A stretch of 64,000 nt of DNA from Geminocystis herdmanii PCC 6308 (GTDB lineage Bacteria; Cyanobacteriota; Cyanobacteriia; Cyanobacteriales; Cyanobacteriaceae): assembly GCF_000332235.1 (NCBI RefSeq), contig NZ_CM001775.1, positions 3,438,804 to 3,502,803 on the forward strand, read 5' to 3'. Shown here piece after piece: positions 1 to 64,000 of this stretch (the first letter of the stretch is position 1; each line of letters begins with the position of its first letter). The position numbers were made by a program, and so were the translations under genes. Below the pieces are notes generated by a model. The model did no database searches, was not told where the DNA came from, and saw nothing but the letters and a program-made list of their open reading frames with translations.

Positions 1-349
1 ATATTTTCCTACAGGATAATTGTTTCTATTTTTTGATCGTTGATTCGGAGTTTGACAAAAGAGGGATATATACTTCTGGAAAAAAGAAGTCTAAAAAATG
101 ATTGAAGTAATCCCCGATCGCCTCCTTCCAAGGTTCATCATAATTAGCGTTTATTTCTGTCATCAATTAATTAATTGTCAGATTTATTCAAGTATTGTAT
201 CTAAGAACGATCATATTCTTGAGGATGTTGGGTTACACTTCGTTAACCCAACCTACAGTTTGATAGGTTTCGATCGATTTTGGAGAAGTTCGATCGTCGG
301 GATAAAATTATATTTTATTAGTTGCTTTAGCTATTAGCATAGGCAACTG
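1..349. other. Intergenic region upstream of the window's first gene end
   Basis: No gene is supported here. The only open frame is AT-rich with no recognisable protein character. A perfect palindrome (GTTGGGTTA at 227-235, TAACCCAAC at 244-252) can form a 9-bp hairpin and belongs to the dispersed palindromes common in cyanobacterial spacers. It lies beyond the ctpA 3' end and may act as a terminator for a gene outside the window. Confidence 0.5.
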
Positions 350-1564
350 TTAATTCTTCATTGTTAAATAAGCCAGGGCGCTTTGATATTGCAAATCTTT
401 TTCTGTGCCAATTTCAAAGTAACTAATCGGTTCTTGGGTTACAATACGATCGGGGGTAATGCCTAATTTATTTATATCCTTATGACTAGGAGTCTCATAT
501 TTGGCTACAGTAACGGCAATTCCTGCGCCTGCGGGTAACTCAAAGAGGGATTGAATTAAGCCTTTGCCGAAGGTTTTTTCTCCCATTAAAACTCCTCGAT
601 GGTTATCTTGTAATGCTCCTGCAAGAATTTCACTGGCACTTGCTGAACCTTGATTCACTAATACTACTAATGGTTTATCAGTAATGGCATCTCCGTCAGC
701 GTCATAACTACCTAAAATTCCTTGACGATTGACAGTATAAACGATCGTACTAGGCTCAAGCCACAAACGAGCGATGTCAATTCCAGCTTGTAGTAATCCC
801 CCCGGATTGTTTCTCAAATCGAGGATATAACCCTTTACTCCTTTTTTTTCTAAATCAACTATAGCATGGGCTAAATCTTGGGTGGCATTGGCACTAAATT
901 GATTTAAGCGTACATAACCGATAGGATACCTAGGATTAGACTTATCTAAGTTATAGTTTACCGAACTTAGGGAAAGTCGATCGCGCGTTAATTCATAGGT
1001 TTTAAGGTTATCCTTGTCTTTCGGTTTAATTTCAAGAATTACATTTGTACCAATTTCTCCCCTAATTTTATTCGCTGCTTCGTCAAGGGTTAAAGTGTGA
1101 GTATCAATACCATCAATGGTTATAATTTGATCTCTTGGTTGAATACCAGCTAATTCCGCCGGAGAACTAGGTAAAGGTGTTACAACTTCTAATTGATTAT
1201 TTTCTGGGTTAATGCTTATCTGTAAACCGATACCAGATAATTCTCCAGAGGTAGTAATTTGTAAATTGTGATAATTTTCTGGGGGTAATAAACGGGTATA
1301 GGGATCATCTAAAAGCGCTAACATTTCCCTTATGGCATTATAGGTTTCTTCTCGATCGTGTAAGGGTTTTTTAAGAAATTCTTGTCTAACTTGCCACCAA
1401 TTTTGATGATTAAAAGAGTCATCTACATAAGCCTCATTTACCAAGCGCCACGACTGCAATAAAATTTTTTCTTCTTCTGTATAAGCGTTAGCTTGGGGAA
1501 TATATAGGAAATTAATACAAAAAATAAGTAGAATGATAACGATATTTACACAGATTTTTTTCAT
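350..1564 (-). CDS. ctpA: Carboxyl-terminal processing protease CtpA
   Basis: This S41-family serine protease removes the C-terminal extension of the photosystem II D1 precursor in the thylakoid lumen, letting the manganese cluster assemble. The 404-residue product has a signal peptide (hydrophobic residues 5-22, likely cleavage near 27), a PDZ domain around 100-185 and the S41 catalytic domain after it. The catalytic pair is visible as Ser309 in GSASASEI and Lys334 in FGKG, 25 residues apart as in algal D1 protease. The sequence closely resembles Synechocystis CtpA as I recall it (shared RLVN-YxD and ELSGIGLQI blocks), rather than CtpB or CtpC. It is followed downstream in the genome by no co-directional gene in this window; a RodZ-like gene lies just upstream on the same strand. 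Confidence 0.93.
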   Translation of the reverse strand: MKKICVNIVIILLIFCINFLYIPQANAYTEEEKILLQSWRLVNEAYVDDSFNHQNWWQVRQEFLKKPLHDREETYNAIREMLALLDDPYTRLLPPENYHNLQITTSGELSGIGLQISINPENNQLEVVTPLPSSPAELAGIQPRDQIITIDGIDTHTLTLDEAANKIRGEIGTNVILEIKPKDKDNLKTYELTRDRLSLSSVNYNLDKSNPRYPIGYVRLNQFSANATQDLAHAIVDLEKKGVKGYILDLRNNPGGLLQAGIDIARLWLEPSTIVYTVNRQGILGSYDADGDAITDKPLVVLVNQGSASASEILAGALQDNHRGVLMGEKTFGKGLIQSLFELPAGAGIAVTVAKYETPSHKDINKLGITPDRIVTQEPISYFEIGTEKDLQYQSALAYLTMKN

Positions 1565-1597
1565 AGGGATAATTAAATTTATAAATAATAAGTATAA

Positions 1598-2422
1598 TTA
1601 TAAACGAGTTGGCATTTCAAAAGTATTTTCTTGTACTTGTCCCACCTTACCAAACTCTTGAGGTTTTTCACCATTCACACTCACCATTAAACCTCCGGCA
1701 TTTCCTGCGCGAATAGTCACTTTTTGTTTGGCTACCCACTGTTTTTCTGTGCCTTTGGTAAGGATACCCTCAAAAGTCGGTTTACCATCAACGGAAATTC
1801 TCACCCAACAATCATCTTTTAAGGCGACTTTAACCGTTAATTCTGTGGGAGTGGGAGGCTTTTCTTCTTTTTTTTCCACAATAGAAATAGCTTCGGGATT
1901 CGTATTAACGGGAGGGGAAGGAATGGGAGGATTTGTCTTTGTTTCTATGACTTGTTTTTGGGGTATTTTAGTTTGAGTAAAAAGGGATGATTCTAAGATT
2001 GTACTTAAACTTTTAATGGAAAAAAACAAGAGTAAAAAATAAAATATATATAAATGTTGTGGTTTAATATTTAGTCTAAAGTTAAATTTTAATCCTTGAA
2101 AAATATACTTTTTAGTCTTTACTTTTGGCATTAATTCTAAAGGAAATTTCTCAGTTAATTCTTCTCCATTTAATTGAAGATAATTAGCGTATTTTTTGAT
2201 TAATTGTATTGTAAAAACTGGTTCAGGTAAATGGGATAAATCACCATTTTCAATGGCTTTTAAGATACTAATGGGAATGTGTAAGTTATTGGATATAACT
2301 GCTCGATCGAACTCTAATTCTAAACGTTTTTCTGTTATTATAGTTGCGATATTATCTAATTGTTCTTGCCTTATTTCGTCATAATTGATAATTTCTATAG
2401 CTGGTTTTTTTAAAAAATTCAT
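1598..2422 (-). CDS. RodZ-like helix-turn-helix/DUF4115 membrane protein
   Basis: The 274-residue protein has the RodZ layout: a cytoplasmic helix-turn-helix domain (about 17-90, HTH_25 type), one transmembrane segment (about 122-142), a proline-rich linker (about 160-190) and a C-terminal DUF4115 beta domain (about 193-274, with VKVALKDDCWVRISVDGK and the G-V-V-G-E motifs). RodZ proteins link MreB to the cell-wall machinery; whether this one does so is inferred from architecture only. It is transcribed toward ctpA with a 33-bp gap, so the two may be cotranscribed. Confidence 0.75.
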   Translation of the reverse strand: MNFLKKPAIEIINYDEIRQEQLDNIATIITEKRLELEFDRAVISNNLHIPISILKAIENGDLSHLPEPVFTIQLIKKYANYLQLNGEELTEKFPLELMPKVKTKKYIFQGLKFNFRLNIKPQHLYIFYFLLLFFSIKSLSTILESSLFTQTKIPQKQVIETKTNPPIPSPPVNTNPEAISIVEKKEEKPPTPTELTVKVALKDDCWVRISVDGKPTFEGILTKGTEKQWVAKQKVTIRAGNAGGLMVSVNGEKPQEFGKVGQVQENTFEMPTRL

Positions 2423-2501
2423 AATTAATATTGTCCCTATTTAACTATTAAAATAAAAAATAAATTTAAAAATAATCATTAAAGTATAGTAATATTTTTT
2501 T

Positions 2502-2537
2502 CACGCAAAGACGCAAAGACGCAAAGAAGACGCAAAA
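2502..2537. repeat. Short tandem repeat, ACGCAAAG unit
   Basis: About four imperfect copies of an 8-base unit (cacgcaaag-acgcaaag-acgcaaag-aagacgcaaaa) in the spacer between the RodZ-like gene and the pseudouridine synthase gene. It is one of several 7-8 base tandem arrays in the window spacers. Confidence 0.8.
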
Positions 2538-2599
2538 ATTAAATTCTTTTTAGGAATAAATCAATCAATCTTCTCTCTTTCCTCGTCTTCCCTTTCAGC

Positions 2600-3355
2600 T
2601 TATCTCCTCAAATCCTCTATCATGACTTTTTCAGTTTGTTTCAACATTGTAATTTCTTCTTTTGTCAAATGACGATATTTTCCGTAAGGTAATGAACCAA
2701 CTTTGAGAAATCCGATGGCTTTTCGATGTAAACTAATCACAGGATAACCAAAAAACTCCCCTATATTGCGAATTTGACGATTACGCCCCTCTTGAAGTAC
2801 TATCTCCATTTTAGTTTGATTATTATGTCTTTGAGTCACGGTTATTTCCGCAGGAAGGGTTTGTTTTCCTTCCCACATAAATCCTTCTGACCATTGTTGT
2901 ACAATTTTATTGGTAATATTACCTTTTACTGTGACAATGTAGGTTTTTTCTAAGTGGTAACGGGGATGAGTTAAATTCAGAGTCAATTCTCCATCATTAG
3001 TTAATAATAACGCCCCCGTAGAATTTCGATCGAGCCTCCCTACCGGATGTAACCCCCTCCCTGATTTTAACTGAGAAGGTAATAAATCCATCACTGTTTT
3101 TCTGCCTTCAGGATCATCACAAGTACAAATGTAATCTTTAGGCTTATTCAGTAAAATATAGACTAACGAAGGGCGAAAATTCTTATTTAAAACTTTACCA
3201 TCAATTTCGATCGTATCTTTTAAAGGATTCGCCTTATCTCCCAACTGGATATTTTCCCCATTAACTTTAATTCTCCCTTGAGAAATCATTGTTTCAGCCT
3301 CTCTGCGAGAAGCGATACCCCATTCTCTTAAAATTTTTTGTACTCTTTCCGTCAT
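2600..3355 (-). CDS. RsuA/RluB-family rRNA pseudouridine synthase
   Basis: The enzyme isomerises a uridine in rRNA to pseudouridine. The 251-residue protein has an N-terminal S4 RNA-binding domain (about 3-60, RVQKILREWGIASRREAE) followed by the catalytic domain. The catalytic aspartate is Asp109 in GRLDRNSTG, and the family motifs LLLTNDG and EGRNRQIR are both present. The length fits RluB/RsuA. RluB (23S, U2605 region) is the more usual cyanobacterial annotation, but sequence alone does not fix the target nucleotide. It is a single gene, divergent from the DUF2993 gene on the other side. Confidence 0.88.
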   Translation of the reverse strand: MTERVQKILREWGIASRREAETMISQGRIKVNGENIQLGDKANPLKDTIEIDGKVLNKNFRPSLVYILLNKPKDYICTCDDPEGRKTVMDLLPSQLKSGRGLHPVGRLDRNSTGALLLTNDGELTLNLTHPRYHLEKTYIVTVKGNITNKIVQQWSEGFMWEGKQTLPAEITVTQRHNNQTKMEIVLQEGRNRQIRNIGEFFGYPVISLHRKAIGFLKVGSLPYGKYRHLTKEEITMLKQTEKVMIEDLRR

Positions 3356-3507
3356 AAATATTTTTGATTCTCTTACTTTAAATATGATAAATTATTTCTT
3401 GAAAAGATGTTCAGTATTAAGGGAAATTGAAAATATAACTAATTCTCTATTCAAGTCTATATTGTAATAATTTTATTCTTTTTATTTAAAATCAATTTTT
3501 AAAATTC

Positions 3508-4227
3508 ATGGCAATTAAAAATAAATCAGAAATTATCAGTCATATCCTAACTCCAGCGATTAAATTTTGGTTGCGTAGCCAATTAGAAACCGTAGAAGAT
3601 TTAACCATGGAAATTCATGCAGGAGATAAGCAAATTTTGACAGGAAAAATTAATCAAGTATCCCTCGAAACCACTAAAGCTATTTATCAGGGTATTCATG
3701 TTAGTAAAGCCTCCGTTAATACTGAAAATATTGCCGTTAATTTAGGAGGAATATTAAGGGGAAAACCCTTAAAACTTTTACAGCCAATTTTCGTTAAGGG
3801 AGAGGTAATTTTATCTGACAATGACTTACAAACTTCTCTCGAATCTACTCTTTTACATCAGGGATTAATTGATTTAGTTTCTTTACTTTTAAACCATCAA
3901 CAAATACCAGACTACGAAAAAATTTTAGCTCAATATAACTTTTTTTGGCATAATATCACCCTTAAAGATGATAAGTTTATTTTAACCGCCGTTTTAACTA
4001 ATTCGATCGAACAAAAATTTAACCTCACCATTACTTCTAACTTAACATTAAAGGACGATCGAACCCTTCTTTTCAACCCCATAGAAATTATTGGCATTCC
4101 CACCATAGAAAACATTATTATTAATAACTTTGAAGTGGATTTAGGTAACGATGTCGCCTTAGAAAAATTAATTGTAACCTCTCAAAATTTATCCTGTATC
4201 GGTAAATTGAAAGTTGTTAGTGAATAA
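3508..4227 (+). CDS. DUF2993 (LmeA-like) protein
   Basis: The 239-residue protein matches the DUF2993 family: an N-terminal amphipathic segment, then repeated beta strands (KASVNTENIAVNLG, LKLLQPIFVKGEVILSDNDLQ). The family is related to lipid-binding tubular (SMP/BPI-like) folds, and LmeA works in mycobacterial envelope lipid synthesis; the cyanobacterial role is unknown. No catalytic motif and no clear signal peptide are seen. It stands alone between the pseudouridine synthase and psaI. Confidence 0.65.
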   Translation: MAIKNKSEIISHILTPAIKFWLRSQLETVEDLTMEIHAGDKQILTGKINQVSLETTKAIYQGIHVSKASVNTENIAVNLGGILRGKPLKLLQPIFVKGEVILSDNDLQTSLESTLLHQGLIDLVSLLLNHQQIPDYEKILAQYNFFWHNITLKDDKFILTAVLTNSIEQKFNLTITSNLTLKDDRTLLFNPIEIIGIPTIENIIINNFEVDLGNDVALEKLIVTSQNLSCIGKLKVVSE

Positions 4228-4302
4228 AAACTTTACTATACAGTATTTTTTTACTTATCAATAAACCCTCTCTCACCCTAGTCAGTAAACTTGGATGTGT
4301 TT

Positions 4303-4342
4303 CACCTAAAACCTAAAACCTAAAACCTAACACCTAACACAT
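4303..4342. repeat. Short tandem repeat, CCTAAAA unit
   Basis: About five copies of a 7-base unit (CCTAAAA drifting to CCTAACA) between the DUF2993 gene and psaI. It shows no coding sense and is a short tandemly repeated repetitive sequence of the kind typical of cyanobacteria. Confidence 0.8.
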
Positions 4343-4383
4343 CTCCTCATCAGAAGCGTTTTTCAGCAACCCCTAATCAAGGA

Positions 4384-4500
4384 TTACGCTTCACTTTCAA
4401 TTTGTAAAAATAATAATCCCATGACTACCGCAGGCATAACTAAACCAACGGCAGGTACTAAAATACTAGGTAAAAAAGCGGCTGCAAAATCTCCAATCAT
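4384..4500 (-). CDS. psaI: Photosystem I reaction centre subunit VIII (PsaI)
   Basis: A 38-residue single-pass membrane protein reading [12 protein letters not shown], then [20 protein letters not shown] and ending ESEA. The [27 protein letters not shown] pattern is the hallmark of PsaI, which sits next to PsaL at the trimer interface of photosystem I. It is short and easily missed. It is divergent from psaL, with 183 bp between the two start codons, so both promoters should lie in 4501-4683. A GGAAC sequence lies upstream of the ATG as a possible ribosome binding site. Confidence 0.9.
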
Positions 4501-4683
4501 GATTGATATGTTCCTATTTTAAAAAATAAAATTAACTTAAAAGGATAATACTGTGAAGTTAGACCAAAAAGGATCAAATATAAAGATTCTTAACAAAAAA
4601 TCATCATTCACCCTCGATCGAGTTAAAGTAACCTAAAAATAGTTCAATTTTGATAAAAACTTTAAGGAGATTACATAAAAGCA

Positions 4684-5175
4684 ATGAGTATTGACGTAGT
4701 TAATTGCGGTAACGATCCTCAAGTAGGAAATTTGTCCACACCTGTAAATGGATCAGCTTTTACCAAAGCCTTTATTAATGCCCTTCCTGCTTACCGTCAA
4801 GGTTTATCCGCTAATCGTCGTGGATTAGAAGTCGGCATGGCGCATGGTTACTTATTATACGGTCCTTTTGCCGTATTAGGACCTCTCCGTTTAACCGATT
4901 ATGGACCTACTGCTGGTTTATTGGCTACTATTGGTTTAGTATCCATCCTCACCATTTGTTTATCTATCTATGGTGCGGTAGGAGTAAGTAAGCCTACTGA
5001 AACTTTAACAACTCCTAATGTACCTATGGATTTAGCTACCAAAGAGGGTTGGAGTGAATTTGCAGGTGGTTTCTTATTAGGCGCTTGTGGCGGTGCATTT
5101 TTTGCATTCTTTTTATGTGAAACTCCCCACTTAAAACCCTTAATTGAAGTTGCTAGTGGTATTTGGTCATCATAA
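4684..5175 (+). CDS. psaL: Photosystem I reaction centre subunit XI (PsaL)
   Basis: PsaL is the membrane subunit that connects monomers in the cyanobacterial photosystem I trimer. The 163-residue product shows the family signatures: GNLSTPVN near the N-terminus, LPAYRxGLSxxRRGLEVGMAHGY with chlorophyll-ligating histidine, GPFxxLGPLR, and a hydrophobic C-terminal half with about three transmembrane helices. The start is preceded by AAGGAG at 4664-4669. A hairpin plus T-run follows directly after the stop codon. Confidence 0.96.
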   Translation: MSIDVVNCGNDPQVGNLSTPVNGSAFTKAFINALPAYRQGLSANRRGLEVGMAHGYLLYGPFAVLGPLRLTDYGPTAGLLATIGLVSILTICLSIYGAVGVSKPTETLTTPNVPMDLATKEGWSEFAGGFLLGACGGAFFAFFLCETPHLKPLIEVASGIWSS

Positions 5176-5200
5176 TCATAAACCATTATTAATATAGTAG

Positions 5201-5226
5201 GGTGGGCATTGCCCACCTTTTTTATT
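5201..5226 (+). terminator. Terminator hairpin after psaL
   Basis: GGTGGGCATTGCCCACC forms a 7-8 bp GC-rich stem directly followed by TTTTTTATTTT, an intrinsic-terminator layout 25 bp after the psaL stop. The same 17-base palindrome recurs after glmS, after the second tubulin-like gene and before the TerB-like gene, so it is also a dispersed repeat. Confidence 0.75.
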
Positions 5227-5278
5227 TTATGACATAAAGTATTAAACTCATATCTTACATCTACCCAAAACTTGTAAG

Positions 5279-5392
5279 AGAAAGTAAAAAAATAAGAAGT
5301 AATAAGTAAGGAGTAAGAAGTTAGAAGTAAGGAGTAAGCAGTAAGGAGTAAGAAGTAACGAGTAATGAGTTAGAAGTAAAAAGATATACTTG
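5279..5392. repeat. Degenerate 7-base tandem array (AGTAAGG type)
   Basis: A run of about fourteen drifting copies of AGTAAGG/AGTAAGA in the spacer between psaL and the hybrid kinase gene. Any open frame through it is low-complexity and not credible as a protein. Confidence 0.75.
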
Positions 5393-5465
5393 TGAAGGTC
5401 ATAATTTGATGTTATAAAAAAACTATTCCCCATTCCCCACTTCCCATTCCTTACTTCCATCAATA

Positions 5466-8189
5466 TCAAATTATTTCCTTGCTGAGGATATTTTCAATTA
5501 AATCAGTAATTCGATCGAACTCCAAAGAATTAACAATATTAGATAATCCCTCTTTTAAGTATTCTTTATCAGCAGGAATTTGTTGAATTAAACTTAAAAT
5601 TAAATCCTCATTTAATTCAATACTAGCCTGATATAATTCTTCCAACCATTCCTCAGACATAATCGCAAAATCCGATGAAATTAATTCCAGAGATTTTTTC
5701 GGAGGAGAATTATCGTTTATATCACTATAAATAAAACGAACTCCTAAATGCTGAGTTAACATAGAAAAAATCGTATCCTGACGGAAAGGTTTCCTCACAA
5801 AATCATCACATCCTGCTGATAAAATAATCGCTTTTTCCTCCTCTAAAACACTAGCAGTTACCGCCACAATCGCCGTTGCATTACCTTTCACCGTACTTTT
5901 AATTATTTTAGTAGCTTCATAACCATCTAATATCGGCATTCGCATATCCATAAAAATTAAATTTGGTTGCCATTCTTCCCATATTTCTAAGGCTTCCTTC
6001 CCATTATTTGCTTCCTTTAAAATAAATTCAAATGGAGTTAATAATTTTACTAATAATTGACGATTAATGTCTTTATCATCAACAATTAATATTTTATATC
6101 TAGGTTGATTTTTTTCAATGCCAATTACTTGAGAAACTATATTATGAGAATTTACTTCATCAGAAGAAACTGATTTAGTTTTGATAGTAAAAGAAAAAAC
6201 ACTTCCTTGATTTTCTTCACTAAAAACATCTACTTTTCCCCCCATTAAGTTAACAAACTTTTTCGTTATAGATAATCCTAATCCAGTGCCTTCATTAACT
6301 TCTTTTCCTGTTTTAGTTTGAGTAAAAGGTTCAAATAAAGTATCTAATTCTTCGACTTGAATACCTTTTCCTGTATCCCTAACTATAAACAATAATATCA
6401 AATTATTTTCATCTTCTTCAATGTTAGATATTTGCAAACATATACCACCTTCTTCTGTAAATTTAATACCATTACTAATTAAGTTTAATAAAATTTGTCT
6501 CAGTTTAGGTGCATCAGCTTCAATAAATTGTGGTATATTATCTAATTTTTCGACAATTAATTGTAATCCTTTTTTTTCGCATTTATATTTAAAAATATCT
6601 TCAATATCATCTAATAGTTGATAAAGATCAATTTTTTCTACATTTAAACTAATTTTACCTGCTTCAATCTTCGATAAATCCAAAATATTATTAATTAAAT
6701 TTAATAAATGTTCCCCACTACGATTAATAATATTAATACTATCTTGATGCTCTTGAGGTACATCTTTTGCCCTTAAAATAATTTGAGCAAATCCTAGGAT
6801 AGCATTAAGAGGAGTACGCAATTCATGACTCATATTCGCTAAAAATTCACTCTTAGCTTGATTCGCTACTTCGGCTTTCTCTTTGGCTTTAGATAATTCA
6901 TCTGTCCTCGATCGTACTTTCTCCTCTAAGTTTTGTAATAAATCCTGTATTTGTTTCGCCATACGATTAAAAGCCATGGCTAAATTACCTAACTCATCTT
7001 TTTGAGTCACAACCACAGGATTATCATAGTTACCTTCTTTGAGACGAGAGACACCTTCATTAAGTTGTAAAATTGGTTGACTGATATAGTCAGTCGTCCA
7101 TAAACCAATAAAAAAAGAGACAATCAGAGTAAGAAGCCAAATAATTACTGTTATCCTTGTATTTGCTTCAATATCCCCCATTACATCTGCTTCTGGTAAT
7201 AAAATTACCACTAACCAAGGTTTATTTAAATTACTTTCAAAGGGGAAAATTTGCACAAAATAAGGAATATTATCTAGTTTTACTTGTAAAAATTCAGAGT
7301 TTTTAATATTCTTAAAATTACCCAATTTTTGGGTAACTATTTGATAAAGTTCTCTAATTTTGGGTGATTCACTATTAATAATATTTACTCTTTTTGCTTC
7401 TTGTTTAAGTTTGTCTGCTTTAGGATTAGTGATAATAAAAGGATGTTCTAAAGAACTAGCTACAATATCTCCTGATGATTCTATAATAAAAATATCTCCA
7501 GTTTTACCTATGGATAATTCTTTTAAAAAATTACTAATTAAAGATAGTAATAAATCACTAAATAAAACTCCTTCTAATTGATTATTTTTATCATAAATTG
7601 GCACCACCGCAGAAATAGCTAAACGGGGTGTGCCTTGATAAATAAAAATATCACTCCATGTGGCTTTTCCCTCTTTAACTGCTTTTTGATACCAAGGGCG
7701 TTGTTGATTGATAAAATTAGGAATTACAGTTTTTTGTTCAAGTCTTTTACCTTGATTATCTGTGCCATAAATTCTTAAATTTAAGGGTGAAGAATCATCC
7801 ATAATATTAAACTCAATATTATCATTATCTAGCCTTTCTACCCCAATTAAATGACCTTGTTCATTCGCATAACCAATAAAACCAATAGCTCTAAAATTAT
7901 TAATTTGTTTCCATAAATATTTCTCCATTAAAGGAAAATCATTATAGTTTAACATTCCAAAACTATTATTATCTAAATTAATTTGATTAATTTGTAAAGG
8001 AGTTGATAAATAATAGCTTAATTCTTGTTCAACTTTTTCATTAATTTCTATCTGTAACTCTGTGGCTAATTTAGCTACAGCTTTAGTACTATTAGAGAAA
8101 GAAATATACCCCACTAATCCAACACTACTAATCATCGGTATAACTAATAATAGAATAATCCGAAAACGCAGAGACAAAAAAAGTAACAT
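5466..8189 (-). CDS. Hybrid sensor histidine kinase (Cache-HAMP-HisKA-HATPase-REC)
   Basis: A 907-residue membrane sensor kinase. A transmembrane helix (10-30) precedes an extracytoplasmic double-Cache-like sensor (about 40-335, with RPWYQKAVKEGKATWSD and SAVVPIYD), then a second helix (about 345-365), HAMP (366-420) and a coiled coil. His455 in MSHELRTPLN is the phosphorylated residue. The ATPase lobe has N573, DTGKG (605-609) and GTGLGLS, and a receiver domain (698-815) has phospho-acceptor Asp748 in FMDMRMP. About 90 more residues follow, helical and possibly Hpt-like, but no clear Hpt histidine motif is seen. No response regulator lies nearby. The ligand is unknown. Confidence 0.9.
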   Translation of the reverse strand: MLLFLSLRFRIILLLVIPMISSVGLVGYISFSNSTKAVAKLATELQIEINEKVEQELSYYLSTPLQINQINLDNNSFGMLNYNDFPLMEKYLWKQINNFRAIGFIGYANEQGHLIGVERLDNDNIEFNIMDDSSPLNLRIYGTDNQGKRLEQKTVIPNFINQQRPWYQKAVKEGKATWSDIFIYQGTPRLAISAVVPIYDKNNQLEGVLFSDLLLSLISNFLKELSIGKTGDIFIIESSGDIVASSLEHPFIITNPKADKLKQEAKRVNIINSESPKIRELYQIVTQKLGNFKNIKNSEFLQVKLDNIPYFVQIFPFESNLNKPWLVVILLPEADVMGDIEANTRITVIIWLLTLIVSFFIGLWTTDYISQPILQLNEGVSRLKEGNYDNPVVVTQKDELGNLAMAFNRMAKQIQDLLQNLEEKVRSRTDELSKAKEKAEVANQAKSEFLANMSHELRTPLNAILGFAQIILRAKDVPQEHQDSINIINRSGEHLLNLINNILDLSKIEAGKISLNVEKIDLYQLLDDIEDIFKYKCEKKGLQLIVEKLDNIPQFIEADAPKLRQILLNLISNGIKFTEEGGICLQISNIEEDENNLILLFIVRDTGKGIQVEELDTLFEPFTQTKTGKEVNEGTGLGLSITKKFVNLMGGKVDVFSEENQGSVFSFTIKTKSVSSDEVNSHNIVSQVIGIEKNQPRYKILIVDDKDINRQLLVKLLTPFEFILKEANNGKEALEIWEEWQPNLIFMDMRMPILDGYEATKIIKSTVKGNATAIVAVTASVLEEEKAIILSAGCDDFVRKPFRQDTIFSMLTQHLGVRFIYSDINDNSPPKKSLELISSDFAIMSEEWLEELYQASIELNEDLILSLIQQIPADKEYLKEGLSNIVNSLEFDRITDLIENILSKEII

Positions 8190-8276
8190 AATATTTTAAT
8201 AAGTTAATTACTTAATTTTAAGGCAATTTTATCTTAGAATGAAAATTATATCTTTATGCAATAAAAAATAAATTAT

Positions 8277-8888
8277 ATGAACACTGAATTAACCGATATT
8301 GATTATAAGCGTAAAATGCAGCGCCGTAAAGAAATTCAAGAGCAACGTTTAGCTAATATGACGGATGAAAAAGGCTTAATTATTGTTCATACTGGTAATG
8401 GTAAAGGTAAAACTACGGCGGGTTTAGGTATGGTAATTCGATCGTTAGGTCACGGTTACAAAGTGGCGATCGTACAATTTATCAAAGGTGCATGGCAACC
8501 GGCGGAAAAAGAAGTATTAGAAAAGTGGAAAAATCAATTAGAATTTTATGCTATGGGGGAGGGTTTTACATGGGAAACCCAAGACAGAGAAAGGGATATT
8601 TTAATGGCGAATAAGGCATGGGAAAAAGCCAAAGATTTTATCCTTAATGCTGACTATAAATTAGTATTATTAGATGAAATTAATATTGCTTTAAAATTAG
8701 ACTATTTAAACTTAGATGATGTCTTAAATACTTTAGCCGAAAAACCCGAAGATACCCATGTCATTTTAACTGGGAGAGGTGCAAAACAGGAGTTAATCGA
8801 CAGGGCTGATTTAGTAACAGAAATGAAACTGATTAAACATCCTTTTAAAGAACAAGGAATTAAGGCGCAAGCGGGAATTGAGTTTTAG
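8277..8888 (+). CDS. cobO: Cob(I)alamin adenosyltransferase (CobO/BtuR type)
   Basis: The enzyme transfers the adenosyl group of ATP to cob(I)alamin in corrinoid salvage and synthesis. The 203-residue length is standard for the CobO family. The P-loop variant GNGKGKTT at 40-47 is intact, and VQFIKGAW, LLDEIN and HVILTGRGA are the expected family blocks. It is a single gene. The 87-bp leader is too short for a cobalamin riboswitch. Confidence 0.93.
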   Translation: MNTELTDIDYKRKMQRRKEIQEQRLANMTDEKGLIIVHTGNGKGKTTAGLGMVIRSLGHGYKVAIVQFIKGAWQPAEKEVLEKWKNQLEFYAMGEGFTWETQDRERDILMANKAWEKAKDFILNADYKLVLLDEINIALKLDYLNLDDVLNTLAEKPEDTHVILTGRGAKQELIDRADLVTEMKLIKHPFKEQGIKAQAGIEF

Positions 8889-9030
8889 GAGACAGGCAGA
8901 TAGGAAGACAGGCAGATAGGAAGACAGGCAGATAGGAAGACAGGCAGATAGGAAGACAGGCAGACAGGAAGACAGGAAGACAGGAAGACAGGAAGACAGG
9001 AAGACAGGAAGACAGGCAGACAGGGAGATA
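8888..9030. repeat. Tandem repeat, AGACAGGA / AGACAGGCAGATAGGA units
   Basis: Roughly 140 bp of tandem 8-base units (AGACAGGA, AGACAGGC, AGATAGGA), first organised as 16-base doublets and then as pure 8-mers. This suggests two rounds of expansion by slippage. It begins immediately after the cobO stop. Confidence 0.9.
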
Positions 9031-9048
9031 GTTAAAATTTGTTTTTTA

Positions 9049-9079
9049 ATTCTTCATTCTTCATTCTTCATTCTTCATT
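9049..9079. repeat. Heptamer tandem repeat TTCTTCA
   Basis: Four to five perfect copies of a 7-base unit (ATTCTTC) that run into the last codons of the pabA-pabB fusion, so the 3' end of that gene is part of the array. Confidence 0.8.
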
Positions 9080-11159
9080 CTAATAGTGCTTGAGCTTTGA
9101 GGATGATTTCTTCAAATTCCTTGTGTTTATCGGATAAAATCGTAATTGCACCCCCAACGCCGATCGAACTCTGATTTGGGGTTATAATAGCGGTACGAAT
9201 GACGATATTTAAGTCCATAGTACCATTGAGGGCTAAAAATCCGATACTACCCGAATAAATGCCCCTTGCTTCTGTTTCTAACTCGTCTATAATCTCTAGT
9301 GTCTTCTTTTTTGGTGCGCCTGTCATTGAGCCTCCGGGGAAACAAGACTTAATACAATCTATGGCGGTGATTCCTTGTCTGATTTTTCCCTTGACAGTGG
9401 ACACCATTTGATGTACTGTGTTGTAGGTTTCGATCGACATTAATTTCGGTACAGTAACAGTCCCCACTTCACAAACTCTACCTAAATCATGACGCAACAA
9501 ATCCACAATCATTAAATTTTCCGCTCGTTCTTTTTCGCTAAATTTGAGAGCATTTTTTAGCTGTATATCTTCTGTTTTGGTTTTACCTCTTTTTACTGTA
9601 CCCTTGATAGGTTTTGATTCTAAAATACCCTCTTTATCTAATAGTAAAAACCTCTCAGGAGAAGAACAAACTATAGTCATTTCTCCCCACTGTAAAAAGG
9701 CACTATAGGGCGTAGGATTAATTTTTCTTAACTGTAAATAATAATTTAAAGGCTCGTTAATACTAGGTAAGTAAAGATGATTTGTTAAACAAATTTCGTA
9801 ACTTTCTCCTTGTTTAATTTTTTCTAAACAAGTTTCTATATTCTCTAAATATTCTTGACTATTTCTACTTAATTTATAACTATAATTGTGTTGATAATTT
9901 TTACTCTTAATAGCTGGTTTTGACTTTACTAATTTTAGTTTATTTTCGATGTCATTAAACCATTTATTCGCCGTTATTTCTTGGTTAATTTTATCTAAAA
10001 AAATTAAGTAAATTTCTTGACAAATATGATCAAATATGATGGCTCGATCGACAAACATAAATTGAGCATCAGGTAAAGAAGATTGATGTTTATTTTCATA
10101 GCCACACAATGCTTTTAACTCATAACCAAAATAACCCATTAAACCACCATTAAAATTGCAAGGCAAATCTTGATTATCCCATCGATAATTATCTAAAATA
10201 TCCTGTAAAAAAGTAAAAATATCCCCTGTAAAAGTATTAATTTCATTGTTTTTCGTTACCTTAATTTCTTGCTTATTAACATTGTATGCAACTAAAAAAC
10301 TATTTTCTCCTTGAGCATCCCCCATGTAAGAAAATCTTGATAAACCTTCTTCTACCATACTGCTATCTAACCAAAAACTATGACTAGATTTACTATAAAT
10401 TTCTTGAAAAACTAGAGAAGAGTCCACAAAAATATCTAACTTTTTACTATAAATTTGATACTCTTTATTAAAAGTTTTGTCTTGACAAGTATCACTATTT
10501 ATTGTACTGTAACTAATTGATTTTGAGTCAGTTTGTAGTAAGGGTTTTAATCCTTGATGTATTTTATCGTTAGAATTATGATAACTTTGAGTTAAATTAT
10601 AAAAATTAATTAGTAACTCCTTGCCATATTCAGAACAGATAGATTCAGGGTGAAATTGTACACCCCAAAAAGGCTTAAATTTATGCCTAATTCCCATAAT
10701 TAAATTATCCTTTGTTGTGGCAATAACTTCTAAGTCTGAGGGGAGAGGATAATCAATAATTAAAGAATGATAACGCACCACTGAAAAAGGAGAAGGAATA
10801 TTGCAAAAAAGAGACTTTTGTTGATGATAAATCTTACTAATTCTACCGTGAAAAGGCTCGATCGATCTCTTAATTTTTGCCCCATAAAAATAACCTAAAC
10901 CTTGATGCCCTAAACAAATACCTAAAACGGGAATATTTGCCTTTAATAACACCTCACCGCACACCCCAAAATCGGAGATATTTTCAGGATTTCCCGAACC
11001 CGGAGAAAGTATAATATTATCAAAATTTAGCTCATTTATTTCTTGCCAAGATAACTGATTATTCTTAATAACCAAAGGATTTACCCCATTAACTTCCGCT
11101 AATAAGTGATAAATATTATAAGTAAAAGAATCAAAATTATCGATGATTAAACTTCTCAT
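9075..11159 (-). CDS. pabAB: Aminodeoxychorismate synthase, PabA-PabB fusion
   Basis: A 694-residue fusion making 4-amino-4-deoxychorismate for folate from chorismate and glutamine. Residues 1-190 are a class I glutamine amidotransferase with Cys82 in GICLGHQ, His170 and Glu172 in FHPES. From about 245 on is a chorismate-binding domain. The discriminating motif is PIKGT at 517-521: PabB enzymes carry the lysine (Lys519), whereas anthranilate synthases normally have alanine there. The later blocks DLLRHDLGRV and CFPGGSMTGAPK are intact. A separate trpG lies at 56.5 kb, consistent with this gene serving folate. The last codons overlap a heptamer repeat. Confidence 0.88.
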   Translation of the reverse strand: MRSLIIDNFDSFTYNIYHLLAEVNGVNPLVIKNNQLSWQEINELNFDNIILSPGSGNPENISDFGVCGEVLLKANIPVLGICLGHQGLGYFYGAKIKRSIEPFHGRISKIYHQQKSLFCNIPSPFSVVRYHSLIIDYPLPSDLEVIATTKDNLIMGIRHKFKPFWGVQFHPESICSEYGKELLINFYNLTQSYHNSNDKIHQGLKPLLQTDSKSISYSTINSDTCQDKTFNKEYQIYSKKLDIFVDSSLVFQEIYSKSSHSFWLDSSMVEEGLSRFSYMGDAQGENSFLVAYNVNKQEIKVTKNNEINTFTGDIFTFLQDILDNYRWDNQDLPCNFNGGLMGYFGYELKALCGYENKHQSSLPDAQFMFVDRAIIFDHICQEIYLIFLDKINQEITANKWFNDIENKLKLVKSKPAIKSKNYQHNYSYKLSRNSQEYLENIETCLEKIKQGESYEICLTNHLYLPSINEPLNYYLQLRKINPTPYSAFLQWGEMTIVCSSPERFLLLDKEGILESKPIKGTVKRGKTKTEDIQLKNALKFSEKERAENLMIVDLLRHDLGRVCEVGTVTVPKLMSIETYNTVHQMVSTVKGKIRQGITAIDCIKSCFPGGSMTGAPKKKTLEIIDELETEARGIYSGSIGFLALNGTMDLNIVIRTAIITPNQSSIGVGGAITILSDKHKEFEEIILKAQALLE

Positions 11160-11377
11160 AGAATTTTTAAATTAAAAAGATAACTAATAGGTAATGTTCG
11201 ATCACGCAGTGCCGTTTCACGATCGAACTTTGTAACTTTAAAATAAATTATTGATCAAAATAATGATCCATTTATAGACAAATAACCATAAAATTGACAA
11301 TAGACATCTAAGAAAAATTAGTAAAAAAAGGGTTAAAACCCTTACTACAAACAAAGAAACAAAGGAGATTTAACACT

Positions 11378-11977
11378 ATTTTTACACCACCATTAGCAAA
11401 ATTAATCGAACAATTACAAAAGTTACCCGGTATAGGGGCAAAAAGTGCGCAAAGACTAGCTTTTCATATCCTCAAGCGTAGTGACAAAGACGCAGAAAAA
11501 CTCGCCCAAGCAATTCTTGATGCTAAAAGACAAATTGGTTTTTGTCAACGTTGTTATCACTTGTCAGCCGATCCTATTTGTGAAATATGTCGCAATCCAA
11601 ATCGAGATCAAAATGTGATTTGCGTAGTAGAAGACTCGAAAGATGTCATCGCCCTAGAAAAAACACGGGAATATCAAGGTTTATATCACGTCTTAGGAGG
11701 TGTTATTTCTCCTATGGATGGTATCACCCCCGAACAACTTAATATTCAAACATTAATACAAAGAGTAGGACAAGGCAATATCAAAGAAGTCATCATGGCG
11801 ATTAGTCCGAATATTGAAGGAGAAACCACTACTTTATATGTGGGAAAACTATTACAACCTTTTACAAAAGTTACCCGTATTGCTTTTGGTTTACCCATGG
11901 GAGGAGACTTAGAATATGCTGATGAAGTGACTTTAGCAAGAGCGTTAGAAGGCAGGAGAGACTTAGGTGATTTCTAA
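11378..11977 (+). CDS. recR: Recombination protein RecR with apparent ATT start
   Basis: RecR works with RecF and RecO to load RecA at gaps. The full 199-residue protein needs translation from ATT at 11378-11380 (then [12 protein letters not shown]). This gives the normal RecR length, with the helix-hairpin-helix ([14 protein letters not shown]), a C4 zinc finger (CQRC ... CEIC) and a Toprim domain ([18 protein letters not shown]). In-frame codons from the upstream TAA (about 11312) contain no ATG, GTG or TTG. AGGAG at 11363-11367 lies 10 nt before the ATT. The first TTG at 11561 would remove the HhH and half the zinc finger. Possible explanations are a genuine ATT start, or an ATG-to-ATT error or mutation. 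Confidence 0.85.
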
Positions 11978-12186
11978 CAATAAGTGAGTTAGCAGAATTA
12001 ATTGTCTATTTACATTAAGAAAGGCAAGGGGTAACATGGTATTGGGGTGAACGAAATTTTAGTTGGGAAGATAAATAGTTGGGTTTTTGAGTAATGAGTT
12101 AAGAAAACTCCCATCATCATGTATTGGAATAAAACCATGAACGTTCAAACAATTTAAGAACTTTTAATCTATGATTGTTACCAAGC

Positions 12187-12492
12187 TGTTATATAAAACT
12201 TACTCATAGTTACCTATGACGTTTACTTCTTGCTTCTACCAGTCAAGTCGGCTTGATACTGTCCACAAGCGTTGATTCGGGTGTAACCCACCCTACTTTT
12301 ATTATTCTAATTAATTGATTAATCTTGAATAATAACTAATTTTTTATTTAATTTAATCTTTAAATTAAATAGTTTTAACAGTCTTGGTTATCGACTTCAT
12401 TAAAAGCTAACATATTTTTAAAAAAATGTCAACCTTTATCCCGTGAGTAGGTATAAACAACTATAATAAACTATTAGTTAACAGTTAAAAGC
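12187..12492 (-). mobile_element. Non-autonomous IS200/IS605-like element, copy A
   Basis: About 306 bp, nearly identical to 30928-31231 but inverted (the differences seen are two A-tract length changes). Read on the minus strand it follows AAAGA, as the other copy does. It has hairpins near each end (AACTAATAGTT near the left, CATAG-GTAA-CTATG near the right), no terminal inverted repeats and no target duplication. Near the right end a broken frame reads STLVDSIKPT then a stop, resembling a TnpB C-terminal tail. These features fit a palindrome-associated transposable element derived from an IS200/IS605 or IS607 tnpB element. The family is inferred. Confidence 0.65.
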
Positions 12493-12632
12493 TCTTTCTA
12501 GAGTAAAAAACTCATTACTCATTACTTCAAGTCAAATTTACGGTAATTTACCAACCATTTTTTCCCTCACCCTCTTTGATATTTCCCCTATCTTCACTGA
12601 TAGACTTTTCATCATGATTTTGTTTTAATGCG

Positions 12633-12638
12633 TATAAT
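12633..12638 (+). promoter_or_regulatory. Likely -10 box of glmS
   Basis: A perfect TATAAT preceded by TG-like context lies 33 bp before the glmS ATG. No good -35 match is seen at the usual spacing, so this is tentative. Confidence 0.35.
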
Positions 12639-12671
12639 GTATCAACATTAAAATTATTGATTATTAGAATT

Positions 12672-14549
12672 ATGTGTGGAATAGTTGGTTATATTGGTAC
12701 ACAAACCGCCATTGATATTTTAGTTAGTGGCTTAGAAAAGTTAGAATACCGAGGCTACGATTCAGCAGGAGTAGCCACCATCGTCGATAATAAAATTTAT
12801 TCTACTAGAGCGAAAGGCAAATTATATAACCTTCGATCGAAATTAGAAAAAGAAACCAACACCGCTAAAATAGGTATCGGGCATACTCGATGGGCAACCC
12901 ACGGTAAACCAGAAGAATATAACGCCCACCCTCACCAAGATAATAACGGTAAAATTGCTGTAGTGCAAAATGGCATCATTGAGAATTATCAAGACTTAAA
13001 AAAAGAATTAATTAGCAAAGGGCATCAATTTATCTCCGATACCGATACCGAAGTTATCCCTCACCTTATCGCCCAATATTATAACCCTGACAGTGACGAT
13101 CCTTTCATGGATGCGGTTAACAAAGCCATTACCTATTTAGATGGTGCCTTTGCCATCGCTGTTTTATGTGCTGACTATCCCGATGAATTAATTGTAGCCC
13201 GTCAAAGCGCTCCCCTGACCATCGGATTTGGACAAGGGGAGTTTTTCTGTGCTTCCGATGTCACCGCCTTAGTTAACCATACCAACACGGTTTTATCCTT
13301 AGAAAACGGGGAAATTGCCCGTTTAACCCCTTTAGGAGTAGAAGTTTATGATTTCTCAGGGAAACGCCTCCGTAAAACCCCTCGTACCCTCGATTGGAGT
13401 CCTGTTACCGTTGAAAAACAAGGCTTTCGTCACTTCATGCTCAAAGAAATTCATGAGCAACCCTCCGTGGTGCGTACCTGTTTAGAAGCCTACCTTAACC
13501 CCGATTGGCATAGTGAAACTAACCCCGATGAAAACCCTATTACCCTTAACCTCAAACCCGAATTATATCAAGACTTAGAACATATCCAGATCGTCGCCTG
13601 TGGTACATCTTGGCACGCAAGTTTAGTTGGTAAATATTTACTAGAACAAATTGCAGAAATACCTACTTTTGTACAATATGCTTCAGAATTTCGTTATTCT
13701 CCCACCCCCATAATGCGTAATACAATTACAATAGGCGTTACTCAATCTGGGGAAACGGCGGATACCCTTGCGGCACTTGAGATGGAGCGTCAACGTCGAT
13801 CGAACCTCACAACCCCCTATCAACCTCGTATTTTGGGTATTACAAATCGTCCTGAGAGTACATTAGGAAGTATGGTTGATCAAGTAATTAATACCTATGC
13901 AGGTATCGAAATTGGAGTTGCCGCCACGAAAACTTTTGTGGCTCAAGTGATTGGTTTTTATGTGTTAGCCCTTGATTTAGCTTGGAGAAGAAAAACCGTC
14001 ACCCCCTCACGCATGGAGGAGATATTAACAGGTTTATTGCAATTACCCACCCAAATTGAGCAAATTATCCACAGTGAGGAGTCCAAAATTCGGGATTTAG
14101 CCCATCAATTCCCTGATACCAGAGACTTTATTTTCTTAGGTAGAGGTATCAATTTCCCCATTGCTTTAGAGGGTGCATTAAAACTCAAGGAAATCAGTTA
14201 TATTCACGCTGAAGGCTACCCCGCAGGAGAAATGAAACATGGTCCGATCGCGCTTTTAGATGCTCATGTACCCGTAGTTGCGATCGCAATGGGGGGAAGT
14301 GTTTATGAGAAGGTGATTTCCAATGCCCAAGAAGCGAAGGCGAGGGATGCCCGTTTAATCGGTGTTTTACCCCAAAACCATCAAGAAGATATGTTTCAAG
14401 ATACTTTACTCGTGCCTGAAGTAGAAGAAATCTTGTCTCCTATCTTGGCGGTGATCCCCTTGCAGTTACTAGCTTATTACATTGCATCCATGCGCGGTTT
14501 AGACGTAGATCAACCTCGTAACCTAGCGAAATCTGTAACAGTAGAATAA
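12672..14549 (+). CDS. glmS: Glutamine-fructose-6-phosphate aminotransferase GlmS
   Basis: The enzyme makes glucosamine-6-phosphate from fructose-6-phosphate and glutamine, the first step toward peptidoglycan precursors. I set the start at ATG 12672 rather than the longer frame, because the catalytic cysteine must follow the initiator Met (MCGIVGYIG). The 625-residue protein has the Ntn-type glutaminase domain (1-240, TRWATHG, NGIIENY) and two SIS isomerase domains (CGTSWHA, TQSGETADT, AEGYPAGEMKHGPIAL). The C-terminal block ending PRNLAKSVTVE is the part recognised by TnsD in Tn7. A transposon end begins 24 bp after the stop codon. Confidence 0.97.
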   Translation: MCGIVGYIGTQTAIDILVSGLEKLEYRGYDSAGVATIVDNKIYSTRAKGKLYNLRSKLEKETNTAKIGIGHTRWATHGKPEEYNAHPHQDNNGKIAVVQNGIIENYQDLKKELISKGHQFISDTDTEVIPHLIAQYYNPDSDDPFMDAVNKAITYLDGAFAIAVLCADYPDELIVARQSAPLTIGFGQGEFFCASDVTALVNHTNTVLSLENGEIARLTPLGVEVYDFSGKRLRKTPRTLDWSPVTVEKQGFRHFMLKEIHEQPSVVRTCLEAYLNPDWHSETNPDENPITLNLKPELYQDLEHIQIVACGTSWHASLVGKYLLEQIAEIPTFVQYASEFRYSPTPIMRNTITIGVTQSGETADTLAALEMERQRRSNLTTPYQPRILGITNRPESTLGSMVDQVINTYAGIEIGVAATKTFVAQVIGFYVLALDLAWRRKTVTPSRMEEILTGLLQLPTQIEQIIHSEESKIRDLAHQFPDTRDFIFLGRGINFPIALEGALKLKEISYIHAEGYPAGEMKHGPIALLDAHVPVVAIAMGGSVYEKVISNAQEAKARDARLIGVLPQNHQEDMFQDTLLVPEVEEILSPILAVIPLQLLAYYIASMRGLDVDQPRNLAKSVTVE

Positions 14550-14555
14550 CGGTAG

Positions 14556-14572
14556 GGTGGGCATTGCCCACC
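14556..14572 (+). terminator. Palindrome/terminator hairpin after glmS
   Basis: GGTGGGCATTGCCCACC, the same 17-base palindrome as after psaL, ends two bases before the Tn7-like transposon end at 14574. The T-run expected after the hairpin is missing here, having been displaced by the insertion. Confidence 0.6.
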
Positions 14573-14573
14573 T

Positions 14574-14640
14574 TGTGAAAGAATAATATAGTTGGAAACT
14601 GAATAATAAACTTGGAAACTAGAGAATAAAGTTGGAAACT
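14574..14640 (+). mobile_element. Tn7-like transposon end next to glmS (right-end type)
   Basis: Starts TGTGAAAG and holds three contiguous 20-bp repeats ending at 14600, 14620 and 14640, consensus GAATAATAAAGTTGGAAACT. The first 27 bp match, with one mismatch, the inverted terminus at 33621-33647. Closely packed TnsB sites facing glmS are what Tn7 shows at its right end, and the 24-bp distance from the glmS stop equals the classic attTn7 insertion position. A 5-bp target duplication cannot be shown: CACCT on this side, GTTAA beyond 33647. Confidence 0.85.
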
Positions 14641-14845
14641 ATGAAGGTAAAAACCAAACTTTCTCACAACACAATTTTGTTTAAAATGCAAGTCATTACT
14701 TCAATACAAACCCACGGCTGGAAGTTCGGGTATCACTTTTCTGAAAAAAGATCCCAAATGGGTTCTATACTTGTATCGATCTTATTAAAATCAACTATAA
14801 TTTTTTTGACACTGCATATTACAATATTTTTGATAGGTTAATATA

Positions 14846-15757
14846 ATGACAAATTATCGTATTAAACTTTGGAGTTATCCACTATTTCAAATTCCTCTCA
14901 TCTTACTAGGAATCTGCTTAACTATGTTACTTCTCTTTTGGCTATTGGGTTTTGGCAGACCTCAAGTGGCAGTTGCGATCGCACTCGACGTAAGCGGAAG
15001 CACATATGAAAGCAATATAGACAGGTTCAATGCTACTGGTACAATTCTTAATCAGCAAGTAAAAGCAGTACAAGCCTATCTAAAAGAAAATAACCAAGAA
15101 ACTTTACGCCGTCCAAACCAAGTCAAAATATTTGGATTTGGGGGAGAAATACAACCCTTAAATAACCAATTTGATAGTAATAGTCAAAAAGTAGAAGAAT
15201 CCTTATTAAAATCATTACAAGAGGATCAAAGTTTACGCAGTGAAGCCATGGGTAATGGCACTGACTTTAACCTAGCTATCAGAACCTCTATTGATTCTTT
15301 AAAAACCATCGAAAAAAATTGTAGAGAAATGATTTTAGTGACGGATGGACAAGGTGATGTTTCTCCTACGATCGTAACGGATGCAAAACTAAACAACGTA
15401 AAAATTAACGCTATTGTCGTTGGTGGGGAAGCACCTCAATTATTAGGAGCGTCCATTGCTACTGGGGGAACTTATTTATCGGGTAGCACTAGTCAATTAA
15501 TCACTTTTTTCACTAACAACTTTTTTCAAGAGTTTAACAGTAACTTGAAATGGATTATTTTTTGGTTAGCCATGAGTTGGATTTGCCTAATGTGGGTTTT
15601 AGTCCTTCCATTGGATCGATGGGTTTTTCAAGGATTATTCAATCTAAATATAGATCAATCTGGGAAATTAGCTTTATCCAATGCTCTTTTTTGGACAACA
15701 GCAACACTTTTTTTCCTTTGGCGTTTTTGGGGTATTCCCTTCTTCTCTGGATGTTAA
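14846..15757 (+). CDS. Membrane-anchored von Willebrand factor A protein
   Basis: A 303-residue protein with an N-terminal transmembrane helix (about 14-36), a vWA domain with the MIDAS motif DVSGS at 48-52 and the later VTDGQGD block, and two hydrophobic helices near the C-terminus (about 228-250 and 272-296). vWA domains bind a metal and mediate protein-protein contacts. It is the first gene inside the transposon end and is followed by two tubulin-like genes on the same strand. vWA proteins are recurrent parts of multi-gene bacterial conflict systems, so a scaffold or sensor role is a reasonable inference. Confidence 0.75.
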   Translation: MTNYRIKLWSYPLFQIPLILLGICLTMLLLFWLLGFGRPQVAVAIALDVSGSTYESNIDRFNATGTILNQQVKAVQAYLKENNQETLRRPNQVKIFGFGGEIQPLNNQFDSNSQKVEESLLKSLQEDQSLRSEAMGNGTDFNLAIRTSIDSLKTIEKNCREMILVTDGQGDVSPTIVTDAKLNNVKINAIVVGGEAPQLLGASIATGGTYLSGSTSQLITFFTNNFFQEFNSNLKWIIFWLAMSWICLMWVLVLPLDRWVFQGLFNLNIDQSGKLALSNALFWTTATLFFLWRFWGIPFFSGC

Positions 15758-15840
15758 AAACTTTATCCATAGCATGGCACTAATGCCAATTCAATTAGTG
15801 AAAATGTCTAGTGCCATATACAAAAAATAAGAGAGTATGT

Positions 15841-18800
15841 ATGCTATATTCAGAAAGATATAATAGATATAGGGCGGGGATAACTCCTTCCATTGTGATC
15901 GGAGTAGGAGGAACGGGGGCAGAAGTATTGTCAAGACTTCGTAGATTGGTAGAAGATACCTACGGTAGTTTAGATAAATTTCCCATTCTTGGTTTTCTCT
16001 GGATTGATACCGACAAGCACTATAGAGTAAGTAACTCCAAAGTCGCAGGTAGTGAATTTAAAGATGCTGAAAAATGCCTAGCAACCTTGACAGATACTGA
16101 GTTGGAAATCAAACTCAGGAATATAGAGCAGTATCCTTATATTCAAAAGTGGTTTCCCGACGAACTAACAGAACATTTTACATTCGAAAACCTAAACCGC
16201 AGTCCTTCTGCAATTAGAGCTTATGGACGGTTTGCTTTTTTTCATAACTACGCCAAAATCAAAGACTCTTTCCTAGGGGCGATTCAAAGAGTCAATGGAC
16301 ACAATAGATATATCTATGATACTTTTGGGATAGAGGTAGCAAACGAGCTTAAAGTATTTATTACTGGCTCTCTTTGTGGTGGTACGGGTAGTGGAATGTT
16401 AATTGATTTAGCTTATTGTATTCGTCATTGGCTTCAGTATTTTCCAGTTCCTGACATAAACTATAATGAGATAATCAGCATATTACCTATGCCCAATGCT
16501 TTTGCTGGTATTAGCGTGGGCAGTGGCTTAATGGCTAACGGTTATGCGACTTTGATGGAATTAAGTTATTTTTCCGACGATCGCACTGTTTTTGAAGAAA
16601 AATATAGTAAAAGTAATCTTGATTTTATTCGCAGTGAAAAATCTCCCTTTGATTTTACCTATCTCGTGGGTACAAAAAATGGACAAACTGAATTTAGTTT
16701 AGGACAAATAAGGGAACTTATCGCTCAAAAACTCTTTTTGAATACGACTTCTTATCCCCTTGCTCTTTATCGAGAAGGTATTAGGAATAAATTAGTAAGG
16801 GGGGGAAAAGATACACTGGGAAGAGGCTATTCTAAGCAATTTCTGAGCTTTGGTTTATCCACCATTGAAATACCCATCAATCAAATTCGTGCCTGTTTAG
16901 GAAATCGCCTTGCGAAAGACTTACTTAATTGGTGGCTTAATGATTCGGTACAATTACCTCCAGAAATGCTCGAATCAGTGCCGAGGGAAATTCTCAAAAG
17001 AATGCGCCTCACAGAAACAGAACTAATTACCGATGTAACAATGGTGAAAGATCGCCCCTTATCTGTCTTCATCACTCAATGGCTTAACCAAATTCGGGAA
17101 GAAATTACCGAAAAAAATCTTTTAGAATGCACCAAAACAGGTTTCAGTATCATAGGCACAGAAAAAGGGAAAATTCTCACCTTTATTCCATACCTTCAAG
17201 AGAAACTAGAAATTTTCCAAGCCGAAAACCTTAAAGACAACAGCCCCGATCGCACCTTACATGGGGAATATCATCAAATCATGTACTGCAATCAAGATAA
17301 CATTATTATCAGAGGTTGTGAAGCTCTGGAAAAAGAACTCTATCAAATCTTAGACGATCGTAATCGAGGAGTGAAATTTGCTGAATTATTCTTAATGGCA
17401 ATAGATCAATTTTTTGACGAAACAATAGCACAACTTGAAATGGAAATAGAATTTGAAAGAGCGATCGAACTAGAATACTATAAAAACTATGAAGAAATTA
17501 AACTAGACTTTAACGAACTAAAAAATAAATTTGGTATCACTAAACAAGCCAAAATGGAACAGTTGTGTGAAACCGCATTAACCGCCATAGAAGATACTAT
17601 TAATATCATAATCAGCAAAAAATCACGAGTTATTGCTTTAGAGATTATTGAGCGTCTTCAACAGCACCTTAAATTCTTGCAACGTCGCTTTGAGCATTTC
17701 CGCCAGATTACTATTAAATTCAGAGATTATTTCAATCATAAATCACAAGAAGAAGCCGACAACGCTGATACCCTTGAAATCAATGGTCTTAAACTGTTCG
17801 ATCGACAAGAATTAAACGATCTTTATCAAGATTTAATGGAACAGTTAGCAGGAGGTTATCAGGGTGCTAGAACTGCTTATGACCAGGGATTAGACTCTAT
17901 TTGTGGAATCATCTCTGATGACATTCTCAACCAAGCAAGTCCTTTGTGGAAAGAAAACCGTCAAGCCGATGAAATCATGCGTCTTTTTGATTTAACCGCC
18001 ATACAAGAAATAAATCATCCTGACTTACAAAACATTATTTATCAAAGAAGTAAAAAAGTCATTGAACAAGCGCCCGAAGCCAGTAAGATTAGAACCGAAT
18101 TATCCTCATCGACTCGCTTCGTCAAAGTATATAATGATCCCACTGAACGAGTGGAAAAGATTCGTCTTGTATATCAACAATCTCACCCCATGATTATGCT
18201 CAATCGACCTATTTTGGATGGTGCAGGTTTTACTCCTTATAAATATACCGACGTGGCTATACTAGGAGGATTCAATACCACCGATAATGCGTCACAAAAG
18301 ATGTTACCCATAATTCAAAAATTTGTTCCTCATAGTGATGATATTAAACCCATTGGGGACAACGAAAGACATCGTCTGATTTTTGTCCAAGAAATGGGGG
18401 GCTTTTCTCTCCGTTGTATTGAAGGAATGGAAGTGATTCGACAATCCTATCAAGAGTGGCTAGGACAAACTATTCAAGCTAAACGAGCTAAACTAGCAGG
18501 AGAACACGCTCAAACTCCTATTCCATTACACCTTTCCAAAGCCCTAGCAATTTGGGATATTTTCCCCGAAGATGACAGGATTTATGAATTAGTGGTTCAG
18601 GCTAGAGCTTTTAATATCTTATTTACGGACATTAACCAAGCCACCAAAGAGCCAACCATTTGTTATCAAGTTGAGACAGAAACTGGTACAAAAAAAATCT
18701 ATATGGCTTCTAACTGGGAAGAAGTAACTCAGGCTTTAGAAGTTCCCGTCTGTTTATCCGATAAAGAAGAAATTGAACGTCAAGTTAACAGTATCTATGA

Positions 18801-19158
18801 AGCATCTTTAGACAATGAAGATAATAAAACTGCTATTTTCCAAAAATGCCAAGATTATCTTACTCAAAGAGCAAGAGAATTACAAGATTTTGGGGGTGAT
18901 CAAAATCCGATGTATCTCAAAGATAGTGCTATCATCGAAAGATTAGTTCGACAGTATAAATTAAAAACGGACGATCGAACTATGGCTTCAAGATTTTCAA
19001 CACCTTCCTTCTTGACGGAATCCGTTGATACTCAAGTTCTACAAGAGCAAAGTATGGCAAAATTAAAAGAGTTAATTGAGATGTATAAAGGAGGTTTTCT
19101 CACCAAAGAAGAGTTTGAGGCGGGTAAAAAACGATTGCTAGGACTTACACAACCATAA
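15841..19158 (+). CDS. Tubulin-like protein (Tubulin_2 type), first copy
   Basis: A large (about 1105 residues) protein of the bacterial tubulin-like family. The N-terminal GTPase-like domain has GVGGTGAEVLSRLRR (about 17-31), ILGFLWIDTD, and the tubulin signature GGTGSGMLIDLAY. The rest is long, mostly alpha-helical and charged, with a short-linker/helix ending (MAKLKELIEMYKGGFLTKEEFEAGKKRLLGL), a typical SHOCT-like tail. I place the start at ATG 15841, after AAGAGAG; a GTG at 15811 would add ten residues. It is a tandem paralogue of the next gene. Polymer or GTP-dependent signalling function is inferred. Confidence 0.75.
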   Translation: MLYSERYNRYRAGITPSIVIGVGGTGAEVLSRLRRLVEDTYGSLDKFPILGFLWIDTDKHYRVSNSKVAGSEFKDAEKCLATLTDTELEIKLRNIEQYPYIQKWFPDELTEHFTFENLNRSPSAIRAYGRFAFFHNYAKIKDSFLGAIQRVNGHNRYIYDTFGIEVANELKVFITGSLCGGTGSGMLIDLAYCIRHWLQYFPVPDINYNEIISILPMPNAFAGISVGSGLMANGYATLMELSYFSDDRTVFEEKYSKSNLDFIRSEKSPFDFTYLVGTKNGQTEFSLGQIRELIAQKLFLNTTSYPLALYREGIRNKLVRGGKDTLGRGYSKQFLSFGLSTIEIPINQIRACLGNRLAKDLLNWWLNDSVQLPPEMLESVPREILKRMRLTETELITDVTMVKDRPLSVFITQWLNQIREEITEKNLLECTKTGFSIIGTEKGKILTFIPYLQEKLEIFQAENLKDNSPDRTLHGEYHQIMYCNQDNIIIRGCEALEKELYQILDDRNRGVKFAELFLMAIDQFFDETIAQLEMEIEFERAIELEYYKNYEEIKLDFNELKNKFGITKQAKMEQLCETALTAIEDTINIIISKKSRVIALEIIERLQQHLKFLQRRFEHFRQITIKFRDYFNHKSQEEADNADTLEINGLKLFDRQELNDLYQDLMEQLAGGYQGARTAYDQGLDSICGIISDDILNQASPLWKENRQADEIMRLFDLTAIQEINHPDLQNIIYQRSKKVIEQAPEASKIRTELSSSTRFVKVYNDPTERVEKIRLVYQQSHPMIMLNRPILDGAGFTPYKYTDVAILGGFNTTDNASQKMLPIIQKFVPHSDDIKPIGDNERHRLIFVQEMGGFSLRCIEGMEVIRQSYQEWLGQTIQAKRAKLAGEHAQTPIPLHLSKALAIWDIFPEDDRIYELVVQARAFNILFTDINQATKEPTICYQVETETGTKKIYMASNWEEVTQALEVPVCLSDKEEIERQVNSIYEASLDNEDNKTAIFQKCQDYLTQRARELQDFGGDQNPMYLKDSAIIERLVRQYKLKTDDRTMASRFSTPSFLTESVDTQVLQEQSMAKLKELIEMYKGGFLTKEEFEAGKKRLLGLTQP

Positions 19159-19349
19159 AGAAATGGTGTCATTGCGAGGAACGAAGCAATCTTTAAAAGT
19201 TCAATTTGAAATCAATTTGATTAGAAAGACGATTAGGAAGTGGCGTTGCTCGATCGTACTCTTTGCACTTTAAAAAACGTAACAAAATAGTCAGAACACA
19301 ATCAAGTTTATTATTTACACTTAATATCATAGATAAAAAGAGAAAAACT

Positions 19350-22300
19350 ATGCCAGAACAAGAGAAAAGAGGAATATCCCCCACCGTTTTGATAGGTGTT
19401 GGGGGAACGGGCGCTGAAGTGCTATCGAGAGTGCGAAGATTTGCAGAAGAAACCTATGGTAGTTTAGATAAATTTCCTATTCTCGGTTTTCTGTGGATTG
19501 ATACCGACAAAAATTATAAAGTAACTAATCCTAAAGCCGCAGGAAGTAAATTTAAGGATGCGGAAATCTGTCTTGCCACCGTCACGGGGACAGAGGTGGA
19601 AACTAGACTCAAGAATATGAATAATTATCCTTGGATTCAAAAGTGGTTTCCCAATGAACTAGAAAGAAGTGTCACCTCCCTAGAGCAAGGCGCAGGGCAA
19701 ATCCGAGCTTGTGGACGATTTGCTTTTTTTTGTAACTATGCCAAAATTCGAGACTCTTTCCTCTCAGTTATTCAAAGAGTTAAAGGAAAAAACCGATATA
19801 TGTATGACACTCTAGGCATAGAAGTAGCAAACGAGCTTAACGTATTTGTAACAGGTTCTATTTCTGGTGGTACGGGTAGTGGGATGCTCATTGATTTAGC
19901 CTACTGTATTCGTCACTGGCTTCAAGGAGAAGGAACGACTGAAATAACAGGGATAGTACCTATGCCCAATGCTTTTGCTGGTATTAGCGTGGGCAGTGGA
20001 GTTATGGCAAACGGTTATGCGGCTTTGATGGAATTAAGTTATTTTGGCGACGATCGCACTGTCTTTGAGGAAAAGTATAGTACCAGTAATCTTGACCTTG
20101 TTCGCAGTGAAAAACCCCCCTTCGACTTTACCTATCTTGTGGGTACGAAAAATGGACAAACAGAATTTAGTTTAGGACAAATCAGAGAAGCCATCGCCCA
20201 GAATATTTTTCTTGATATGACTTCTGGTTTTGCACCTCATAAACGTAGTATTCGGGATAATATCAAACAAAAATGGCATGGCAAAGACAACCAAGGAAGA
20301 GGATACCCCAAGCAATTTCTGAGTTTTGGCTTATCTGCCATCGAAATACCCATCACTCAAATTCGTGCTTGTTTAGGAAATCGCCTTGCTAAAGATTTCG
20401 TTAACTGGTGGCTTAATGATTCAGTACAATTACCTCCAGAAATGCTGGAATTAGTGCGAGGGGAAATTCTCAAAAGAATGCGTCTCACGGAAACAGAACT
20501 AATTACCGATGTGACGATGGCAAAAGATCGCCCCCTATCAGCCCTCATCTCCCAATGGCTTAACCAAATTCGTGCGGAAATTACTGAAAAGAATCTTTTA
20601 CAGTGTACTCAACAAGGGGTTAATATGATGGGCGCTGAAAAAGGTAAGATTCTCACTTTCATCCCATATCTTCAAGAGAAACTAGAAACTTTCCAAGCCG
20701 AAAATCTGAAAGACAACAGCCCCGATCGCAGAGTTCATGGAGAGTATCATCAAGTTATGTATCGTAATCAAGATGCTATTGTTGTTCAAGGTTGTGAAGC
20801 TCTGGAAAAGGAACTCTACCAAATCCTTGAAGATCGTAATCGAGGAGTAAAATTTGCTGAATCTTTTTTATTAACTGTAGATCAAGTCTTTCAAAATACT
20901 GCCGAACAGTTGAGAAAACAACTAGAAGTCCAAAGCAAAATAGAAGAAGCAAAATATAAACAGTACGAAACCATTAAACAGGATATTAACGAACTTAAAG
21001 ATAAATTTGGTGTCACCAAACAGGCAAAAATGGAACAGTTGTGCGATACCGCATTAACTGCGGTGGAGGGCGCTACCAATGCCCTTGTTCGGAAAAAATC
21101 ACGAGCTATTGCCTTAGAAATTCTCGATCGTCTTCAACAGCACCTTCAACTTTTGCAACGACGTTTTGATAAATTCCGCCAGATAGCTATTAAAATCAGA
21201 GATTATTTCAATCAAAAATCAAAAGAAGAAGCAGACAGCGCCGATGCCCTTCAAGTTAACGGGATTAAATTATTCGAGCGACAAGAATTAAACGATCTTT
21301 ATCAAGATTTAATCGAACAGTCAGCAGGAGGCTATCAGGGAGCTAGAACTGCCTATGATCAGGGGTTAGATTCCATTTGCGGAATCATGTCCGATGATAT
21401 TCTCAACCAAGCAAGTCCCCTTTGGAAAGAAAATCGTCAAGCCGATGAAACTATGCGTCTCTTTGATTTAACCGCTATCCAAGACATTAACCATCCCGAT
21501 TTGCAGGATATTATTTATCAAAGAGGCAAAAAAGTCATTGAACAAGCGCCCGAAGCTAGTAAAGTTAGAACGGAATTATCTTCTTGTACTCGTTTCCTGA
21601 AACTTTATAATGATCCCACAGAACAAGTCGATCGAATTCGTCGTGTCCATCAACAGTCCCACCCATTAATTATGCTTAACAGGGGTATCTTAGACGGGGC
21701 TGGTTTCCAACCTGCTAAGAATGAAAGTGTAGCTATTTTAGGCGGTTTTAACGCCACTGATAATGCTTCCCAGAAAATGCTACCTGTGATTACGCAATTT
21801 ATCAAAAAGCCTGATGACAATATTAAACCTATTGGCGACAACGAAAGACATCGTCTTGTTTTTGTTCAAGAGATGGGGGGCTTTTCTCTTCGTTGTATTG
21901 AAGGAATGGAAGTAATTCGACAATCCTATCAAGAATGGCTAGGACAAAGTATTCAAGCCAAACGAGATAAATTAGCAGGAAAACACGCCCAACTACCCAT
22001 CCCCGTACACCTCTCCAAAGCCTTAGCAATCTGGGATATTTTCCCCGAAGATGACAGGATTTATGAATTAGTGGTTCAGGCTAGAGCTTTTAATATCTTA
22101 TTTGCGGACATTAACCAAGCTACCAAAGAACCGACTATTCGTTATCAAGTTGAGACGGAAATAGGCATGAGAAAGGTAGATGTTGCCTCCAACTGGGAAG
22201 AAGTAACTCAGGTTTTAGAAGTACCCGTCTGTTTGCCTGATAAAGAAGAAATCCAACGGCAGGTTAACAGTATCTATGAAGCGGCGGCAAAAAATGAAGC

Positions 22301-22733
22301 CTATAAGACTCCTATTTTCCAAAAGTTTCAAGATTATCTCTTGGAAAGAGCAAGAGAATTACAAGATTTTGGCGGAGATCAAAATCCAATGTATCTCAAA
22401 GATAGTGCTATCATTGAAAGATTAGTTCGAGAGTATAAGTTAAAAACAGACGATCGAACTATGGCTTCCGCATCTTCAACACCTTCCTTCTTGACTGAAT
22501 CCGTTGCTACCCAAGTTTTACAAGCACAACCTCAAACCCTAGAAGCAGAGTTCGTTATTCAAGAGGAAACAAGTCGAGAGGAACTTCCCCCTTCCCCCCC
22601 AAGCTCAAGTCAAAGTACCAGTAACAATGGTGAAAGCATGGCAAAATTAAAAGAGTTAATGGAGATGTATAAGGAGGGTTTTCTCACCAGAGAGGAGTTT
22701 GATGCGGCTAAAAAGCAATTATTAGGACTTTGA
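19350..22733 (+). CDS. Tubulin-like protein (Tubulin_2 type), second copy
   Basis: About 1127 residues starting at ATG 19350 (MPEQEKRGISPT); the open frame extends further upstream without any coding signal. It shares most of its length with the preceding gene at high similarity, including GVGGTGAEVLSR, the GGTGSGM tubulin signature and the LTETELITDVTM block, so the pair is a tandem duplication. It differs mainly by an added linker of about 35 residues (PQTLEAEFVIQEE, then a serine/proline-rich stretch) before the same SHOCT-like tail. A palindromic hairpin follows the stop codon. Two diverged copies may form a heteropolymer, but that is speculation. Confidence 0.75.
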   Translation: MPEQEKRGISPTVLIGVGGTGAEVLSRVRRFAEETYGSLDKFPILGFLWIDTDKNYKVTNPKAAGSKFKDAEICLATVTGTEVETRLKNMNNYPWIQKWFPNELERSVTSLEQGAGQIRACGRFAFFCNYAKIRDSFLSVIQRVKGKNRYMYDTLGIEVANELNVFVTGSISGGTGSGMLIDLAYCIRHWLQGEGTTEITGIVPMPNAFAGISVGSGVMANGYAALMELSYFGDDRTVFEEKYSTSNLDLVRSEKPPFDFTYLVGTKNGQTEFSLGQIREAIAQNIFLDMTSGFAPHKRSIRDNIKQKWHGKDNQGRGYPKQFLSFGLSAIEIPITQIRACLGNRLAKDFVNWWLNDSVQLPPEMLELVRGEILKRMRLTETELITDVTMAKDRPLSALISQWLNQIRAEITEKNLLQCTQQGVNMMGAEKGKILTFIPYLQEKLETFQAENLKDNSPDRRVHGEYHQVMYRNQDAIVVQGCEALEKELYQILEDRNRGVKFAESFLLTVDQVFQNTAEQLRKQLEVQSKIEEAKYKQYETIKQDINELKDKFGVTKQAKMEQLCDTALTAVEGATNALVRKKSRAIALEILDRLQQHLQLLQRRFDKFRQIAIKIRDYFNQKSKEEADSADALQVNGIKLFERQELNDLYQDLIEQSAGGYQGARTAYDQGLDSICGIMSDDILNQASPLWKENRQADETMRLFDLTAIQDINHPDLQDIIYQRGKKVIEQAPEASKVRTELSSCTRFLKLYNDPTEQVDRIRRVHQQSHPLIMLNRGILDGAGFQPAKNESVAILGGFNATDNASQKMLPVITQFIKKPDDNIKPIGDNERHRLVFVQEMGGFSLRCIEGMEVIRQSYQEWLGQSIQAKRDKLAGKHAQLPIPVHLSKALAIWDIFPEDDRIYELVVQARAFNILFADINQATKEPTIRYQVETEIGMRKVDVASNWEEVTQVLEVPVCLPDKEEIQRQVNSIYEAAAKNEAYKTPIFQKFQDYLLERARELQDFGGDQNPMYLKDSAIIERLVREYKLKTDDRTMASASSTPSFLTESVATQVLQAQPQTLEAEFVIQEETSREELPPSPPSSSQSTSNNGESMAKLKELMEMYKEGFLTREEFDAAKKQLLGL

Positions 22734-22746
22734 TTTATTTTTGTAG

Positions 22747-22763
22747 GGTGGGCATTGCCCACC
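22747..22763 (+). terminator. Palindromic hairpin after the second tubulin-like gene
   Basis: Another copy of GGTGGGCATTGCCCACC, 13 bp past the stop codon, without a strong T-run. It may end the vWA/tubulin transcript, and lies between genes of converging orientation. Confidence 0.5.
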
Positions 22764-22832
22764 ACTCAGATTTTTTGTTAAATCATCTGGAATTACCCAC
22801 CCATACCTGAGTTCGATATAAAAACCGCCCAG

Positions 22833-22940
22833 TTAAGCCCCCCGCCCCCAACTTTGGGGGAGTCAAACTGGGTAAAAGTCCCCAGTATTGGTGATTTAGG
22901 GGCGGACAGAATAACTTGAGTCACTAACCGAATAGTATTG
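22833..22940 (+). repeat. 108-bp inverted repeat, left copy
   Basis: Matches 25764-25871 in inverted orientation over about 108 bp with scattered differences. Recognisable blocks are AAGCCCCCC, GGGAGTCAAACT, AAAGTCCCCA, GATTTAGGGGC, ATAACTTGAG and AGTATTG. The two copies bracket the two protease genes exactly. Confidence 0.75.
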
Positions 22941-22950
22941 GAAGGAATCT

Positions 22951-23898
22951 CTAACGACATAAATCTAATTGATCTTCTGGGGTTGTACTTTTTTGAATGG
23001 CAGAAGTACTAGATTCTATCTCTTTTGAGGTATTTATAGAACTATTTTGAATCTCTTGATAAAACTGAAGTACAGTTTCGATCGAAATTGCCCAACTATG
23101 AGAATCAATAACTTGTTGTACCTCCTCAGAGGCTTGAGTACCGTCTTTATAAAAATCGGCTGACTCCCATAAAGGATAAGCGTGTCTGCCATTGATGCCA
23201 ATTAATTCTCCACTTTGATTTAATAATGGACCTCCACTCATGCCTTTTTTAAGCATATTAGTAAAACCGATTTGATAACCAGACATTAAAGATTGATCCA
23301 AGATTGAATAAACTTTTCCAGTGGTGAACAGAAATTTATTAGACTTAGCATGATTACTTTTTTTGTTTGTTTCTAATTCCTGTTGATCATTGTCAATCAC
23401 AAAACCAGCCACAAACACCGAGTCTCCCATTCCGTAAGAGTTAACAGGGGCAACAGTTGTTGTTTTATAATTTTTCTGTGGAGATTGAAAAGATAAAACA
23501 GCTAAGTCCCAACAAAAATTTTTTTGACTGTTATAGGCAATTACTTGAGCATCATAAAATGTATCATCATGAGTTTGAATAACATAGCTATCATTCGTAC
23601 CACTTCTTAAAACGTGACTATTAGTAATAATTTCGTACCTATGATCATTTTTAGAAATGATTGTACCTGAACCAATAAATTGATCGTCACTCCATATTTG
23701 AACAGTTACTTCCGTGGCAATTTGACTCACCGAAGTTTCAGAAGGCTTATTAGTGTCAGGTAAAACAATATTATTGATTCTTTCAATTATCGTTGACAAA
23801 TTATTGTATGACCAATACTGTAATTTATCTTTACTAATACTGATAGAGTGAACCGCCACCATAGAGATAAGCAATAGTGGCAAAAAATTGTATTTCAT
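22951..23898 (-). CDS. Trypsin-like serine protease (S1/DegP-like)
   Basis: A 315-residue secreted or membrane-tethered protease with a short N-terminal hydrophobic segment (about 5-20). The catalytic triad is visible: His95 in TNSHVL, Asp131 in DLAVL and Ser221 in GMSGGPLL. No PDZ domain follows; the tail (250-315) is polar. It is on the strand opposite to the tubulin genes and transcribed in the same direction as the next protease gene, 86 bp away. In vWA-linked conflict clusters such proteases are common effectors. That role here is an inference from context. Confidence 0.78.
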   Translation of the reverse strand: MKYNFLPLLLISMVAVHSISISKDKLQYWSYNNLSTIIERINNIVLPDTNKPSETSVSQIATEVTVQIWSDDQFIGSGTIISKNDHRYEIITNSHVLRSGTNDSYVIQTHDDTFYDAQVIAYNSQKNFCWDLAVLSFQSPQKNYKTTTVAPVNSYGMGDSVFVAGFVIDNDQQELETNKKSNHAKSNKFLFTTGKVYSILDQSLMSGYQIGFTNMLKKGMSGGPLLNQSGELIGINGRHAYPLWESADFYKDGTQASEEVQQVIDSHSWAISIETVLQFYQEIQNSSINTSKEIESSTSAIQKSTTPEDQLDLCR

Positions 23899-23984
23899 TC
23901 TAATTACGATCTGCTGAAAAAGTCTTTTGATCAGGACTTAGGCAATAATAACGTATTTTGTGTATAATTTCAGTCTTATTCCCC

Positions 23985-25703
23985 TTACCTTCCCCTGTTG
24001 AGGTCTGAAATTTTTTCCTCTACGACTTTTAAACTATTTATGGCAGGTTGATAATCGGGTTTAAGAGTTAAAGCGGTTTCTAAGGATTTTTTAGCGTTGA
24101 TATAAAGTTCCATTTTGAACTCCACGAATGCTTTGTTAGTCCAGATATTATAATCATCCTCTGCCATTGTGAGTGCCTGATTATAAGCATTTAACGCCTC
24201 TTCATCCCTGTCTGTAGCCTCAAGCAACATACCTTTGTTGACCCATGCTGGAACATATTTAGGATCGATCTTTAATGCTTGTTCTATATCCTTATTTGCT
24301 AACTCATACTCTTGTCTTTCTATCCAAATAAAAGCTCTGTTATTGTAAATTAAAGCAGAAGGAGGTAAACCTTGTTCGTCCCTCAACTTCACTGCCTTAT
24401 CGATCGAGCTAGTGGCTTCTTTAAGATTTCCTAAAGCATAATATAATTCACCCTGAGTCATCCAATCAGCTGGATTATGTGTATTTAGCTTTAACGCTTC
24501 ATTCAAAGAATCCAACGCACCCTGAAAATCTTTTAGTTCTAATAAAGCTCCTGCTTTACAACGATAGGCTTCGTATTTATAGATAGAAGGATTAACCTGA
24601 AGGGTTATAGCTTTTTCGCAAGATTCTAGGGCAATATCAAATTTTCTGTCAAAACCAGAAGCAAAACCTTTGGCAAACCAAGCTAAATATAAATCTTCCT
24701 TGAGATTGATCGCCTGTTGAAAAGCTCCCCTAGCCTCAGAAACTTTACCGATTCTCCACAGTTGATTTCCCCGTTCTAGCCAATAATAAGGGTTTTTTTT
24801 GTCTAAAGGCGTATGGGGAGACCAATCAGAAACCGTTGTTTCACTCATCACAGGAGGAGCTTGTTGCTCAACTGTTAACAAAGAATTAATCGATTGTGTT
24901 GAAGCCCAATTCATAAAAGTATTAATGGGTATGCCCCAACTTAAGCCAATTTTTATTCTTACGGGGACACCCACCTCATTTAAATAGTTTTTGATAATTT
25001 CATCTTCATCACCAATCTCACGGCCATCAGCACGACCATGAATGCCAATTAAACGACCTTTAGTATCTAAAACAGGACCTCCACTCATACCCGGGTGAGT
25101 AAGATTGGTATAAATTAGCTCATAACCACCTAAAAAATCATCTTGAGATGGATCTGGTGGAGAAGATATAGCCGAACCTGAATTATCAAATAAATAACCA
25201 GTAGCAAAAATTCTTTTTTCTTCATCTTTAAGGATAGGCCAACCCGAAACGAATACATAATGTTTATCTGAATTTTCGGTAAAAAGTTTGTTTGTATAAT
25301 CCCTTGTCTGATACATTGCATAGTTAAATGTGGATATTTTGACCACAGGATAACTATTTTTACTCCTAAATTCCACTAAAGCTAAGTCAAGATTATTCGG
25401 CAAATATTGTACTTTTGTAATATCCAATTCGTGTTCTTTTTTGTCATAGGTGCGTAATTTAAAAAATTCCCCTTGTTTAACTTTATTGACAACGTGTCTT
25501 GCGGTAAGTACATAATACTTATCTTGATAATTAGCAATAATAACCCCCGATCCGGGCTCGCCTGAAGTCTCAATCTTGACAGTTACCTGCTGTGCAATTT
25601 TGTCAATTTCAGCAACATTTTGAGCCTGAACTAATTGAGGTTGAATCAACACTATGGAACAGGTAGCAAATAATAATCCAGAAATATAGTTATTAATCAT
25701 CAA
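23985..25703 (-). CDS. Trypsin-like protease with TPR repeats
   Basis: A 572-residue protein: signal peptide (hydrophobic 8-25, likely cleavage after VQA at 27), a trypsin-like domain (30-270) with His70 in TARHVV, Asp106 in DLALV and Ser207 in GMSGGPVL, and from about 305 onward at least six tetratricopeptide repeats (for example NPADWMTQGELYYALGNLKEA and YVPAWVNKGMLLEATDRDEEA). The protease-TPR combination suggests substrate recruitment outside the cytoplasmic membrane. It shares the GMSGGP-LIGI(N/H)GR pattern with the neighbouring protease, so the two are likely paralogues. Confidence 0.82.
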   Translation of the reverse strand: MMINNYISGLLFATCSIVLIQPQLVQAQNVAEIDKIAQQVTVKIETSGEPGSGVIIANYQDKYYVLTARHVVNKVKQGEFFKLRTYDKKEHELDITKVQYLPNNLDLALVEFRSKNSYPVVKISTFNYAMYQTRDYTNKLFTENSDKHYVFVSGWPILKDEEKRIFATGYLFDNSGSAISSPPDPSQDDFLGGYELIYTNLTHPGMSGGPVLDTKGRLIGIHGRADGREIGDEDEIIKNYLNEVGVPVRIKIGLSWGIPINTFMNWASTQSINSLLTVEQQAPPVMSETTVSDWSPHTPLDKKNPYYWLERGNQLWRIGKVSEARGAFQQAINLKEDLYLAWFAKGFASGFDRKFDIALESCEKAITLQVNPSIYKYEAYRCKAGALLELKDFQGALDSLNEALKLNTHNPADWMTQGELYYALGNLKEATSSIDKAVKLRDEQGLPPSALIYNNRAFIWIERQEYELANKDIEQALKIDPKYVPAWVNKGMLLEATDRDEEALNAYNQALTMAEDDYNIWTNKAFVEFKMELYINAKKSLETALTLKPDYQPAINSLKVVEEKISDLNRGR

Positions 25704-25763
25704 AAAATCCTCAAATATTTAATTGTTTTTAGTTACAATTTTTATGGTTAGTGAGCGTAGTCG

Positions 25764-25871
25764 CAATACTGTTCGATTAGTCGCTCAAGTTATTTTGTCT
25801 GCCCCTAAATCGCTAATAATGGGGACTTTCACCAAGTTTGACTCCCTCAAAGTTGAGGACAGGGGGGCTTA
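25764..25871 (-). repeat. 108-bp inverted repeat, right copy
   Basis: Inverted partner of 22833-22940. It lies just upstream of the TPR protease gene, so the two repeats bracket both protease genes. No open frame crosses it. Confidence 0.75.
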
Positions 25872-25990
25872 ACTCAGCAGTATTGAGATTCGGGCTAGAA
25901 GCCCGAAATACTGTTCAAAAATTATAATTTTGGGAAAAGTTTATTACTTAATACACGTTATAGCTAACACCTAAAACCGATCTAATATTT

Positions 25991-27526
25991 TTATTTTCGG
26001 TTAAGAGCTTCTCTATATGGTTGTACTCCTTCATAAGCATAACGATTATAACCATTTAAGTCAATAAATTCGCCAATATATTTGACTCTATCCGTTGCGA
26101 CAGGATGAGAACGAAACCAATTTTGTATTCCTTGAGATTTACCCTCTATTTGCTGTAACTTAAACATTACATTATATACCCCATCCGCCGAATAACCAGA
26201 GGAAGATAAAAGTCTAGTCCCTAAAATATCAGCTTGTTTTTCGTAATCTCGACTTGCTTCAGCCATAAGTAAATTACTAACAGGGAAATTGTTGATGATG
26301 GGAAAACTCTGGATCATAGATGCGATCGAACTGTTAGCTATTTTTCTAAAACTATGGGACAAAACAGAATGTGAGATTTCATGCCCTAAAATTCCTGCTA
26401 ACTCAGCTTCTGAATCAATTAAGCCCAACATTCCTGTGGTAATAAAAATTTTGCCCCCCGGTAATGCAAAAGCACCAGGGTTATCGTCTTGTAGAGCAAC
26501 AAATTCATACTCGAAATCTTCTCTCCCCGCAAATTTAGCTAATTTTTTGCCAATACTACTAACATAGTTATTTATTCGTTCATTTTCGACAACAGAACCA
26601 TTTTTTTTATAGGACTCTGCAAAAACTTTTCCCGCATTTTTCTCTCCTTGTAACAATACCATTAGTGATCCATAGTCTGGAGAGTTTCCCAATGCAGTTC
26701 CTATCACCGAAAGTGCTGTTATTTCTATTCTGAGTTCTCTAATATATTGATCCTCATATTTTCGAGCATCTCGTTTATATTCAGCCGACTTGGGATTATC
26801 TGGATAATTGAGAGCAAATTGGTTAGCGGCAATAGAAGCCTCTATGTATTTTTTGTTTTTGAGTAACATCTCTATTTGTTTATCCAACAAATCTGCCCTT
26901 TCGGGAAAACGAGAAGCCAAACTTTCCACAACCCCTAGTGCTTGAACATTTAATTCTTTTGCTTTTTTTTCATGTCCTTTCTTAATTTCTTGTTCTGCCG
27001 TCTTTTCGTAAGCATCCACAAGAGCAAAATATCCCGGTATAAAGTCTGGATCTGTAGGAGCTATATTTTTTTCTTTATTTCCTACAACTAAAAAATTTAA
27101 GTAAATAAATGTGGAATCTCTTAAATTTCGATCGATCATTCTCTGGGCATTATTCCAGTGTCGTTGTCCAGCACCTGATAAATTCTCTGGATTATCATTA
27201 GCGACAAGAGGTTCTGATGGTGGAAATTCAGGTTTTACAGCACTTTGTATTTCTTTGACTTTTGCGAGATTACCCTGTTTATAAAACTGATCAGCCTGAA
27301 GCATTCGAGAATAGTAATTACTATTAAAAGATGGAACTCGAACACCTTGGCTAATTTCATAAGATTGTTTATCTGTATTTGAACTGACTAACAACTGTTT
27401 AGGTTTACTGTCTAAAGTTATTGCAGAGATAAAACCGTTATGAGAGAATATCAATGTAAGAACCAAAGTGAAACAGAGGATCAGATAAAACTTTTTGGGA
27501 ATTTTAAAAAATTGTTTTTGTGGCAT
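25991..27526 (-). CDS. M48-family metallopeptidase with helical N-terminal region
   Basis: A 511-residue exported or membrane-anchored zinc peptidase. A hydrophobic helix (13-35) precedes a TPR-like helical region (about 70-265). The M48 domain (about 310-490) has the zinc motif HEISH (His382, Glu383, His386) and the third ligand region with EKQADILGTRLL. The family includes BepA/YfgC and Oma1-like quality-control proteases. It lies co-directionally upstream of the two serine proteases, so three different proteases share one strand in this cargo. Confidence 0.82.
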   Translation of the reverse strand: MPQKQFFKIPKKFYLILCFTLVLTLIFSHNGFISAITLDSKPKQLLVSSNTDKQSYEISQGVRVPSFNSNYYSRMLQADQFYKQGNLAKVKEIQSAVKPEFPPSEPLVANDNPENLSGAGQRHWNNAQRMIDRNLRDSTFIYLNFLVVGNKEKNIAPTDPDFIPGYFALVDAYEKTAEQEIKKGHEKKAKELNVQALGVVESLASRFPERADLLDKQIEMLLKNKKYIEASIAANQFALNYPDNPKSAEYKRDARKYEDQYIRELRIEITALSVIGTALGNSPDYGSLMVLLQGEKNAGKVFAESYKKNGSVVENERINNYVSSIGKKLAKFAGREDFEYEFVALQDDNPGAFALPGGKIFITTGMLGLIDSEAELAGILGHEISHSVLSHSFRKIANSSIASMIQSFPIINNFPVSNLLMAEASRDYEKQADILGTRLLSSSGYSADGVYNVMFKLQQIEGKSQGIQNWFRSHPVATDRVKYIGEFIDLNGYNRYAYEGVQPYREALNRK

Positions 27527-27630
27527 GGATTTTAGATGAATTAACTAAATGATTAATAAAAATTGTTTGATGTTTTAAGAATTAGATCGTTAGTCACTAT
27601 TTTAAGTTGAATACAAAATACCATACTGTA

Positions 27631-28671
27631 TTAAAAAACACATGATGGAGGTTGTGGTGTTCTCGCACAAGGATCTGATGGAGATGTCGATCGAGGTGCT
27701 TGTGGTTTTTTCGTAACGACTGGTTTTCGAGGAGAAGACTTGGTTGTAGGAGTAGAAGGAGAAGTTGGTTTTTTTGTCGTGACTGAAGAATTGTTTGATG
27801 GTTTTTTTGTAACTGTTCTTGTACCAGTACTTGTACCAGTATTTGTACCTGTAACTCTCTGTCTTGCTATTGGTGACGATTGTCTTGCTATTTGATTTTG
27901 TTCTACTTTAATTTTTGCATCTAAGTCTTGAATTTGATCTTTCGACTGTACAATATATTCCTGTGTTCTGTTTAAAGCCAATTTAGATTCAAGTTCTTTG
28001 GAATTTAATTCATTTTGTACTTGTAACCAGATTTCTTTAGCTTGTTGATATTCAGAAAGATTTTTAGCATTACTACTTTTCTGACTTGCTTCATTCAGAT
28101 CATTCTCAATCTTGGTCAATTTTTCTAATGCGACTGTTTCTAAATCAATCAATTCCGCTATTTTTTCTTTTTCTAATTCATAAATCTCCATAGTTTTTAA
28201 CACTTCAGGATGAATTAAGGCATCTGAAGGAATTTCTTTGAGTTTACTCAAAGCATTTTGCAGAGAGCTATTACTTTCTTCCAAATCGGTTAAAGACTGG
28301 TAATTATTGAAGATATTAAGAGCTTGATCTCCCTGACTTTTTGCCGATTCATAAGGTTCTAAGAAAGGATCTATACATTCACCTTCAATTTTCTCAAGTC
28401 CTTGTTCACAACGATTAGAAAGAACAAAAAACGTGCCTGAGCCTCCCGCTATCAATACGAAAGCAAACACTCCTAGAGTTACCAATAAAGCTCTGTTCGG
28501 AGGCTTAAAACCAGAAGAACCTGATTGAGGGAGGCTTGACTCTTTAGGAAGTCCACAAATTTCACAGTCTGACGAGTAGTTCTCATGGGGTTCGTGAGGA
28601 AAACCAAATCCGGGGTATTCTTTTCCGTTCTGAGGAACTCCATTACAAATCCAACTTTCTGGAGATGACAT
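27631..28671 (-). CDS. Zinc-ribbon/transmembrane/coiled-coil protein, longer paralogue
   Basis: A 346-residue protein I recognise only by features. The N-terminus has a short metal-binding-looking module (SWICNGVPQNGKEY ... SDCEICGLPKE), then a transmembrane helix (about 59-82), a helical coiled-coil segment (about 95-270) and a basic Ser/Thr/Pro-rich tail (about 270-346) ending CARTPQPPSCVF. It is a paralogue of the gene at 28894-29700. The cytoplasmic Cys module with an extracytoplasmic helical domain suggests a membrane adaptor. Related helical repeats are seen in the protein at 59731-61074. Confidence 0.6.
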   Translation of the reverse strand: MSSPESWICNGVPQNGKEYPGFGFPHEPHENYSSDCEICGLPKESSLPQSGSSGFKPPNRALLVTLGVFAFVLIAGGSGTFFVLSNRCEQGLEKIEGECIDPFLEPYESAKSQGDQALNIFNNYQSLTDLEESNSSLQNALSKLKEIPSDALIHPEVLKTMEIYELEKEKIAELIDLETVALEKLTKIENDLNEASQKSSNAKNLSEYQQAKEIWLQVQNELNSKELESKLALNRTQEYIVQSKDQIQDLDAKIKVEQNQIARQSSPIARQRVTGTNTGTSTGTRTVTKKPSNNSSVTTKKPTSPSTPTTKSSPRKPVVTKKPQAPRSTSPSDPCARTPQPPSCVF

Positions 28672-28893
28672 AACCTATTTGCTTGAATGATTGTTATTAT
28701 ATCTCAATAGTAAATTATAAATTGAATTTATATTCAATTAAATTAATAAATTGATATAAATGAGCTAAAAAGTATTTAACTTGCATTTTTTAAGATTAAG
28801 CAAAAATCTCCCATATTCGATCATACTACTCAAGGTTACAATCTGATTTGTGGATTTATCAATCTTTTGTTACAAATACGGAAGTTCAGATTA

Positions 28894-29700
28894 TTAGAAA
28901 AGACAATAGGAAGGCTGTGGTGTCAATGTACAACAATCTCCATCACCACTAATTTTTTTGTCTAAGCATTGAATTTCCCAATCAGATTGATCACGATATT
29001 CTTGTATTTTTTTGAAGGCTAATTGACTAGATTTAAAATCTTCTGGGTTTAATTCGTTTTGTAATTGTTGCCATTTCTTTTTAGCTTGTTCATATTCAGA
29101 AAGATTTTTAGCATTATCACTTAGTTTTTTTGCCTCATTAATCTTCTTATCAATCTTCGTCAATTTTTCTAATACTATTGTTTCTAAATCAATCAATTTA
29201 GCTATTTTTTCTTTTTCTGATGTATAAACTTCCATAGTTTGTAATGCTTGAGGATGAATTAAAGCAGTGGAAGGAATTTCTTGCAATTGTTTAATGGCAT
29301 TTTCTAAGGAATTATTACTTTCTTCCAAATCCTCTGGAGACTGATAATTATTAAAAAGATTAATAGCTTGATCTCCTTGACTTTTTGCTACTTCATAAGG
29401 TTCTAGGAAAGGATCTATGCAGACACCCTCAATTTTCTCAAGTCCTTGTTGACAACTATTCGCAAACAAAAAAAATAGACCCCCTCCTCCTATTATCAGT
29501 GCCAAAAGAGCAACTAACAAGGCTGTGATTGGTAGTGGTGGTGGTGGTGGCGGTGGAACTATAACGGAATCTTTAGGGAGTCCACAAATTTCGCAATCTG
29601 AGGAGTAGTTCTCGTGGGGATCATGAGGAAAACCTAATCCTGAGTATTCTTTTCCGTTCTGAGGAACTCCGTTACAAGTCCAACTGTCTGGGGATGGCAT
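28894..29700 (-). CDS. Zinc-ribbon/transmembrane/coiled-coil protein, shorter paralogue
   Basis: A 268-residue paralogue of the preceding entry with the same N-terminal Cys module (SWTCNGVPQNGKEY ... SDCEICGLPKD), a proline run (PPPPPPPLP), one transmembrane helix (about 58-80) and a helical domain ending in C-C-x-x-x-P-Q-P-S-Y-C-L-F. It lacks the basic Ser/Thr-rich tail of the longer copy. The function is unknown. The tandem duplication echoes that of the tubulin-like and protease genes in this cluster. Confidence 0.6.
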   Translation of the reverse strand: MPSPDSWTCNGVPQNGKEYSGLGFPHDPHENYSSDCEICGLPKDSVIVPPPPPPPLPITALLVALLALIIGGGGLFFLFANSCQQGLEKIEGVCIDPFLEPYEVAKSQGDQAINLFNNYQSPEDLEESNNSLENAIKQLQEIPSTALIHPQALQTMEVYTSEKEKIAKLIDLETIVLEKLTKIDKKINEAKKLSDNAKNLSEYEQAKKKWQQLQNELNPEDFKSSQLAFKKIQEYRDQSDWEIQCLDKKISGDGDCCTLTPQPSYCLF

Positions 29701-29898
29701 ACCTAACTTACTTCAATGATTTTTTGATACCTTAATAGTAAATGATAAATCTCTAATAGTAAATTATTAATTAGGGGTTGCACAAAAAGTCTTTTGATGA
29801 GGAGTTGATTGTAATAGTTTCCTAACCCATGCAACAAATTTTAAGGATATAGTCTATAATGAATTTAATTAAAATTAACTTCTGAGAGTTAACAAATT

Positions 29899-30480
29899 AT
29901 GAAAAAGGATAATATTTTCGGTGGTTTAGTTCTCACAGTATCGGCTTTAGCCTTGGGTTCTATTTTTTCTCCTCCTGTGTTAAGTCAACAGAGAAAATTT
30001 TTTTGCGGAACTGATAAAGGAGTCCCGGCAACTATGGTCAGTACGGGAAATAATCAAAATGTTGCAATTATCAGATGGGTATCGGGGGCTTTTAACGATG
30101 CTGGTTATGATAATAAAACTCGTTGTGAAATGATTTCTAATCGGTTTCAATCTTTTAGCGATAAGGGAAGTTTAAAAGTAATAACCACAGGAAGACATCC
30201 CAGCAATGGTTTACCCATTATATGTGCTTTAAAAGATAAAACAGTACCCTGTAACGGAGATTCTCAGTTATTTACTTTGAAAAAAGGTCAAGATGCGAGT
30301 AAAACATTGCGTCAATTGTTTGATGTTCGCAGTGGTGCGACAAACCAAGCCTTAAATGAAACTCTTGGCCGTGTTTATATAGATTTTGAAGATTACTTAA
30401 AAGAGAAAGATGCTACGTTGGATAATGAAATAAAAACAGAAACACAAGAAAGCAATGTAGAACGACAATCATTGTTTTAA
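29899..30480 (+). CDS. COP23-domain secreted protein
   Basis: A 193-residue protein with a signal peptide (about 1-29, ending VLSQQ) and a COP23-type domain: FFCGTDKGVPATM, IIRWVSGAF, RCEMISNRFQSF, GLPIICAL and PCNGDSQLFTLKKGQDA. Family members are named for a circadian-oscillating membrane protein in Cyanothece. The family has several conserved cysteines, seen here, and no known catalytic activity. In cyanobacterial genomes it is often found beside vWA and trypsin-like proteins, as here. Confidence 0.78.
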   Translation: MKKDNIFGGLVLTVSALALGSIFSPPVLSQQRKFFCGTDKGVPATMVSTGNNQNVAIIRWVSGAFNDAGYDNKTRCEMISNRFQSFSDKGSLKVITTGRHPSNGLPIICALKDKTVPCNGDSQLFTLKKGQDASKTLRQLFDVRSGATNQALNETLGRVYIDFEDYLKEKDATLDNEIKTETQESNVERQSLF

Positions 30481-30837
30481 GTAAAGATATATTGTAATCT
30501 TAATTAAACTCAGCAAGGTCGTATTTTTGATGTGGTGTTGAATTAGTAAAATGCGATCGCATCTTATTAATTCAAATATTTTTTCATCATCATCATAGTT
30601 TATCAATAGGGCTTGGGTAGCTTTGTCGATCGAACTTAGGGTAAATAGATAGTGCGATCGCATTGGCAAACTACTACGTTTCATCTCCGTTAAATCACGA
30701 AATATTGGCACTCGATCGATAACAGCTTTAGCAATTACATTGGCATAATCTTCATTATTAATCTCTAAATAAGAATCATTGTGACTCTGTTTGATGTCGG
30801 AGTGATAAAGAATAACAGGAATACGAGTATCCTTAAA
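30469..30837 (-). pseudogene. Gene fragment, possibly DndB/DGQHR-like
   Basis: A minus-strand open frame of 139 codons runs 30469-30888, but its first part is antisense to the tnsA remnant, so only about 30469-30837 looks like an independent protein fragment. The text VIAKAVIDRVPIFRDLTEMK followed by LPMRSHYLFTLSSID resembles the conserved core of DndB/DGQHR proteins as I remember it. DndB represses DNA phosphorothioation genes. Both ends look truncated. Assignment is uncertain. Confidence 0.35.
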
Positions 30838-32914
30838 CAAGGCTCTGACTATCAACCTTGGTTGTTGATTCAAGATGTAGCATCTCAAGGTTTAGCAACT
30901 CGTATAAAAGGCATAAAAAGTAAAAGAGCTTTTAACTGTTAACTAATAGTTTATTATAGTTGTTTATACCTACTCACGGGATAAAGGTTGACATTTTTTT
31001 AAAATATGTTAGCTTTTAATGAAGTCGATAACCAAGACTGTTAAAACTATTTAATTTAAAGATTAAATTAAATAAAAATTAGTTATTATTCAAGATTAAT
31101 CAATTAATTAGAATAATAAAAGTAGGGTGGGTTACACCCGAATCAACGCTTGTGGACAGTATCAAGCCGACTTGACTGGTAGAAGCAAGAAGTAAACGTC
31201 ATAGGTAACTATGAGTAAGTTTTATATAACAGTTCAACATTTTATGAGTAACTTTGAGCTATCCTACTTTTATCTGTTGGAATGGTCGCCTGTTATTTAT
31301 GACATAAGAAAGCAATATCCCCTATTACCTTTAGAGGAAATCATTGCCATTGCTGAATTAGCAGGAATTAATCACCCAATAGACCCCCAAACAAAAGAGC
31401 CGATCGTGATGACTACTGATTTTTTGCTCACGGTAGGTCAAAAAATAGACACCATAGAACAAGCTCGAACTCTCAGGCAAAGTAAGGATATTCAATCCCA
31501 TAGAACCATTGAAAAGTTAGAAATTGAGCGTTTATATTGGCAAGAAAGAAATATTGATTGGGGAATTGTCACAGAACAAGAAATTCCCGAAAATCTTGTT
31601 AAAAATCTATCTTGGCTTCATCCTTATCACGATTTGGAAAATCTATATCCTTTATCTGAAGCATTTGGACCTGGTTCTGTTTATCAGATAGATGCCACGA
31701 TCGGCGACATTTATTTGGTTAGTTCTTTGGATCGAAATAAAATTATTGGTCGTCCTGTAATCTATATTGTAATAGATGTTTTCACTCGCATGATAGTCGG
31801 GTTTAGCGTCAGTTTAGAAGGACCTAGTTGGCTCGGCGCGATGTTAGCCCTTGAGAATGTAACTACGAATAAAGTCGAGTTTTGCCGTCAGTATGGAATT
31901 GAGATTACTCCTGAAGACTGGCCTTATCATCATTTGCCTGAATCTATTTTAGCCGATCGAGGTGAATTTGAAGGTTACAATGCTGATAATTTAGTGAATG
32001 CTCTCAATATTCGTGTTTCTAATACACCGCCTTATCGAGCAGATTGGAAAGGAATTGTCGAAAGAAATTTTGGCTTAACTAATGAAAAGATGATTCATTG
32101 GCTACCCGGAGCGGTTAGAAAACAACGAGAAAGAGGGGATAAGGATTATCGACTAGATGCAGTTTTGGACTTACATCAATTTCGACGACTAATGATTCAT
32201 CAAATCCTTGATCATAATCATAATCACTATTTGAAGGATTACTCAATGGATGAATTTATGATTCAGGATTATCTGCAACCTTATCCCATCGATTTATGGA
32301 ATTGGGGAATACAAAATCGAGTAGGTCATTTGCGAACTCAATCAGAAGATGTTATTCGTCTGAATTTATTACCATCAGCACAAGCATCTGTAACGGCTCA
32401 AGGAATTTATTACAACGGTTGTTGCTATACTTGTGAATTAGCCTTAAGAGAGCAATGGTTTGTCAAAGCCAGAAATGAGAGACGATGGAAAGTCAAAATA
32501 GCTTATGATCCTCGTTTCGTGGATCATATTTATTTACGTTTGCGTGATAGCCCAGTCTTAATCACCTGTAATTTAGTTGAAGCCGATCTCAGATTTAAGG
32601 GTAAAGATTGGTATGAAGTTGTTGAATATTTTGAATTACAAAAACAATATCAAGAATCTTCTAAAACTAGAAAACAGCAAACTCAAGCTAATTTTCACGC
32701 CCAAGTTGAACAAATTGTTTCAGAAGCACACAAACAAACATCTCAAGCGAAAATTCCTCAAAGTAATCGTTCCCGTGTTCAAGGGATTCTTCAAAACCGT
32801 TGCACCGAAAAAGAATATGAACGATCTAAAAATTTAGGCGTTGAAGAAAACACTATCCAAGAACTAGCAGAGATAATTCGTAAACGTTCAGGGGGGGGAA
32901 ATATGGTAGTTTAG
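30838..32914 (+). pseudogene. Decayed tnsA-tnsB of a Tn7-like transposon, deletion-fused and interrupted
   Basis: TnsA (end-cleaving endonuclease) text starts near 30838 (GSDYQPWLLIQDVASQGLATR), is cut by a 304-bp insert at 30928-31231, and resumes exactly in frame (VQHFMSNFELSYFYLLEW, then VMTTDFL, IDWGIVTEQEIP). Without the TnsA C-terminal domain or the TnsB N-terminal domains, the frame then passes directly into the TnsB DDE core (GPGSVYQIDAT, ILADRGE, GIVERNF). In the intact frame from 31211 the DDE residues are D161, D249 and E284 of 567 residues. A natural TnsA-TnsB fusion should be near 900 residues, so several hundred residues have been deleted in frame. The TnsA start is also missing. 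The gene is unlikely to be active. Confidence 0.8.
30928..31231 (+). mobile_element. Non-autonomous IS200/IS605-like element, copy B, inside tnsA
   Basis: A 304-bp element inserted after AAAGA in tnsA. Precise removal joins K-R to V-Q-H-F and restores the reading frame, which fixes its borders. There is no target duplication or terminal inverted repeat, and hairpins lie near each end. The inverted copy near glmS also follows AAAGA, so AAAGA is the likely insertion target, as expected for IS200/IS605 elements. Confidence 0.7.
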
Positions 32915-32971
32915 AGACATGGAACAAGAGCAACTACTGAAAACGAATTTTACACCATCGAAGAATGGGAT

Positions 32972-33322
32972 TTGACTCCTTCTGGGGTGAAAAATTTTGT
33001 AGTGCATCAAAACCAGAGAATTGAACAACTAGAAAAAGAACTGGAAGAATTACAAAAAAGACAAGAAAATCTGGAAGAGAAAGTTAATAGTAATTCAAAC
33101 AATTCAAACATTTCACCATCAACGGAAATTGTCAAACCAGAAAAGAAACAAAAACCCAAAAAAACAAAAAGAAAAAGAGGTGGACAAAAAGGTCATGTTG
33201 GAAATCACAGAGAATTATATCCCGAATCAGAATGCCAAAGGGTGGAAGACCACTTACCACCAACCTGTAAATGTTGTAGAGAGAAACTATCGGGAACAGA
33301 CGACCATCCTTATCGACTTTGA
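32972..33322 (+). pseudogene. IS66-family transposase remnant
   Basis: The N-terminal part of an IS66-like transposase: an N-terminal leucine-zipper helix (RIEQLEKELEELQKRQENL), a basic linker, then KRGGQKGHVGN and the zinc-finger CKCCREKLSG ending at DDHPYR. The catalytic DDE portion is missing; the homology stops near 33320. It lies just after tnsB, where tnsC would be expected, and a short frame at 32919 (MEQEQLLKTNF) may be the tnsC start that it disrupted. Confidence 0.7.
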
Positions 33323-33362
33323 ACACTTCCAAAATAACAATGAAAAAAGTACCTTAGAGAAG

Positions 33363-33394
33363 GTTAAATTATACAACTTTATTCCCCTATTACA
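33363..33394 (-). mobile_element. Isolated Tn7-like end of the second family
   Basis: About 32 bp nearly identical to 39835-39867 and in the same orientation: TTATACAACTTTATT, four variable bases, then TATTACA. It carries one TnsB-like site only, so it is a truncated transposon end left from an earlier insertion or deletion. Confidence 0.6.
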
Positions 33395-33402
33395 CGATCG
33401 AG

Positions 33403-33537
33403 CATTTTAGTCAAGAAGGAATATTTGCAAAAAAATGGCAAATTGTCCGTAAGGCTGGTTTAAGAAAAGAGATTGAGATGTTACCATCAATACAACAAAT
33501 TCTTGATGAATACATTGATTCTCTCAATTTTACCTGA
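33403..33537 (+). pseudogene. 3' fragment of an unrecognised gene
   Basis: A 44-codon open tail (HFSQEGIFAKKWQIV ... QQILDEYIDSLNFT, then stop) between two transposon ends. It reads like the true C-terminus of a protein but has no start and no recognised family. Confidence 0.35.
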
Positions 33538-33550
33538 TTAAACCAGCAAT

Positions 33551-33647
33551 GGTTTCCAACTTTATTTAATTTTCTTTTTATCCTGACTAACGGAAAATTA
33601 GTATTTTGAAACTGTTTGGAGTTTCCAACTATATTATTCTTTGACAG
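33551..33647 (-). mobile_element. Tn7-like transposon end, distal (left-end type)
   Basis: The outer 27 bp (33621-33647, ending TTTGACA) are the inverted match of 14574-14600 with one mismatch. A second TnsB-like site, GGTTTCCAACTTTATTT, lies at 33551-33567, about 70 bp inward. Spaced sites are typical of a Tn7 left end. The end cuts directly into a helicase gene remnant, so the sequence outside is a deletion junction or an older element. Confidence 0.8.
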
Positions 33648-34132
33648 TTAATCTTGTTAATAGTCTTGCTCATAAATGGTTACAGTCAACCCACGCTGAT
33701 AAATGTGATACTTCCTGTAATGTATGTTTGCAAGATTATCGTAATTTACCCTACCATCCTGTTTTAGATTGGAAGTTAGCCTTAGATATGGCTCGATTGG
33801 TGAGTGATGCAAATGCTATTATCGATTTACAAACACCTTGGGGTAATCAACTTAACCCTTGGAGTCGTTTGAGACAAGGTAATAACCCACCAATTCCAGC
33901 TACTCTCCAATTATTGGGATATAGTTCACCTGTGCAATTTGGATCTTTAATCGGCTTTAAACATCAAAGACGTGATCGTAAGGATATTTTGATATTAAGG
34001 CATCCTTTATGGAATAATGATCATTCTGAGTGGATTAATGCAAGTTAGATCGCTCTTAGTCAATATTCAGGCTATAACATCATAGCTGGTAATCCTTTTA
34101 TTCTGCTTAGAAGACCTGCCGAATATGTTTAA
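33648..34132 (+). pseudogene. C-terminal remnant of a DUF1998-type DEAD-box helicase
   Basis: Translation gives LVNSLAHKWLQSTHADKCDTS with a Cys cluster (CDTSCNVCL) followed by QDYRN, H, LDWKLALDMARL. This is the zinc-binding C-terminal (DUF1998) pattern of large superfamily 2 helicases such as MrfA. A TAG at 34046-34048 interrupts the frame, which then continues for 27 codons (LSQYSGYNII ... LLRRPAEYV) to the natural stop at 34130-34132. The motor domains are missing, cut off at the transposon end. The adjacent exonuclease gene is a plausible former partner, as in the MrfA-MrfB pair. Confidence 0.6.
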
Positions 34133-34155
34133 TAAAACTTTATTAGTATATTGTA

Positions 34156-34974
34156 ATGAATATTCTAATTTATGATACAGAAATTATTAATTGTATCCTT
34201 TCAAAATCAGAAAAAATAGATCATAATTTATCCTATTGTCTAGGTTGGGATGATTATTCGGGTATGGGAATTTCTGTTGTTGGTACTTGGCGTAATTATG
34301 ATTTACTAAAAATGGGGGAAAATCGTTTAACAATTCCTAAACCACTAGGTAAATTTGAAGCATTTGTTAATGAGAATAATTTACTAAATCAACATCTTGG
34401 GAATAACTTAAATAGCTTCAATTGTTTACAAAAGATAGTCAATCGAGCTGATAAAATTGTCGGTTTTAATTCAACAGCATTTGATGACAAATTATGTCAG
34501 GCTAACGGTATTGATATTAAAACAAATTATGATCTATTGTCAGAAATTCGTATAGCAACAAATCAACCTGCTGAATACGTCTATGGTTTAACTAGAAACG
34601 GTTATGCACTTAAAGACTTATCGAGAGCAAATTTAACTATTAATAAAACATCTACGGGTGAATTAGCTCCTGTTTTATGGCAGAAAGGGAAAAAACAAGA
34701 AGTAATTGATTATTGTTTAAATGATGTAAAAATATTAAAAGAATTATATTTTTTATTTATTAAAGGAGAACTTTACGATCCAACTAATGGAGGTAAATTA
34801 CCTTATAAAAAGGGTTCGTTGATCAGAATAGAAGTTGATGGTTTAGGACAAAAAATCATAGCTTTATATTTAGGAGCAGAAAAAGCAAATCCACGTCACT
34901 ATCACTATTCTAATTATTATTTTTTACCTTTAGAGAAGCTAGAAGTGTGGAAAAAACTAACAAATAATCTTTAG
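34156..34974 (+). CDS. DEDDy-type 3'-5' exonuclease-like protein
   Basis: A 272-residue RNase H-fold nuclease. Exo I is YDTE (Asp7, Glu9), Exo II is VGFNSTAFDD (around 102-111) and Exo III is the YCLND set (Tyr186, Asp190), so all four acidic ligands of a DEDDy enzyme can be placed. It starts 24 bp after the helicase remnant stop on the same strand. Helicase-exonuclease pairs such as MrfA/MrfB excise damaged DNA, but this link is inferred from order only. It converges with the AlkB-like gene, 13 bp apart. Confidence 0.65.
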   Translation: MNILIYDTEIINCILSKSEKIDHNLSYCLGWDDYSGMGISVVGTWRNYDLLKMGENRLTIPKPLGKFEAFVNENNLLNQHLGNNLNSFNCLQKIVNRADKIVGFNSTAFDDKLCQANGIDIKTNYDLLSEIRIATNQPAEYVYGLTRNGYALKDLSRANLTINKTSTGELAPVLWQKGKKQEVIDYCLNDVKILKELYFLFIKGELYDPTNGGKLPYKKGSLIRIEVDGLGQKIIALYLGAEKANPRHYHYSNYYFLPLEKLEVWKKLTNNL

Positions 34975-34987
34975 TCTTCAAATAATA

Positions 34988-35524
34988 TTAGATTTTGTTG
35001 ATGATTATTTTACTAATAGTGTTGCGAAATATATCTTTAAGATGCCAGAAAATGATACACCAACGCTCTTGATTTACAGCTTTGATTCCATGTAACATTT
35101 TACAATTAAATTTAATAACCTCTCCATCTGTTAGATGATAACACTGAGGTTGTAATTTTTCTCCTTTTCCTACCATCTCCGCCATTAAAAAAGTTGCCTC
35201 ACCCAAATTGATGCTAACAGCAGTGGATGAAAAAACTGTATGATCTCGATGTAGGTTAATTTTTACTCCTTGTTGATACAATAATAGTAGTCCAATATCA
35301 AAATTGGGTAAAACTCGATCGCCTAGAGCTTCTAAACGCTCATCTCTAAAACCTTCTGTAATGGTTGGTTGTTTTTTTAAATCACAATAACGACGAATCC
35401 ATAACTCTTTTCTACCCTTAGCATAACGACTAATCGTAGGCTTGAGCAAATATCGATGATTTTGACACCAATTATGTAAATCTTGGAGATTTTGCCCCTG
35501 AATTTTACCAATTTTTTCTAACAT
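34988..35524 (-). CDS. 2-oxoglutarate/Fe(II) dioxygenase, AlkB-like
   Basis: A 178-residue dioxygenase. The iron ligands are His92 and Asp94 in LHRDHTVFSS and His145 in MLHGI, and Arg154 in ERWCIIFW is positioned to bind 2-oxoglutarate. The H-x-D-H-T-V-F and VSINLG pattern recalls AlkB-type nucleic-acid demethylases, although the nucleotide-recognition lid is short. Its start codon lies only 14 bp from that of the divergent reverse transcriptase gene, so each promoter must sit inside the other gene or in shared sequence. Confidence 0.68.
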   Translation of the reverse strand: MLEKIGKIQGQNLQDLHNWCQNHRYLLKPTISRYAKGRKELWIRRYCDLKKQPTITEGFRDERLEALGDRVLPNFDIGLLLLYQQGVKINLHRDHTVFSSTAVSINLGEATFLMAEMVGKGEKLQPQCYHLTDGEVIKFNCKMLHGIKAVNQERWCIIFWHLKDIFRNTISKIIINKI

Positions 35525-35538
35525 AATAATTAATTGTA

Positions 35539-38500
35539 ATGATAACTTTAAGTACTGCTAACCTAAGTTTAGTCAAGGAATTTTTAGAAAATTTAAAAAA
35601 TAAAGAAGCATATCAATTTCCTGATTATTTACAAAATATTTACTCAATAATAATCGATGATTATTGTAAACAGAATCCCAAATTTAAACAAGATTTTAAC
35701 TATAGAGAATGTGTGAACAAAATTTATCAATCCAATGCACCAAATGTAAACAGTGATGACAAAAATCATATCTTAGAACAATTTTATTGTTTTTTCCCCA
35801 CACACTACTTTAAGTTTTTACAGTCTTTAGTGATAACAGAACTAGAGAATATAGAAAATAATAGTACAAATATTTTAACATGGCAATCTGTGACATTCAT
35901 CGATATTGGCTGTGGTGCAGGGGCTGGTAGTTTAGCGTTATTAACATTAATCATCGAATATCAAAAGTTTTTAGTCGAAAAAAATAAACCTATTTCTCCC
36001 ATTAGGATTTATTTAATTGGTTTAGATCCTAGTGAAAATATGCTTTTATTATATAAAGAAATTTTAGACGATTTAAAAAATAAATTTAATGATTATTTAA
36101 TTGATATAAAATATGATATTTTAAAGAGAGCTTTCCCTGAAGGAATTGACGAGTTAATCGATAGATTTAAACCACTAAATAGTCACTCTATTTTTCTCGG
36201 AATATGTAACGTTATTCGCCCTTTATGGGATTGTTTTAACAGGGGAGAGACTCCTGCACAGGAATTAATAGATCAAGCACTTAATGATCAAAAATTTAGT
36301 AATCCTGAGTTTGGTTCAGCAGAAACTAGAGCAATAAAATCGATTTTAGAAAAATGGGAATTAGATCGACTAAGTTTATTAAGTATTGCTACAAAAGATC
36401 GTTACAGATGGAATCTAAAATTAGGCTTAATAACTCAAAAATTCAGAAAAGAAATATCAATTTCTAATGGAAAAGAAATAATTGAGACAACGGTTCATTA
36501 CTATAATCCCATAAGTTCCTTTTTTGAAAAAAATAAAGATTCTTATCCATCTGAATATTACTACGATTATTCTACTTTTACTAATGAATCTTATCAAAAT
36601 AATCAACAATTACATTCTGTATTAAACTTAGAAAATATTGAATTAGCATGGTCACGCTCTCGCCGTTACATTCTCCATGAAACCTTTGCCGATGAAGCAG
36701 AAATCAAATTATTTGACGATGACATTGAAAGAAAATTGGATAGATTACGTCAAAAAATACTAGCTAGACAATGGATGGCTTTGAATGTTGAGCATACTTT
36801 ATTTTATAATTTACCAAAAAATCCAAATAAATCTCGTCCTAAAACATTACCAAGAATAGAAGAACAAATCCTATCAGCTAGTATTATTCAATCTTGTCCA
36901 GTTAATGATTTAGATTTACAAAATAGTTATAGCCATCGTTTAAACGATGATCGAGATGAATTTTTATATTATTACTGGTTAGATCAATGGCTAAAATATA
37001 TCAGAGAAACCCATAAAAATGCTAAAGATAATAGTGTCTTTCGTTCTGATGTTAAAGGATGTTATCAACATATTAAACAAAAAGAATTACTAAACAATAT
37101 TAATAAGTATTTGTCCACTGAAAAAAGAATAACAGAAATTTTAGAAAAAATTATATTCAGAGATTTTAAGAATGAAGTTCATGAAGAAGAACATACTTAT
37201 GGCTGTGGTTTATCGCAAGGACATATTGCTTCAGGTTTTTGGGCTGAAGTTTATTTAGCAAAAATAGATCGAATTTTTAGAGAACCACCACAAGAATTAA
37301 GCTATTTACAACAAGTAAACTTAGCCCGTTATGCTGACGATATGGTAATTACATTTGATGATAATGAAAATAGTTTTGATAAAATCGAGTCCGACTTGAA
37401 AACTCAGTTCAAGGTAATAGGATTAGAATTATCTGATGAAAAAACTCAAAGATTTCCAGAAGATGGACAAGAATATATTAGCGAGACAACTTTAGATAAA
37501 AAATTGGATCAATTAAGCAACAAATTCAGAAGATTATTATTATCTATTTATAATATTAATGATGATTTTATTAAAGAATATAAAAATAATCGTGAACAAT
37601 TTATCTCGGATTACTATAAGCTCATAAAACTGATTGGTATTAATATTTCAAGAGCATGGTTGCAAAGAAATATATCTCAATCTTATAACGAAAGAAAAAC
37701 AGATTTAGACTTCTGGCAATCATTCGCTCAAATGATGTTTAAAATATCACAAAAAATTATCAAATTTACATTAGACAATATACCTAAACGCCTAAATATT
37801 TGGGCAATAAATCACGAATTAAAGTTTACTGAATTTCCGATACAGTCAGATGGCGAACATTGGTTAGAAGAATTTAAACAGAAAAATAAAAACTGGTATT
37901 CAGAACTAATTGATTTCAAAAAAGAATTAATTAATTTGTGGAAAGAAAATTTATCTGAACTAGATAAAGATGATTTATCCTTAAAAGAAGAAAAACAAGC
38001 TCAACGTCGTTTAAAATTTACTGCAGGACGTTTATGTACTTTAGGATTAGATGATATAGCTGATGATTTAGTGAAAATTATTATTGAAAAACCTTGGTTA
38101 GTACCTGTACATTTCTTATGTCGGAGTTTAGCTAATTTAGATCGTGCTTTGGAACTTTTAGAGCAAATTATTGAGAGTAGTCTAAATTCTTACGTTAAAT
38201 CTCATGCTATTCGTGCTTTAGCTGATATTAAATCACCTCTACCAGAAAAAGGTATTGACTTAATATGTGAGTATATTCAATCAAAAGATACATCTATCTG
38301 TGAAAAATTGAAAGCATCGGAAGTGATTTTATTTATTAAACAATTAACTGATATTAAAAATAAATTAAGTCGAGAAAAATTACAACGATTAATTGAGGAA
38401 GAAAAAGATTTATATTTAATCAAAAATTATATTTTAATCTTGGGTCAAGTTTATGGAGAAGAAACTATTACCGATTATTTAAAACAACTGCAAAAGCAAT

Positions 38501-38724
38501 ATTTTATTAATTATGTAAACTGCTTAGAAGATAAATGTGAAGATTCTCAATGTCATAATTTAATTCTAATTGACGCTATACAGTTTGTTTTGTGTAATCT
38601 AATAAATAATTCAAATAAAAATAATTTATTTAGTCAAGATGAACCCGAAATATTATCAAAATATTATGCTAAGAAATATCCTGTTACAGAAATGGAAACT
38701 ATGACTGGCTCAAATTCTCCATAA
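35539..38724 (+). CDS. Methyltransferase-like/reverse transcriptase/helical-repeat fusion protein
   Basis: A 1061-residue protein with three regions. Residues about 85-260 look like a Rossmann-fold S-adenosylmethionine methyltransferase: motif I FIDIGCGAGAGS (120-131) and the acidic residue after strand 2 in GLDPS (Asp163). A reverse transcriptase follows at about 400-660: motif A FRSDVKGCYQH (Asp504), motif B GLSQGHIASGFWAE (557-570) and motif C RYADD (597-601), so the three catalytic aspartates are present. From about 800 the sequence is helical, with HEAT-like stretches (RLCTLGLDDIADDLV, SHAIRALADI). This C-terminal layout resembles UG/Abi defence reverse transcriptases. I know of no standard family with this N-terminal methyltransferase. 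No group II intron maturase domains are seen. Confidence 0.8.
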   Translation: MITLSTANLSLVKEFLENLKNKEAYQFPDYLQNIYSIIIDDYCKQNPKFKQDFNYRECVNKIYQSNAPNVNSDDKNHILEQFYCFFPTHYFKFLQSLVITELENIENNSTNILTWQSVTFIDIGCGAGAGSLALLTLIIEYQKFLVEKNKPISPIRIYLIGLDPSENMLLLYKEILDDLKNKFNDYLIDIKYDILKRAFPEGIDELIDRFKPLNSHSIFLGICNVIRPLWDCFNRGETPAQELIDQALNDQKFSNPEFGSAETRAIKSILEKWELDRLSLLSIATKDRYRWNLKLGLITQKFRKEISISNGKEIIETTVHYYNPISSFFEKNKDSYPSEYYYDYSTFTNESYQNNQQLHSVLNLENIELAWSRSRRYILHETFADEAEIKLFDDDIERKLDRLRQKILARQWMALNVEHTLFYNLPKNPNKSRPKTLPRIEEQILSASIIQSCPVNDLDLQNSYSHRLNDDRDEFLYYYWLDQWLKYIRETHKNAKDNSVFRSDVKGCYQHIKQKELLNNINKYLSTEKRITEILEKIIFRDFKNEVHEEEHTYGCGLSQGHIASGFWAEVYLAKIDRIFREPPQELSYLQQVNLARYADDMVITFDDNENSFDKIESDLKTQFKVIGLELSDEKTQRFPEDGQEYISETTLDKKLDQLSNKFRRLLLSIYNINDDFIKEYKNNREQFISDYYKLIKLIGINISRAWLQRNISQSYNERKTDLDFWQSFAQMMFKISQKIIKFTLDNIPKRLNIWAINHELKFTEFPIQSDGEHWLEEFKQKNKNWYSELIDFKKELINLWKENLSELDKDDLSLKEEKQAQRRLKFTAGRLCTLGLDDIADDLVKIIIEKPWLVPVHFLCRSLANLDRALELLEQIIESSLNSYVKSHAIRALADIKSPLPEKGIDLICEYIQSKDTSICEKLKASEVILFIKQLTDIKNKLSREKLQRLIEEEKDLYLIKNYILILGQVYGEETITDYLKQLQKQYFINYVNCLEDKCEDSQCHNLILIDAIQFVLCNLINNSNKNNLFSQDEPEILSKYYAKKYPVTEMETMTGSNSP

Positions 38725-38934
38725 AGAACTTTTTGGGGATTCAGATACGATCGCAACTGCATATCTTCATTTATAACTAATTATCCAAACTCGATATTAC
38801 AACAGGACGATGGAAAAATTATCAGAATATCTTTCTTTACTGCATAACAGATTCCTTCAGAATCGCTTCTAATTCCTGGAATAAGACAGTCACTTTATTA
38901 ATTTACTAACTTTTTTATTACTCATAATCTTATT
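38725..38934. other. Non-coding stretch after the reverse transcriptase gene
   Basis: About 210 bp with no supported gene. It is a candidate position for a non-coding RNA template or partner of the reverse transcriptase, but no clear structured element or repeated a1/a2 stem was recognised. Confidence 0.3.
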
Positions 38935-39557
38935 ATTCTTTTTTCTCTAATTGAATTTGATCTAAATTTACCCACTTTATTTTCGGATGATGGAAATTTA
39001 TAACGGTGGAACAAGACTCTTAGTCACTCTAATTTACCAATTAAGTTAGATACTGAAGAAATTATCGGCAAAAATTTAACTATTTTTCGTAAATTAGATA
39101 ACGGTTTTACTGTTAAGAAAAATGAATGTAGTAGTATTTCTGAAGCCCTGTTGTTTTATCTTGAAAATGAAGCTGAAGTAGCCTTTTGTGAATGGGGACA
39201 ATTAATTTGGTTACAGGCAAAAAATCACTATTATCAACGGGAATTATTAGCTTCTTTAAGTGATAAATTAGTTTATGGTGAGGAGTTTAAAAAGAATATC
39301 AAGACTTTACAAAATCGCCCTGACAGAGTACAATTAGTCAATCAAAGATGTGATCAATTATGTCGTTTTTTAGAGTCTCTCGATAATAATAAATATAACC
39401 CCCCTCATTGGATTTTAAACCTCTAGTAAAAAGTCCTTATCCCGACTCTAATCATGAATGTGACGCATGGAATGATCAAGATGCACATAGATTATTTGGA
39501 CACTGGTTAGGTAATGGACAGTATCAGATCGATCGTATCGCCAAAGGATTGCATTAA
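38935..39557 (+). pseudogene. Broken unrecognised gene with stop codon and frameshift
   Basis: One frame reads FDLNLPTLFSDDGNL, hits TAA at 39001, continues RWNKTLSHSNLP through ENEAEVAFCEWGQLIWLQ to PPHWILNL and stops at 39424-39426. Protein-like sequence then resumes in another frame (SPYPDSNHECDAWNDQD ... IDRIAKGLH) to TAA at 39555-39557. So the gene carries at least one nonsense change and one frameshift. I do not recognise the family. Confidence 0.45.
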
Positions 39558-39709
39558 ATTTTCTGTTACGTTGAGATTTATTCCAACGATCTAATTTTGA
39601 TCATTAGTGCAATACTAAATTAGTTTATCTTCCCATAACGCTAATTAAGTTATAAATAAAATCTAAATTAGCACCTACTCTAAAGGCTTATTATGCAAAG
39701 GATTTAAAA

Positions 39710-39867
39710 ATTATACAACTTTATTTCCTTGAATTTTATTTGTGTAATTTAGCAGTTTCCTATTAAATTCAATAATATACAACTTTATTTTTGAAAGTAA
39801 CGAAAAGTAATAACGAAAATAGGTGTTTACGAGCGTTAAAATTATACAACTTTATTTATCTATTACA
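39710..39867 (-). mobile_element. Tn7-like transposon end, outer boundary of the island
   Basis: Three copies of ATACAACTTTATTT at 39712-39725, 39776-39789 and 39843-39856, spaced 64-67 bp, with the outermost followed by ATCTATTACA ending at 39867. Evenly spaced TnsB-like sites and the TGT...ACA terminus fit a Tn7 left end. It lies 49 bp before the end of the chromosomal ABC permease gene, marking the distal edge of the island that begins after glmS. Confidence 0.65.
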
Positions 39868-39915
39868 TATGTAAATAATTCATACTCAATCACCTCTTCT
39901 CACCTATGAACAAAC

Positions 39916-40785
39916 TTAACTCACTTTACGAGATAAAGATAAATTGACGATCGAAAGGACTAAAATAAAGGTAAAAAGTACTAAACCCATAGTAGAAGCA
40001 TAGTTAAAATCTAAATCTTTAAAGGCTTTTTCGTAAAGATAATAAACTACAGTTTTTGTCGCATTACGAGGGCCTCCTTGAGTTAACAAATATATTTCTT
40101 CAAATACTTTAGTGGCACTTAAAGCCGAAATAACCGCCACTAAAAAAATATAAGGTTTCATTAAAGGAATTGTAATATCCCAGTGTTTCTTCCAACCATC
40201 TGAACCTTCGATCGAAGCCGCCTCATACAATTCAGGAGATATACCTTGTAATCCTGCTAAATAGATAACCATGTAATACCCTAACCCTTTCCAAATGGTG
40301 ACAACCATCACACTCCAGATGGCAAAATCTGGACTCGTTAGCCAAGGAATACCATCCTTAAAACCTAGACTAAACCAAAATTGGTTTAAAATGCCATTTG
40401 ACCAATAAATCGCCTTCCATGCTAAACCAGCCACTACCATAGAAACCACTACAGGAGTATAGTAAGCGGTACGAAACCAGTTAATTCCTCGCAATTTTTG
40501 ATTGACAACAATAGCTAATATCAAGGAGAGAAAAACTAAAGGGGGTACAACTCCTAGGAGATAAATTAAAGTATTTATCAGGGTTTGACGGAATAATTTA
40601 TCTTCAGCCAGACGTTTAAAATTTTCTAACCCTACCCATTCAGGAGGCTGGGTTAAATCGTAGCCAAACTTGGTAAAACTCAAAGAAAAGGCTTGTAGGG
40701 CAGGATAAAAAACAATGATGGAGAGAATAATTAAAGCTGGAATTAAGAATAGATACGGAGTCAGTTTTCTAGTAATTTTCATCAA
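39916..40785 (-). CDS. ABC sugar transporter permease (LacF/UgpA type)
   Basis: A 289-residue inner-membrane permease with about six transmembrane helices. The first is at about 12-33, and the EAA loop that contacts the ATPase reads EAASIEGSDGWKKHWDITIP. This family imports oligosaccharides or glycerol-3-phosphate together with a second permease, a binding protein and an ATPase, none of which are next to it here. Before the island inserted it would have converged with glmS. Confidence 0.85.
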   Translation of the reverse strand: MMKITRKLTPYLFLIPALIILSIIVFYPALQAFSLSFTKFGYDLTQPPEWVGLENFKRLAEDKLFRQTLINTLIYLLGVVPPLVFLSLILAIVVNQKLRGINWFRTAYYTPVVVSMVVAGLAWKAIYWSNGILNQFWFSLGFKDGIPWLTSPDFAIWSVMVVTIWKGLGYYMVIYLAGLQGISPELYEAASIEGSDGWKKHWDITIPLMKPYIFLVAVISALSATKVFEEIYLLTQGGPRNATKTVVYYLYEKAFKDLDFNYASTMGLVLFTFILVLSIVNLSLSRKVS

Positions 40786-40917
40786 AGTTTATAAATATAA
40801 TTTACTTGTAATTAAAATTTTAGAATTTTGTCATCAAGTGCTAAATAAGTTATTATAAATTTCACTATGATTATTTTTCTCGATGATTCTTCATTTTTAA
40901 TTCTCAATTATCCATTC

Positions 40918-41712
40918 TCAATTAATTATGAGATTACTGCCATCAAAAACTCGAACTAAAGTACCTTCTGATGGGAAATCTTCAGGGCGCACGGTGATAC
41001 GATTACCTTTTATTATGTTGATATTAAAATTTGCTTCTTTGGCTAAGTCAACAAATCTTTGTACTCCTTGTAATTCACAAACATTTGCTTCCGTGGCGTT
41101 GGTTAAATATTGAGTGGGAATTACCATTCTAGGGTTTAAAATTTCGATCGCTTTCATGGCTTCTTCTGCGTTATAAGCCTTTGCACCTCCTCCTACGGGA
41201 ATAAAAATGATGTCAGGTGTACCCATTAAGATTTTTTGTTCGATGGAAATAGGGGAGGCAATACCGCCTAAGTGTAATAATTTTACCCCTCCTTGAGTCC
41301 ATTTCCACACTATATTATCACCGAATCTTCTACCGCCTTCTCGATCGTGCAGGGTTTTAATCCCTTGAAATTCAATATTATTTACATTATACACCCCCGG
41401 TTCAACCATTAATTGAGGATTATTGGGTAAACCCGAAGCCGAACCTTCATCAAGTAATCTACTGCTAATCATAACTAAATCGACTATGGGTTTAGGTGCT
41501 TGATATTTAGCAGTACAACCCAAGGGAGTAAAAGGATTAGCTAAAATTCTAATTTGGGGATTGGAAAACAGAAAGGCACTATGACCTAACCATTCTATAC
41601 TGACTTGCTTAGGAGATGCCATCGCTTTTTTTCCTTGAGAGTATTTAGTGGTTAAAAGAGTAGTTAATACTCCTGTACCAGTTAAGCGAATCCAGTCACG
41701 ACGATTAATCAT
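40918..41712 (-). CDS. Metallo-beta-lactamase-fold protein with Tat-like signal
   Basis: A 264-residue protein starting MINRRDWIRLTGTG, a twin-arginine-like signal. The body resembles UlaG-like metallo-beta-lactamase-fold hydrolases (EWLGHSAFLF, LLHLGGI, FIPVGGG-KAYNAEEAMKAIE, PRMVIPTQY). The canonical HxHxDH zinc motif is not seen; the corresponding place reads MISSRLLDEG, so metal binding may be reduced or lost. It is transcribed toward the permease with about 130 bp between. Confidence 0.7.
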   Translation of the reverse strand: MINRRDWIRLTGTGVLTTLLTTKYSQGKKAMASPKQVSIEWLGHSAFLFSNPQIRILANPFTPLGCTAKYQAPKPIVDLVMISSRLLDEGSASGLPNNPQLMVEPGVYNVNNIEFQGIKTLHDREGGRRFGDNIVWKWTQGGVKLLHLGGIASPISIEQKILMGTPDIIFIPVGGGAKAYNAEEAMKAIEILNPRMVIPTQYLTNATEANVCELQGVQRFVDLAKEANFNINIIKGNRITVRPEDFPSEGTLVRVFDGSNLIIN

Positions 41713-41967
41713 AATGTAAATGGTAGAAGATAGTTGAATTTTATAATATCAAAAACACTTTAACAAAGTAGGAGCGATCAAGATTAACTTTTTTTGTCCA
41801 TACTTATATATATTGATGGATATTTTCTGGTAATTGTTGCATCAATTTACAAATACTTGTAATTAAAAGTAATTTAAAAGTGTGAGTGATAAAGAGAGAA
41901 GTTAGGTGACAGGAGAAATACCTAAAAATTAAAATTTTGAGACTTTTTCAAGGTAACAAAGTTATTT

Positions 41968-44900
41968 TTATTCATTTTGCTGATTTTGTTGACAGAGAAT
42001 TAAATTGAGAATATTTAACTGGGATGAGGAGAAAATTTGTTGATCGGTAAATAACTTATATCTTAATAAGTTAAAGGTATAACTATTAAATAATAGAAAA
42101 GGAAATTCATGATAATATGAACCAATGGGTAGAACATTTTGTAAGGGAAATATATATCTTAAATAAGTTTCTAAAATCGATCGAAAACTTTTGTCTTCAT
42201 CTATTTTTCTTTCGGTTTCTTTCTCTAAATATTCTTTAATAATTTGAGGATGTATTAAGATAAAGAAAGGAAAGGCATAATATTGATCAAATTGTTGGCT
42301 AGTTTGTTGAATATATTTAGTCATTATATCATCATTATTCATCTTTTCTAAGAGTTCGATCGCACTGTGACTAGCAGTAATTAAATTATGATTAAATTGA
42401 TCACTATTACTAATAGATTTAAGTTTTGACAACAAATCTTTATAGATTTCTTTAATAACTTTCAATTCATAAGTTTCTTTAATTTTACGATTTTTTAAAG
42501 GAATAATTAACATATTTCCACTAATAAAACTAGGTTCGAGTCTGCCGATATTTAATAAATTATAAAGATTATTTTTCACAGATTTAATAAATTTATCGCT
42601 AAAAGATTCTCGAATATTAAGATAAGAAATAAGGTTATTTTTATTATCATTATTATCTATCCATTTTAAAAGGAAATCTGTTTTATCTAAAATTCTCGTT
42701 AATTCTTCAGCTATTTCCTTTAAATATTGTGCCTTATAGTTAGTAGAATATTCTTTGTTTAATAAAGTAATTAAATTTTTCATTTTGGCACTAAAAGTCT
42801 CCCCAACCGAAGATACAGATTTACCACCAATAGGGATAATTAAATAATTATTGTTACCAATTTTACCGTAACCATTAATTCTTGTTATAATCGAGGCTTT
42901 CAGTAAAATCAGCATATTGATAACGTTTAAAACCTTTTCTTGTAAGGATAATTGAGCAGATTCTTCATCATAAAAAATAGCTTCTTCCCACATATAAAAA
43001 TATAAAAATTTATCCTGATTATCATTAGTATTGGTAACTTCATTTTCGATAAATTCCCCTCTACCACGATAGATAACTTGGATAATTTCCATTAAATTTT
43101 GTTCAATATTAAAACGAGGTATATCAACTAAGATATGTCTGGATTTAGGAAAAGATAAACCTCGACTTCCTGAAGCCGTCATAAAAATAATTTTTGCTTG
43201 ATTTTGGAATTGTTTTATTTCCTGTTTATCAGCTTCGGAGTTATTACTATGAATTTGTAAATAGTCTTTATTTTCCCTAAAGTCTGGATAGATTTTTTCT
43301 AATTCAGTAATTAAATTTCTTAGGCGATTTTTGTCTTGAATATAAACAATAATTTGTTCATTATCTGGATTACTTAAAATAGATTTTATTTCATCAATAA
43401 TTGTTGTTTGCAACTGCCTAACTACACTTTTAGTTTTTTCCTCATAAAGATTTTCATTATATTTTTTTACTTCCATCAAAATTTGATAATTAATGGTTAA
43501 ACTTTGGGCGGGATAAGAGTTAGTATTAATAATTTGGGCTGGTTTTCTTTTAAAGTCAAAATTTGTGACGGATAGAGGTAAAATTGTTGAGTTTACACCA
43601 CGATAATATATTTTATCAGGTTCGGTTTTATTATCTTTGAGATGTTGATTAATTACTTGTTCATCGACGATCGAGGCATCGGCTATAATAATTTTAGGAT
43701 TAAAACCATAACTATTATTAGTGAGATTATATTTATCAAAAAATCGATTAATTCCCGATAAAAATTCGACACCACTACTATCTCCAGTTATTTCATCAAT
43801 CATGACAAAAAAGTGTTTAAATCTTTTGGCAACGGCAGTCATTTTTGAGTCAATAATTTTATTCTCTCTAGCATTATAAACAGATTCCAAAATTCGATCG
43901 AGATGTTTGAGAGTATCGTCATTTTCATTTAATTTTTTCAGAGATTGAATCGAAAGAGAGACGACTAAATGACGGGTATTTTTAGTTTGGATGATAGCGG
44001 AAATTCCTTGACAAAGACTATTTAAGACTCCAACACCTTTATTTTCTGCATTTTGGAATGTATCTTGATATTGTTGCCGAATTTGTGAATTAATTTTACC
44101 TTGACGGGGAGTCGGATTATTACCATCAATAAAGTTAACATTTTTGAGAGAAAATTCTCCTTGCCAGTCATCATTATCAGCAGAAGTAAAGTATTGAATG
44201 GTTGGTTTACCGCCATTATTTTTAATCAAATTGGCATTACTATTGATGGCGACTAACTCTTGTTTTTTTATGTCATTAAACTTATTAATAATATCGAGAT
44301 TAACTTGAGTGCGGGGGCTAATATATAAAAAGAGAAAACCATCGTTAAAATATTTCTTTAAAAATGTGACGATGGCAGTGGTTTTACCAATACCGGGATT
44401 GCCTGTGAGAAATAAGTAAGTGAGTTTCTCTTGATTCAAGGCTTGGGTGATAAGATGACTATGGGCATTTCTTAGAGTCAGATGGGGAGGAAGTTGTAGA
44501 GTCGTTGCTAATTCGGGAGAAATTGGTTCGATCGAGTTAACAAATTCTGTTATCTTTTCTGTATGAGAAATCGATTTGATGTAAGGTTTTGCAGAGGGGA
44601 AGAGATTAAATAGATTGTTAATAAAACTTTTACCATCGGGAAAACTTTTTCTAGCATTATATTTAATCACCTCGACAATATTGCTTTTCGCCTCCGAGAT
44701 GTCTTTTTTGTGATGCTGATAATAAATTTTTTGACAAGTTTTGAGTAAGTTAATGTTATCGGGGGTAACGGTAATAGCATTTACACTTCTGTCGCTATAA
44801 CCCATAATATTGATTTGTTTAATGTCAGTATCGGGATTAATAATTTTCTGTCGAGATAAAAATTGATAGAAACTATAACCATAACTACCCGCTTGAATGA

Positions 44901-45651
44901 GTTTTATCGTTTCCTTATCCTGTCTCTTAAAGCCTTGATAATATTTAGTTAAGTCGTTAGTAAAATTAACTCCTAAATTATCCCCATTTTCCCCTGTATC
45001 TATATTTAATCCTGAAAAAACACTTTTCGATCGTAAATAATTAACTTCCGTCAGCAGGATTTGCTTCCAGTTTTCGATGTCTTGTAAATCCTTAACATCC
45101 TGAAAAGACTTAACCGAAAAAATAGATAAATCGACAATTAAAAGATAATATTTTTGTCGCCGTTTAATCAGGATGAGAGTATCCGCGCGTAAAAACTCCC
45201 CTTCCTTGAGGTATCTATCAATATCTATCTCCATTTCACCTAACTGAGAGAGAATCAAAGAGAAATTTTCTTTTTCGCTTTTATGCTTGACAATACTAAA
45301 GCTACTTTCTTCCACAAAATTACACTGACAATAAACAATTTCTAAACGATGATAGTTTTGATTATCCACAATAGTATCGGCATATTCTCGAAACAAATTA
45401 AATCCCGACAAAAAACCCTTTTGCAATAACATCAATATCCAATCTTTAATAATCTGTTTATCCTTAGTATCAATAACTTTAGAATCATCAAGGATTTTTG
45501 TTTCAATTTTACTCAGATTGATTTTTTCTAAATCATCTTGATAAATAGTCGAAAAGTTATGCTTAATCTTTTCTTGATTAATAAAGGAAAGGATACCGAT
45601 ATTAAATCCAATTTCAAATAATCTGCCGAAGTTTGCTGAAGTTTTATCCAT
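41968..45651 (-). CDS. Large P-loop/superfamily 2 helicase-like protein
   Basis: A 1227-residue protein. Walker A is GNPGIGKT (417-424), and Walker B is VMIDE (616-620). Helicase-like C-terminal motifs follow: MTASGSRGLSFP (824-835, motif V-like) and QVIYRGRG (858-865, motif VI with arginine finger). An N-terminal segment (about 100-180) has GEFLRADTLIL ... LLIVDLS spacing that could be a PD-(D/E)XK-like nuclease core, but this is weak. The C-terminal 300 residues are helical and unrecognised. It is on the same strand as the methyltransferase cluster and separated from it by small cassettes, so a motor subunit of that system is the likely role. Confidence 0.6.
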   Translation of the reverse strand: MDKTSANFGRLFEIGFNIGILSFINQEKIKHNFSTIYQDDLEKINLSKIETKILDDSKVIDTKDKQIIKDWILMLLQKGFLSGFNLFREYADTIVDNQNYHRLEIVYCQCNFVEESSFSIVKHKSEKENFSLILSQLGEMEIDIDRYLKEGEFLRADTLILIKRRQKYYLLIVDLSIFSVKSFQDVKDLQDIENWKQILLTEVNYLRSKSVFSGLNIDTGENGDNLGVNFTNDLTKYYQGFKRQDKETIKLIQAGSYGYSFYQFLSRQKIINPDTDIKQINIMGYSDRSVNAITVTPDNINLLKTCQKIYYQHHKKDISEAKSNIVEVIKYNARKSFPDGKSFINNLFNLFPSAKPYIKSISHTEKITEFVNSIEPISPELATTLQLPPHLTLRNAHSHLITQALNQEKLTYLFLTGNPGIGKTTAIVTFLKKYFNDGFLFLYISPRTQVNLDIINKFNDIKKQELVAINSNANLIKNNGGKPTIQYFTSADNDDWQGEFSLKNVNFIDGNNPTPRQGKINSQIRQQYQDTFQNAENKGVGVLNSLCQGISAIIQTKNTRHLVVSLSIQSLKKLNENDDTLKHLDRILESVYNARENKIIDSKMTAVAKRFKHFFVMIDEITGDSSGVEFLSGINRFFDKYNLTNNSYGFNPKIIIADASIVDEQVINQHLKDNKTEPDKIYYRGVNSTILPLSVTNFDFKRKPAQIINTNSYPAQSLTINYQILMEVKKYNENLYEEKTKSVVRQLQTTIIDEIKSILSNPDNEQIIVYIQDKNRLRNLITELEKIYPDFRENKDYLQIHSNNSEADKQEIKQFQNQAKIIFMTASGSRGLSFPKSRHILVDIPRFNIEQNLMEIIQVIYRGRGEFIENEVTNTNDNQDKFLYFYMWEEAIFYDEESAQLSLQEKVLNVINMLILLKASIITRINGYGKIGNNNYLIIPIGGKSVSSVGETFSAKMKNLITLLNKEYSTNYKAQYLKEIAEELTRILDKTDFLLKWIDNNDNKNNLISYLNIRESFSDKFIKSVKNNLYNLLNIGRLEPSFISGNMLIIPLKNRKIKETYELKVIKEIYKDLLSKLKSISNSDQFNHNLITASHSAIELLEKMNNDDIMTKYIQQTSQQFDQYYAFPFFILIHPQIIKEYLEKETERKIDEDKSFRSILETYLRYIFPLQNVLPIGSYYHEFPFLLFNSYTFNLLRYKLFTDQQIFSSSQLNILNLILCQQNQQNE

Positions 45652-45705
45652 GTCACTAAAACCATAATACTAATATTTGCTCTAATTATTAAATCTCTTT
45701 AAAAA

Positions 45706-45963
45706 TTAGTTTTCATTTAAAATATCCTTTAATAATTCTGATGTTAAGGATACAACTTCTACATTATTAGAATTTAATAAATACTCATTAATTTCTGTTG
45801 CATCTTGTTTATAATTTTTACTTAATCCATTGCCTATATTTACAGAAAAATCTGTTAGTGCTTGTATTTTTATTTGTTTAATTTTTGATAAAACTCCTTT
45901 CTTGGAACTATCTTTTTTATCTTCTATACACTTTTCGATTTTTAATCTAATTAAAGTTTTCAT
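45706..45963 (-). CDS. Small unrecognised protein in the cassette array
   Basis: An 85-residue charged protein with a good Shine-Dalgarno sequence (AAAAAGGAGGAAATT before ATG), the same leader as the neighbouring toxin-antitoxin genes. No motif is recognised; size and setting suggest an antitoxin or orphan TA component. It lies 54 bp upstream of the helicase-like gene and may be cotranscribed with it. Confidence 0.5.
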   Translation of the reverse strand: MKTLIRLKIEKCIEDKKDSSKKGVLSKIKQIKIQALTDFSVNIGNGLSKNYKQDATEINEYLLNSNNVEVVSLTSELLKDILNEN

Positions 45964-45996
45964 AATTTCCTCCTTTTTATTATAATCTGAGTATAT

Positions 45997-46221
45997 TTAT
46001 AACAAGTCTAAAAATTCATAAACTGTTAAATCACAATCTCTTAAAATTTGGGCAAATAAACCCTTCCCAATGGTTTCATTTCCATGAACTGGAATAACTG
46101 TTTTTCTGCCGTCAGGATGTGCTAAAAAGTGATGACTTCCTTTAATTCTAATCACTGAAAAATTAGCTTTTGTTAAAGCCTTAATCATCTTCTTTCCATT
46201 TAAAGCCGGGATATTACTCAT
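45997..46221 (-). CDS. hicA: HicA-family mRNA interferase toxin
   Basis: A 74-residue double-stranded RNA-binding-fold toxin. The catalytic histidine lies in IKGSHHFLAHP, and the PVHGNETIGKGLFAQILRD block is typical of HicA. It starts one base after the hicB stop codon, so the two are translationally coupled. Confidence 0.88.
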   Translation of the reverse strand: MSNIPALNGKKMIKALTKANFSVIRIKGSHHFLAHPDGRKTVIPVHGNETIGKGLFAQILRDCDLTVYEFLDLL

Positions 46222-46222
46222 T

Positions 46223-46438
46223 TTAGTTATTAATAGCTACTCTTTGAACTCCGATAAATTCTAAGGGTTTAAATTCTTCTTTTTCTACTTCTAAACAAAG
46301 TTCAATAGCTTCTGTTATTCTCTCTAGTAATTCATCCATTGTTTTTGCTTGTGTATGACATCCTTTCAAAGAAGGCACTGAAGCAACTAAATAGCCATCT
46401 TCGTCTTTTTCAATAACTACATTAAAATATTGACTCAT
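46223..46438 (-). CDS. hicB: HicB-family antitoxin
   Basis: A 71-residue partial RNase H-fold antitoxin (VIEKDEDGYLVASVPSLKGCHTQ, then ITEAIELCLE) that neutralises HicA. The short version lacks a C-terminal DNA-binding domain, so autoregulation may need another factor. The order is hicB then hicA. The leader carries GGAGG and follows a copy of the methyltransferase 3' end. Confidence 0.87.
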   Translation of the reverse strand: MSQYFNVVIEKDEDGYLVASVPSLKGCHTQAKTMDELLERITEAIELCLEVEKEEFKPLEFIGVQRVAINN

Positions 46439-46458
46439 AATTTCCTCCTTTTTAATTC

Positions 46459-46547
46459 TAATCTGAGTCTAATTCTTTGCCCATGGGATACTTTATATCA
46501 TAGTTAATAATAAAGTCTAATTCCTCCTCACTAAAGCCCTAATATTT
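46459..46547 (-). repeat. Copy of the methyltransferase 3' end, cassette junction 1
   Basis: Read on the minus strand it encodes a degenerate version of the Eco57I-like methyltransferase tail, ending DIKY-P-M-G-K-E-L-D-S-D then stop, followed by the AAAAAGGAGG leader of the hicB-hicA cassette. The parent sequence is at 49210-49330. Confidence 0.7.
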
Positions 46548-46577
46548 AATTTAAAATGTTTTAAAAAATGACCATTT

Positions 46578-46793
46578 TTAAGCAGCAATAAAGATAGATT
46601 TTGCTTTAGTTAAAGGTTCGGGAATTGGTATATTATCTTCCTTTAATACATCTATGTATAACTCGATCGCTTCCTTAATATTTACCTCTGTTTCTTCTAA
46701 GGTTTTACCTGTGGAAATACAACCGGGTAAATCAGGCACATAAGCCGAATAGTTATTACCAGCCCATTCAAAAATTACATAATACTCTTTCAT
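46578..46793 (-). CDS. hicB: HicB-family antitoxin, second locus
   Basis: A 71-residue HicB-type protein (MKEYYVIFEWAGNNYSAYVPDLPGCISTGKT, split into its usual strands and helix). I place the start at 46793, three bases after the hicA stop, because GGAGG lies at the right distance; the frame extends 10 codons further without support. The order here is hicA then hicB, the reverse of the first locus. Confidence 0.85.
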   Translation of the reverse strand: MKEYYVIFEWAGNNYSAYVPDLPGCISTGKTLEETEVNIKEAIELYIDVLKEDNIPIPEPLTKAKSIFIAA

Positions 46794-46795
46794 TT

Positions 46796-46984
46796 TTAAT
46801 CCTCCAATTGTGCTTGTTTCCAAATACTTTTAAGTGTGCCAATGGCTACATCATCTCCAAAATTACCGGGTATCACAACAATACCAGATTTATTAGGGTG
46901 TTTCAAAACTCGATGACTACCTCTCATTCTATCTTCATACCAACCATCAGCTTTTAGTCGTTTGATTACTTCACGAACTTTCAT
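46796..46984 (-). CDS. hicA: HicA-family toxin, second locus
   Basis: A 62-residue HicA toxin with the catalytic histidine in MRGSHRVLKHP and the VIPGNFGDDVAIGTLKSIWKQA block. It shares the cassette leader (AGGAGGAAATTT) after a copy of the methyltransferase 3' end. Confidence 0.87.
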   Translation of the reverse strand: MKVREVIKRLKADGWYEDRMRGSHRVLKHPNKSGIVVIPGNFGDDVAIGTLKSIWKQAQLED

Positions 46985-47014
46985 AAATAATAATAAATTT
47001 CCTCCTTTTTTATT

Positions 47015-47115
47015 TTAATCTGAGTCTAATTCTCTGCCCATGGGATACTTTATATCATAGTTAATTATAAAGTCTAATTCCTCCTCACTAAAGCCATAAT
47101 ATTAGGCTAATATTT
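47015..47115 (-). repeat. Copy of the methyltransferase 3' end, cassette junction 2
   Basis: About 100 bp matching the parent 3' end (minus-strand tail with DIKY-P-M-G-R-E-L-D-S-D then stop). It precedes the second hicA-hicB cassette on the minus strand and shows small indels in the upstream part. Confidence 0.7.
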
Positions 47116-47120
47116 TATCT

Positions 47121-47374
47121 AATTAGGGTTTGCCTCATAGTCTTTATCGATTAGGGAGATAGGAGTTAGGAGACAGGAGATAGGAGAAATACTGAAACAT
47201 CAAGGTTTTGATGCTGTTAATAGATAGAATAAGTATAGTTGTATTTTAAAAAATCAGGTTAAGAGTGTTGAATTTTTGAATAAAAATCCTTAAAACTGCA
47301 CACTTTTTGGTGAATGTATTATGTCTAAACCTTTGATTTTTATAGCTTTCTGATTTATTCAGCAAACCCTAATT
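47121..47374. mobile_element. Possible 254-bp MITE
   Basis: Bounded by 13-bp perfect terminal inverted repeats, AATTAGGGTTTGC and GCAAACCCTAATT, with no gene inside and an internal octamer array (GGAGATAGGAG...). The right terminus supplies the TAG stop of the PIN-domain gene. The parent element is unknown. Confidence 0.45.
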
Positions 47375-47788
47375 ATTAAATCTCGTTAAAAATTCGTTAA
47401 TTGTGATAATTTCTATATTTCTAAAAGGGTTTAATACTAATAAATCTTGATCTCCTGTAATAATAAAGTCAGTTTTACCACTAACTGCTAATTCTAAAAA
47501 TTTATTATCTTTAGCATCTCGGCAAATAGTAATAGTTTCCGTGATTTCTATTAATTCAGAAATTTCTAGTAATTTGACAATAAATGTTTGTTTTTGTTCT
47601 TCTGTAAAATATTTTTTAAATTTACGACGGTTTAAAACTTGTTCTAATTCTAAAAATGTCATCTCTGAATATAAAATTATTCCTAGTTTTTCGATGGTTT
47701 CTATTACTTGAATAGCGGAAGAATTTTTAATTAATAAAGCACTAACTAATATGTTTGTATCTAACACAAATCTCTTACTCTTCTTCAT
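47369..47788 (-). CDS. PIN-domain ribonuclease toxin (VapC-like)
   Basis: A 139-residue PIN-domain protein. Acidic residues are placed as expected: Asp9 in VLDTNILVSALL, Glu48 in FLELEQVL, and the Asp pair in CRDAKDNKFLELA and IITGDQDLL. PIN toxins cut RNA. The start overlaps the upstream antitoxin gene by 14 bp. The natural 3' end may have been replaced by the terminal repeat of a MITE-like insertion. Confidence 0.83.
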   Translation of the reverse strand: MKKSKRFVLDTNILVSALLIKNSSAIQVIETIEKLGIILYSEMTFLELEQVLNRRKFKKYFTEEQKQTFIVKLLEISELIEITETITICRDAKDNKFLELAVSGKTDFIITGDQDLLVLNPFRNIEIITINEFLTRFNN

Positions 47789-47996
47789 TTAAAATCTCCT
47801 CTAATATTTCAGGAGTTAAACCTCTTTTTTCTGCTTGATCTGCAATTTCTTTCATGACTTGACTAAGACTTTTTTCTGCCAATTCAGGTTTTAAAAATAG
47901 TTTAATTAAATTCTTTAATTTTTCTTGTTTATTAATATCCGCTTCTTGATAAAGTTGAGCTACTTCTTGATCTACTTTAATTGTAATTGTCGCCAT
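47775..47996 (-). CDS. Antitoxin partner of the PIN toxin
   Basis: A 73-residue protein with an N-terminal beta strand (MATITIKVDQEV) and helices (LSQVMKEIADQAEKRGLTPEILEEILNEE), a cyanobacterial antitoxin of the kind found directly before PIN toxins. It overlaps the toxin gene by 14 bp, the usual translational coupling. Confidence 0.75.
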   Translation of the reverse strand: MATITIKVDQEVAQLYQEADINKQEKLKNLIKLFLKPELAEKSLSQVMKEIADQAEKRGLTPEILEEILNEEE

Positions 47997-48094
47997 TGTT
48001 TTTACTCCTTTTTTTATTATAATATTATAGCATGATTACCTTTAATCAACGGTTAATTTTATCTTGAAAAAGTTAAGAACTTTCACAATTCTTT

Positions 48095-48212
48095 TAATCT
48101 GAGTCTAATTCTTTGCCCATGGGATACTTTATATCATAGTTAATAATAAAGTCCAATTCCTATTCACTAAAGCCATAATGTTGGGCTAATACTTTATCTA
48201 CTTCATCTATTA
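48095..48212 (-). repeat. Copy of the methyltransferase 3' end, cassette junction 3
   Basis: The longest copy, about 118 bp. Minus-strand translation gives DEVDKVLAQHYGFSE, an internal TAG, ELDFIINYDIKYPMGKELDSD in two parts, then stop, closely matching the tail of the parent gene at 49210-49330. It lies between the PIN antitoxin and the next small gene. Confidence 0.75.
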
Positions 48213-48437
48213 GTGAAATAAAGCTAATAACTCTTGACTAGAATTAGTTAATTCAAGGGGCAAAAAATAAGAATTAGGATAAAGATAATTTTCTCCTGAT
48301 TCATCAATAACTCTAATCATATTATGTTTTTTTGCTTTTTCATCTGGTATAATTTCATAAATTTTCTTAATTTCTAATGATGCTAAATAATCATCATTTT
48401 TGATACATATCACTAATTTTTTATCTAAAATATTCAT
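48210..48437 (-). CDS. Small cyanobacterial protein, second of a gene pair
   Basis: A 75-residue protein (KLVICIKNDDYLASLEIKKI, IPDEKAKKHNMIRVIDESGE, YLYPNSYFLPLEL). I recognise it as a conserved small protein usually encoded just after a partner of about 75 residues; here that partner is the interrupted gene immediately upstream. The pair behaves like a toxin-antitoxin locus in arrangement only. Confidence 0.55.
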   Translation of the reverse strand: MNILDKKLVICIKNDDYLASLEIKKIYEIIPDEKAKKHNMIRVIDESGENYLYPNSYFLPLELTNSSQELLALFH

Positions 48438-48446
48438 AGCTTTTAC

Positions 48447-48680
48447 TCAATCTAAAATGTACTTAATTTTGATTTCTTTTTTACCTATTCCATGAGCTTC
48501 ATACCAATGAAGTTCGGCTTGACAAATGGTTGTATCTTCTAATTCAATAGTAGCAATTCCTTTTAATTTTCGCTATCTACCCCTGCCATAAGTTTTTCTT
48601 AGTCTTTCTACTTCTCTAATAGATTTATCTATAGCGATAATTTCTATTTGGGAAATATCACTAATAATAATAAAGTTCAA
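48447..48680 (-). pseudogene. Small cyanobacterial gene interrupted by an in-frame TAG
   Basis: From TTG at 48680 (AAGGAG six bases before it) a 77-codon frame reads MNFIIISDISQIEIIAIDK ... TYGRGR, then TAG at 48573-48575, then RKLKGIATIELEDTTICQAEL ending KIKYILD at 48447. The family normally has GRGRWRKLKGIA, so Trp (TGG) has become TAG. It is the upstream partner of the gene at 48210-48437. Confidence 0.65.
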
Positions 48681-48700
48681 TTTTTTCTCCTTTTTAATTC

Positions 48701-48726
48701 TAATCTGAGTCTAATTCTCTGCCCAT
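48701..48726 (-). repeat. Short copy of the methyltransferase 3' end, cassette junction 4
   Basis: Twenty-six bases encoding only M-G-R-E-L-D-S-D and stop on the minus strand, followed by the AAAAAGGAG leader of the interrupted small gene. It abuts a GGGGGG/CCCCCC-rich interspersed repeat. Confidence 0.65.
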
Positions 48727-48741
48727 TTATTCCCCCCTTTC

Positions 48742-49104
48742 TCAAGGGGGGTTAGGGGGGATCATTTCCTCAATTATTGCTACAATTCCCTCTAAATTAC
48801 TTAAAACTTCTTCATTAGTAAATCTAATTACTTTTAATCCATATCCTTCTAATATTTTACTTCTTTGTGAGTCAGATTCTTGAGCATTTTCTTGATAATG
48901 ACTTTCTCCATCGACTTCTATTACTAATTTTAATTGAGGACAATAAAAGTCAACTATAAAATTATCAATAGGGCGTTGTCTATATACTCTAAATTTAAAA
49001 CTTCTTAAATAATCATACCAAAGTTTTTTCTCTGCTTTGGTCATATTGTTTCTTAATTCTTTTGCCCTAGTAACAAGATTTTTATTATATGGTAAATAGT
49101 TCAT
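48742..49104 (-). CDS. DUF559 (Vsr-like) endonuclease-domain protein
   Basis: A 120-residue PD-(D/E)XK-fold protein: helix MTKAEKKLWYDYLRS, RVYRQRPIDNFIVDFYC with the first acidic residue, and LVIEVDGESHY with the core E-x-D pair. DUF559 proteins are Vsr-like and often sit with methyltransferases. The last residues (MIPPNPP) come from a GGGGGGATC repeat that has replaced or extended the natural C-terminus. Confidence 0.75.
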   Translation of the reverse strand: MNYLPYNKNLVTRAKELRNNMTKAEKKLWYDYLRSFKFRVYRQRPIDNFIVDFYCPQLKLVIEVDGESHYQENAQESDSQRSKILEGYGLKVIRFTNEEVLSNLEGIVAIIEEMIPPNPP

Positions 49105-49124
49105 TTTGATCCTTTCAACTCCCC

Positions 49125-49208
49125 TTAAATAATTTGATTTGATCCCCCCAACCCCCCTTAAATAATTTGATTTGATCCCCCCAACCCCCCTTAAATAAGG
49201 GGGGCTTT
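49125..49208. repeat. Interspersed repeat, CCCCCCAACCCCCCTTAAATAA type
   Basis: Two and a half tandem copies of a unit with GATCCCCCCAACCCCCC followed by TTAAATAATTTGATTT, ending with a hairpin-forming CCCCCCTTAAATAAGGGGGG. Related units occur inside the methyltransferase gene and at 48726-48765. Confidence 0.75.
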
Positions 49209-49209
49209 T

Positions 49210-49770
49210 TTAGTCTGAGTCTAATTCTCTGCCCATGCGATACTTTATATCATAGTTAATTATAAAGTCTAATTCCTCGTCACTAAAGCCATAATGTTCG
49301 GCTAATACTTTGTCTATTTCATCTATTATTGATTTTGATTTTCTTGGTTCAAAAATTTGTACTTCTCTTTTTAATCCCTTTCTCATATCTTGTTCAATTC
49401 TAATACTTGAATTTTTTTCATAATCTTCCATAATAGAATCACATAAATTGATTAACTTCTTATTATTATCTAAATATTTTAACTCTAATTTAAAGTATTC
49501 AAATTCTTTTGAAGTAATATGATAATTGTCTGAAAAAGCTACCCAAAACCAGTGAAATAAATTGCTACTTAAAGAAGCCACAAAAATTTTACTATTAACA
49601 TTAATATTTTTCTCTTTTAGAGTCGTTGATAATACTTTTTCTCCTTTTATAGTAATTGTAGGAGGTTTTATGAGAAATAATCTATAATATGATCCACTCG
49701 CATTTCTAAAATAAACTTTATTTTTTGATTCTTTTGTAAAGCATAAAGATATAGGCTTTTGAAGATTCAT
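49210..49770 (-). pseudogene. Separated C-terminal piece of the Eco57I-like methyltransferase
   Basis: A 186-codon frame continuing the methyltransferase specificity region (MNLQKPISLCFTKESKN, SNLFHWFWVAFSDNYH) to the conserved end DEELDFIINYDIKYRMGREL. Upstream in the same frame further protein-like sequence (NNFVYKIGSYIELSILEK) precedes the ATG, showing that this is not an independent gene. It is cut from the main part by a small insertion around 49830-49920. Confidence 0.75.
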
Positions 49771-49874
49771 TTTTTCTAAAATACTTAACTCTATATATGA
49801 ACCTATTTTATAGACAAAATTATTAGATAAGCAACTAGAATTGATATATAGCAGTCAGTTATGAGTTGTGAAAA

Positions 49875-52800
49875 TTATCTTATCATCAAAGGCAAGAGGC
49901 AAAAGGCAAAAGGCAAGATTAGTCGTATCTTCGATATTTTTTCTAATAATTTATTTCTCACAAATGATTCCTGATTGCTATAAGTAATATTATCAAATAA
50001 ATATGGTCTATATTTTTCAAACCATCTAACATAATTAGTTGTATGTACTAAAAATTTATGTTTTTTAAGAATATGAATTGATAATTGACTTTTTACTCCT
50101 GAAAAAAGTGTACTAGGGTTAGAATCTCCTGCAAAAAAACTAAACCAACTATAAATATTATGTTTTTTATAATACTCAAATAAGGGTGTCATTCTAGGAG
50201 TTGATAAACTACTTAGAGGAATAATAAATCCTAGTAAACCTTTATTATTCAATAGATTTAAACAGTTTTCTACCGTAAAAGCATATAAATTGCCGCATTT
50301 TTCCGTTTCATAACCCTTAATTTCATAATCCTTTTTAACTTTGCTATATTCCACATAAGGGGGATTGCCGATAATCACATCAAAACCGCCGTTATTAATA
50401 ATCGAATAAAACTCCGTAAACCAGTGGAAAGGTTGATGAGAAGTTAACCATTTTTCATAGTCTTTTTTCTTCTTAATATCAACGCCATATTCTTTAGCTA
50501 AATAATTATTTAATTCCTCGTTTAAACTAGCTAAATTTTCCTTTAACTTTGCTTTAGTTTCTGTAAAATTAACGCCATCGCTTTGGGTTTGAATATTTCT
50601 AAAAGTTTGATAAACCTCGCTTACTGCCTTAGCTTTAGCGTTTATCACTGCCATATCATCATATAAATCTAGTTTACCTTGTCGATCGCCCTTAACGGCT
50701 TTTTCTACTTCTTCATAGTTAGCAAAACCCACTAAACTATTGCCCGATCTAATGTTAAAATCAATGTCAGGTAATGGCTCAATACCATAATTTTGATCCC
50801 CCCTTCCCCCCTTACTAAGGGGGGTGCTGAAAGCGGGGGGATCGATTTGAGAAGCTAATTTTAGAAATAATCGCAGTTTACAAACTTCCGTTGCTTCCTC
50901 CATAATATCCACCCCATAAAGGTTATTGAGGATGATATTTTTGAGGATAAAATATTTATTATTGATGTGACTTCTAACGTTGCTTAAAATGCCTTGAAAT
51001 TCTTTGATAATTTTCTGAACTCCCCCCTTAGTCAAGGGGGGTTGGGGGGGATCATTATCGCTTTTAGATCCCCCTGTTTCCCCCTTAGAAAGGGGGACTT
51101 TTTCTATGTTTTTGTTCTTAGAAGGGGGGCGATTATTTTCTTCAACAAATTCCTGCATTCTTTCTAAACAGGTATCATAAAGAGGATAAAGAATGTTTAA
51201 AGCTGAGAATAAAAATGCACCACTGCCACAGGTTGGATCTAAAATAGACATAGTGGCTAATTTTTCATAGAAAATCTTGAGAGTTAAGGGTGAATTAAGG
51301 TTAGAAATGGCATCTTGGGCAAATTGACGAATGTTAAGATTATAGGTAATTAAGTCATTAATATTAGTAATTTCACCATTAGTTAATTTTTCCTTAATTT
51401 CAAAATAACGGTTTCTTCTGGCTACTACTTCTCGCCAGATTTCTGTGGGTAAGCCATAATTTTTATCGGCGGTTTGATTCCAATTTTCTCTCTGGGAAAC
51501 ATCATTTATTCCTTTAGCAATGTCATCAGGTAAGGATAAATTTACTCCTTTTTTAACTGCATCATAAATATATCGATCGGGGTTTTCTGCTAATAATTGA
51601 AATAAGGATGATCCCCCCAAACCCCCCTTATTAAGGGGGGCTTTTTCTGTATTTTCCTGCTGATTAAGGGGGACTTTTCCCGTATTTTCCTGCTTATTAA
51701 GGGGGACTTTTTCTGTATTTTCCTGCTTATTAAGGGAGACTTTTCCCGTATTTACTCCCCCCTTTTGTAAGGGGGGCGGGGGGGGATCAAATTCTCTTAA
51801 TACACTATCAAATAAGTAGGGAATAATGCAGTTTTTGCTAATATATTCGGTGATGTCTTCTTTGGTATAATATGCCCCCATTTGCTTCTGGTTGATATAT
51901 TTCTCGAAGATGTAACCTAAAACATCGGGGTTAATTTCGTTATCAGATTTTAAGGGTCGATCGTCCAAATACCAGTTATACTGATCAAAGAAAGTAAATA
52001 TTTTCTCGAAGGCTTCGTCTTTAATTTCAATGTTAGGATACTTATTTTCGAGGGGATGAATTTCAAATAAGCCACCATTTAAATAGGGTATTTTGCCTAA
52101 TAATTGATCTAATTCGGGAGTGCGATTTTGACTGCCTAAACCATCATGAAATAATCTTAATAAAAAGTAGCGATAGAAAGAATAGAAATTTAGATTTGAT
52201 CCCCCTGTTTCCCCCTTACTAAGGGGGACTTTTTCTGTATTTAATTCTCCTTTATTTAAGGGTACTTTCTTTGTATTTACTCCCCTTTTATTTAAGGGGA
52301 CTTTTTCTGTATTTACTCCCCCCTTTGTTAAGGGGGGTTGGGGGGGATCATTTTTTATTTCATTTAGTTTATTTCTAAGATAATTTAGATCACTATTTAA
52401 AAAGCCTTTTTTCTGGATAAAATAGACAAACATTAGGCGATTAAGCATTAAAGATGCGTACCATTGTCGATCGAAATCAACAGTTATTCCTTCAATAAAA
52501 CCTAAGAATTGACTATGTTCTTTCTTAAATTTATCATAGAATTTCTTGGTAACTTTGTCCACATCAAAGGCTTGTTTTGTTCTCGATCGAACTTCTGTTA
52601 AATTCAATTTTTCTTCTTCATCTAAGTCAATATAAATAGTATCTAATATCTGTAATAAAGCCTCTTTTTTGTGGGTAGAATATTCAACAGTACGATTTGC
52701 TAAAGGTTGATTAGCTTCTTTTTTTACCCATTGCCATTTTTGATTTTGGTCTAACTCAGAAGCATAAATGATAAAATGTTCGTAGGAATATTTACTAATT

Positions 52801-53039
52801 TCTTGATCAATTTTTTTGAGGGTAGAAACAAGGGGAATTGATTGATTTTCTAATAAGCATAAAAAGACATTAAAACCTCGTTTATCAGCAATAGGTTTTA
52901 AGGTGAATATTTGCTCATCAATAGAAATATATTTTTCAGTATCATCTGCGGGATAATCCCATCCTAATTCTTCAATAAACAATGATTCAAAATTCAAATT
53001 GTCAAGATATTTGGTAATGTTTTTACGGTTAATTTTCAT
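49875..53039 (-). CDS. Eco57I-like DNA adenine methyltransferase, C-terminally cut
   Basis: The gene encodes 1054 residues of a large N6-adenine methyltransferase or type IIG-like enzyme. The N-terminal domain (LFIEELGWDYP, HFIIYASELDQNQ, WYASLMLNRLMFVYFIQKKGF) is followed by motif I DPTCGSGAF (about 601-609) and motif IV GNPPY (about 887-891), then a specificity region. Four in-frame insertions of a repeat encoding N-T-E-K-V-P-L-N-K/DPPQPPLTKGG lie at about residues 229-279, 417-476, 640-680 and 731-747. The last 17 residues (IRLILPFAFCLLPLMIR) are translated heptamer repeat; the real C-terminus continues at 49770. Activity is doubtful. The next gene upstream is the 1051-residue protein, 81 bp away. 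Confidence 0.8.
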   Translation of the reverse strand: MKINRKNITKYLDNLNFESLFIEELGWDYPADDTEKYISIDEQIFTLKPIADKRGFNVFLCLLENQSIPLVSTLKKIDQEISKYSYEHFIIYASELDQNQKWQWVKKEANQPLANRTVEYSTHKKEALLQILDTIYIDLDEEEKLNLTEVRSRTKQAFDVDKVTKKFYDKFKKEHSQFLGFIEGITVDFDRQWYASLMLNRLMFVYFIQKKGFLNSDLNYLRNKLNEIKNDPPQPPLTKGGVNTEKVPLNKRGVNTKKVPLNKGELNTEKVPLSKGETGGSNLNFYSFYRYFLLRLFHDGLGSQNRTPELDQLLGKIPYLNGGLFEIHPLENKYPNIEIKDEAFEKIFTFFDQYNWYLDDRPLKSDNEINPDVLGYIFEKYINQKQMGAYYTKEDITEYISKNCIIPYLFDSVLREFDPPPPPLQKGGVNTGKVSLNKQENTEKVPLNKQENTGKVPLNQQENTEKAPLNKGGLGGSSLFQLLAENPDRYIYDAVKKGVNLSLPDDIAKGINDVSQRENWNQTADKNYGLPTEIWREVVARRNRYFEIKEKLTNGEITNINDLITYNLNIRQFAQDAISNLNSPLTLKIFYEKLATMSILDPTCGSGAFLFSALNILYPLYDTCLERMQEFVEENNRPPSKNKNIEKVPLSKGETGGSKSDNDPPQPPLTKGGVQKIIKEFQGILSNVRSHINNKYFILKNIILNNLYGVDIMEEATEVCKLRLFLKLASQIDPPAFSTPLSKGGRGDQNYGIEPLPDIDFNIRSGNSLVGFANYEEVEKAVKGDRQGKLDLYDDMAVINAKAKAVSEVYQTFRNIQTQSDGVNFTETKAKLKENLASLNEELNNYLAKEYGVDIKKKKDYEKWLTSHQPFHWFTEFYSIINNGGFDVIIGNPPYVEYSKVKKDYEIKGYETEKCGNLYAFTVENCLNLLNNKGLLGFIIPLSSLSTPRMTPLFEYYKKHNIYSWFSFFAGDSNPSTLFSGVKSQLSIHILKKHKFLVHTTNYVRWFEKYRPYLFDNITYSNQESFVRNKLLEKISKIRLILPFAFCLLPLMIR
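49888..49918. repeat. Heptamer tandem repeat inside the methyltransferase gene
   Basis: Four copies of a 7-base unit AAAGGCA/AGAGGCA on the plus strand. It is part of the insertion that breaks the methyltransferase reading frame. Confidence 0.75.
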
Positions 53040-53120
53040 TGGTTTTTCTCCTTTTTTTCCCTTTGGTATAATGATAATTGGATAGATTCCTAATTTCTAA
53101 AATTTTTCTCTAAATTTGAC

Positions 53121-56100
53121 TTAAAATAAAGCACGTTTTACATCAGAAAGAAAGGCAAGAAGATTAAATTCTGTTTTCTTATTAAAAGGTAAAATACTGT
53201 CTTTGCCAACAGAGGATTCACCAATAATACTTTCATAAGGATTAAGTTTTAAACTGATACTACTACTTTTATATTGTTCATATCGGGAAAAATGAAATAA
53301 AGTAAGGTATTGCAAAATATCATCCTTGAGATTGTTGTCTTCTTTATCGTAAATCAAGCCTTGACTAATATCTTGGTTATCTAATATTCCCTGATAGGTA
53401 TTGAGTAACGTGGAATAAGACATCACCCCTCGATAATTTCTTTCTTCGGCTTTGCCGACAGATAAGCCATTGAATAAGTTGAAGAAAACTACGGATTTTT
53501 GAGATTCATCGTCAAATAAATTACCTAAGTCTTCGGTGTTTTGAATATAAAAAGAGTTGGGAGGGTTGGTTTTATATTTTAAGGAAACAACATAATATTT
53601 ATCGAAGAAAATGGGATAAATGCGAATATCTTTTTTTTCGTTTTCTCCTTCCCCTTTCATCTTTTTCAATATTGCCTTTGACATGAAATATAAATCCTTG
53701 TCTTCATGGGTAACGTTGAGGTTACTGGAATAAGGAGATTTTGCGATATAAAGAAAATGACGAAATCCCTGTTTGTATAGTCTTTCTACTTCTTCCACTA
53801 AAATAGTTGGATTTTGATACATATCCTCTTTATTATAGTTATCGTTAAAAGTTTGGTCATTTCTTACCGTGATTTTATTACCTTCTTTCATAATGCGGAT
53901 AGTTTCACCATATAAATTAGTAAGGCGGTTTCCTGCTTCTTTGTCTTTATAGTTAGCATCGGCTTCTCGACTAGAAACAATAATTAAAGCCAATTTCTCT
54001 AACTTTGGTTGATAGTTAGTATTGGTGATAATAAAACTTTTGGGTAAAACGGAATATAAAGAAGTTAAACCATTTCTTAAACGATAACCTCTACCTTTTT
54101 CTGTGATGTCTAATCCTTGCGCGTTGGCTAAATGTTTCTTTCTTAATAAATGGGCGAGAATTTTTGAGTACGATCGAATAAAATGTTCTTCATTATAGGG
54201 TAAATCTCTATCTTTAATATGTAACCGCATAATGGGAATAAAAATCTTTTTCGATACCGATTCTAAAATAACCTCCATGGCAAGATAAATTAATAAGGCA
54301 AAGACAAAACGATAGATAAAGGCTTTCGGTGACTTATAATCCTCAAAAATAATTTTACTTTTTTCTGTTTGATTATTTGCTGGAATACCAATATTAGAAA
54401 GAAGAAGATGATTATAGTCGATAACAATAAGGCTATTTTTATGTTTTTCATCTTTATCATCTTTATTTTCTTCAAAAAAATCTTGATATAATTTTTTAGC
54501 TTTGTTATCTGATAAAGGTACAAATAAAATTGGCAAAGCCTTAATATTAGTTAAATTATAAGCTAACTTCAGAGTTTGATTTTCCTGAGTGTCATAATAT
54601 CGAATATCCTCAATGGTAAAACTGACAGGTAAATGGTATAAATAATCATCACTGGCAATGGCTTCCCCGATGACTAAGTATTTTAAGCAATCCTTCGTCT
54701 TTATCGTTTGACGAAAAAAGTTATCATCACTATTGGTATTAATTGTTTCCGCATCGGTTTCTAAAATATTTTTATGGATACCAATTTGTAAACTATGGGG
54801 ATAAGAAGGAATCTGAGATTTATATTCTAAAAATTTCTTTAATAAGTTTACTAATTTTTGAATTTTCTCCTCTGCATTGATTCTCTGAATACCAAGATAA
54901 ATAATATGGAAAATCTTTTTTTTCTCTTCCTCATCATTTTCTTGTAAAACTTTCATCACATCATTTTCCCAAAATTTCAGAGGATTATATGTTAATTCCC
55001 CTTCAATATCATAATCTGATGCTTTTGCGTCAAGGCGAGAAGCAAAAATAAAAGTAAACAATAAAGCGATGCGTAAAATTTTTCTTTTCCCCGTATCTCC
55101 CTTCTTTAATTCTTCCTTGTGTTGACTACTATGGGGATTAAGTAAATTTAGATAATATGCAAAACTAGAATTAGTGTTTTCTCCTTGATTTTTAACTCCC
55201 CCATTTAACTTCAGTTTTAAAGCAAAACTAAAGGATTTTTCCCCTTTGACTTCATTACTACTTTCCCCTAAATACCCTTCAATGATGGGAATAACTGGTA
55301 AAATATTGTAGGCTTCTCCCCTCGCTAATAAGTCTTTATAATTAAGTTGCAAACCTTCATAATTAACTTGATAATCAGTGTCACTTTTGTTGTTATCATT
55401 CAAATAATCTTCTAATAATTTGATTCGCCGAATTAAGTCTTCTAAATAAATAGATTCAGGCTGTTTTCTCACATCTTCCTGTTGCAAAATATATCTTAAA
55501 TAATGAATTTGTGCCTCTTTTTTAAGTCTAGCAACAGTTTCATTTTTGATTAAGTCAATTAAGTTTTCTATCTCCGATTTTTTATTGTTTCTTCGATTTT
55601 GTTTATAGTTAATAAAATCCTCTAATTTTTCTTCTAAAGTTTCTCTGGCATCAGAGTCAAGATGATTAAATTGTGTTTTAACATAAGTCTCTAAACTTTT
55701 CTTTATTTCTGCTTCAAATTCTTTAATTTTACTGACGGTAATGGTTAATCTATGAAGTTTTAAGATAGATTTATCTCCATTTTTATCAGGTATTTTAGGC
55801 AAACTTAATTCTTGCTTTTTAATACCATAAATATCATTAAAATTAAATTTAAAACCTTTAACTTTATTATCTTTTGGATTAATTATCTCCTCTGACTTCC
55901 ATTTAGTTATATCTGTCAATATATTTTCAATATTTGTATCTAATAACGAAGGATTATTATCTTGTATTAATAACAATAATTTTTTTAATTTATCTCTGAT
56001 TTGTCTAATTTTTTCAGGAAATTTATCAATACTTTTACTACTAAAATTAACGCTGACAACTCGATCGAACTTATCACAATCTGCAGGTAATTGTACTTGA

Positions 56101-56276
56101 TTAGATAATGCTATATTATAGGCGATCGAGTCCATATCAATCTTTAATCTTTTGTTATCCTTAGAAAAAGTAAAAGGATTAGTAACCTTATCTAAATGCT
56201 CTAAAATTTGGTCAAATAAAAGACTATAATCAACAGTAGTTAGTGAAGAATCTTCCTCTCTTAAGCGATTAACCAT
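53121..56276 (-). CDS. Large unrecognised protein of the methyltransferase cluster
   Basis: A 1051-residue, lysine-rich, mostly helical protein that I cannot assign. Visible features: a long charged helical region (about 70-300, coiled-coil-like with KKSEIENLIDLIKNET), a hydrophobic stretch (FIYRFVFALLIYLAMEVIL, about 660-680), and a C-terminal alpha/beta region (LALIIVSSREAD, LVEEVERLYKQGFRHFLYIAKS, RIYPIFFDKYYVVSLKYK) that has the strand-helix rhythm of a Rossmann- or RNase H-like fold. No P-loop, NPPY or nuclease motif is found. It is first in a minus-strand operon with the methyltransferase, so it is probably a subunit of the same system. Confidence 0.5.
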   Translation of the reverse strand: MVNRLREEDSSLTTVDYSLLFDQILEHLDKVTNPFTFSKDNKRLKIDMDSIAYNIALSNQVQLPADCDKFDRVVSVNFSSKSIDKFPEKIRQIRDKLKKLLLLIQDNNPSLLDTNIENILTDITKWKSEEIINPKDNKVKGFKFNFNDIYGIKKQELSLPKIPDKNGDKSILKLHRLTITVSKIKEFEAEIKKSLETYVKTQFNHLDSDARETLEEKLEDFINYKQNRRNNKKSEIENLIDLIKNETVARLKKEAQIHYLRYILQQEDVRKQPESIYLEDLIRRIKLLEDYLNDNNKSDTDYQVNYEGLQLNYKDLLARGEAYNILPVIPIIEGYLGESSNEVKGEKSFSFALKLKLNGGVKNQGENTNSSFAYYLNLLNPHSSQHKEELKKGDTGKRKILRIALLFTFIFASRLDAKASDYDIEGELTYNPLKFWENDVMKVLQENDEEEKKKIFHIIYLGIQRINAEEKIQKLVNLLKKFLEYKSQIPSYPHSLQIGIHKNILETDAETINTNSDDNFFRQTIKTKDCLKYLVIGEAIASDDYLYHLPVSFTIEDIRYYDTQENQTLKLAYNLTNIKALPILFVPLSDNKAKKLYQDFFEENKDDKDEKHKNSLIVIDYNHLLLSNIGIPANNQTEKSKIIFEDYKSPKAFIYRFVFALLIYLAMEVILESVSKKIFIPIMRLHIKDRDLPYNEEHFIRSYSKILAHLLRKKHLANAQGLDITEKGRGYRLRNGLTSLYSVLPKSFIITNTNYQPKLEKLALIIVSSREADANYKDKEAGNRLTNLYGETIRIMKEGNKITVRNDQTFNDNYNKEDMYQNPTILVEEVERLYKQGFRHFLYIAKSPYSSNLNVTHEDKDLYFMSKAILKKMKGEGENEKKDIRIYPIFFDKYYVVSLKYKTNPPNSFYIQNTEDLGNLFDDESQKSVVFFNLFNGLSVGKAEERNYRGVMSYSTLLNTYQGILDNQDISQGLIYDKEDNNLKDDILQYLTLFHFSRYEQYKSSSISLKLNPYESIIGESSVGKDSILPFNKKTEFNLLAFLSDVKRALF

Positions 56277-56465
56277 GATAATAATTAGTAGTAAAAATAA
56301 ATGCTATTTTTTCAACAACAAAATTTTATTTCTCAGAGAAAAACATCGGTTTGTTTTTAATCTGAATTATTTTCAGTAATTGTTGTTAACTTTATTTAAT
56401 ATGATACTACTAATTTTCTCTATCTAGCAAATAAAATTTACAATATTGCAATATTGGTGATTAAG

Positions 56466-57053
56466 CTAAAGGTTTTTGACAAAATTTTCTAATAATGTTA
56501 ATCCAGACTCCGTCAAAATACTTTCAGGATGAAATTGTACTCCCTCCACTAGAGGATATTCTTTGTGTCGGATACCCATAATAATACCGTCATCAGTCCA
56601 AGCGGTAATCTCTAACACAGAGGGAAAAGTATTCTTATCAACCACGAGACTATGGTAACGAGTGGCGTTAAAGGGGGTTTGTATATCTTGAAATACCCCA
56701 CTATTTTGATGATTAATGGGGGATATTTTACCGTGCATCAAAGTTGGAGCGGAGATTATTTTACCACCGTAGGCTTGTCCGATGGTTTGATGTCCTAAAC
56801 ATACCCCTAAAATGGGATAAGTTGGGGCTAATTGTGTGACTAATTCCAAACAAATTCCAGCGGAATCAGGATTCCCCGGACCGGGTGAAATGACTATACC
56901 ATCAGGGTTTAACTCTATAATTTCTTGTATGGTAATTTGATCATTGCGATATACTTTGATGTTTTGGGCAACGGGATATTTATTGCCTAATTCTCCTAAG
57001 TATTGTACTAGGTTATATGTAAAGCTGTCGTAGTTATCTATAACCAGAATCAA
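56466..57053 (-). CDS. trpG: Anthranilate synthase component II (glutamine amidotransferase)
   Basis: TrpG supplies ammonia from glutamine to TrpE for tryptophan synthesis. The longer open frame overlaps dgkA in another phase, so I place the start at TTG 57053, seven bases after AGGAG, giving 195 residues beginning M-I-L-V-I-D-N-Y-D-S-F-T-Y-N, the normal N-terminus. Cys in GVCLGHQ and the His-Glu pair in FHPESI form the triad. It begins 17 bp after dgkA. The amidotransferase may also serve other chorismate enzymes, but the window has a separate pabA-pabB fusion. Confidence 0.9.
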   Translation of the reverse strand: MILVIDNYDSFTYNLVQYLGELGNKYPVAQNIKVYRNDQITIQEIIELNPDGIVISPGPGNPDSAGICLELVTQLAPTYPILGVCLGHQTIGQAYGGKIISAPTLMHGKISPINHQNSGVFQDIQTPFNATRYHSLVVDKNTFPSVLEITAWTDDGIIMGIRHKEYPLVEGVQFHPESILTESGLTLLENFVKNL

Positions 57054-57070
57054 TCTATTTTCTCCTATGG

Positions 57071-57547
57071 TCAATTCAAAAGTGAGATAATTAAGTCTAT
57101 CCCATGAGGTAACAAAATAAAACCTGCTACGAATACAGATGCGATCGCCGAGATTAAAACAGCACCCGCAGCGCAATCTTTAGCAATTTTAGCTAATTCA
57201 TGGTAATTTTGCTTAACGGTTAAATCTACCACAGATTCGATGGCAGTATTGAGTAATTCTAAAACAAGAACAGTGGCACAAGTTAAAGAAATAATTGCCA
57301 TTTCGACGGTGGTTACTTGCAGATAAAAACCAAGACTTATGGCGATAGAAGTCATGAGAGTATGAATACGGAAGTTACGTTGAGTTTTGAAGGCATATTT
57401 TACTCCCTGCCAAGCATACTTAAAACTAGAAAAGAGGTTAGTAGCTACTTTCCATGATAAGTTACGTTTTTCTTTTTTCAATAAAATAACAGATTCACTA
57501 TTAGGAATGGTAGAAATATTGTCGTGAAAGATTTGAAACTTGTTCAT
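57071..57547 (-). CDS. dgkA: Diacylglycerol/undecaprenol kinase family protein
   Basis: A 158-residue integral membrane kinase with three hydrophobic helices (about 65-80, 83-103 and 128-153). The conserved family block ELLNTAIESVVDL contains the catalytic Glu, and DCAAGAVL follows. An N-terminal extension of about 38 residues precedes the core. In Gram-positive bacteria this form phosphorylates undecaprenol; the cyanobacterial substrate is not settled. It lies directly upstream of trpG. Confidence 0.88.
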   Translation of the reverse strand: MNKFQIFHDNISTIPNSESVILLKKEKRNLSWKVATNLFSSFKYAWQGVKYAFKTQRNFRIHTLMTSIAISLGFYLQVTTVEMAIISLTCATVLVLELLNTAIESVVDLTVKQNYHELAKIAKDCAAGAVLISAIASVFVAGFILLPHGIDLIISLLN

Positions 57548-57727
57548 ATTGTTAACTTTTGTTAATTAATGTTCGATCGATACTTAAGTATAAATGGATA
57601 TTTACTCCTTTATTCACTTTATGATGGTATTTTAGCTACTATTTCTCCCGAAAGCACATTTATTTTACTGATGATGCTTTATTTTTTCAAGATTTGAGGA
57701 AGAAAAAATCCCCTGGAGATCAAAAAA

Positions 57728-58114
57728 TTATCCTCCTTTAATTAAAATACCGATAAATGCCAATATACCGACTACAATTAGAGCGATCGAAACCACAAAA
57801 CTGAGAGATAAACGAGAAGTATAAATAAAATCACCTCGATCGATCCTTTTTAAATCCTGACGATGACTTAAAGCCGCCGCTAATAAAGCTAAAGTTCCAA
57901 TGATAATAAAAGATAATCCCAAAAAACGAGAAAGGGGGAAAGAATCAACTTCTGTTTCAAAAGCCTGATGAATAGCTACTAAAATACGATCGATTCCAAA
58001 ACCGAAGCTAATTAAAGAAAGACAAGTACGAATCCACGCCATTAATGTACGCTCGGCGGCGGCTCGATTACGTTCTTTTGCCAATTCGTTATTAAGATTA
58101 TAGGGAGAAGTCAT
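57728..58114 (-). CDS. DUF202 (YidH-like) membrane protein
   Basis: A 128-residue protein with three transmembrane helices (about 32-48, 66-83 and 104-125). The N-terminal RNRAAAERTLMAWIRTCLSLISFGFGI is split here into its motif parts: ERTLMAWIRT is the DUF202 signature. The family function is unknown; it occurs as YidH in enterobacteria and in the yeast VTC complex. Confidence 0.85.
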   Translation of the reverse strand: MTSPYNLNNELAKERNRAAAERTLMAWIRTCLSLISFGFGIDRILVAIHQAFETEVDSFPLSRFLGLSFIIIGTLALLAAALSHRQDLKRIDRGDFIYTSRLSLSFVVSIALIVVGILAFIGILIKGG

Positions 58115-58154
58115 AAGCGAATAGGCATCTAAAGTTTGCTGATAAGGGTAGGCA

Positions 58155-58260
58155 AGAATTAAGAATTAAGAATTAAGAATTAAGAATTAAGAATTAAGAA
58201 TTAAGAATTAAGATTTTAAAAATTCTACCTGTCCACCTGTCCACCTGTCCACCTGTCCAT
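58155..58260. repeat. Two adjacent tandem arrays (AATTAAG and CCTGTCCA units)
   Basis: About eight perfect copies of the heptamer AATTAAG at 58155-58213, then about four copies of the octamer CCTGTCCA at 58228-58260, in the spacer between the DUF202 gene and dapL. Confidence 0.9.
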
Positions 58261-58392
58261 CTTTCCCCTTCCCCTCTTCCCCCTCTCATCTTCATCATTT
58301 TATCGTTAATCTAACACCTCCCTCCTCGATCGAAACAAGGAAGACCTCAGATAATGGTAAACTAAGGAAGAAAATCTTAACATATATTCATA

Positions 58393-59631
58393 ATGGCTAG
58401 AATTAACGATAATTACTTAAAATTAAAAGCAGGTTACTTATTCCCCGAAATTGCTAGACGAGTTAATACTTTTGCCCAAGAAAACCCCAACGCTAATATT
58501 ATCAGATTGGGCATTGGTGATGTTACCGAACCTTTACCGAAAGCCTGTCAAGATGCCATGGTTCAAGCTATTGCTGATATGGGCGATCGTGCTACATTTA
58601 AAGGATATGGACCCGAACAAGGTTATAGTTGGTTAAGAGAGAAAATAGCCGAACATGATTTTCAGAGTAGAGGGTGTGATATATCCGCCGATGAAATCTT
58701 CATTTCCGATGGTTCTAAGTGCGATACAGGCAACATTCTCGATATTTTTGGCAAAAACAACAAAATTGCTGTAACTGACCCCGTATATCCCGTTTATGTG
58801 GATACGAACGTGATGGCAGGACATACGGGAGATGCCAACGAAAAAGGGGAGTATGAAGGTTTAGTTTATCTTCCTATTAGTGCTGAAAACAATTTTACAG
58901 CAGAATTACCGACTGAGCCTGTTGATTTAATTTATCTTTGTTTTCCTAACAACCCCACGGGTGCGATCGCCACGAAAGAGTATTTAAAAGCATGGGTAGA
59001 ATACGCAAAAAAACATGATGCGATTATTCTCTTTGATGCTGCCTACGAAGCCTTTATCACTGATCCTAGTTTACCCCATTCTATCTATGAAATTGAAGGG
59101 GCTAAAGACTGTTCGATCGAATTTCGCTCATTTTCCAAAAATGCAGGATTTACGGGGACTCGTTGCGCCTTAACCGTAGTACCGAAAAACTTAATCGGAA
59201 AAGCCAGTGATGGTTCAAATGTCGAAATTTGGAAACTATGGAATCGCCGTCAATCCACTAAATTTAACGGTGTTTCTTATATTGTACAAAAAGGAGCAGA
59301 AGCGGTATATTCCGAAGCAGGAAAAGCACAGATTGCGCAATTAGTCAAATTTTATTTAGAAAATGCCCAAATTATCCGAGACGAATTAACAGCATCTGGA
59401 TTAAGCGTTTACGGCGGAGTCAATGCGCCTTATGTCTGGGTAAAAACTCCTGATGGTTTATCAAGTTGGGATTTCTTCGATAAGTTATTACAGAATGTTA
59501 ATGTAGTGGGTACTCCGGGTTCTGGTTTTGGTGCGGCAGGAGAAGGTTATTTTCGTCTGAGTGCCTTTAATAGCCGTGAAAACGTCATCGAAGCCATGAG
59601 ACGCATTACTACTACTATGAATTTTTCTTAG
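58393..59631 (+). CDS. dapL: LL-diaminopimelate aminotransferase
   Basis: DapL converts tetrahydrodipicolinate directly to LL-diaminopimelate with glutamate, the short lysine/peptidoglycan route used by cyanobacteria and plants. The 412-residue length is typical. Diagnostic blocks: [40 protein letters not shown], and the PLP lysine near residue 250 in [13 protein letters not shown]. It is a single gene ending at a strong palindrome. Confidence 0.95.
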
Positions 59632-59652
59632 ACTAGATTTTTTTCTACTCTT

Positions 59653-59680
59653 GTAGAGACGTAAAATTTTACGTCTCTAC
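59653..59680. terminator. Bidirectional terminator-like palindrome after dapL
   Basis: A perfect 28-base palindrome, stem GTAGAGACGTAAAA with its reverse complement and no loop, between converging dapL and the cold-shock-like gene. A partial copy follows. This type of repeat is widespread in cyanobacterial spacers. Confidence 0.65.
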
Positions 59681-59730
59681 CTAAAATTACGTTTCTACCT
59701 AAAATATGGTTGATGTCTAATAAATATAGA

Positions 59731-61074
59731 TTATTCCAATTGAGAAATACACCATCCCGAAGATGTTTTGTTTAGATTAATAGTATAATCATTTACCGTA
59801 TATCCAGTCTCAATTCTTATACGATATACTGCACTATTAGGGTTAATTTTTCTCCATAAAATAACATGATTATCTATGCTAGTTTCAAAAGAAGATTGGC
59901 TATTTAACATCGAGCTACACCAGTATTTAGCATCATCAATAAAAGGTTTATAACTATAACTGCTAATAGTCGTCATAAAATCCTCAATAAAAGAGTTAGC
60001 TTTATCTTGATTGTCTAACTGATTAATTTTACTTTTTAATGCCGATAAATTTTTTTTATATTCAGGTATTTTTTTCTTCCCTTCTTCGGATAATGTTGTA
60101 CCAGTTGGTATTTTATATAAAAGAGAAATTGCTGTTTCCCATTTTTGAGCCGACTCTTGTAAACTACTCAAAGAATCTGGATAACTTTTCGTTAAATGAA
60201 TTGCTGAGTTGACATTATTGATAGCAGATTTAAAATTATTTTCGGCAGTTTGCTGTTGTTTTAATCTTTCTTCTACCATCTTTAAACGAGTGGTATAAGT
60301 ATCTATTTTTTCTTTAATATCTTTTTGTAAAGAAGCATTTTCTGGGGCAGATTTTAAATAGTCAATCGCTGATTCCCATTCGGTTTTTGCTTGTTGCCAA
60401 ACTTCAGCACTATGGGGAGGATTTTTTGCCATTTCTGTCGCCTTTGTTGCTGATTTCATAGATAAAGAAAAATTATCTTTTGCTTGTTTTTCTAATTCAA
60501 TTAATGCGTTTTCTTTTTCCGTAACTTGATTAATTTTTTCGTTAATTATTGATATTAATTCTTGTCCTTGATCATAAGCAGACATGGGATAAGTAGGAAT
60601 ACTTTTTATTTCATTTAATTCTTTTTCAAGTTTACTTTTTATTTCCTTAATTTCTTCTATATTATTCGATAAATAATCAGTATTAATTGACTCAACTATT
60701 ACTTGACTAGCTTCAATTTTTTCTATTTGTTTACTTCTCAAGAAAAAGAGGGTTAAAGTAATTAATCCAATACTAATAAGACTAATTCCTCCGAATAATA
60801 AAACTTGCTTAATTAATTTATTATTTTGATTCAAAAAATCGGGCAAAGAAAAATTAAACTTTTTTTGATCTTTCTCTAAATTTAACTCAAATTTTAATTC
60901 ATAAATATCATTAGCTTTTTTGCCATCGGTAACAAAAACTATCCTAATACCTTTTTCTGGATTCCTTTCTTTTTCTTTCCAGTCTTCGATCGTAAATTCA
61001 TAACGGTTATTGTCATCTCCTGAAATATAACCGCTATTTTTTTCTTCAAAATAACCTAAAATTACACCTTTCAT
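59731..61074 (-). CDS. Cold-shock-like domain/transmembrane/helical-repeat protein
   Basis: A 447-residue protein. The first 65 residues resemble a cold-shock OB-fold (MKGVILGYFEEKNSGYISGDD, YEFTIEDW, RIVFVTDGKKANDIYEL), facing the cytoplasm. A transmembrane helix (about 90-111) is followed by a long helical region with repeated W-x-x-A-I/W-x-x-A motifs (VWQQAKTEWESAIDYLKSAP, AQKWETAISLLYKIP) and a C-terminal globular domain (380-447). The helical repeats recall those of the zinc-ribbon proteins at 27.6-29.7 kb. Likely a membrane adaptor of a multi-gene conflict or stress system; the function is inferred. Confidence 0.6.
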   Translation of the reverse strand: MKGVILGYFEEKNSGYISGDDNNRYEFTIEDWKEKERNPEKGIRIVFVTDGKKANDIYELKFELNLEKDQKKFNFSLPDFLNQNNKLIKQVLLFGGISLISIGLITLTLFFLRSKQIEKIEASQVIVESINTDYLSNNIEEIKEIKSKLEKELNEIKSIPTYPMSAYDQGQELISIINEKINQVTEKENALIELEKQAKDNFSLSMKSATKATEMAKNPPHSAEVWQQAKTEWESAIDYLKSAPENASLQKDIKEKIDTYTTRLKMVEERLKQQQTAENNFKSAINNVNSAIHLTKSYPDSLSSLQESAQKWETAISLLYKIPTGTTLSEEGKKKIPEYKKNLSALKSKINQLDNQDKANSFIEDFMTTISSYSYKPFIDDAKYWCSSMLNSQSSFETSIDNHVILWRKINPNSAVYRIRIETGYTVNDYTINLNKTSSGWCISQLE

Positions 61075-61117
61075 AATCTTTAAATCTTGTTTTTTATATT
61101 TGAAGTATGCTAAAAAT

Positions 61118-61570
61118 TTACTTTTTTCTTCTAACAGGTAATCTTGTATCTAAATCAAATCCATAATCAGATGATAATTTCCTAATAATTCTTGAAGCCT
61201 CAATAACACAATTAGCTTTTTCTATCGCATAATCTTGACCACATGAAGAAATCCCGTGTACAAGAGCATTTCTCAATTTAAAGGCTTTTTTGAGGTTATC
61301 CCAGTCTGTAATTACTTCAGTTAATCTTTTATTTACTCGTAGAAAAACCTCATCTTTCCAAACTTTTTTGTAACCATCAAGTCCACCTCTTTCGTCTTTC
61401 AATTTTTGACGTATTTCCACATTAGGAGATGTACCTAAAACAATAATTGCTCGACGAATTGTCCACTCAAAATGAATTACAGAAAGAAGCAATGAAAGTG
61501 AGGCATCTTCTTTTAAGATTGCTAAAATACGCTGTTCTCTTAATGGGCTAGAATCTTTGACTAAAAACAT
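61118..61570 (-). CDS. HEPN-like protein
   Basis: A 150-residue all-helical protein. The R-x4-H motif typical of HEPN ribonucleases is present as RNALVHG (Arg100, His105), preceded by the helix WDNLKKAFKL. HEPN domains are RNA-cutting effectors in toxin-antitoxin, Abi and CRISPR systems. It sits between two cold-shock-like membrane proteins on the same strand with gaps of 43 and 12 bp, so all three are probably one operon. Confidence 0.62.
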   Translation of the reverse strand: MFLVKDSSPLREQRILAILKEDASLSLLLSVIHFEWTIRRAIIVLGTSPNVEIRQKLKDERGGLDGYKKVWKDEVFLRVNKRLTEVITDWDNLKKAFKLRNALVHGISSCGQDYAIEKANCVIEASRIIRKLSSDYGFDLDTRLPVRRKK

Positions 61571-61582
61571 AAATTTTATAAG

Positions 61583-62416
61583 TTAGTAAGGTTTATGAAT
61601 TATTTTTTGACAATTTTGCCGTACTTCAGACGCCATATCTCTTATCTCATAAGCTAAGTATTGATACTCTCTCAAACTAGAATCATCAAGTATTACATCC
61701 TTAGCAACATATTCCTTGATTTCTTCTGTAGTGTAGCTAGAACTATCATTTATGAAGTTTCCGATCCTCAGTGCGATCATTGATGCCAAATCTTCAATTT
61801 CTTTCGCTCGTGTGTAAAGACTTCTTGCCCTGTTTTTGATGGATTCAGTAGCGCCCGTACCCTCAAAATCATCTACCAATTTATTGTAATCTTCCAATAA
61901 AATCGGCAAACTCTCGGATACTTCAATAAGTCTTCCCTTAGATTCTTTTTCCGTCTCTTGTTCTTGTTCAGTCCCTTGTCCTATTCGTGTATCTTGGAAA
62001 GAACGCCACCCATTTATTTGGGGACTAAAAATAAAATAGCCTCCAAATAAAATTAGTAAAGCAGTAGCTGTTTTCCATTGATTATTTTTAATAAAATTCA
62101 GCAAATTTTGAAAGAATTTATTATCTTTATTAGATAAAGAGGTATAACACTTTTTCGACAAATCTACTGTTAAATTCCAAATATTTCCTAGTTTATTATC
62201 TGTGTTTAAATTCTCTGAATTAGACTTTACTTCTAAAAGAACAAAAATATCGATCGCTTTATTGCCTTCTATATCAAAATCTACTCTGAGATTCTTTTTA
62301 GGCAGTGAGTCTGTATCTGTCCAATTACTTTTAGTAAAAGTATAACCTTTTCCGTCATCACCAGAAATATAGCCGAGATCATTTTCTACTGAATAGTCAA
62401 GAATTGTTCCTTTCAT
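61583..62416 (-). CDS. Cold-shock-like domain/transmembrane protein
   Basis: A 277-residue paralogue in layout of the gene at 59731-61074: an N-terminal cold-shock-like OB-fold (MKGTILDYSVENDLGYISGDD, YTFTKSNW, RVDFDIEGNKAIDIFVL), a transmembrane helix (about 116-131) and an extracytoplasmic helical domain (about 150-277). It lies 12 bp upstream of the HEPN-like gene. The function is unknown. Confidence 0.6.
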   Translation of the reverse strand: MKGTILDYSVENDLGYISGDDGKGYTFTKSNWTDTDSLPKKNLRVDFDIEGNKAIDIFVLLEVKSNSENLNTDNKLGNIWNLTVDLSKKCYTSLSNKDNKFFQNLLNFIKNNQWKTATALLILFGGYFIFSPQINGWRSFQDTRIGQGTEQEQETEKESKGRLIEVSESLPILLEDYNKLVDDFEGTGATESIKNRARSLYTRAKEIEDLASMIALRIGNFINDSSSYTTEEIKEYVAKDVILDDSSLREYQYLAYEIRDMASEVRQNCQKIIHKPY

Positions 62417-62439
62417 AATCTTTTTTCTCCTCTTTTAAA

Positions 62440-63438
62440 TTAACTTTCTGCACGATAATAATTTAATCTTTTAACTAGCTGTTTAAAAGCCGTTTCCCAA
62501 TCATCAAAAACTCTGACACTATCATCATTATTATCAGCAATAATTTGTTCTGATAAGGATTTTTTCGAGTTATTAAATAGATAAAAACCACCTAACATTT
62601 TATATTTCTGATTGTTATAAATAATCAGAGGAAAACATTGAGATTGAGGAATAAAACCGTATTCTTCTATATCTTCGGGAAATTCATCTTCTGTGAGTAA
62701 TAAAACTTCGCCACCATAATTAAAAGTTAGGCGAATTAAATTGAAAATTAAGGCTTTTTCATTGTCTTTTAAACGGGGATAAATCTCGTATAATGCCTCA
62801 TCGGACATATTGCGGATAAAGTTATGGGGTTTATAACCTAAATCTTTTCTTCCTAAGTCTAATTCAAAATCAAAATACCATTCTCTACGTTTTTCCATAA
62901 ACCAACCTCTGACTATATTTTTATTGATTTGATAGTCTAAGAGTTCGATTTCTTGTCCATAGTTTTTACTTAATAAATCCTGTAATAATTCTCTGCGAGT
63001 TGGTTCTTTTTTCTCTGGTTTTTGTTCTACTTTTGGAGGTATCAATTCTTTAAATTTTTTCTCGACAACCCCTGCGATTAATTCCTCTAAATTTTGATCA
63101 ATTAAGCGATGATCGATTTCTACTTTGAAATTTTTACTATCATTGGGGTTATCTTCTACATAATTAACGGGATTTCTACCTTGCCATTTTAAAGGAGGAT
63201 TAACGGTTTCAATCTTGGCATTTTTAAAGCCTAAATATAATTTATTATTTTCGTTTCTTTGACTCGTTTGTGGATCATATTCGGCTTTAATTGCTAAACT
63301 TCCATCCCAATTATAAACTTCGATGTTCGTTAAATTTTCGTCTCTAAATTTTGCGATCGTCCACCAACCGCTACCCCCTTGTTTTAAGAGTTGGGTTAAA
63401 TCTTTTTTTGTTCTGACTCTTACTGTTAAGTTACTCAT
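62440..63438 (-). CDS. Unrecognised protein of the TerB/cold-shock operon
   Basis: A 332-residue soluble protein. The N-terminal half is beta-rich (LTVRVRTKKDLTQLL, WWTIAKFRDENLTNIEVYNWDG), followed by a charged linker (EKKFKELIPPKVEQKPEKKE) and an alpha/beta C-terminal half (EVLLLTEDEFPEDIEEYGFIP is split around 255-275). No family is recognised. It lies 23 bp upstream of the cold-shock-like gene, so it belongs to the same transcript. Confidence 0.5.
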   Translation of the reverse strand: MSNLTVRVRTKKDLTQLLKQGGSGWWTIAKFRDENLTNIEVYNWDGSLAIKAEYDPQTSQRNENNKLYLGFKNAKIETVNPPLKWQGRNPVNYVEDNPNDSKNFKVEIDHRLIDQNLEELIAGVVEKKFKELIPPKVEQKPEKKEPTRRELLQDLLSKNYGQEIELLDYQINKNIVRGWFMEKRREWYFDFELDLGRKDLGYKPHNFIRNMSDEALYEIYPRLKDNEKALIFNLIRLTFNYGGEVLLLTEDEFPEDIEEYGFIPQSQCFPLIIYNNQKYKMLGGFYLFNNSKKSLSEQIIADNNDDSVRVFDDWETAFKQLVKRLNYYRAES

Positions 63439-63482
63439 TTTTTCTATTTTTTATGTTTGATGAATGGATAATTTTTTGATGT

Positions 63483-63499
63483 GGTGGGCAATGCCCACC
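63483..63499. repeat. GGTGGGCAATGCCCACC palindrome
   Basis: The fourth copy in the window of the 17-base palindrome, here between the TerB-like gene and the next gene of the operon. It may attenuate transcription between them. Confidence 0.6.
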
Positions 63500-63506
63500 C
63501 TACTTT

Positions 63507-63917
63507 TTAGCCTTTATTTTTAATTATCATTACTTCGATAATTTTCTTCGCTTTTGCTTTTGTTACTGATAATTTATCGGCTAACAATAACATCGCATTT
63601 TCTTCTGATTCGCTCACATTTCCATCGGACATGATAATATCAACAGAAACAGCAAAGGCGGTGTCGTGTAAGTCTTTGGGTAAGGATGCAATACTTTCTC
63701 CTAATGCCTCCCCAGGATTCGTTAATAAATATTTCATGGATTTTTCTAGCAGTTGTTTCATACTACCTCGATACGATCGAAATGTGTTCATTCGTGCTAA
63801 GACGTTAACGATGATGTCCATTTCTTGCTCATCTAAGCTACCATCACCTATGGCGCTAAACAAAACAATTATGGTAAAGGCTTCGGCGGCGGGTAAACTG
63901 GCTGTTTTTCTTGCCAT
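63507..63917 (-). CDS. TerB-like protein
   Basis: A 136-residue helical protein of the TerB family. Two acidic metal-binding turns are visible, GDGSLDEQE (about 32-40) and SDGNVSESEE (about 97-106), followed by the ending LSVTKAKAKKIIEVM. TerB proteins take part in tellurite/phage-resistance-linked Ter systems and in vWA-based conflict systems at the membrane. It is the most upstream gene of the operon within the window; further members may lie beyond 64 kb. Confidence 0.75.
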   Translation of the reverse strand: MARKTASLPAAEAFTIIVLFSAIGDGSLDEQEMDIIVNVLARMNTFRSYRGSMKQLLEKSMKYLLTNPGEALGESIASLPKDLHDTAFAVSVDIIMSDGNVSESEENAMLLLADKLSVTKAKAKKIIEVMIIKNKG

Positions 63918-64000
63918 GATACAATATTCTCCAATATTAATTAATGTTCTATATACTTATCAGGTTGATTCGATGATTTTATGCAGTAACATTAATGTTA

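Follow-up and report, generated by a model that had tools for sequence, protein, structure and literature searches.

A divergent UG35-type reverse transcriptase of Geminocystis herdmanii with an N-terminal domain of predicted METTL17/Rsm22-like fold

The stretch of 64,000 nucleotides of Geminocystis herdmanii PCC 6308 analysed here (the window) contains, at positions 35539-38724 of the forward strand, a single unbroken frame of 1061 codons that runs without a stop through an AT-rich region. The encoded protein of 1061 aa consists of three parts: a class I methyltransferase-like N-terminal domain (N-domain), a complete reverse transcriptase (RT) core, and a helical C-terminus. The gene, its parts and its neighbours are as follows.

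31211-32914, strand not given: TnsA/TnsB-like gene, a relic (sequence match)
33641-34048, strand not given: relic of a DruE C-terminus (sequence match)
34156-34974, forward strand: RNase H/DEDD exonuclease-like gene, upstream of the RT gene and co-directional with it (Pfam RNase_H_2, E 7.5e-4, below the cut-off)
34988-35524, reverse strand: AlkB/2OG-Fe(II) oxygenase-like divergent neighbour, start codon 15 bp from the RT gene (weak match to Pfam 2OG-FeII_Oxy_2, E 0.0022)
35539-38724, forward strand: UG35-type reverse transcriptase, 1061 aa (open frame and PADLOC RT_UG35 match)
35587-36573, forward strand: N-terminal METTL17/Rsm22-like domain of predicted SAM-methyltransferase fold, residues about 17-345 (AlphaFold2 model, fold match, UG35 profile)
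Within 35587-36573, forward strand: helical lead-in (to residue 106), then Rossmann core (predicted model)
35896-35931, forward strand: methyltransferase motif I, FIDIGCGAGAGS, residues 120-131 (sequence)
36019-36033, forward strand: methyltransferase motif II, GLDPS, residues 161-165, with acidic residue D163 (sequence)
36604-37521, forward strand: RT core, residues about 356-661, with catalytic D504, D600 and D601 and GLSQG at 557-561 (Pfam, alignment, fold match)
37522-38721, forward strand: helical C-terminal repeats, HEAT-like, placed as in AbiA (predicted helices, AbiA match, UG35 profile; HEAT_2 below the cut-off)
39151-39426, strand not given: CARF-RelE relic, a partial match to a CARF-RelE protein (sequence match)
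49875-53039, strand not given: type IIG restriction enzyme of a restriction-modification system (defence annotation)

A preliminary description of the gene had placed both methyltransferase motifs, the motif A aspartate (Asp504), GLSQG and RYADD (residues 597-601), all of them correctly. Pfam RVT_1 recognizes the RT with 65.3 bits against a cut-off of 29.6, and HEAT_2 reaches 23.4 bits in the protein, below its cut-off of 27.7. An assignment as a generic RT or group II maturase was rejected, TIGR04416 scoring 70 against a cut-off of 300. The N-terminal Pfam methyltransferase match is far below threshold (E 0.065), and the domain was therefore tested by structure.

The PADLOC profile RT_UG35 (PDLC03774) covers the window protein from end to end, N-domain included (1013.7 bits, residues 22-1053, profile positions 2-935 of 938). 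Cut in three, the protein still matches this profile with each part alone: 307 bits for residues 1-345, 375 for the middle and 295 for the C-terminal part. Thus, the N-domain belongs to UG35 as catalogued. By these profile matches the protein is a member of UG35, a catalogued group of defence-associated RTs with which it has its whole length and all three parts in common, and the group is not new. The preliminary description had proposed a new type of defence RT; that part of it is abandoned, since the class to which the RT belongs is already catalogued. The N-terminal methyltransferase fold (as a prediction), the RT core and the Abi-like helical tail that it had also put forward are supported by the evidence below, as are conservation of the fusion and a defence context.

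UG25 (PDLC03763) is the second-best RT group, and with 190.8 bits, far under the UG35 score, it was rejected as the group of the window protein. Its profile also recognises the isolated N-domain (56.4 bits) and the isolated C-terminal domain (55.3 bits), which makes it probable that UG25 has this architecture too, no UG25 protein itself having been seen. With the UG25 model, no full-length UG25 was found in 395 genomes of two further phyla, where matches were confined to the RT core (55 of 201 and 53 of 194 genomes). Both groups were reportedly defined by Mestre and colleagues in 2022. A literature search on UG35 RTs, outside which the group's defining paper lay, returned no recognisable treatment, and the only match for Rsm22 with RT and phage in the literature searched concerns prophages. 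In the portion of PMC8934634 available, UG25 is treated only as an RT class. Beyond the catalogue, the present analysis adds the conserved fusion, the METTL17/Rsm22-like prediction for the N-domain, the split of partner genes by clade, and the position of the window copy as the most divergent.

A scan of genome contigs (tblastn) gave 42 loci, 30 of which (L038-L067) were treated as UG35: 25 by alignment along the window protein, L061 by PADLOC, and L044, L064, L066 and L067 by the tblastn match alone. They come mostly from cyanobacteria, with three from Anaerolineae (L038, L048, L067) and one from Acidobacteria (L061). The other 12 comprise Drt1a (L068, L069), UG26 (L070) and the remaining nine loci L071-L079. 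The alignment and tree have 29 rows, made up of the 25 aligned loci, L010-L012 and the window copy; L044, L061, L064, L066 and L067, whose longest frame is below 700 aa, were left out, as were L008 and L009, which are the L051 and L050 loci over again. Several UG35 copies are broken, L058 by a frameshift.

The fusion of a methyltransferase-like domain to the RT is, by sequence comparison, real and conserved in UG35. Residues 110-345 are present in 27 of the 29 rows, the exceptions (L058, L062) being broken or shortened frames. When a profile built on the N-domain was run against 388 genomes of the order, with at most five candidates scored per genome and some of the genomes also having supplied loci to the profile, 31 genomes matched, 25 strongly (E 6.3e-43 or lower) and six weakly (E 3.4e-10 to 1.1e-4). 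Of these 25 strong loci, 24 have a UG35 RT after the N-domain, either in its own frame or in a different frame of the stretch, and the remaining one breaks off at the end of its contig; no free-standing N-domain was seen among the 25. The ranges of dN/dS in nine sequence pairs (0.18-0.42 for the N-domain, 0.09-0.61 for the RT, 0.11-0.44 for the tail) imply that all three parts are constrained by purifying selection. Carriage by viruses, plasmids or phage was considered and rejected: 12 plasmid records and one phage record matched over the RT core only, and viral contigs contained no relative.

Partner genes were counted at 33 loci (L038-L067 and L010-L012). Twenty of them have an SF1 helicase adjoining the RT, on its downstream side in ten cases and on its upstream side in the other ten, and a DUF1848 gene lies divergently upstream in seven. 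Several of the adjoining helicases are fragments or are cut by contig ends. Both UvrD-type helicases that were scanned (L056 and L042) have an inserted DEDDh exonuclease domain. PADLOC includes both kinds of partner among its RT-associated proteins, scoring the L056 helicase at 1081 bits as RTasHel and the L053 DUF1848 protein at 190.6 bits as RTasDUF1848, so neither link is novel. Each partner arrangement makes up one group in the tree, as judged from its 24 labelled rows. L060, which falls inside the downstream-helicase group, has no helicase within the 1.7 kb available. The downstream-helicase group has an extra N-terminal segment that we read as helix-turn-helix (HTH)-like; the segment of L056 matches ribbon-helix-helix models weakly (FitA-like, E 5e-6, slightly short of the cut-off). 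By contrast with these relatives, the window copy has neither an RTasHel nor an RTasDUF1848 gene adjacent to it and is the most divergent of the 29 rows, with the longest branch (2.79), which makes its position in the tree unsure.

In the RT core, D504 and D600 are invariant in 29 of 29 rows and D601 in 28, the exception being the frameshifted L058. The predicted core matches known RT structures with Z of about 19-22, led by the group II intron-like G2L4 RT (Z 22.4, 17% identity), with which a diversity-generating retroelement (DGR) RT is tied (21.6), and followed by group II RTs at about 20. The G2L4 alignment spans only residues 355-647 of the model and takes in neither the N-domain nor the tail of the window protein. 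Beyond residue 644 or so, the full-length model consists of helices throughout. In AbiA the RT is likewise followed by helical repeats, and 384 residues (model 355-962) align from the RT into the tail with Z 16.2, whereas the HMM score of the window protein against AbiA is only 31 bits, over the RT. We know of no methyltransferase-fold domain in AbiA.

For the N-domain (residues 1-345), AlphaFold2 with 26 sequences gave a model of pLDDT 75.9 and pTM 0.82 in which strands and helices alternate as in the seven-stranded Rossmann fold of class I methyltransferases. Values of pLDDT below 50 occur at residues 65-70, 225-234, 252-258 and 287-294, with two stretches between b4 and b5. The 50 Foldseek rows listed by E-value are mostly methyltransferases with low TM-scores, and the fold predicted by the preliminary description is thus supported.

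The putative SAM site was examined in the N-domain alignment of 26 rows (the 29 without L042, L058 and L062). D122, G124, C125 and G128 of motif I are invariant, and position 163 is Asp or Glu throughout; the motif at b4 differs from clade to clade. Motifs I and II are evidence of SAM binding rather than of catalysis, and methyl transfer is putative. It may be that the N-domain is catalytically dead and serves as a SAM-sensing or purely structural module, a possibility that we rate only a little below an even chance. It would suit the HTH-fused copies, all ten of which (of ten rows covering motif I) have lost the second glycine, giving DVGC-x-[ML]-G, and four of which have Glu instead of Asp at 163. 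D-x-G-x-G-x-G and the acid are nevertheless kept in the window copy, as in the remaining rows that cover the motif and have no HTH fusion, and SAM binding by the window copy is likely.

METTL17 is absent among the 50 Foldseek rows listed by E-value. When a second structural aligner was used to re-rank the best 1000 Foldseek chains, METTL17/Rsm22 took ranks 1-9, with Z 17.9-19.7 over 247-268 residues, and the next fold followed at Z 12.6 over 201 residues. The matches are human, yeast and trypanosome structures of mitoribosome assembly, METTL17/Rsm22 being an assembly factor of the small subunit. The full-length model gave Z 18.9-20.1 against the same proteins and is not independent of the N-domain model, because mostly the same sequences were used. 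The shared predicted fold includes the helical lead-in. The UG35 domain differs from METTL17/Rsm22 in being fused to an RT and in having no conserved counterpart of its four-cysteine cluster: C125 of motif I is the sole cysteine among the invariant and 90% columns of the alignment. In METTL17 the four cysteines form an Fe-S site that aids coupling to rRNA, according to PMC11046306.

The N-domain was compared by sequence profile with seven of eight Rsm22 loci (L098 was left out) and with five controls, namely five of the 12 loci of a weak cyanobacterial Rsm22 search that were taken as other methyltransferases; being drawn from that search, these controls are not neutral. Such a comparison bears on the alternative that the N-domain is a generic class I methyltransferase with a DNA, RNA or protein target, its METTL17 likeness being architectural convergence. 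We consider this plausible at appreciably less than even odds. It would account for the missing METTL17 rows in the Foldseek list, for the failure of Pfam Rsm22 (PF09243) to match any of the 26 N-domain members at E up to 0.1 where several generic methyltransferase models match weakly, and for the local profile-profile scores, which are nearly equal (Rsm22 94.1%, controls 93.7%). With the UG35 N-domain profile, moreover, all five controls score 9.2 bits or less, and two of them (9.2 and 8.5 bits) exceed six of the seven Rsm22 sequences (7.5 or less). Against it stand the gap in Z of about 5 to 7 with the lead-in included in the alignment, the bacterial Rsm22 L095, whose 23.5 bits are the best of the 12, and global hhalign, which gives Rsm22 90.9% and controls 73.5%. 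A resident cyanobacterial Rsm22 was rejected as donor of the domain, matches in 14 of 40 genomes being weak (best 23.4 bits, four of them barely over the cut-off of 23). The N-domain is METTL17-like in predicted fold; family membership is not claimed.

The window region is variable and defence-rich. Counterparts of the genes at 40918-41712 and 56466-57176 adjoin in two of the three sister genomes examined, and the intervening 41.9-56.4 kb therefore appears to be inserted. The AlkB-like neighbour was rejected as a partner of the RT, as its relatives in two other genomes of the family occur without a full-length UG35. Among the relatives of the RT, CBASS genes lie 1.1-5 kb upstream of L049 and DrmD lies 3.3 kb downstream of L063, both picked by eye and without a background rate. 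It is unlikely that the gene is a housekeeping or repair RT of the G2L4 kind instead of a defence gene. The best core match would fit such a role, as would the UvrD helicase with its DEDDh exonuclease insertion that accompanies many relatives, but full-length UG35 is rare (six of 386 cyanobacterial genomes, that of the window counted, and none of 14 other genomes of its family), several copies are broken, and the surroundings of the gene are variable and contain defence genes and relics of them; some relatives, too, lie near defence genes. That the window copy is a dead remnant, as the DruE, CARF-RelE and TnsAB-like relics around it and its long branch might suggest, is very unlikely in view of 1061 stop-free codons in an AT-rich region and intact RT and motif I/II residues.

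We favour, with a probability of roughly 60%, the reading that the window gene encodes a divergent UG35 defence RT in which a SAM-fold module of predicted METTL17/Rsm22-like architecture, an RT with intact catalytic residues and an Abi-type tail together would act as an anti-phage polymerase. Its anti-phage function is inferred. Like AbiA, AbiK and DRT enzymes, it would make DNA on infection; Abi RTs carry out protein-primed, untemplated DNA synthesis, and for UG enzymes of class 2 the template is RNA (PMC12632851). The helical tail probably organises the enzyme. The N-domain would bind SAM and a structured RNA, or methylate that RNA, and would in this way sense infection or bring the RT to its target. 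The helicase-exonuclease or the DUF1848 protein probably assists in most relatives, and the window copy probably acts alone. The exchange of partners from clade to clade offers natural variants for testing, and an RT with a domain shaped like a ribosome-assembly methyltransferase leads to the concrete proposal that rRNA or SAM may be what certain defence RTs act upon or work through.

A more specific version, by analogy, would make UG35 (and UG25) ribosome-coupled defence polymerases. The METTL17/Rsm22-like module would bind the 30S subunit or rRNA, and either the RT would sense or exploit the state of translation in infection, or the mRNA channel would be blocked and translation shut down. 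The idea comes from METTL17, which obstructs the small subunit's mRNA channel and holds h31 (PMC9892005). We regard it as improbable, because the cysteine site is absent.

Rfam gave no match in the window between 30000 and 46000 nor in five relatives. In the upstream-helicase clade, the space 5' of the helicase was aligned and inspected by eye. In a hairpin scan, eight upstream stretches (other clades and the window) reached at best -8.7 kcal/mol and ten downstream stretches at best -10.2 kcal/mol. A covarying hairpin is found upstream of the HTH-fused copies; were the ribosome-coupled reading true, it could be part of a templating or regulatory RNA.

In the downstream-helicase group of UG35 reverse transcriptase (RT) loci, the copies that carry an extra N-terminal segment, which we read as HTH-like, have a strong terminator-like hairpin upstream of the gene at all nine testable loci (-12.6 to -25.3 kcal/mol). 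It lies 125-224 bases before the RT start in L010, L011, L012, L049, L054, L056, L059, L060 and L065; a tenth HTH-fused locus, L055, was left out of the count because its contig end is too close. When seven loci were aligned, the hairpin showed covariation: 97.7% of cells were paired, and both sides had changed in 6 of its 13 pairs. This hairpin may be the end of a short plus-strand RNA. Alternatively, it may be the 5' hairpin of a divergent transcript, since in L056 a minus-strand promoter-like site directly abuts it. A small ORF is also found divergently upstream of HTH-fused copies.

L056:8788-9120, small conserved ORF, roughly 100-120 aa long, divergently upstream of the HTH-fused UG35 copy

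Its relatives occupy the same divergent position in L010, L011, L054, L059, L060 and L065, and no convincing Pfam family was found for this ORF.

The RT gene of the window is flanked by two relics of defence genes, the second of which begins 427 bases downstream of it. Other features of the window are a transposase-like gene and several large genes.

15811-22733, two neighbouring large tubulin-like (Tubulin_2) proteins with weak SHOCT matches at their C-termini
31211-32914, TnsA-like N-terminus and Mu/TnsB-type transposase in a single frame
33641-34048, relic of the Druantia DruE C-terminus (78 bits, profile 1725-1842 of 1887)
39151-39426, relic with a 53-bit match to a section of a CARF-RelE protein
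41968-45651, 1227-aa protein that has a helicase C-terminal domain and weakly matches an nSTAND3-like P-loop
49875-56276, type IIG restriction-methyltransferase (966 bits) and an adjoining 1051-aa protein

At E 0.001, neither Pfam nor PADLOC gave a match for the 1051-aa protein. The 1227-aa protein sits within a segment apparently inserted relative to two sister genomes.

In one Anaerolineae locus, the UG35 gene has neighbours on both sides.

L038:7607-17328, UG35 gene with AddB-like, UvrD-like and PD-(D/E)XK neighbours

Here, the AddB-like gene is located just upstream of UG35, and the UvrD-like and PD-(D/E)XK genes downstream.
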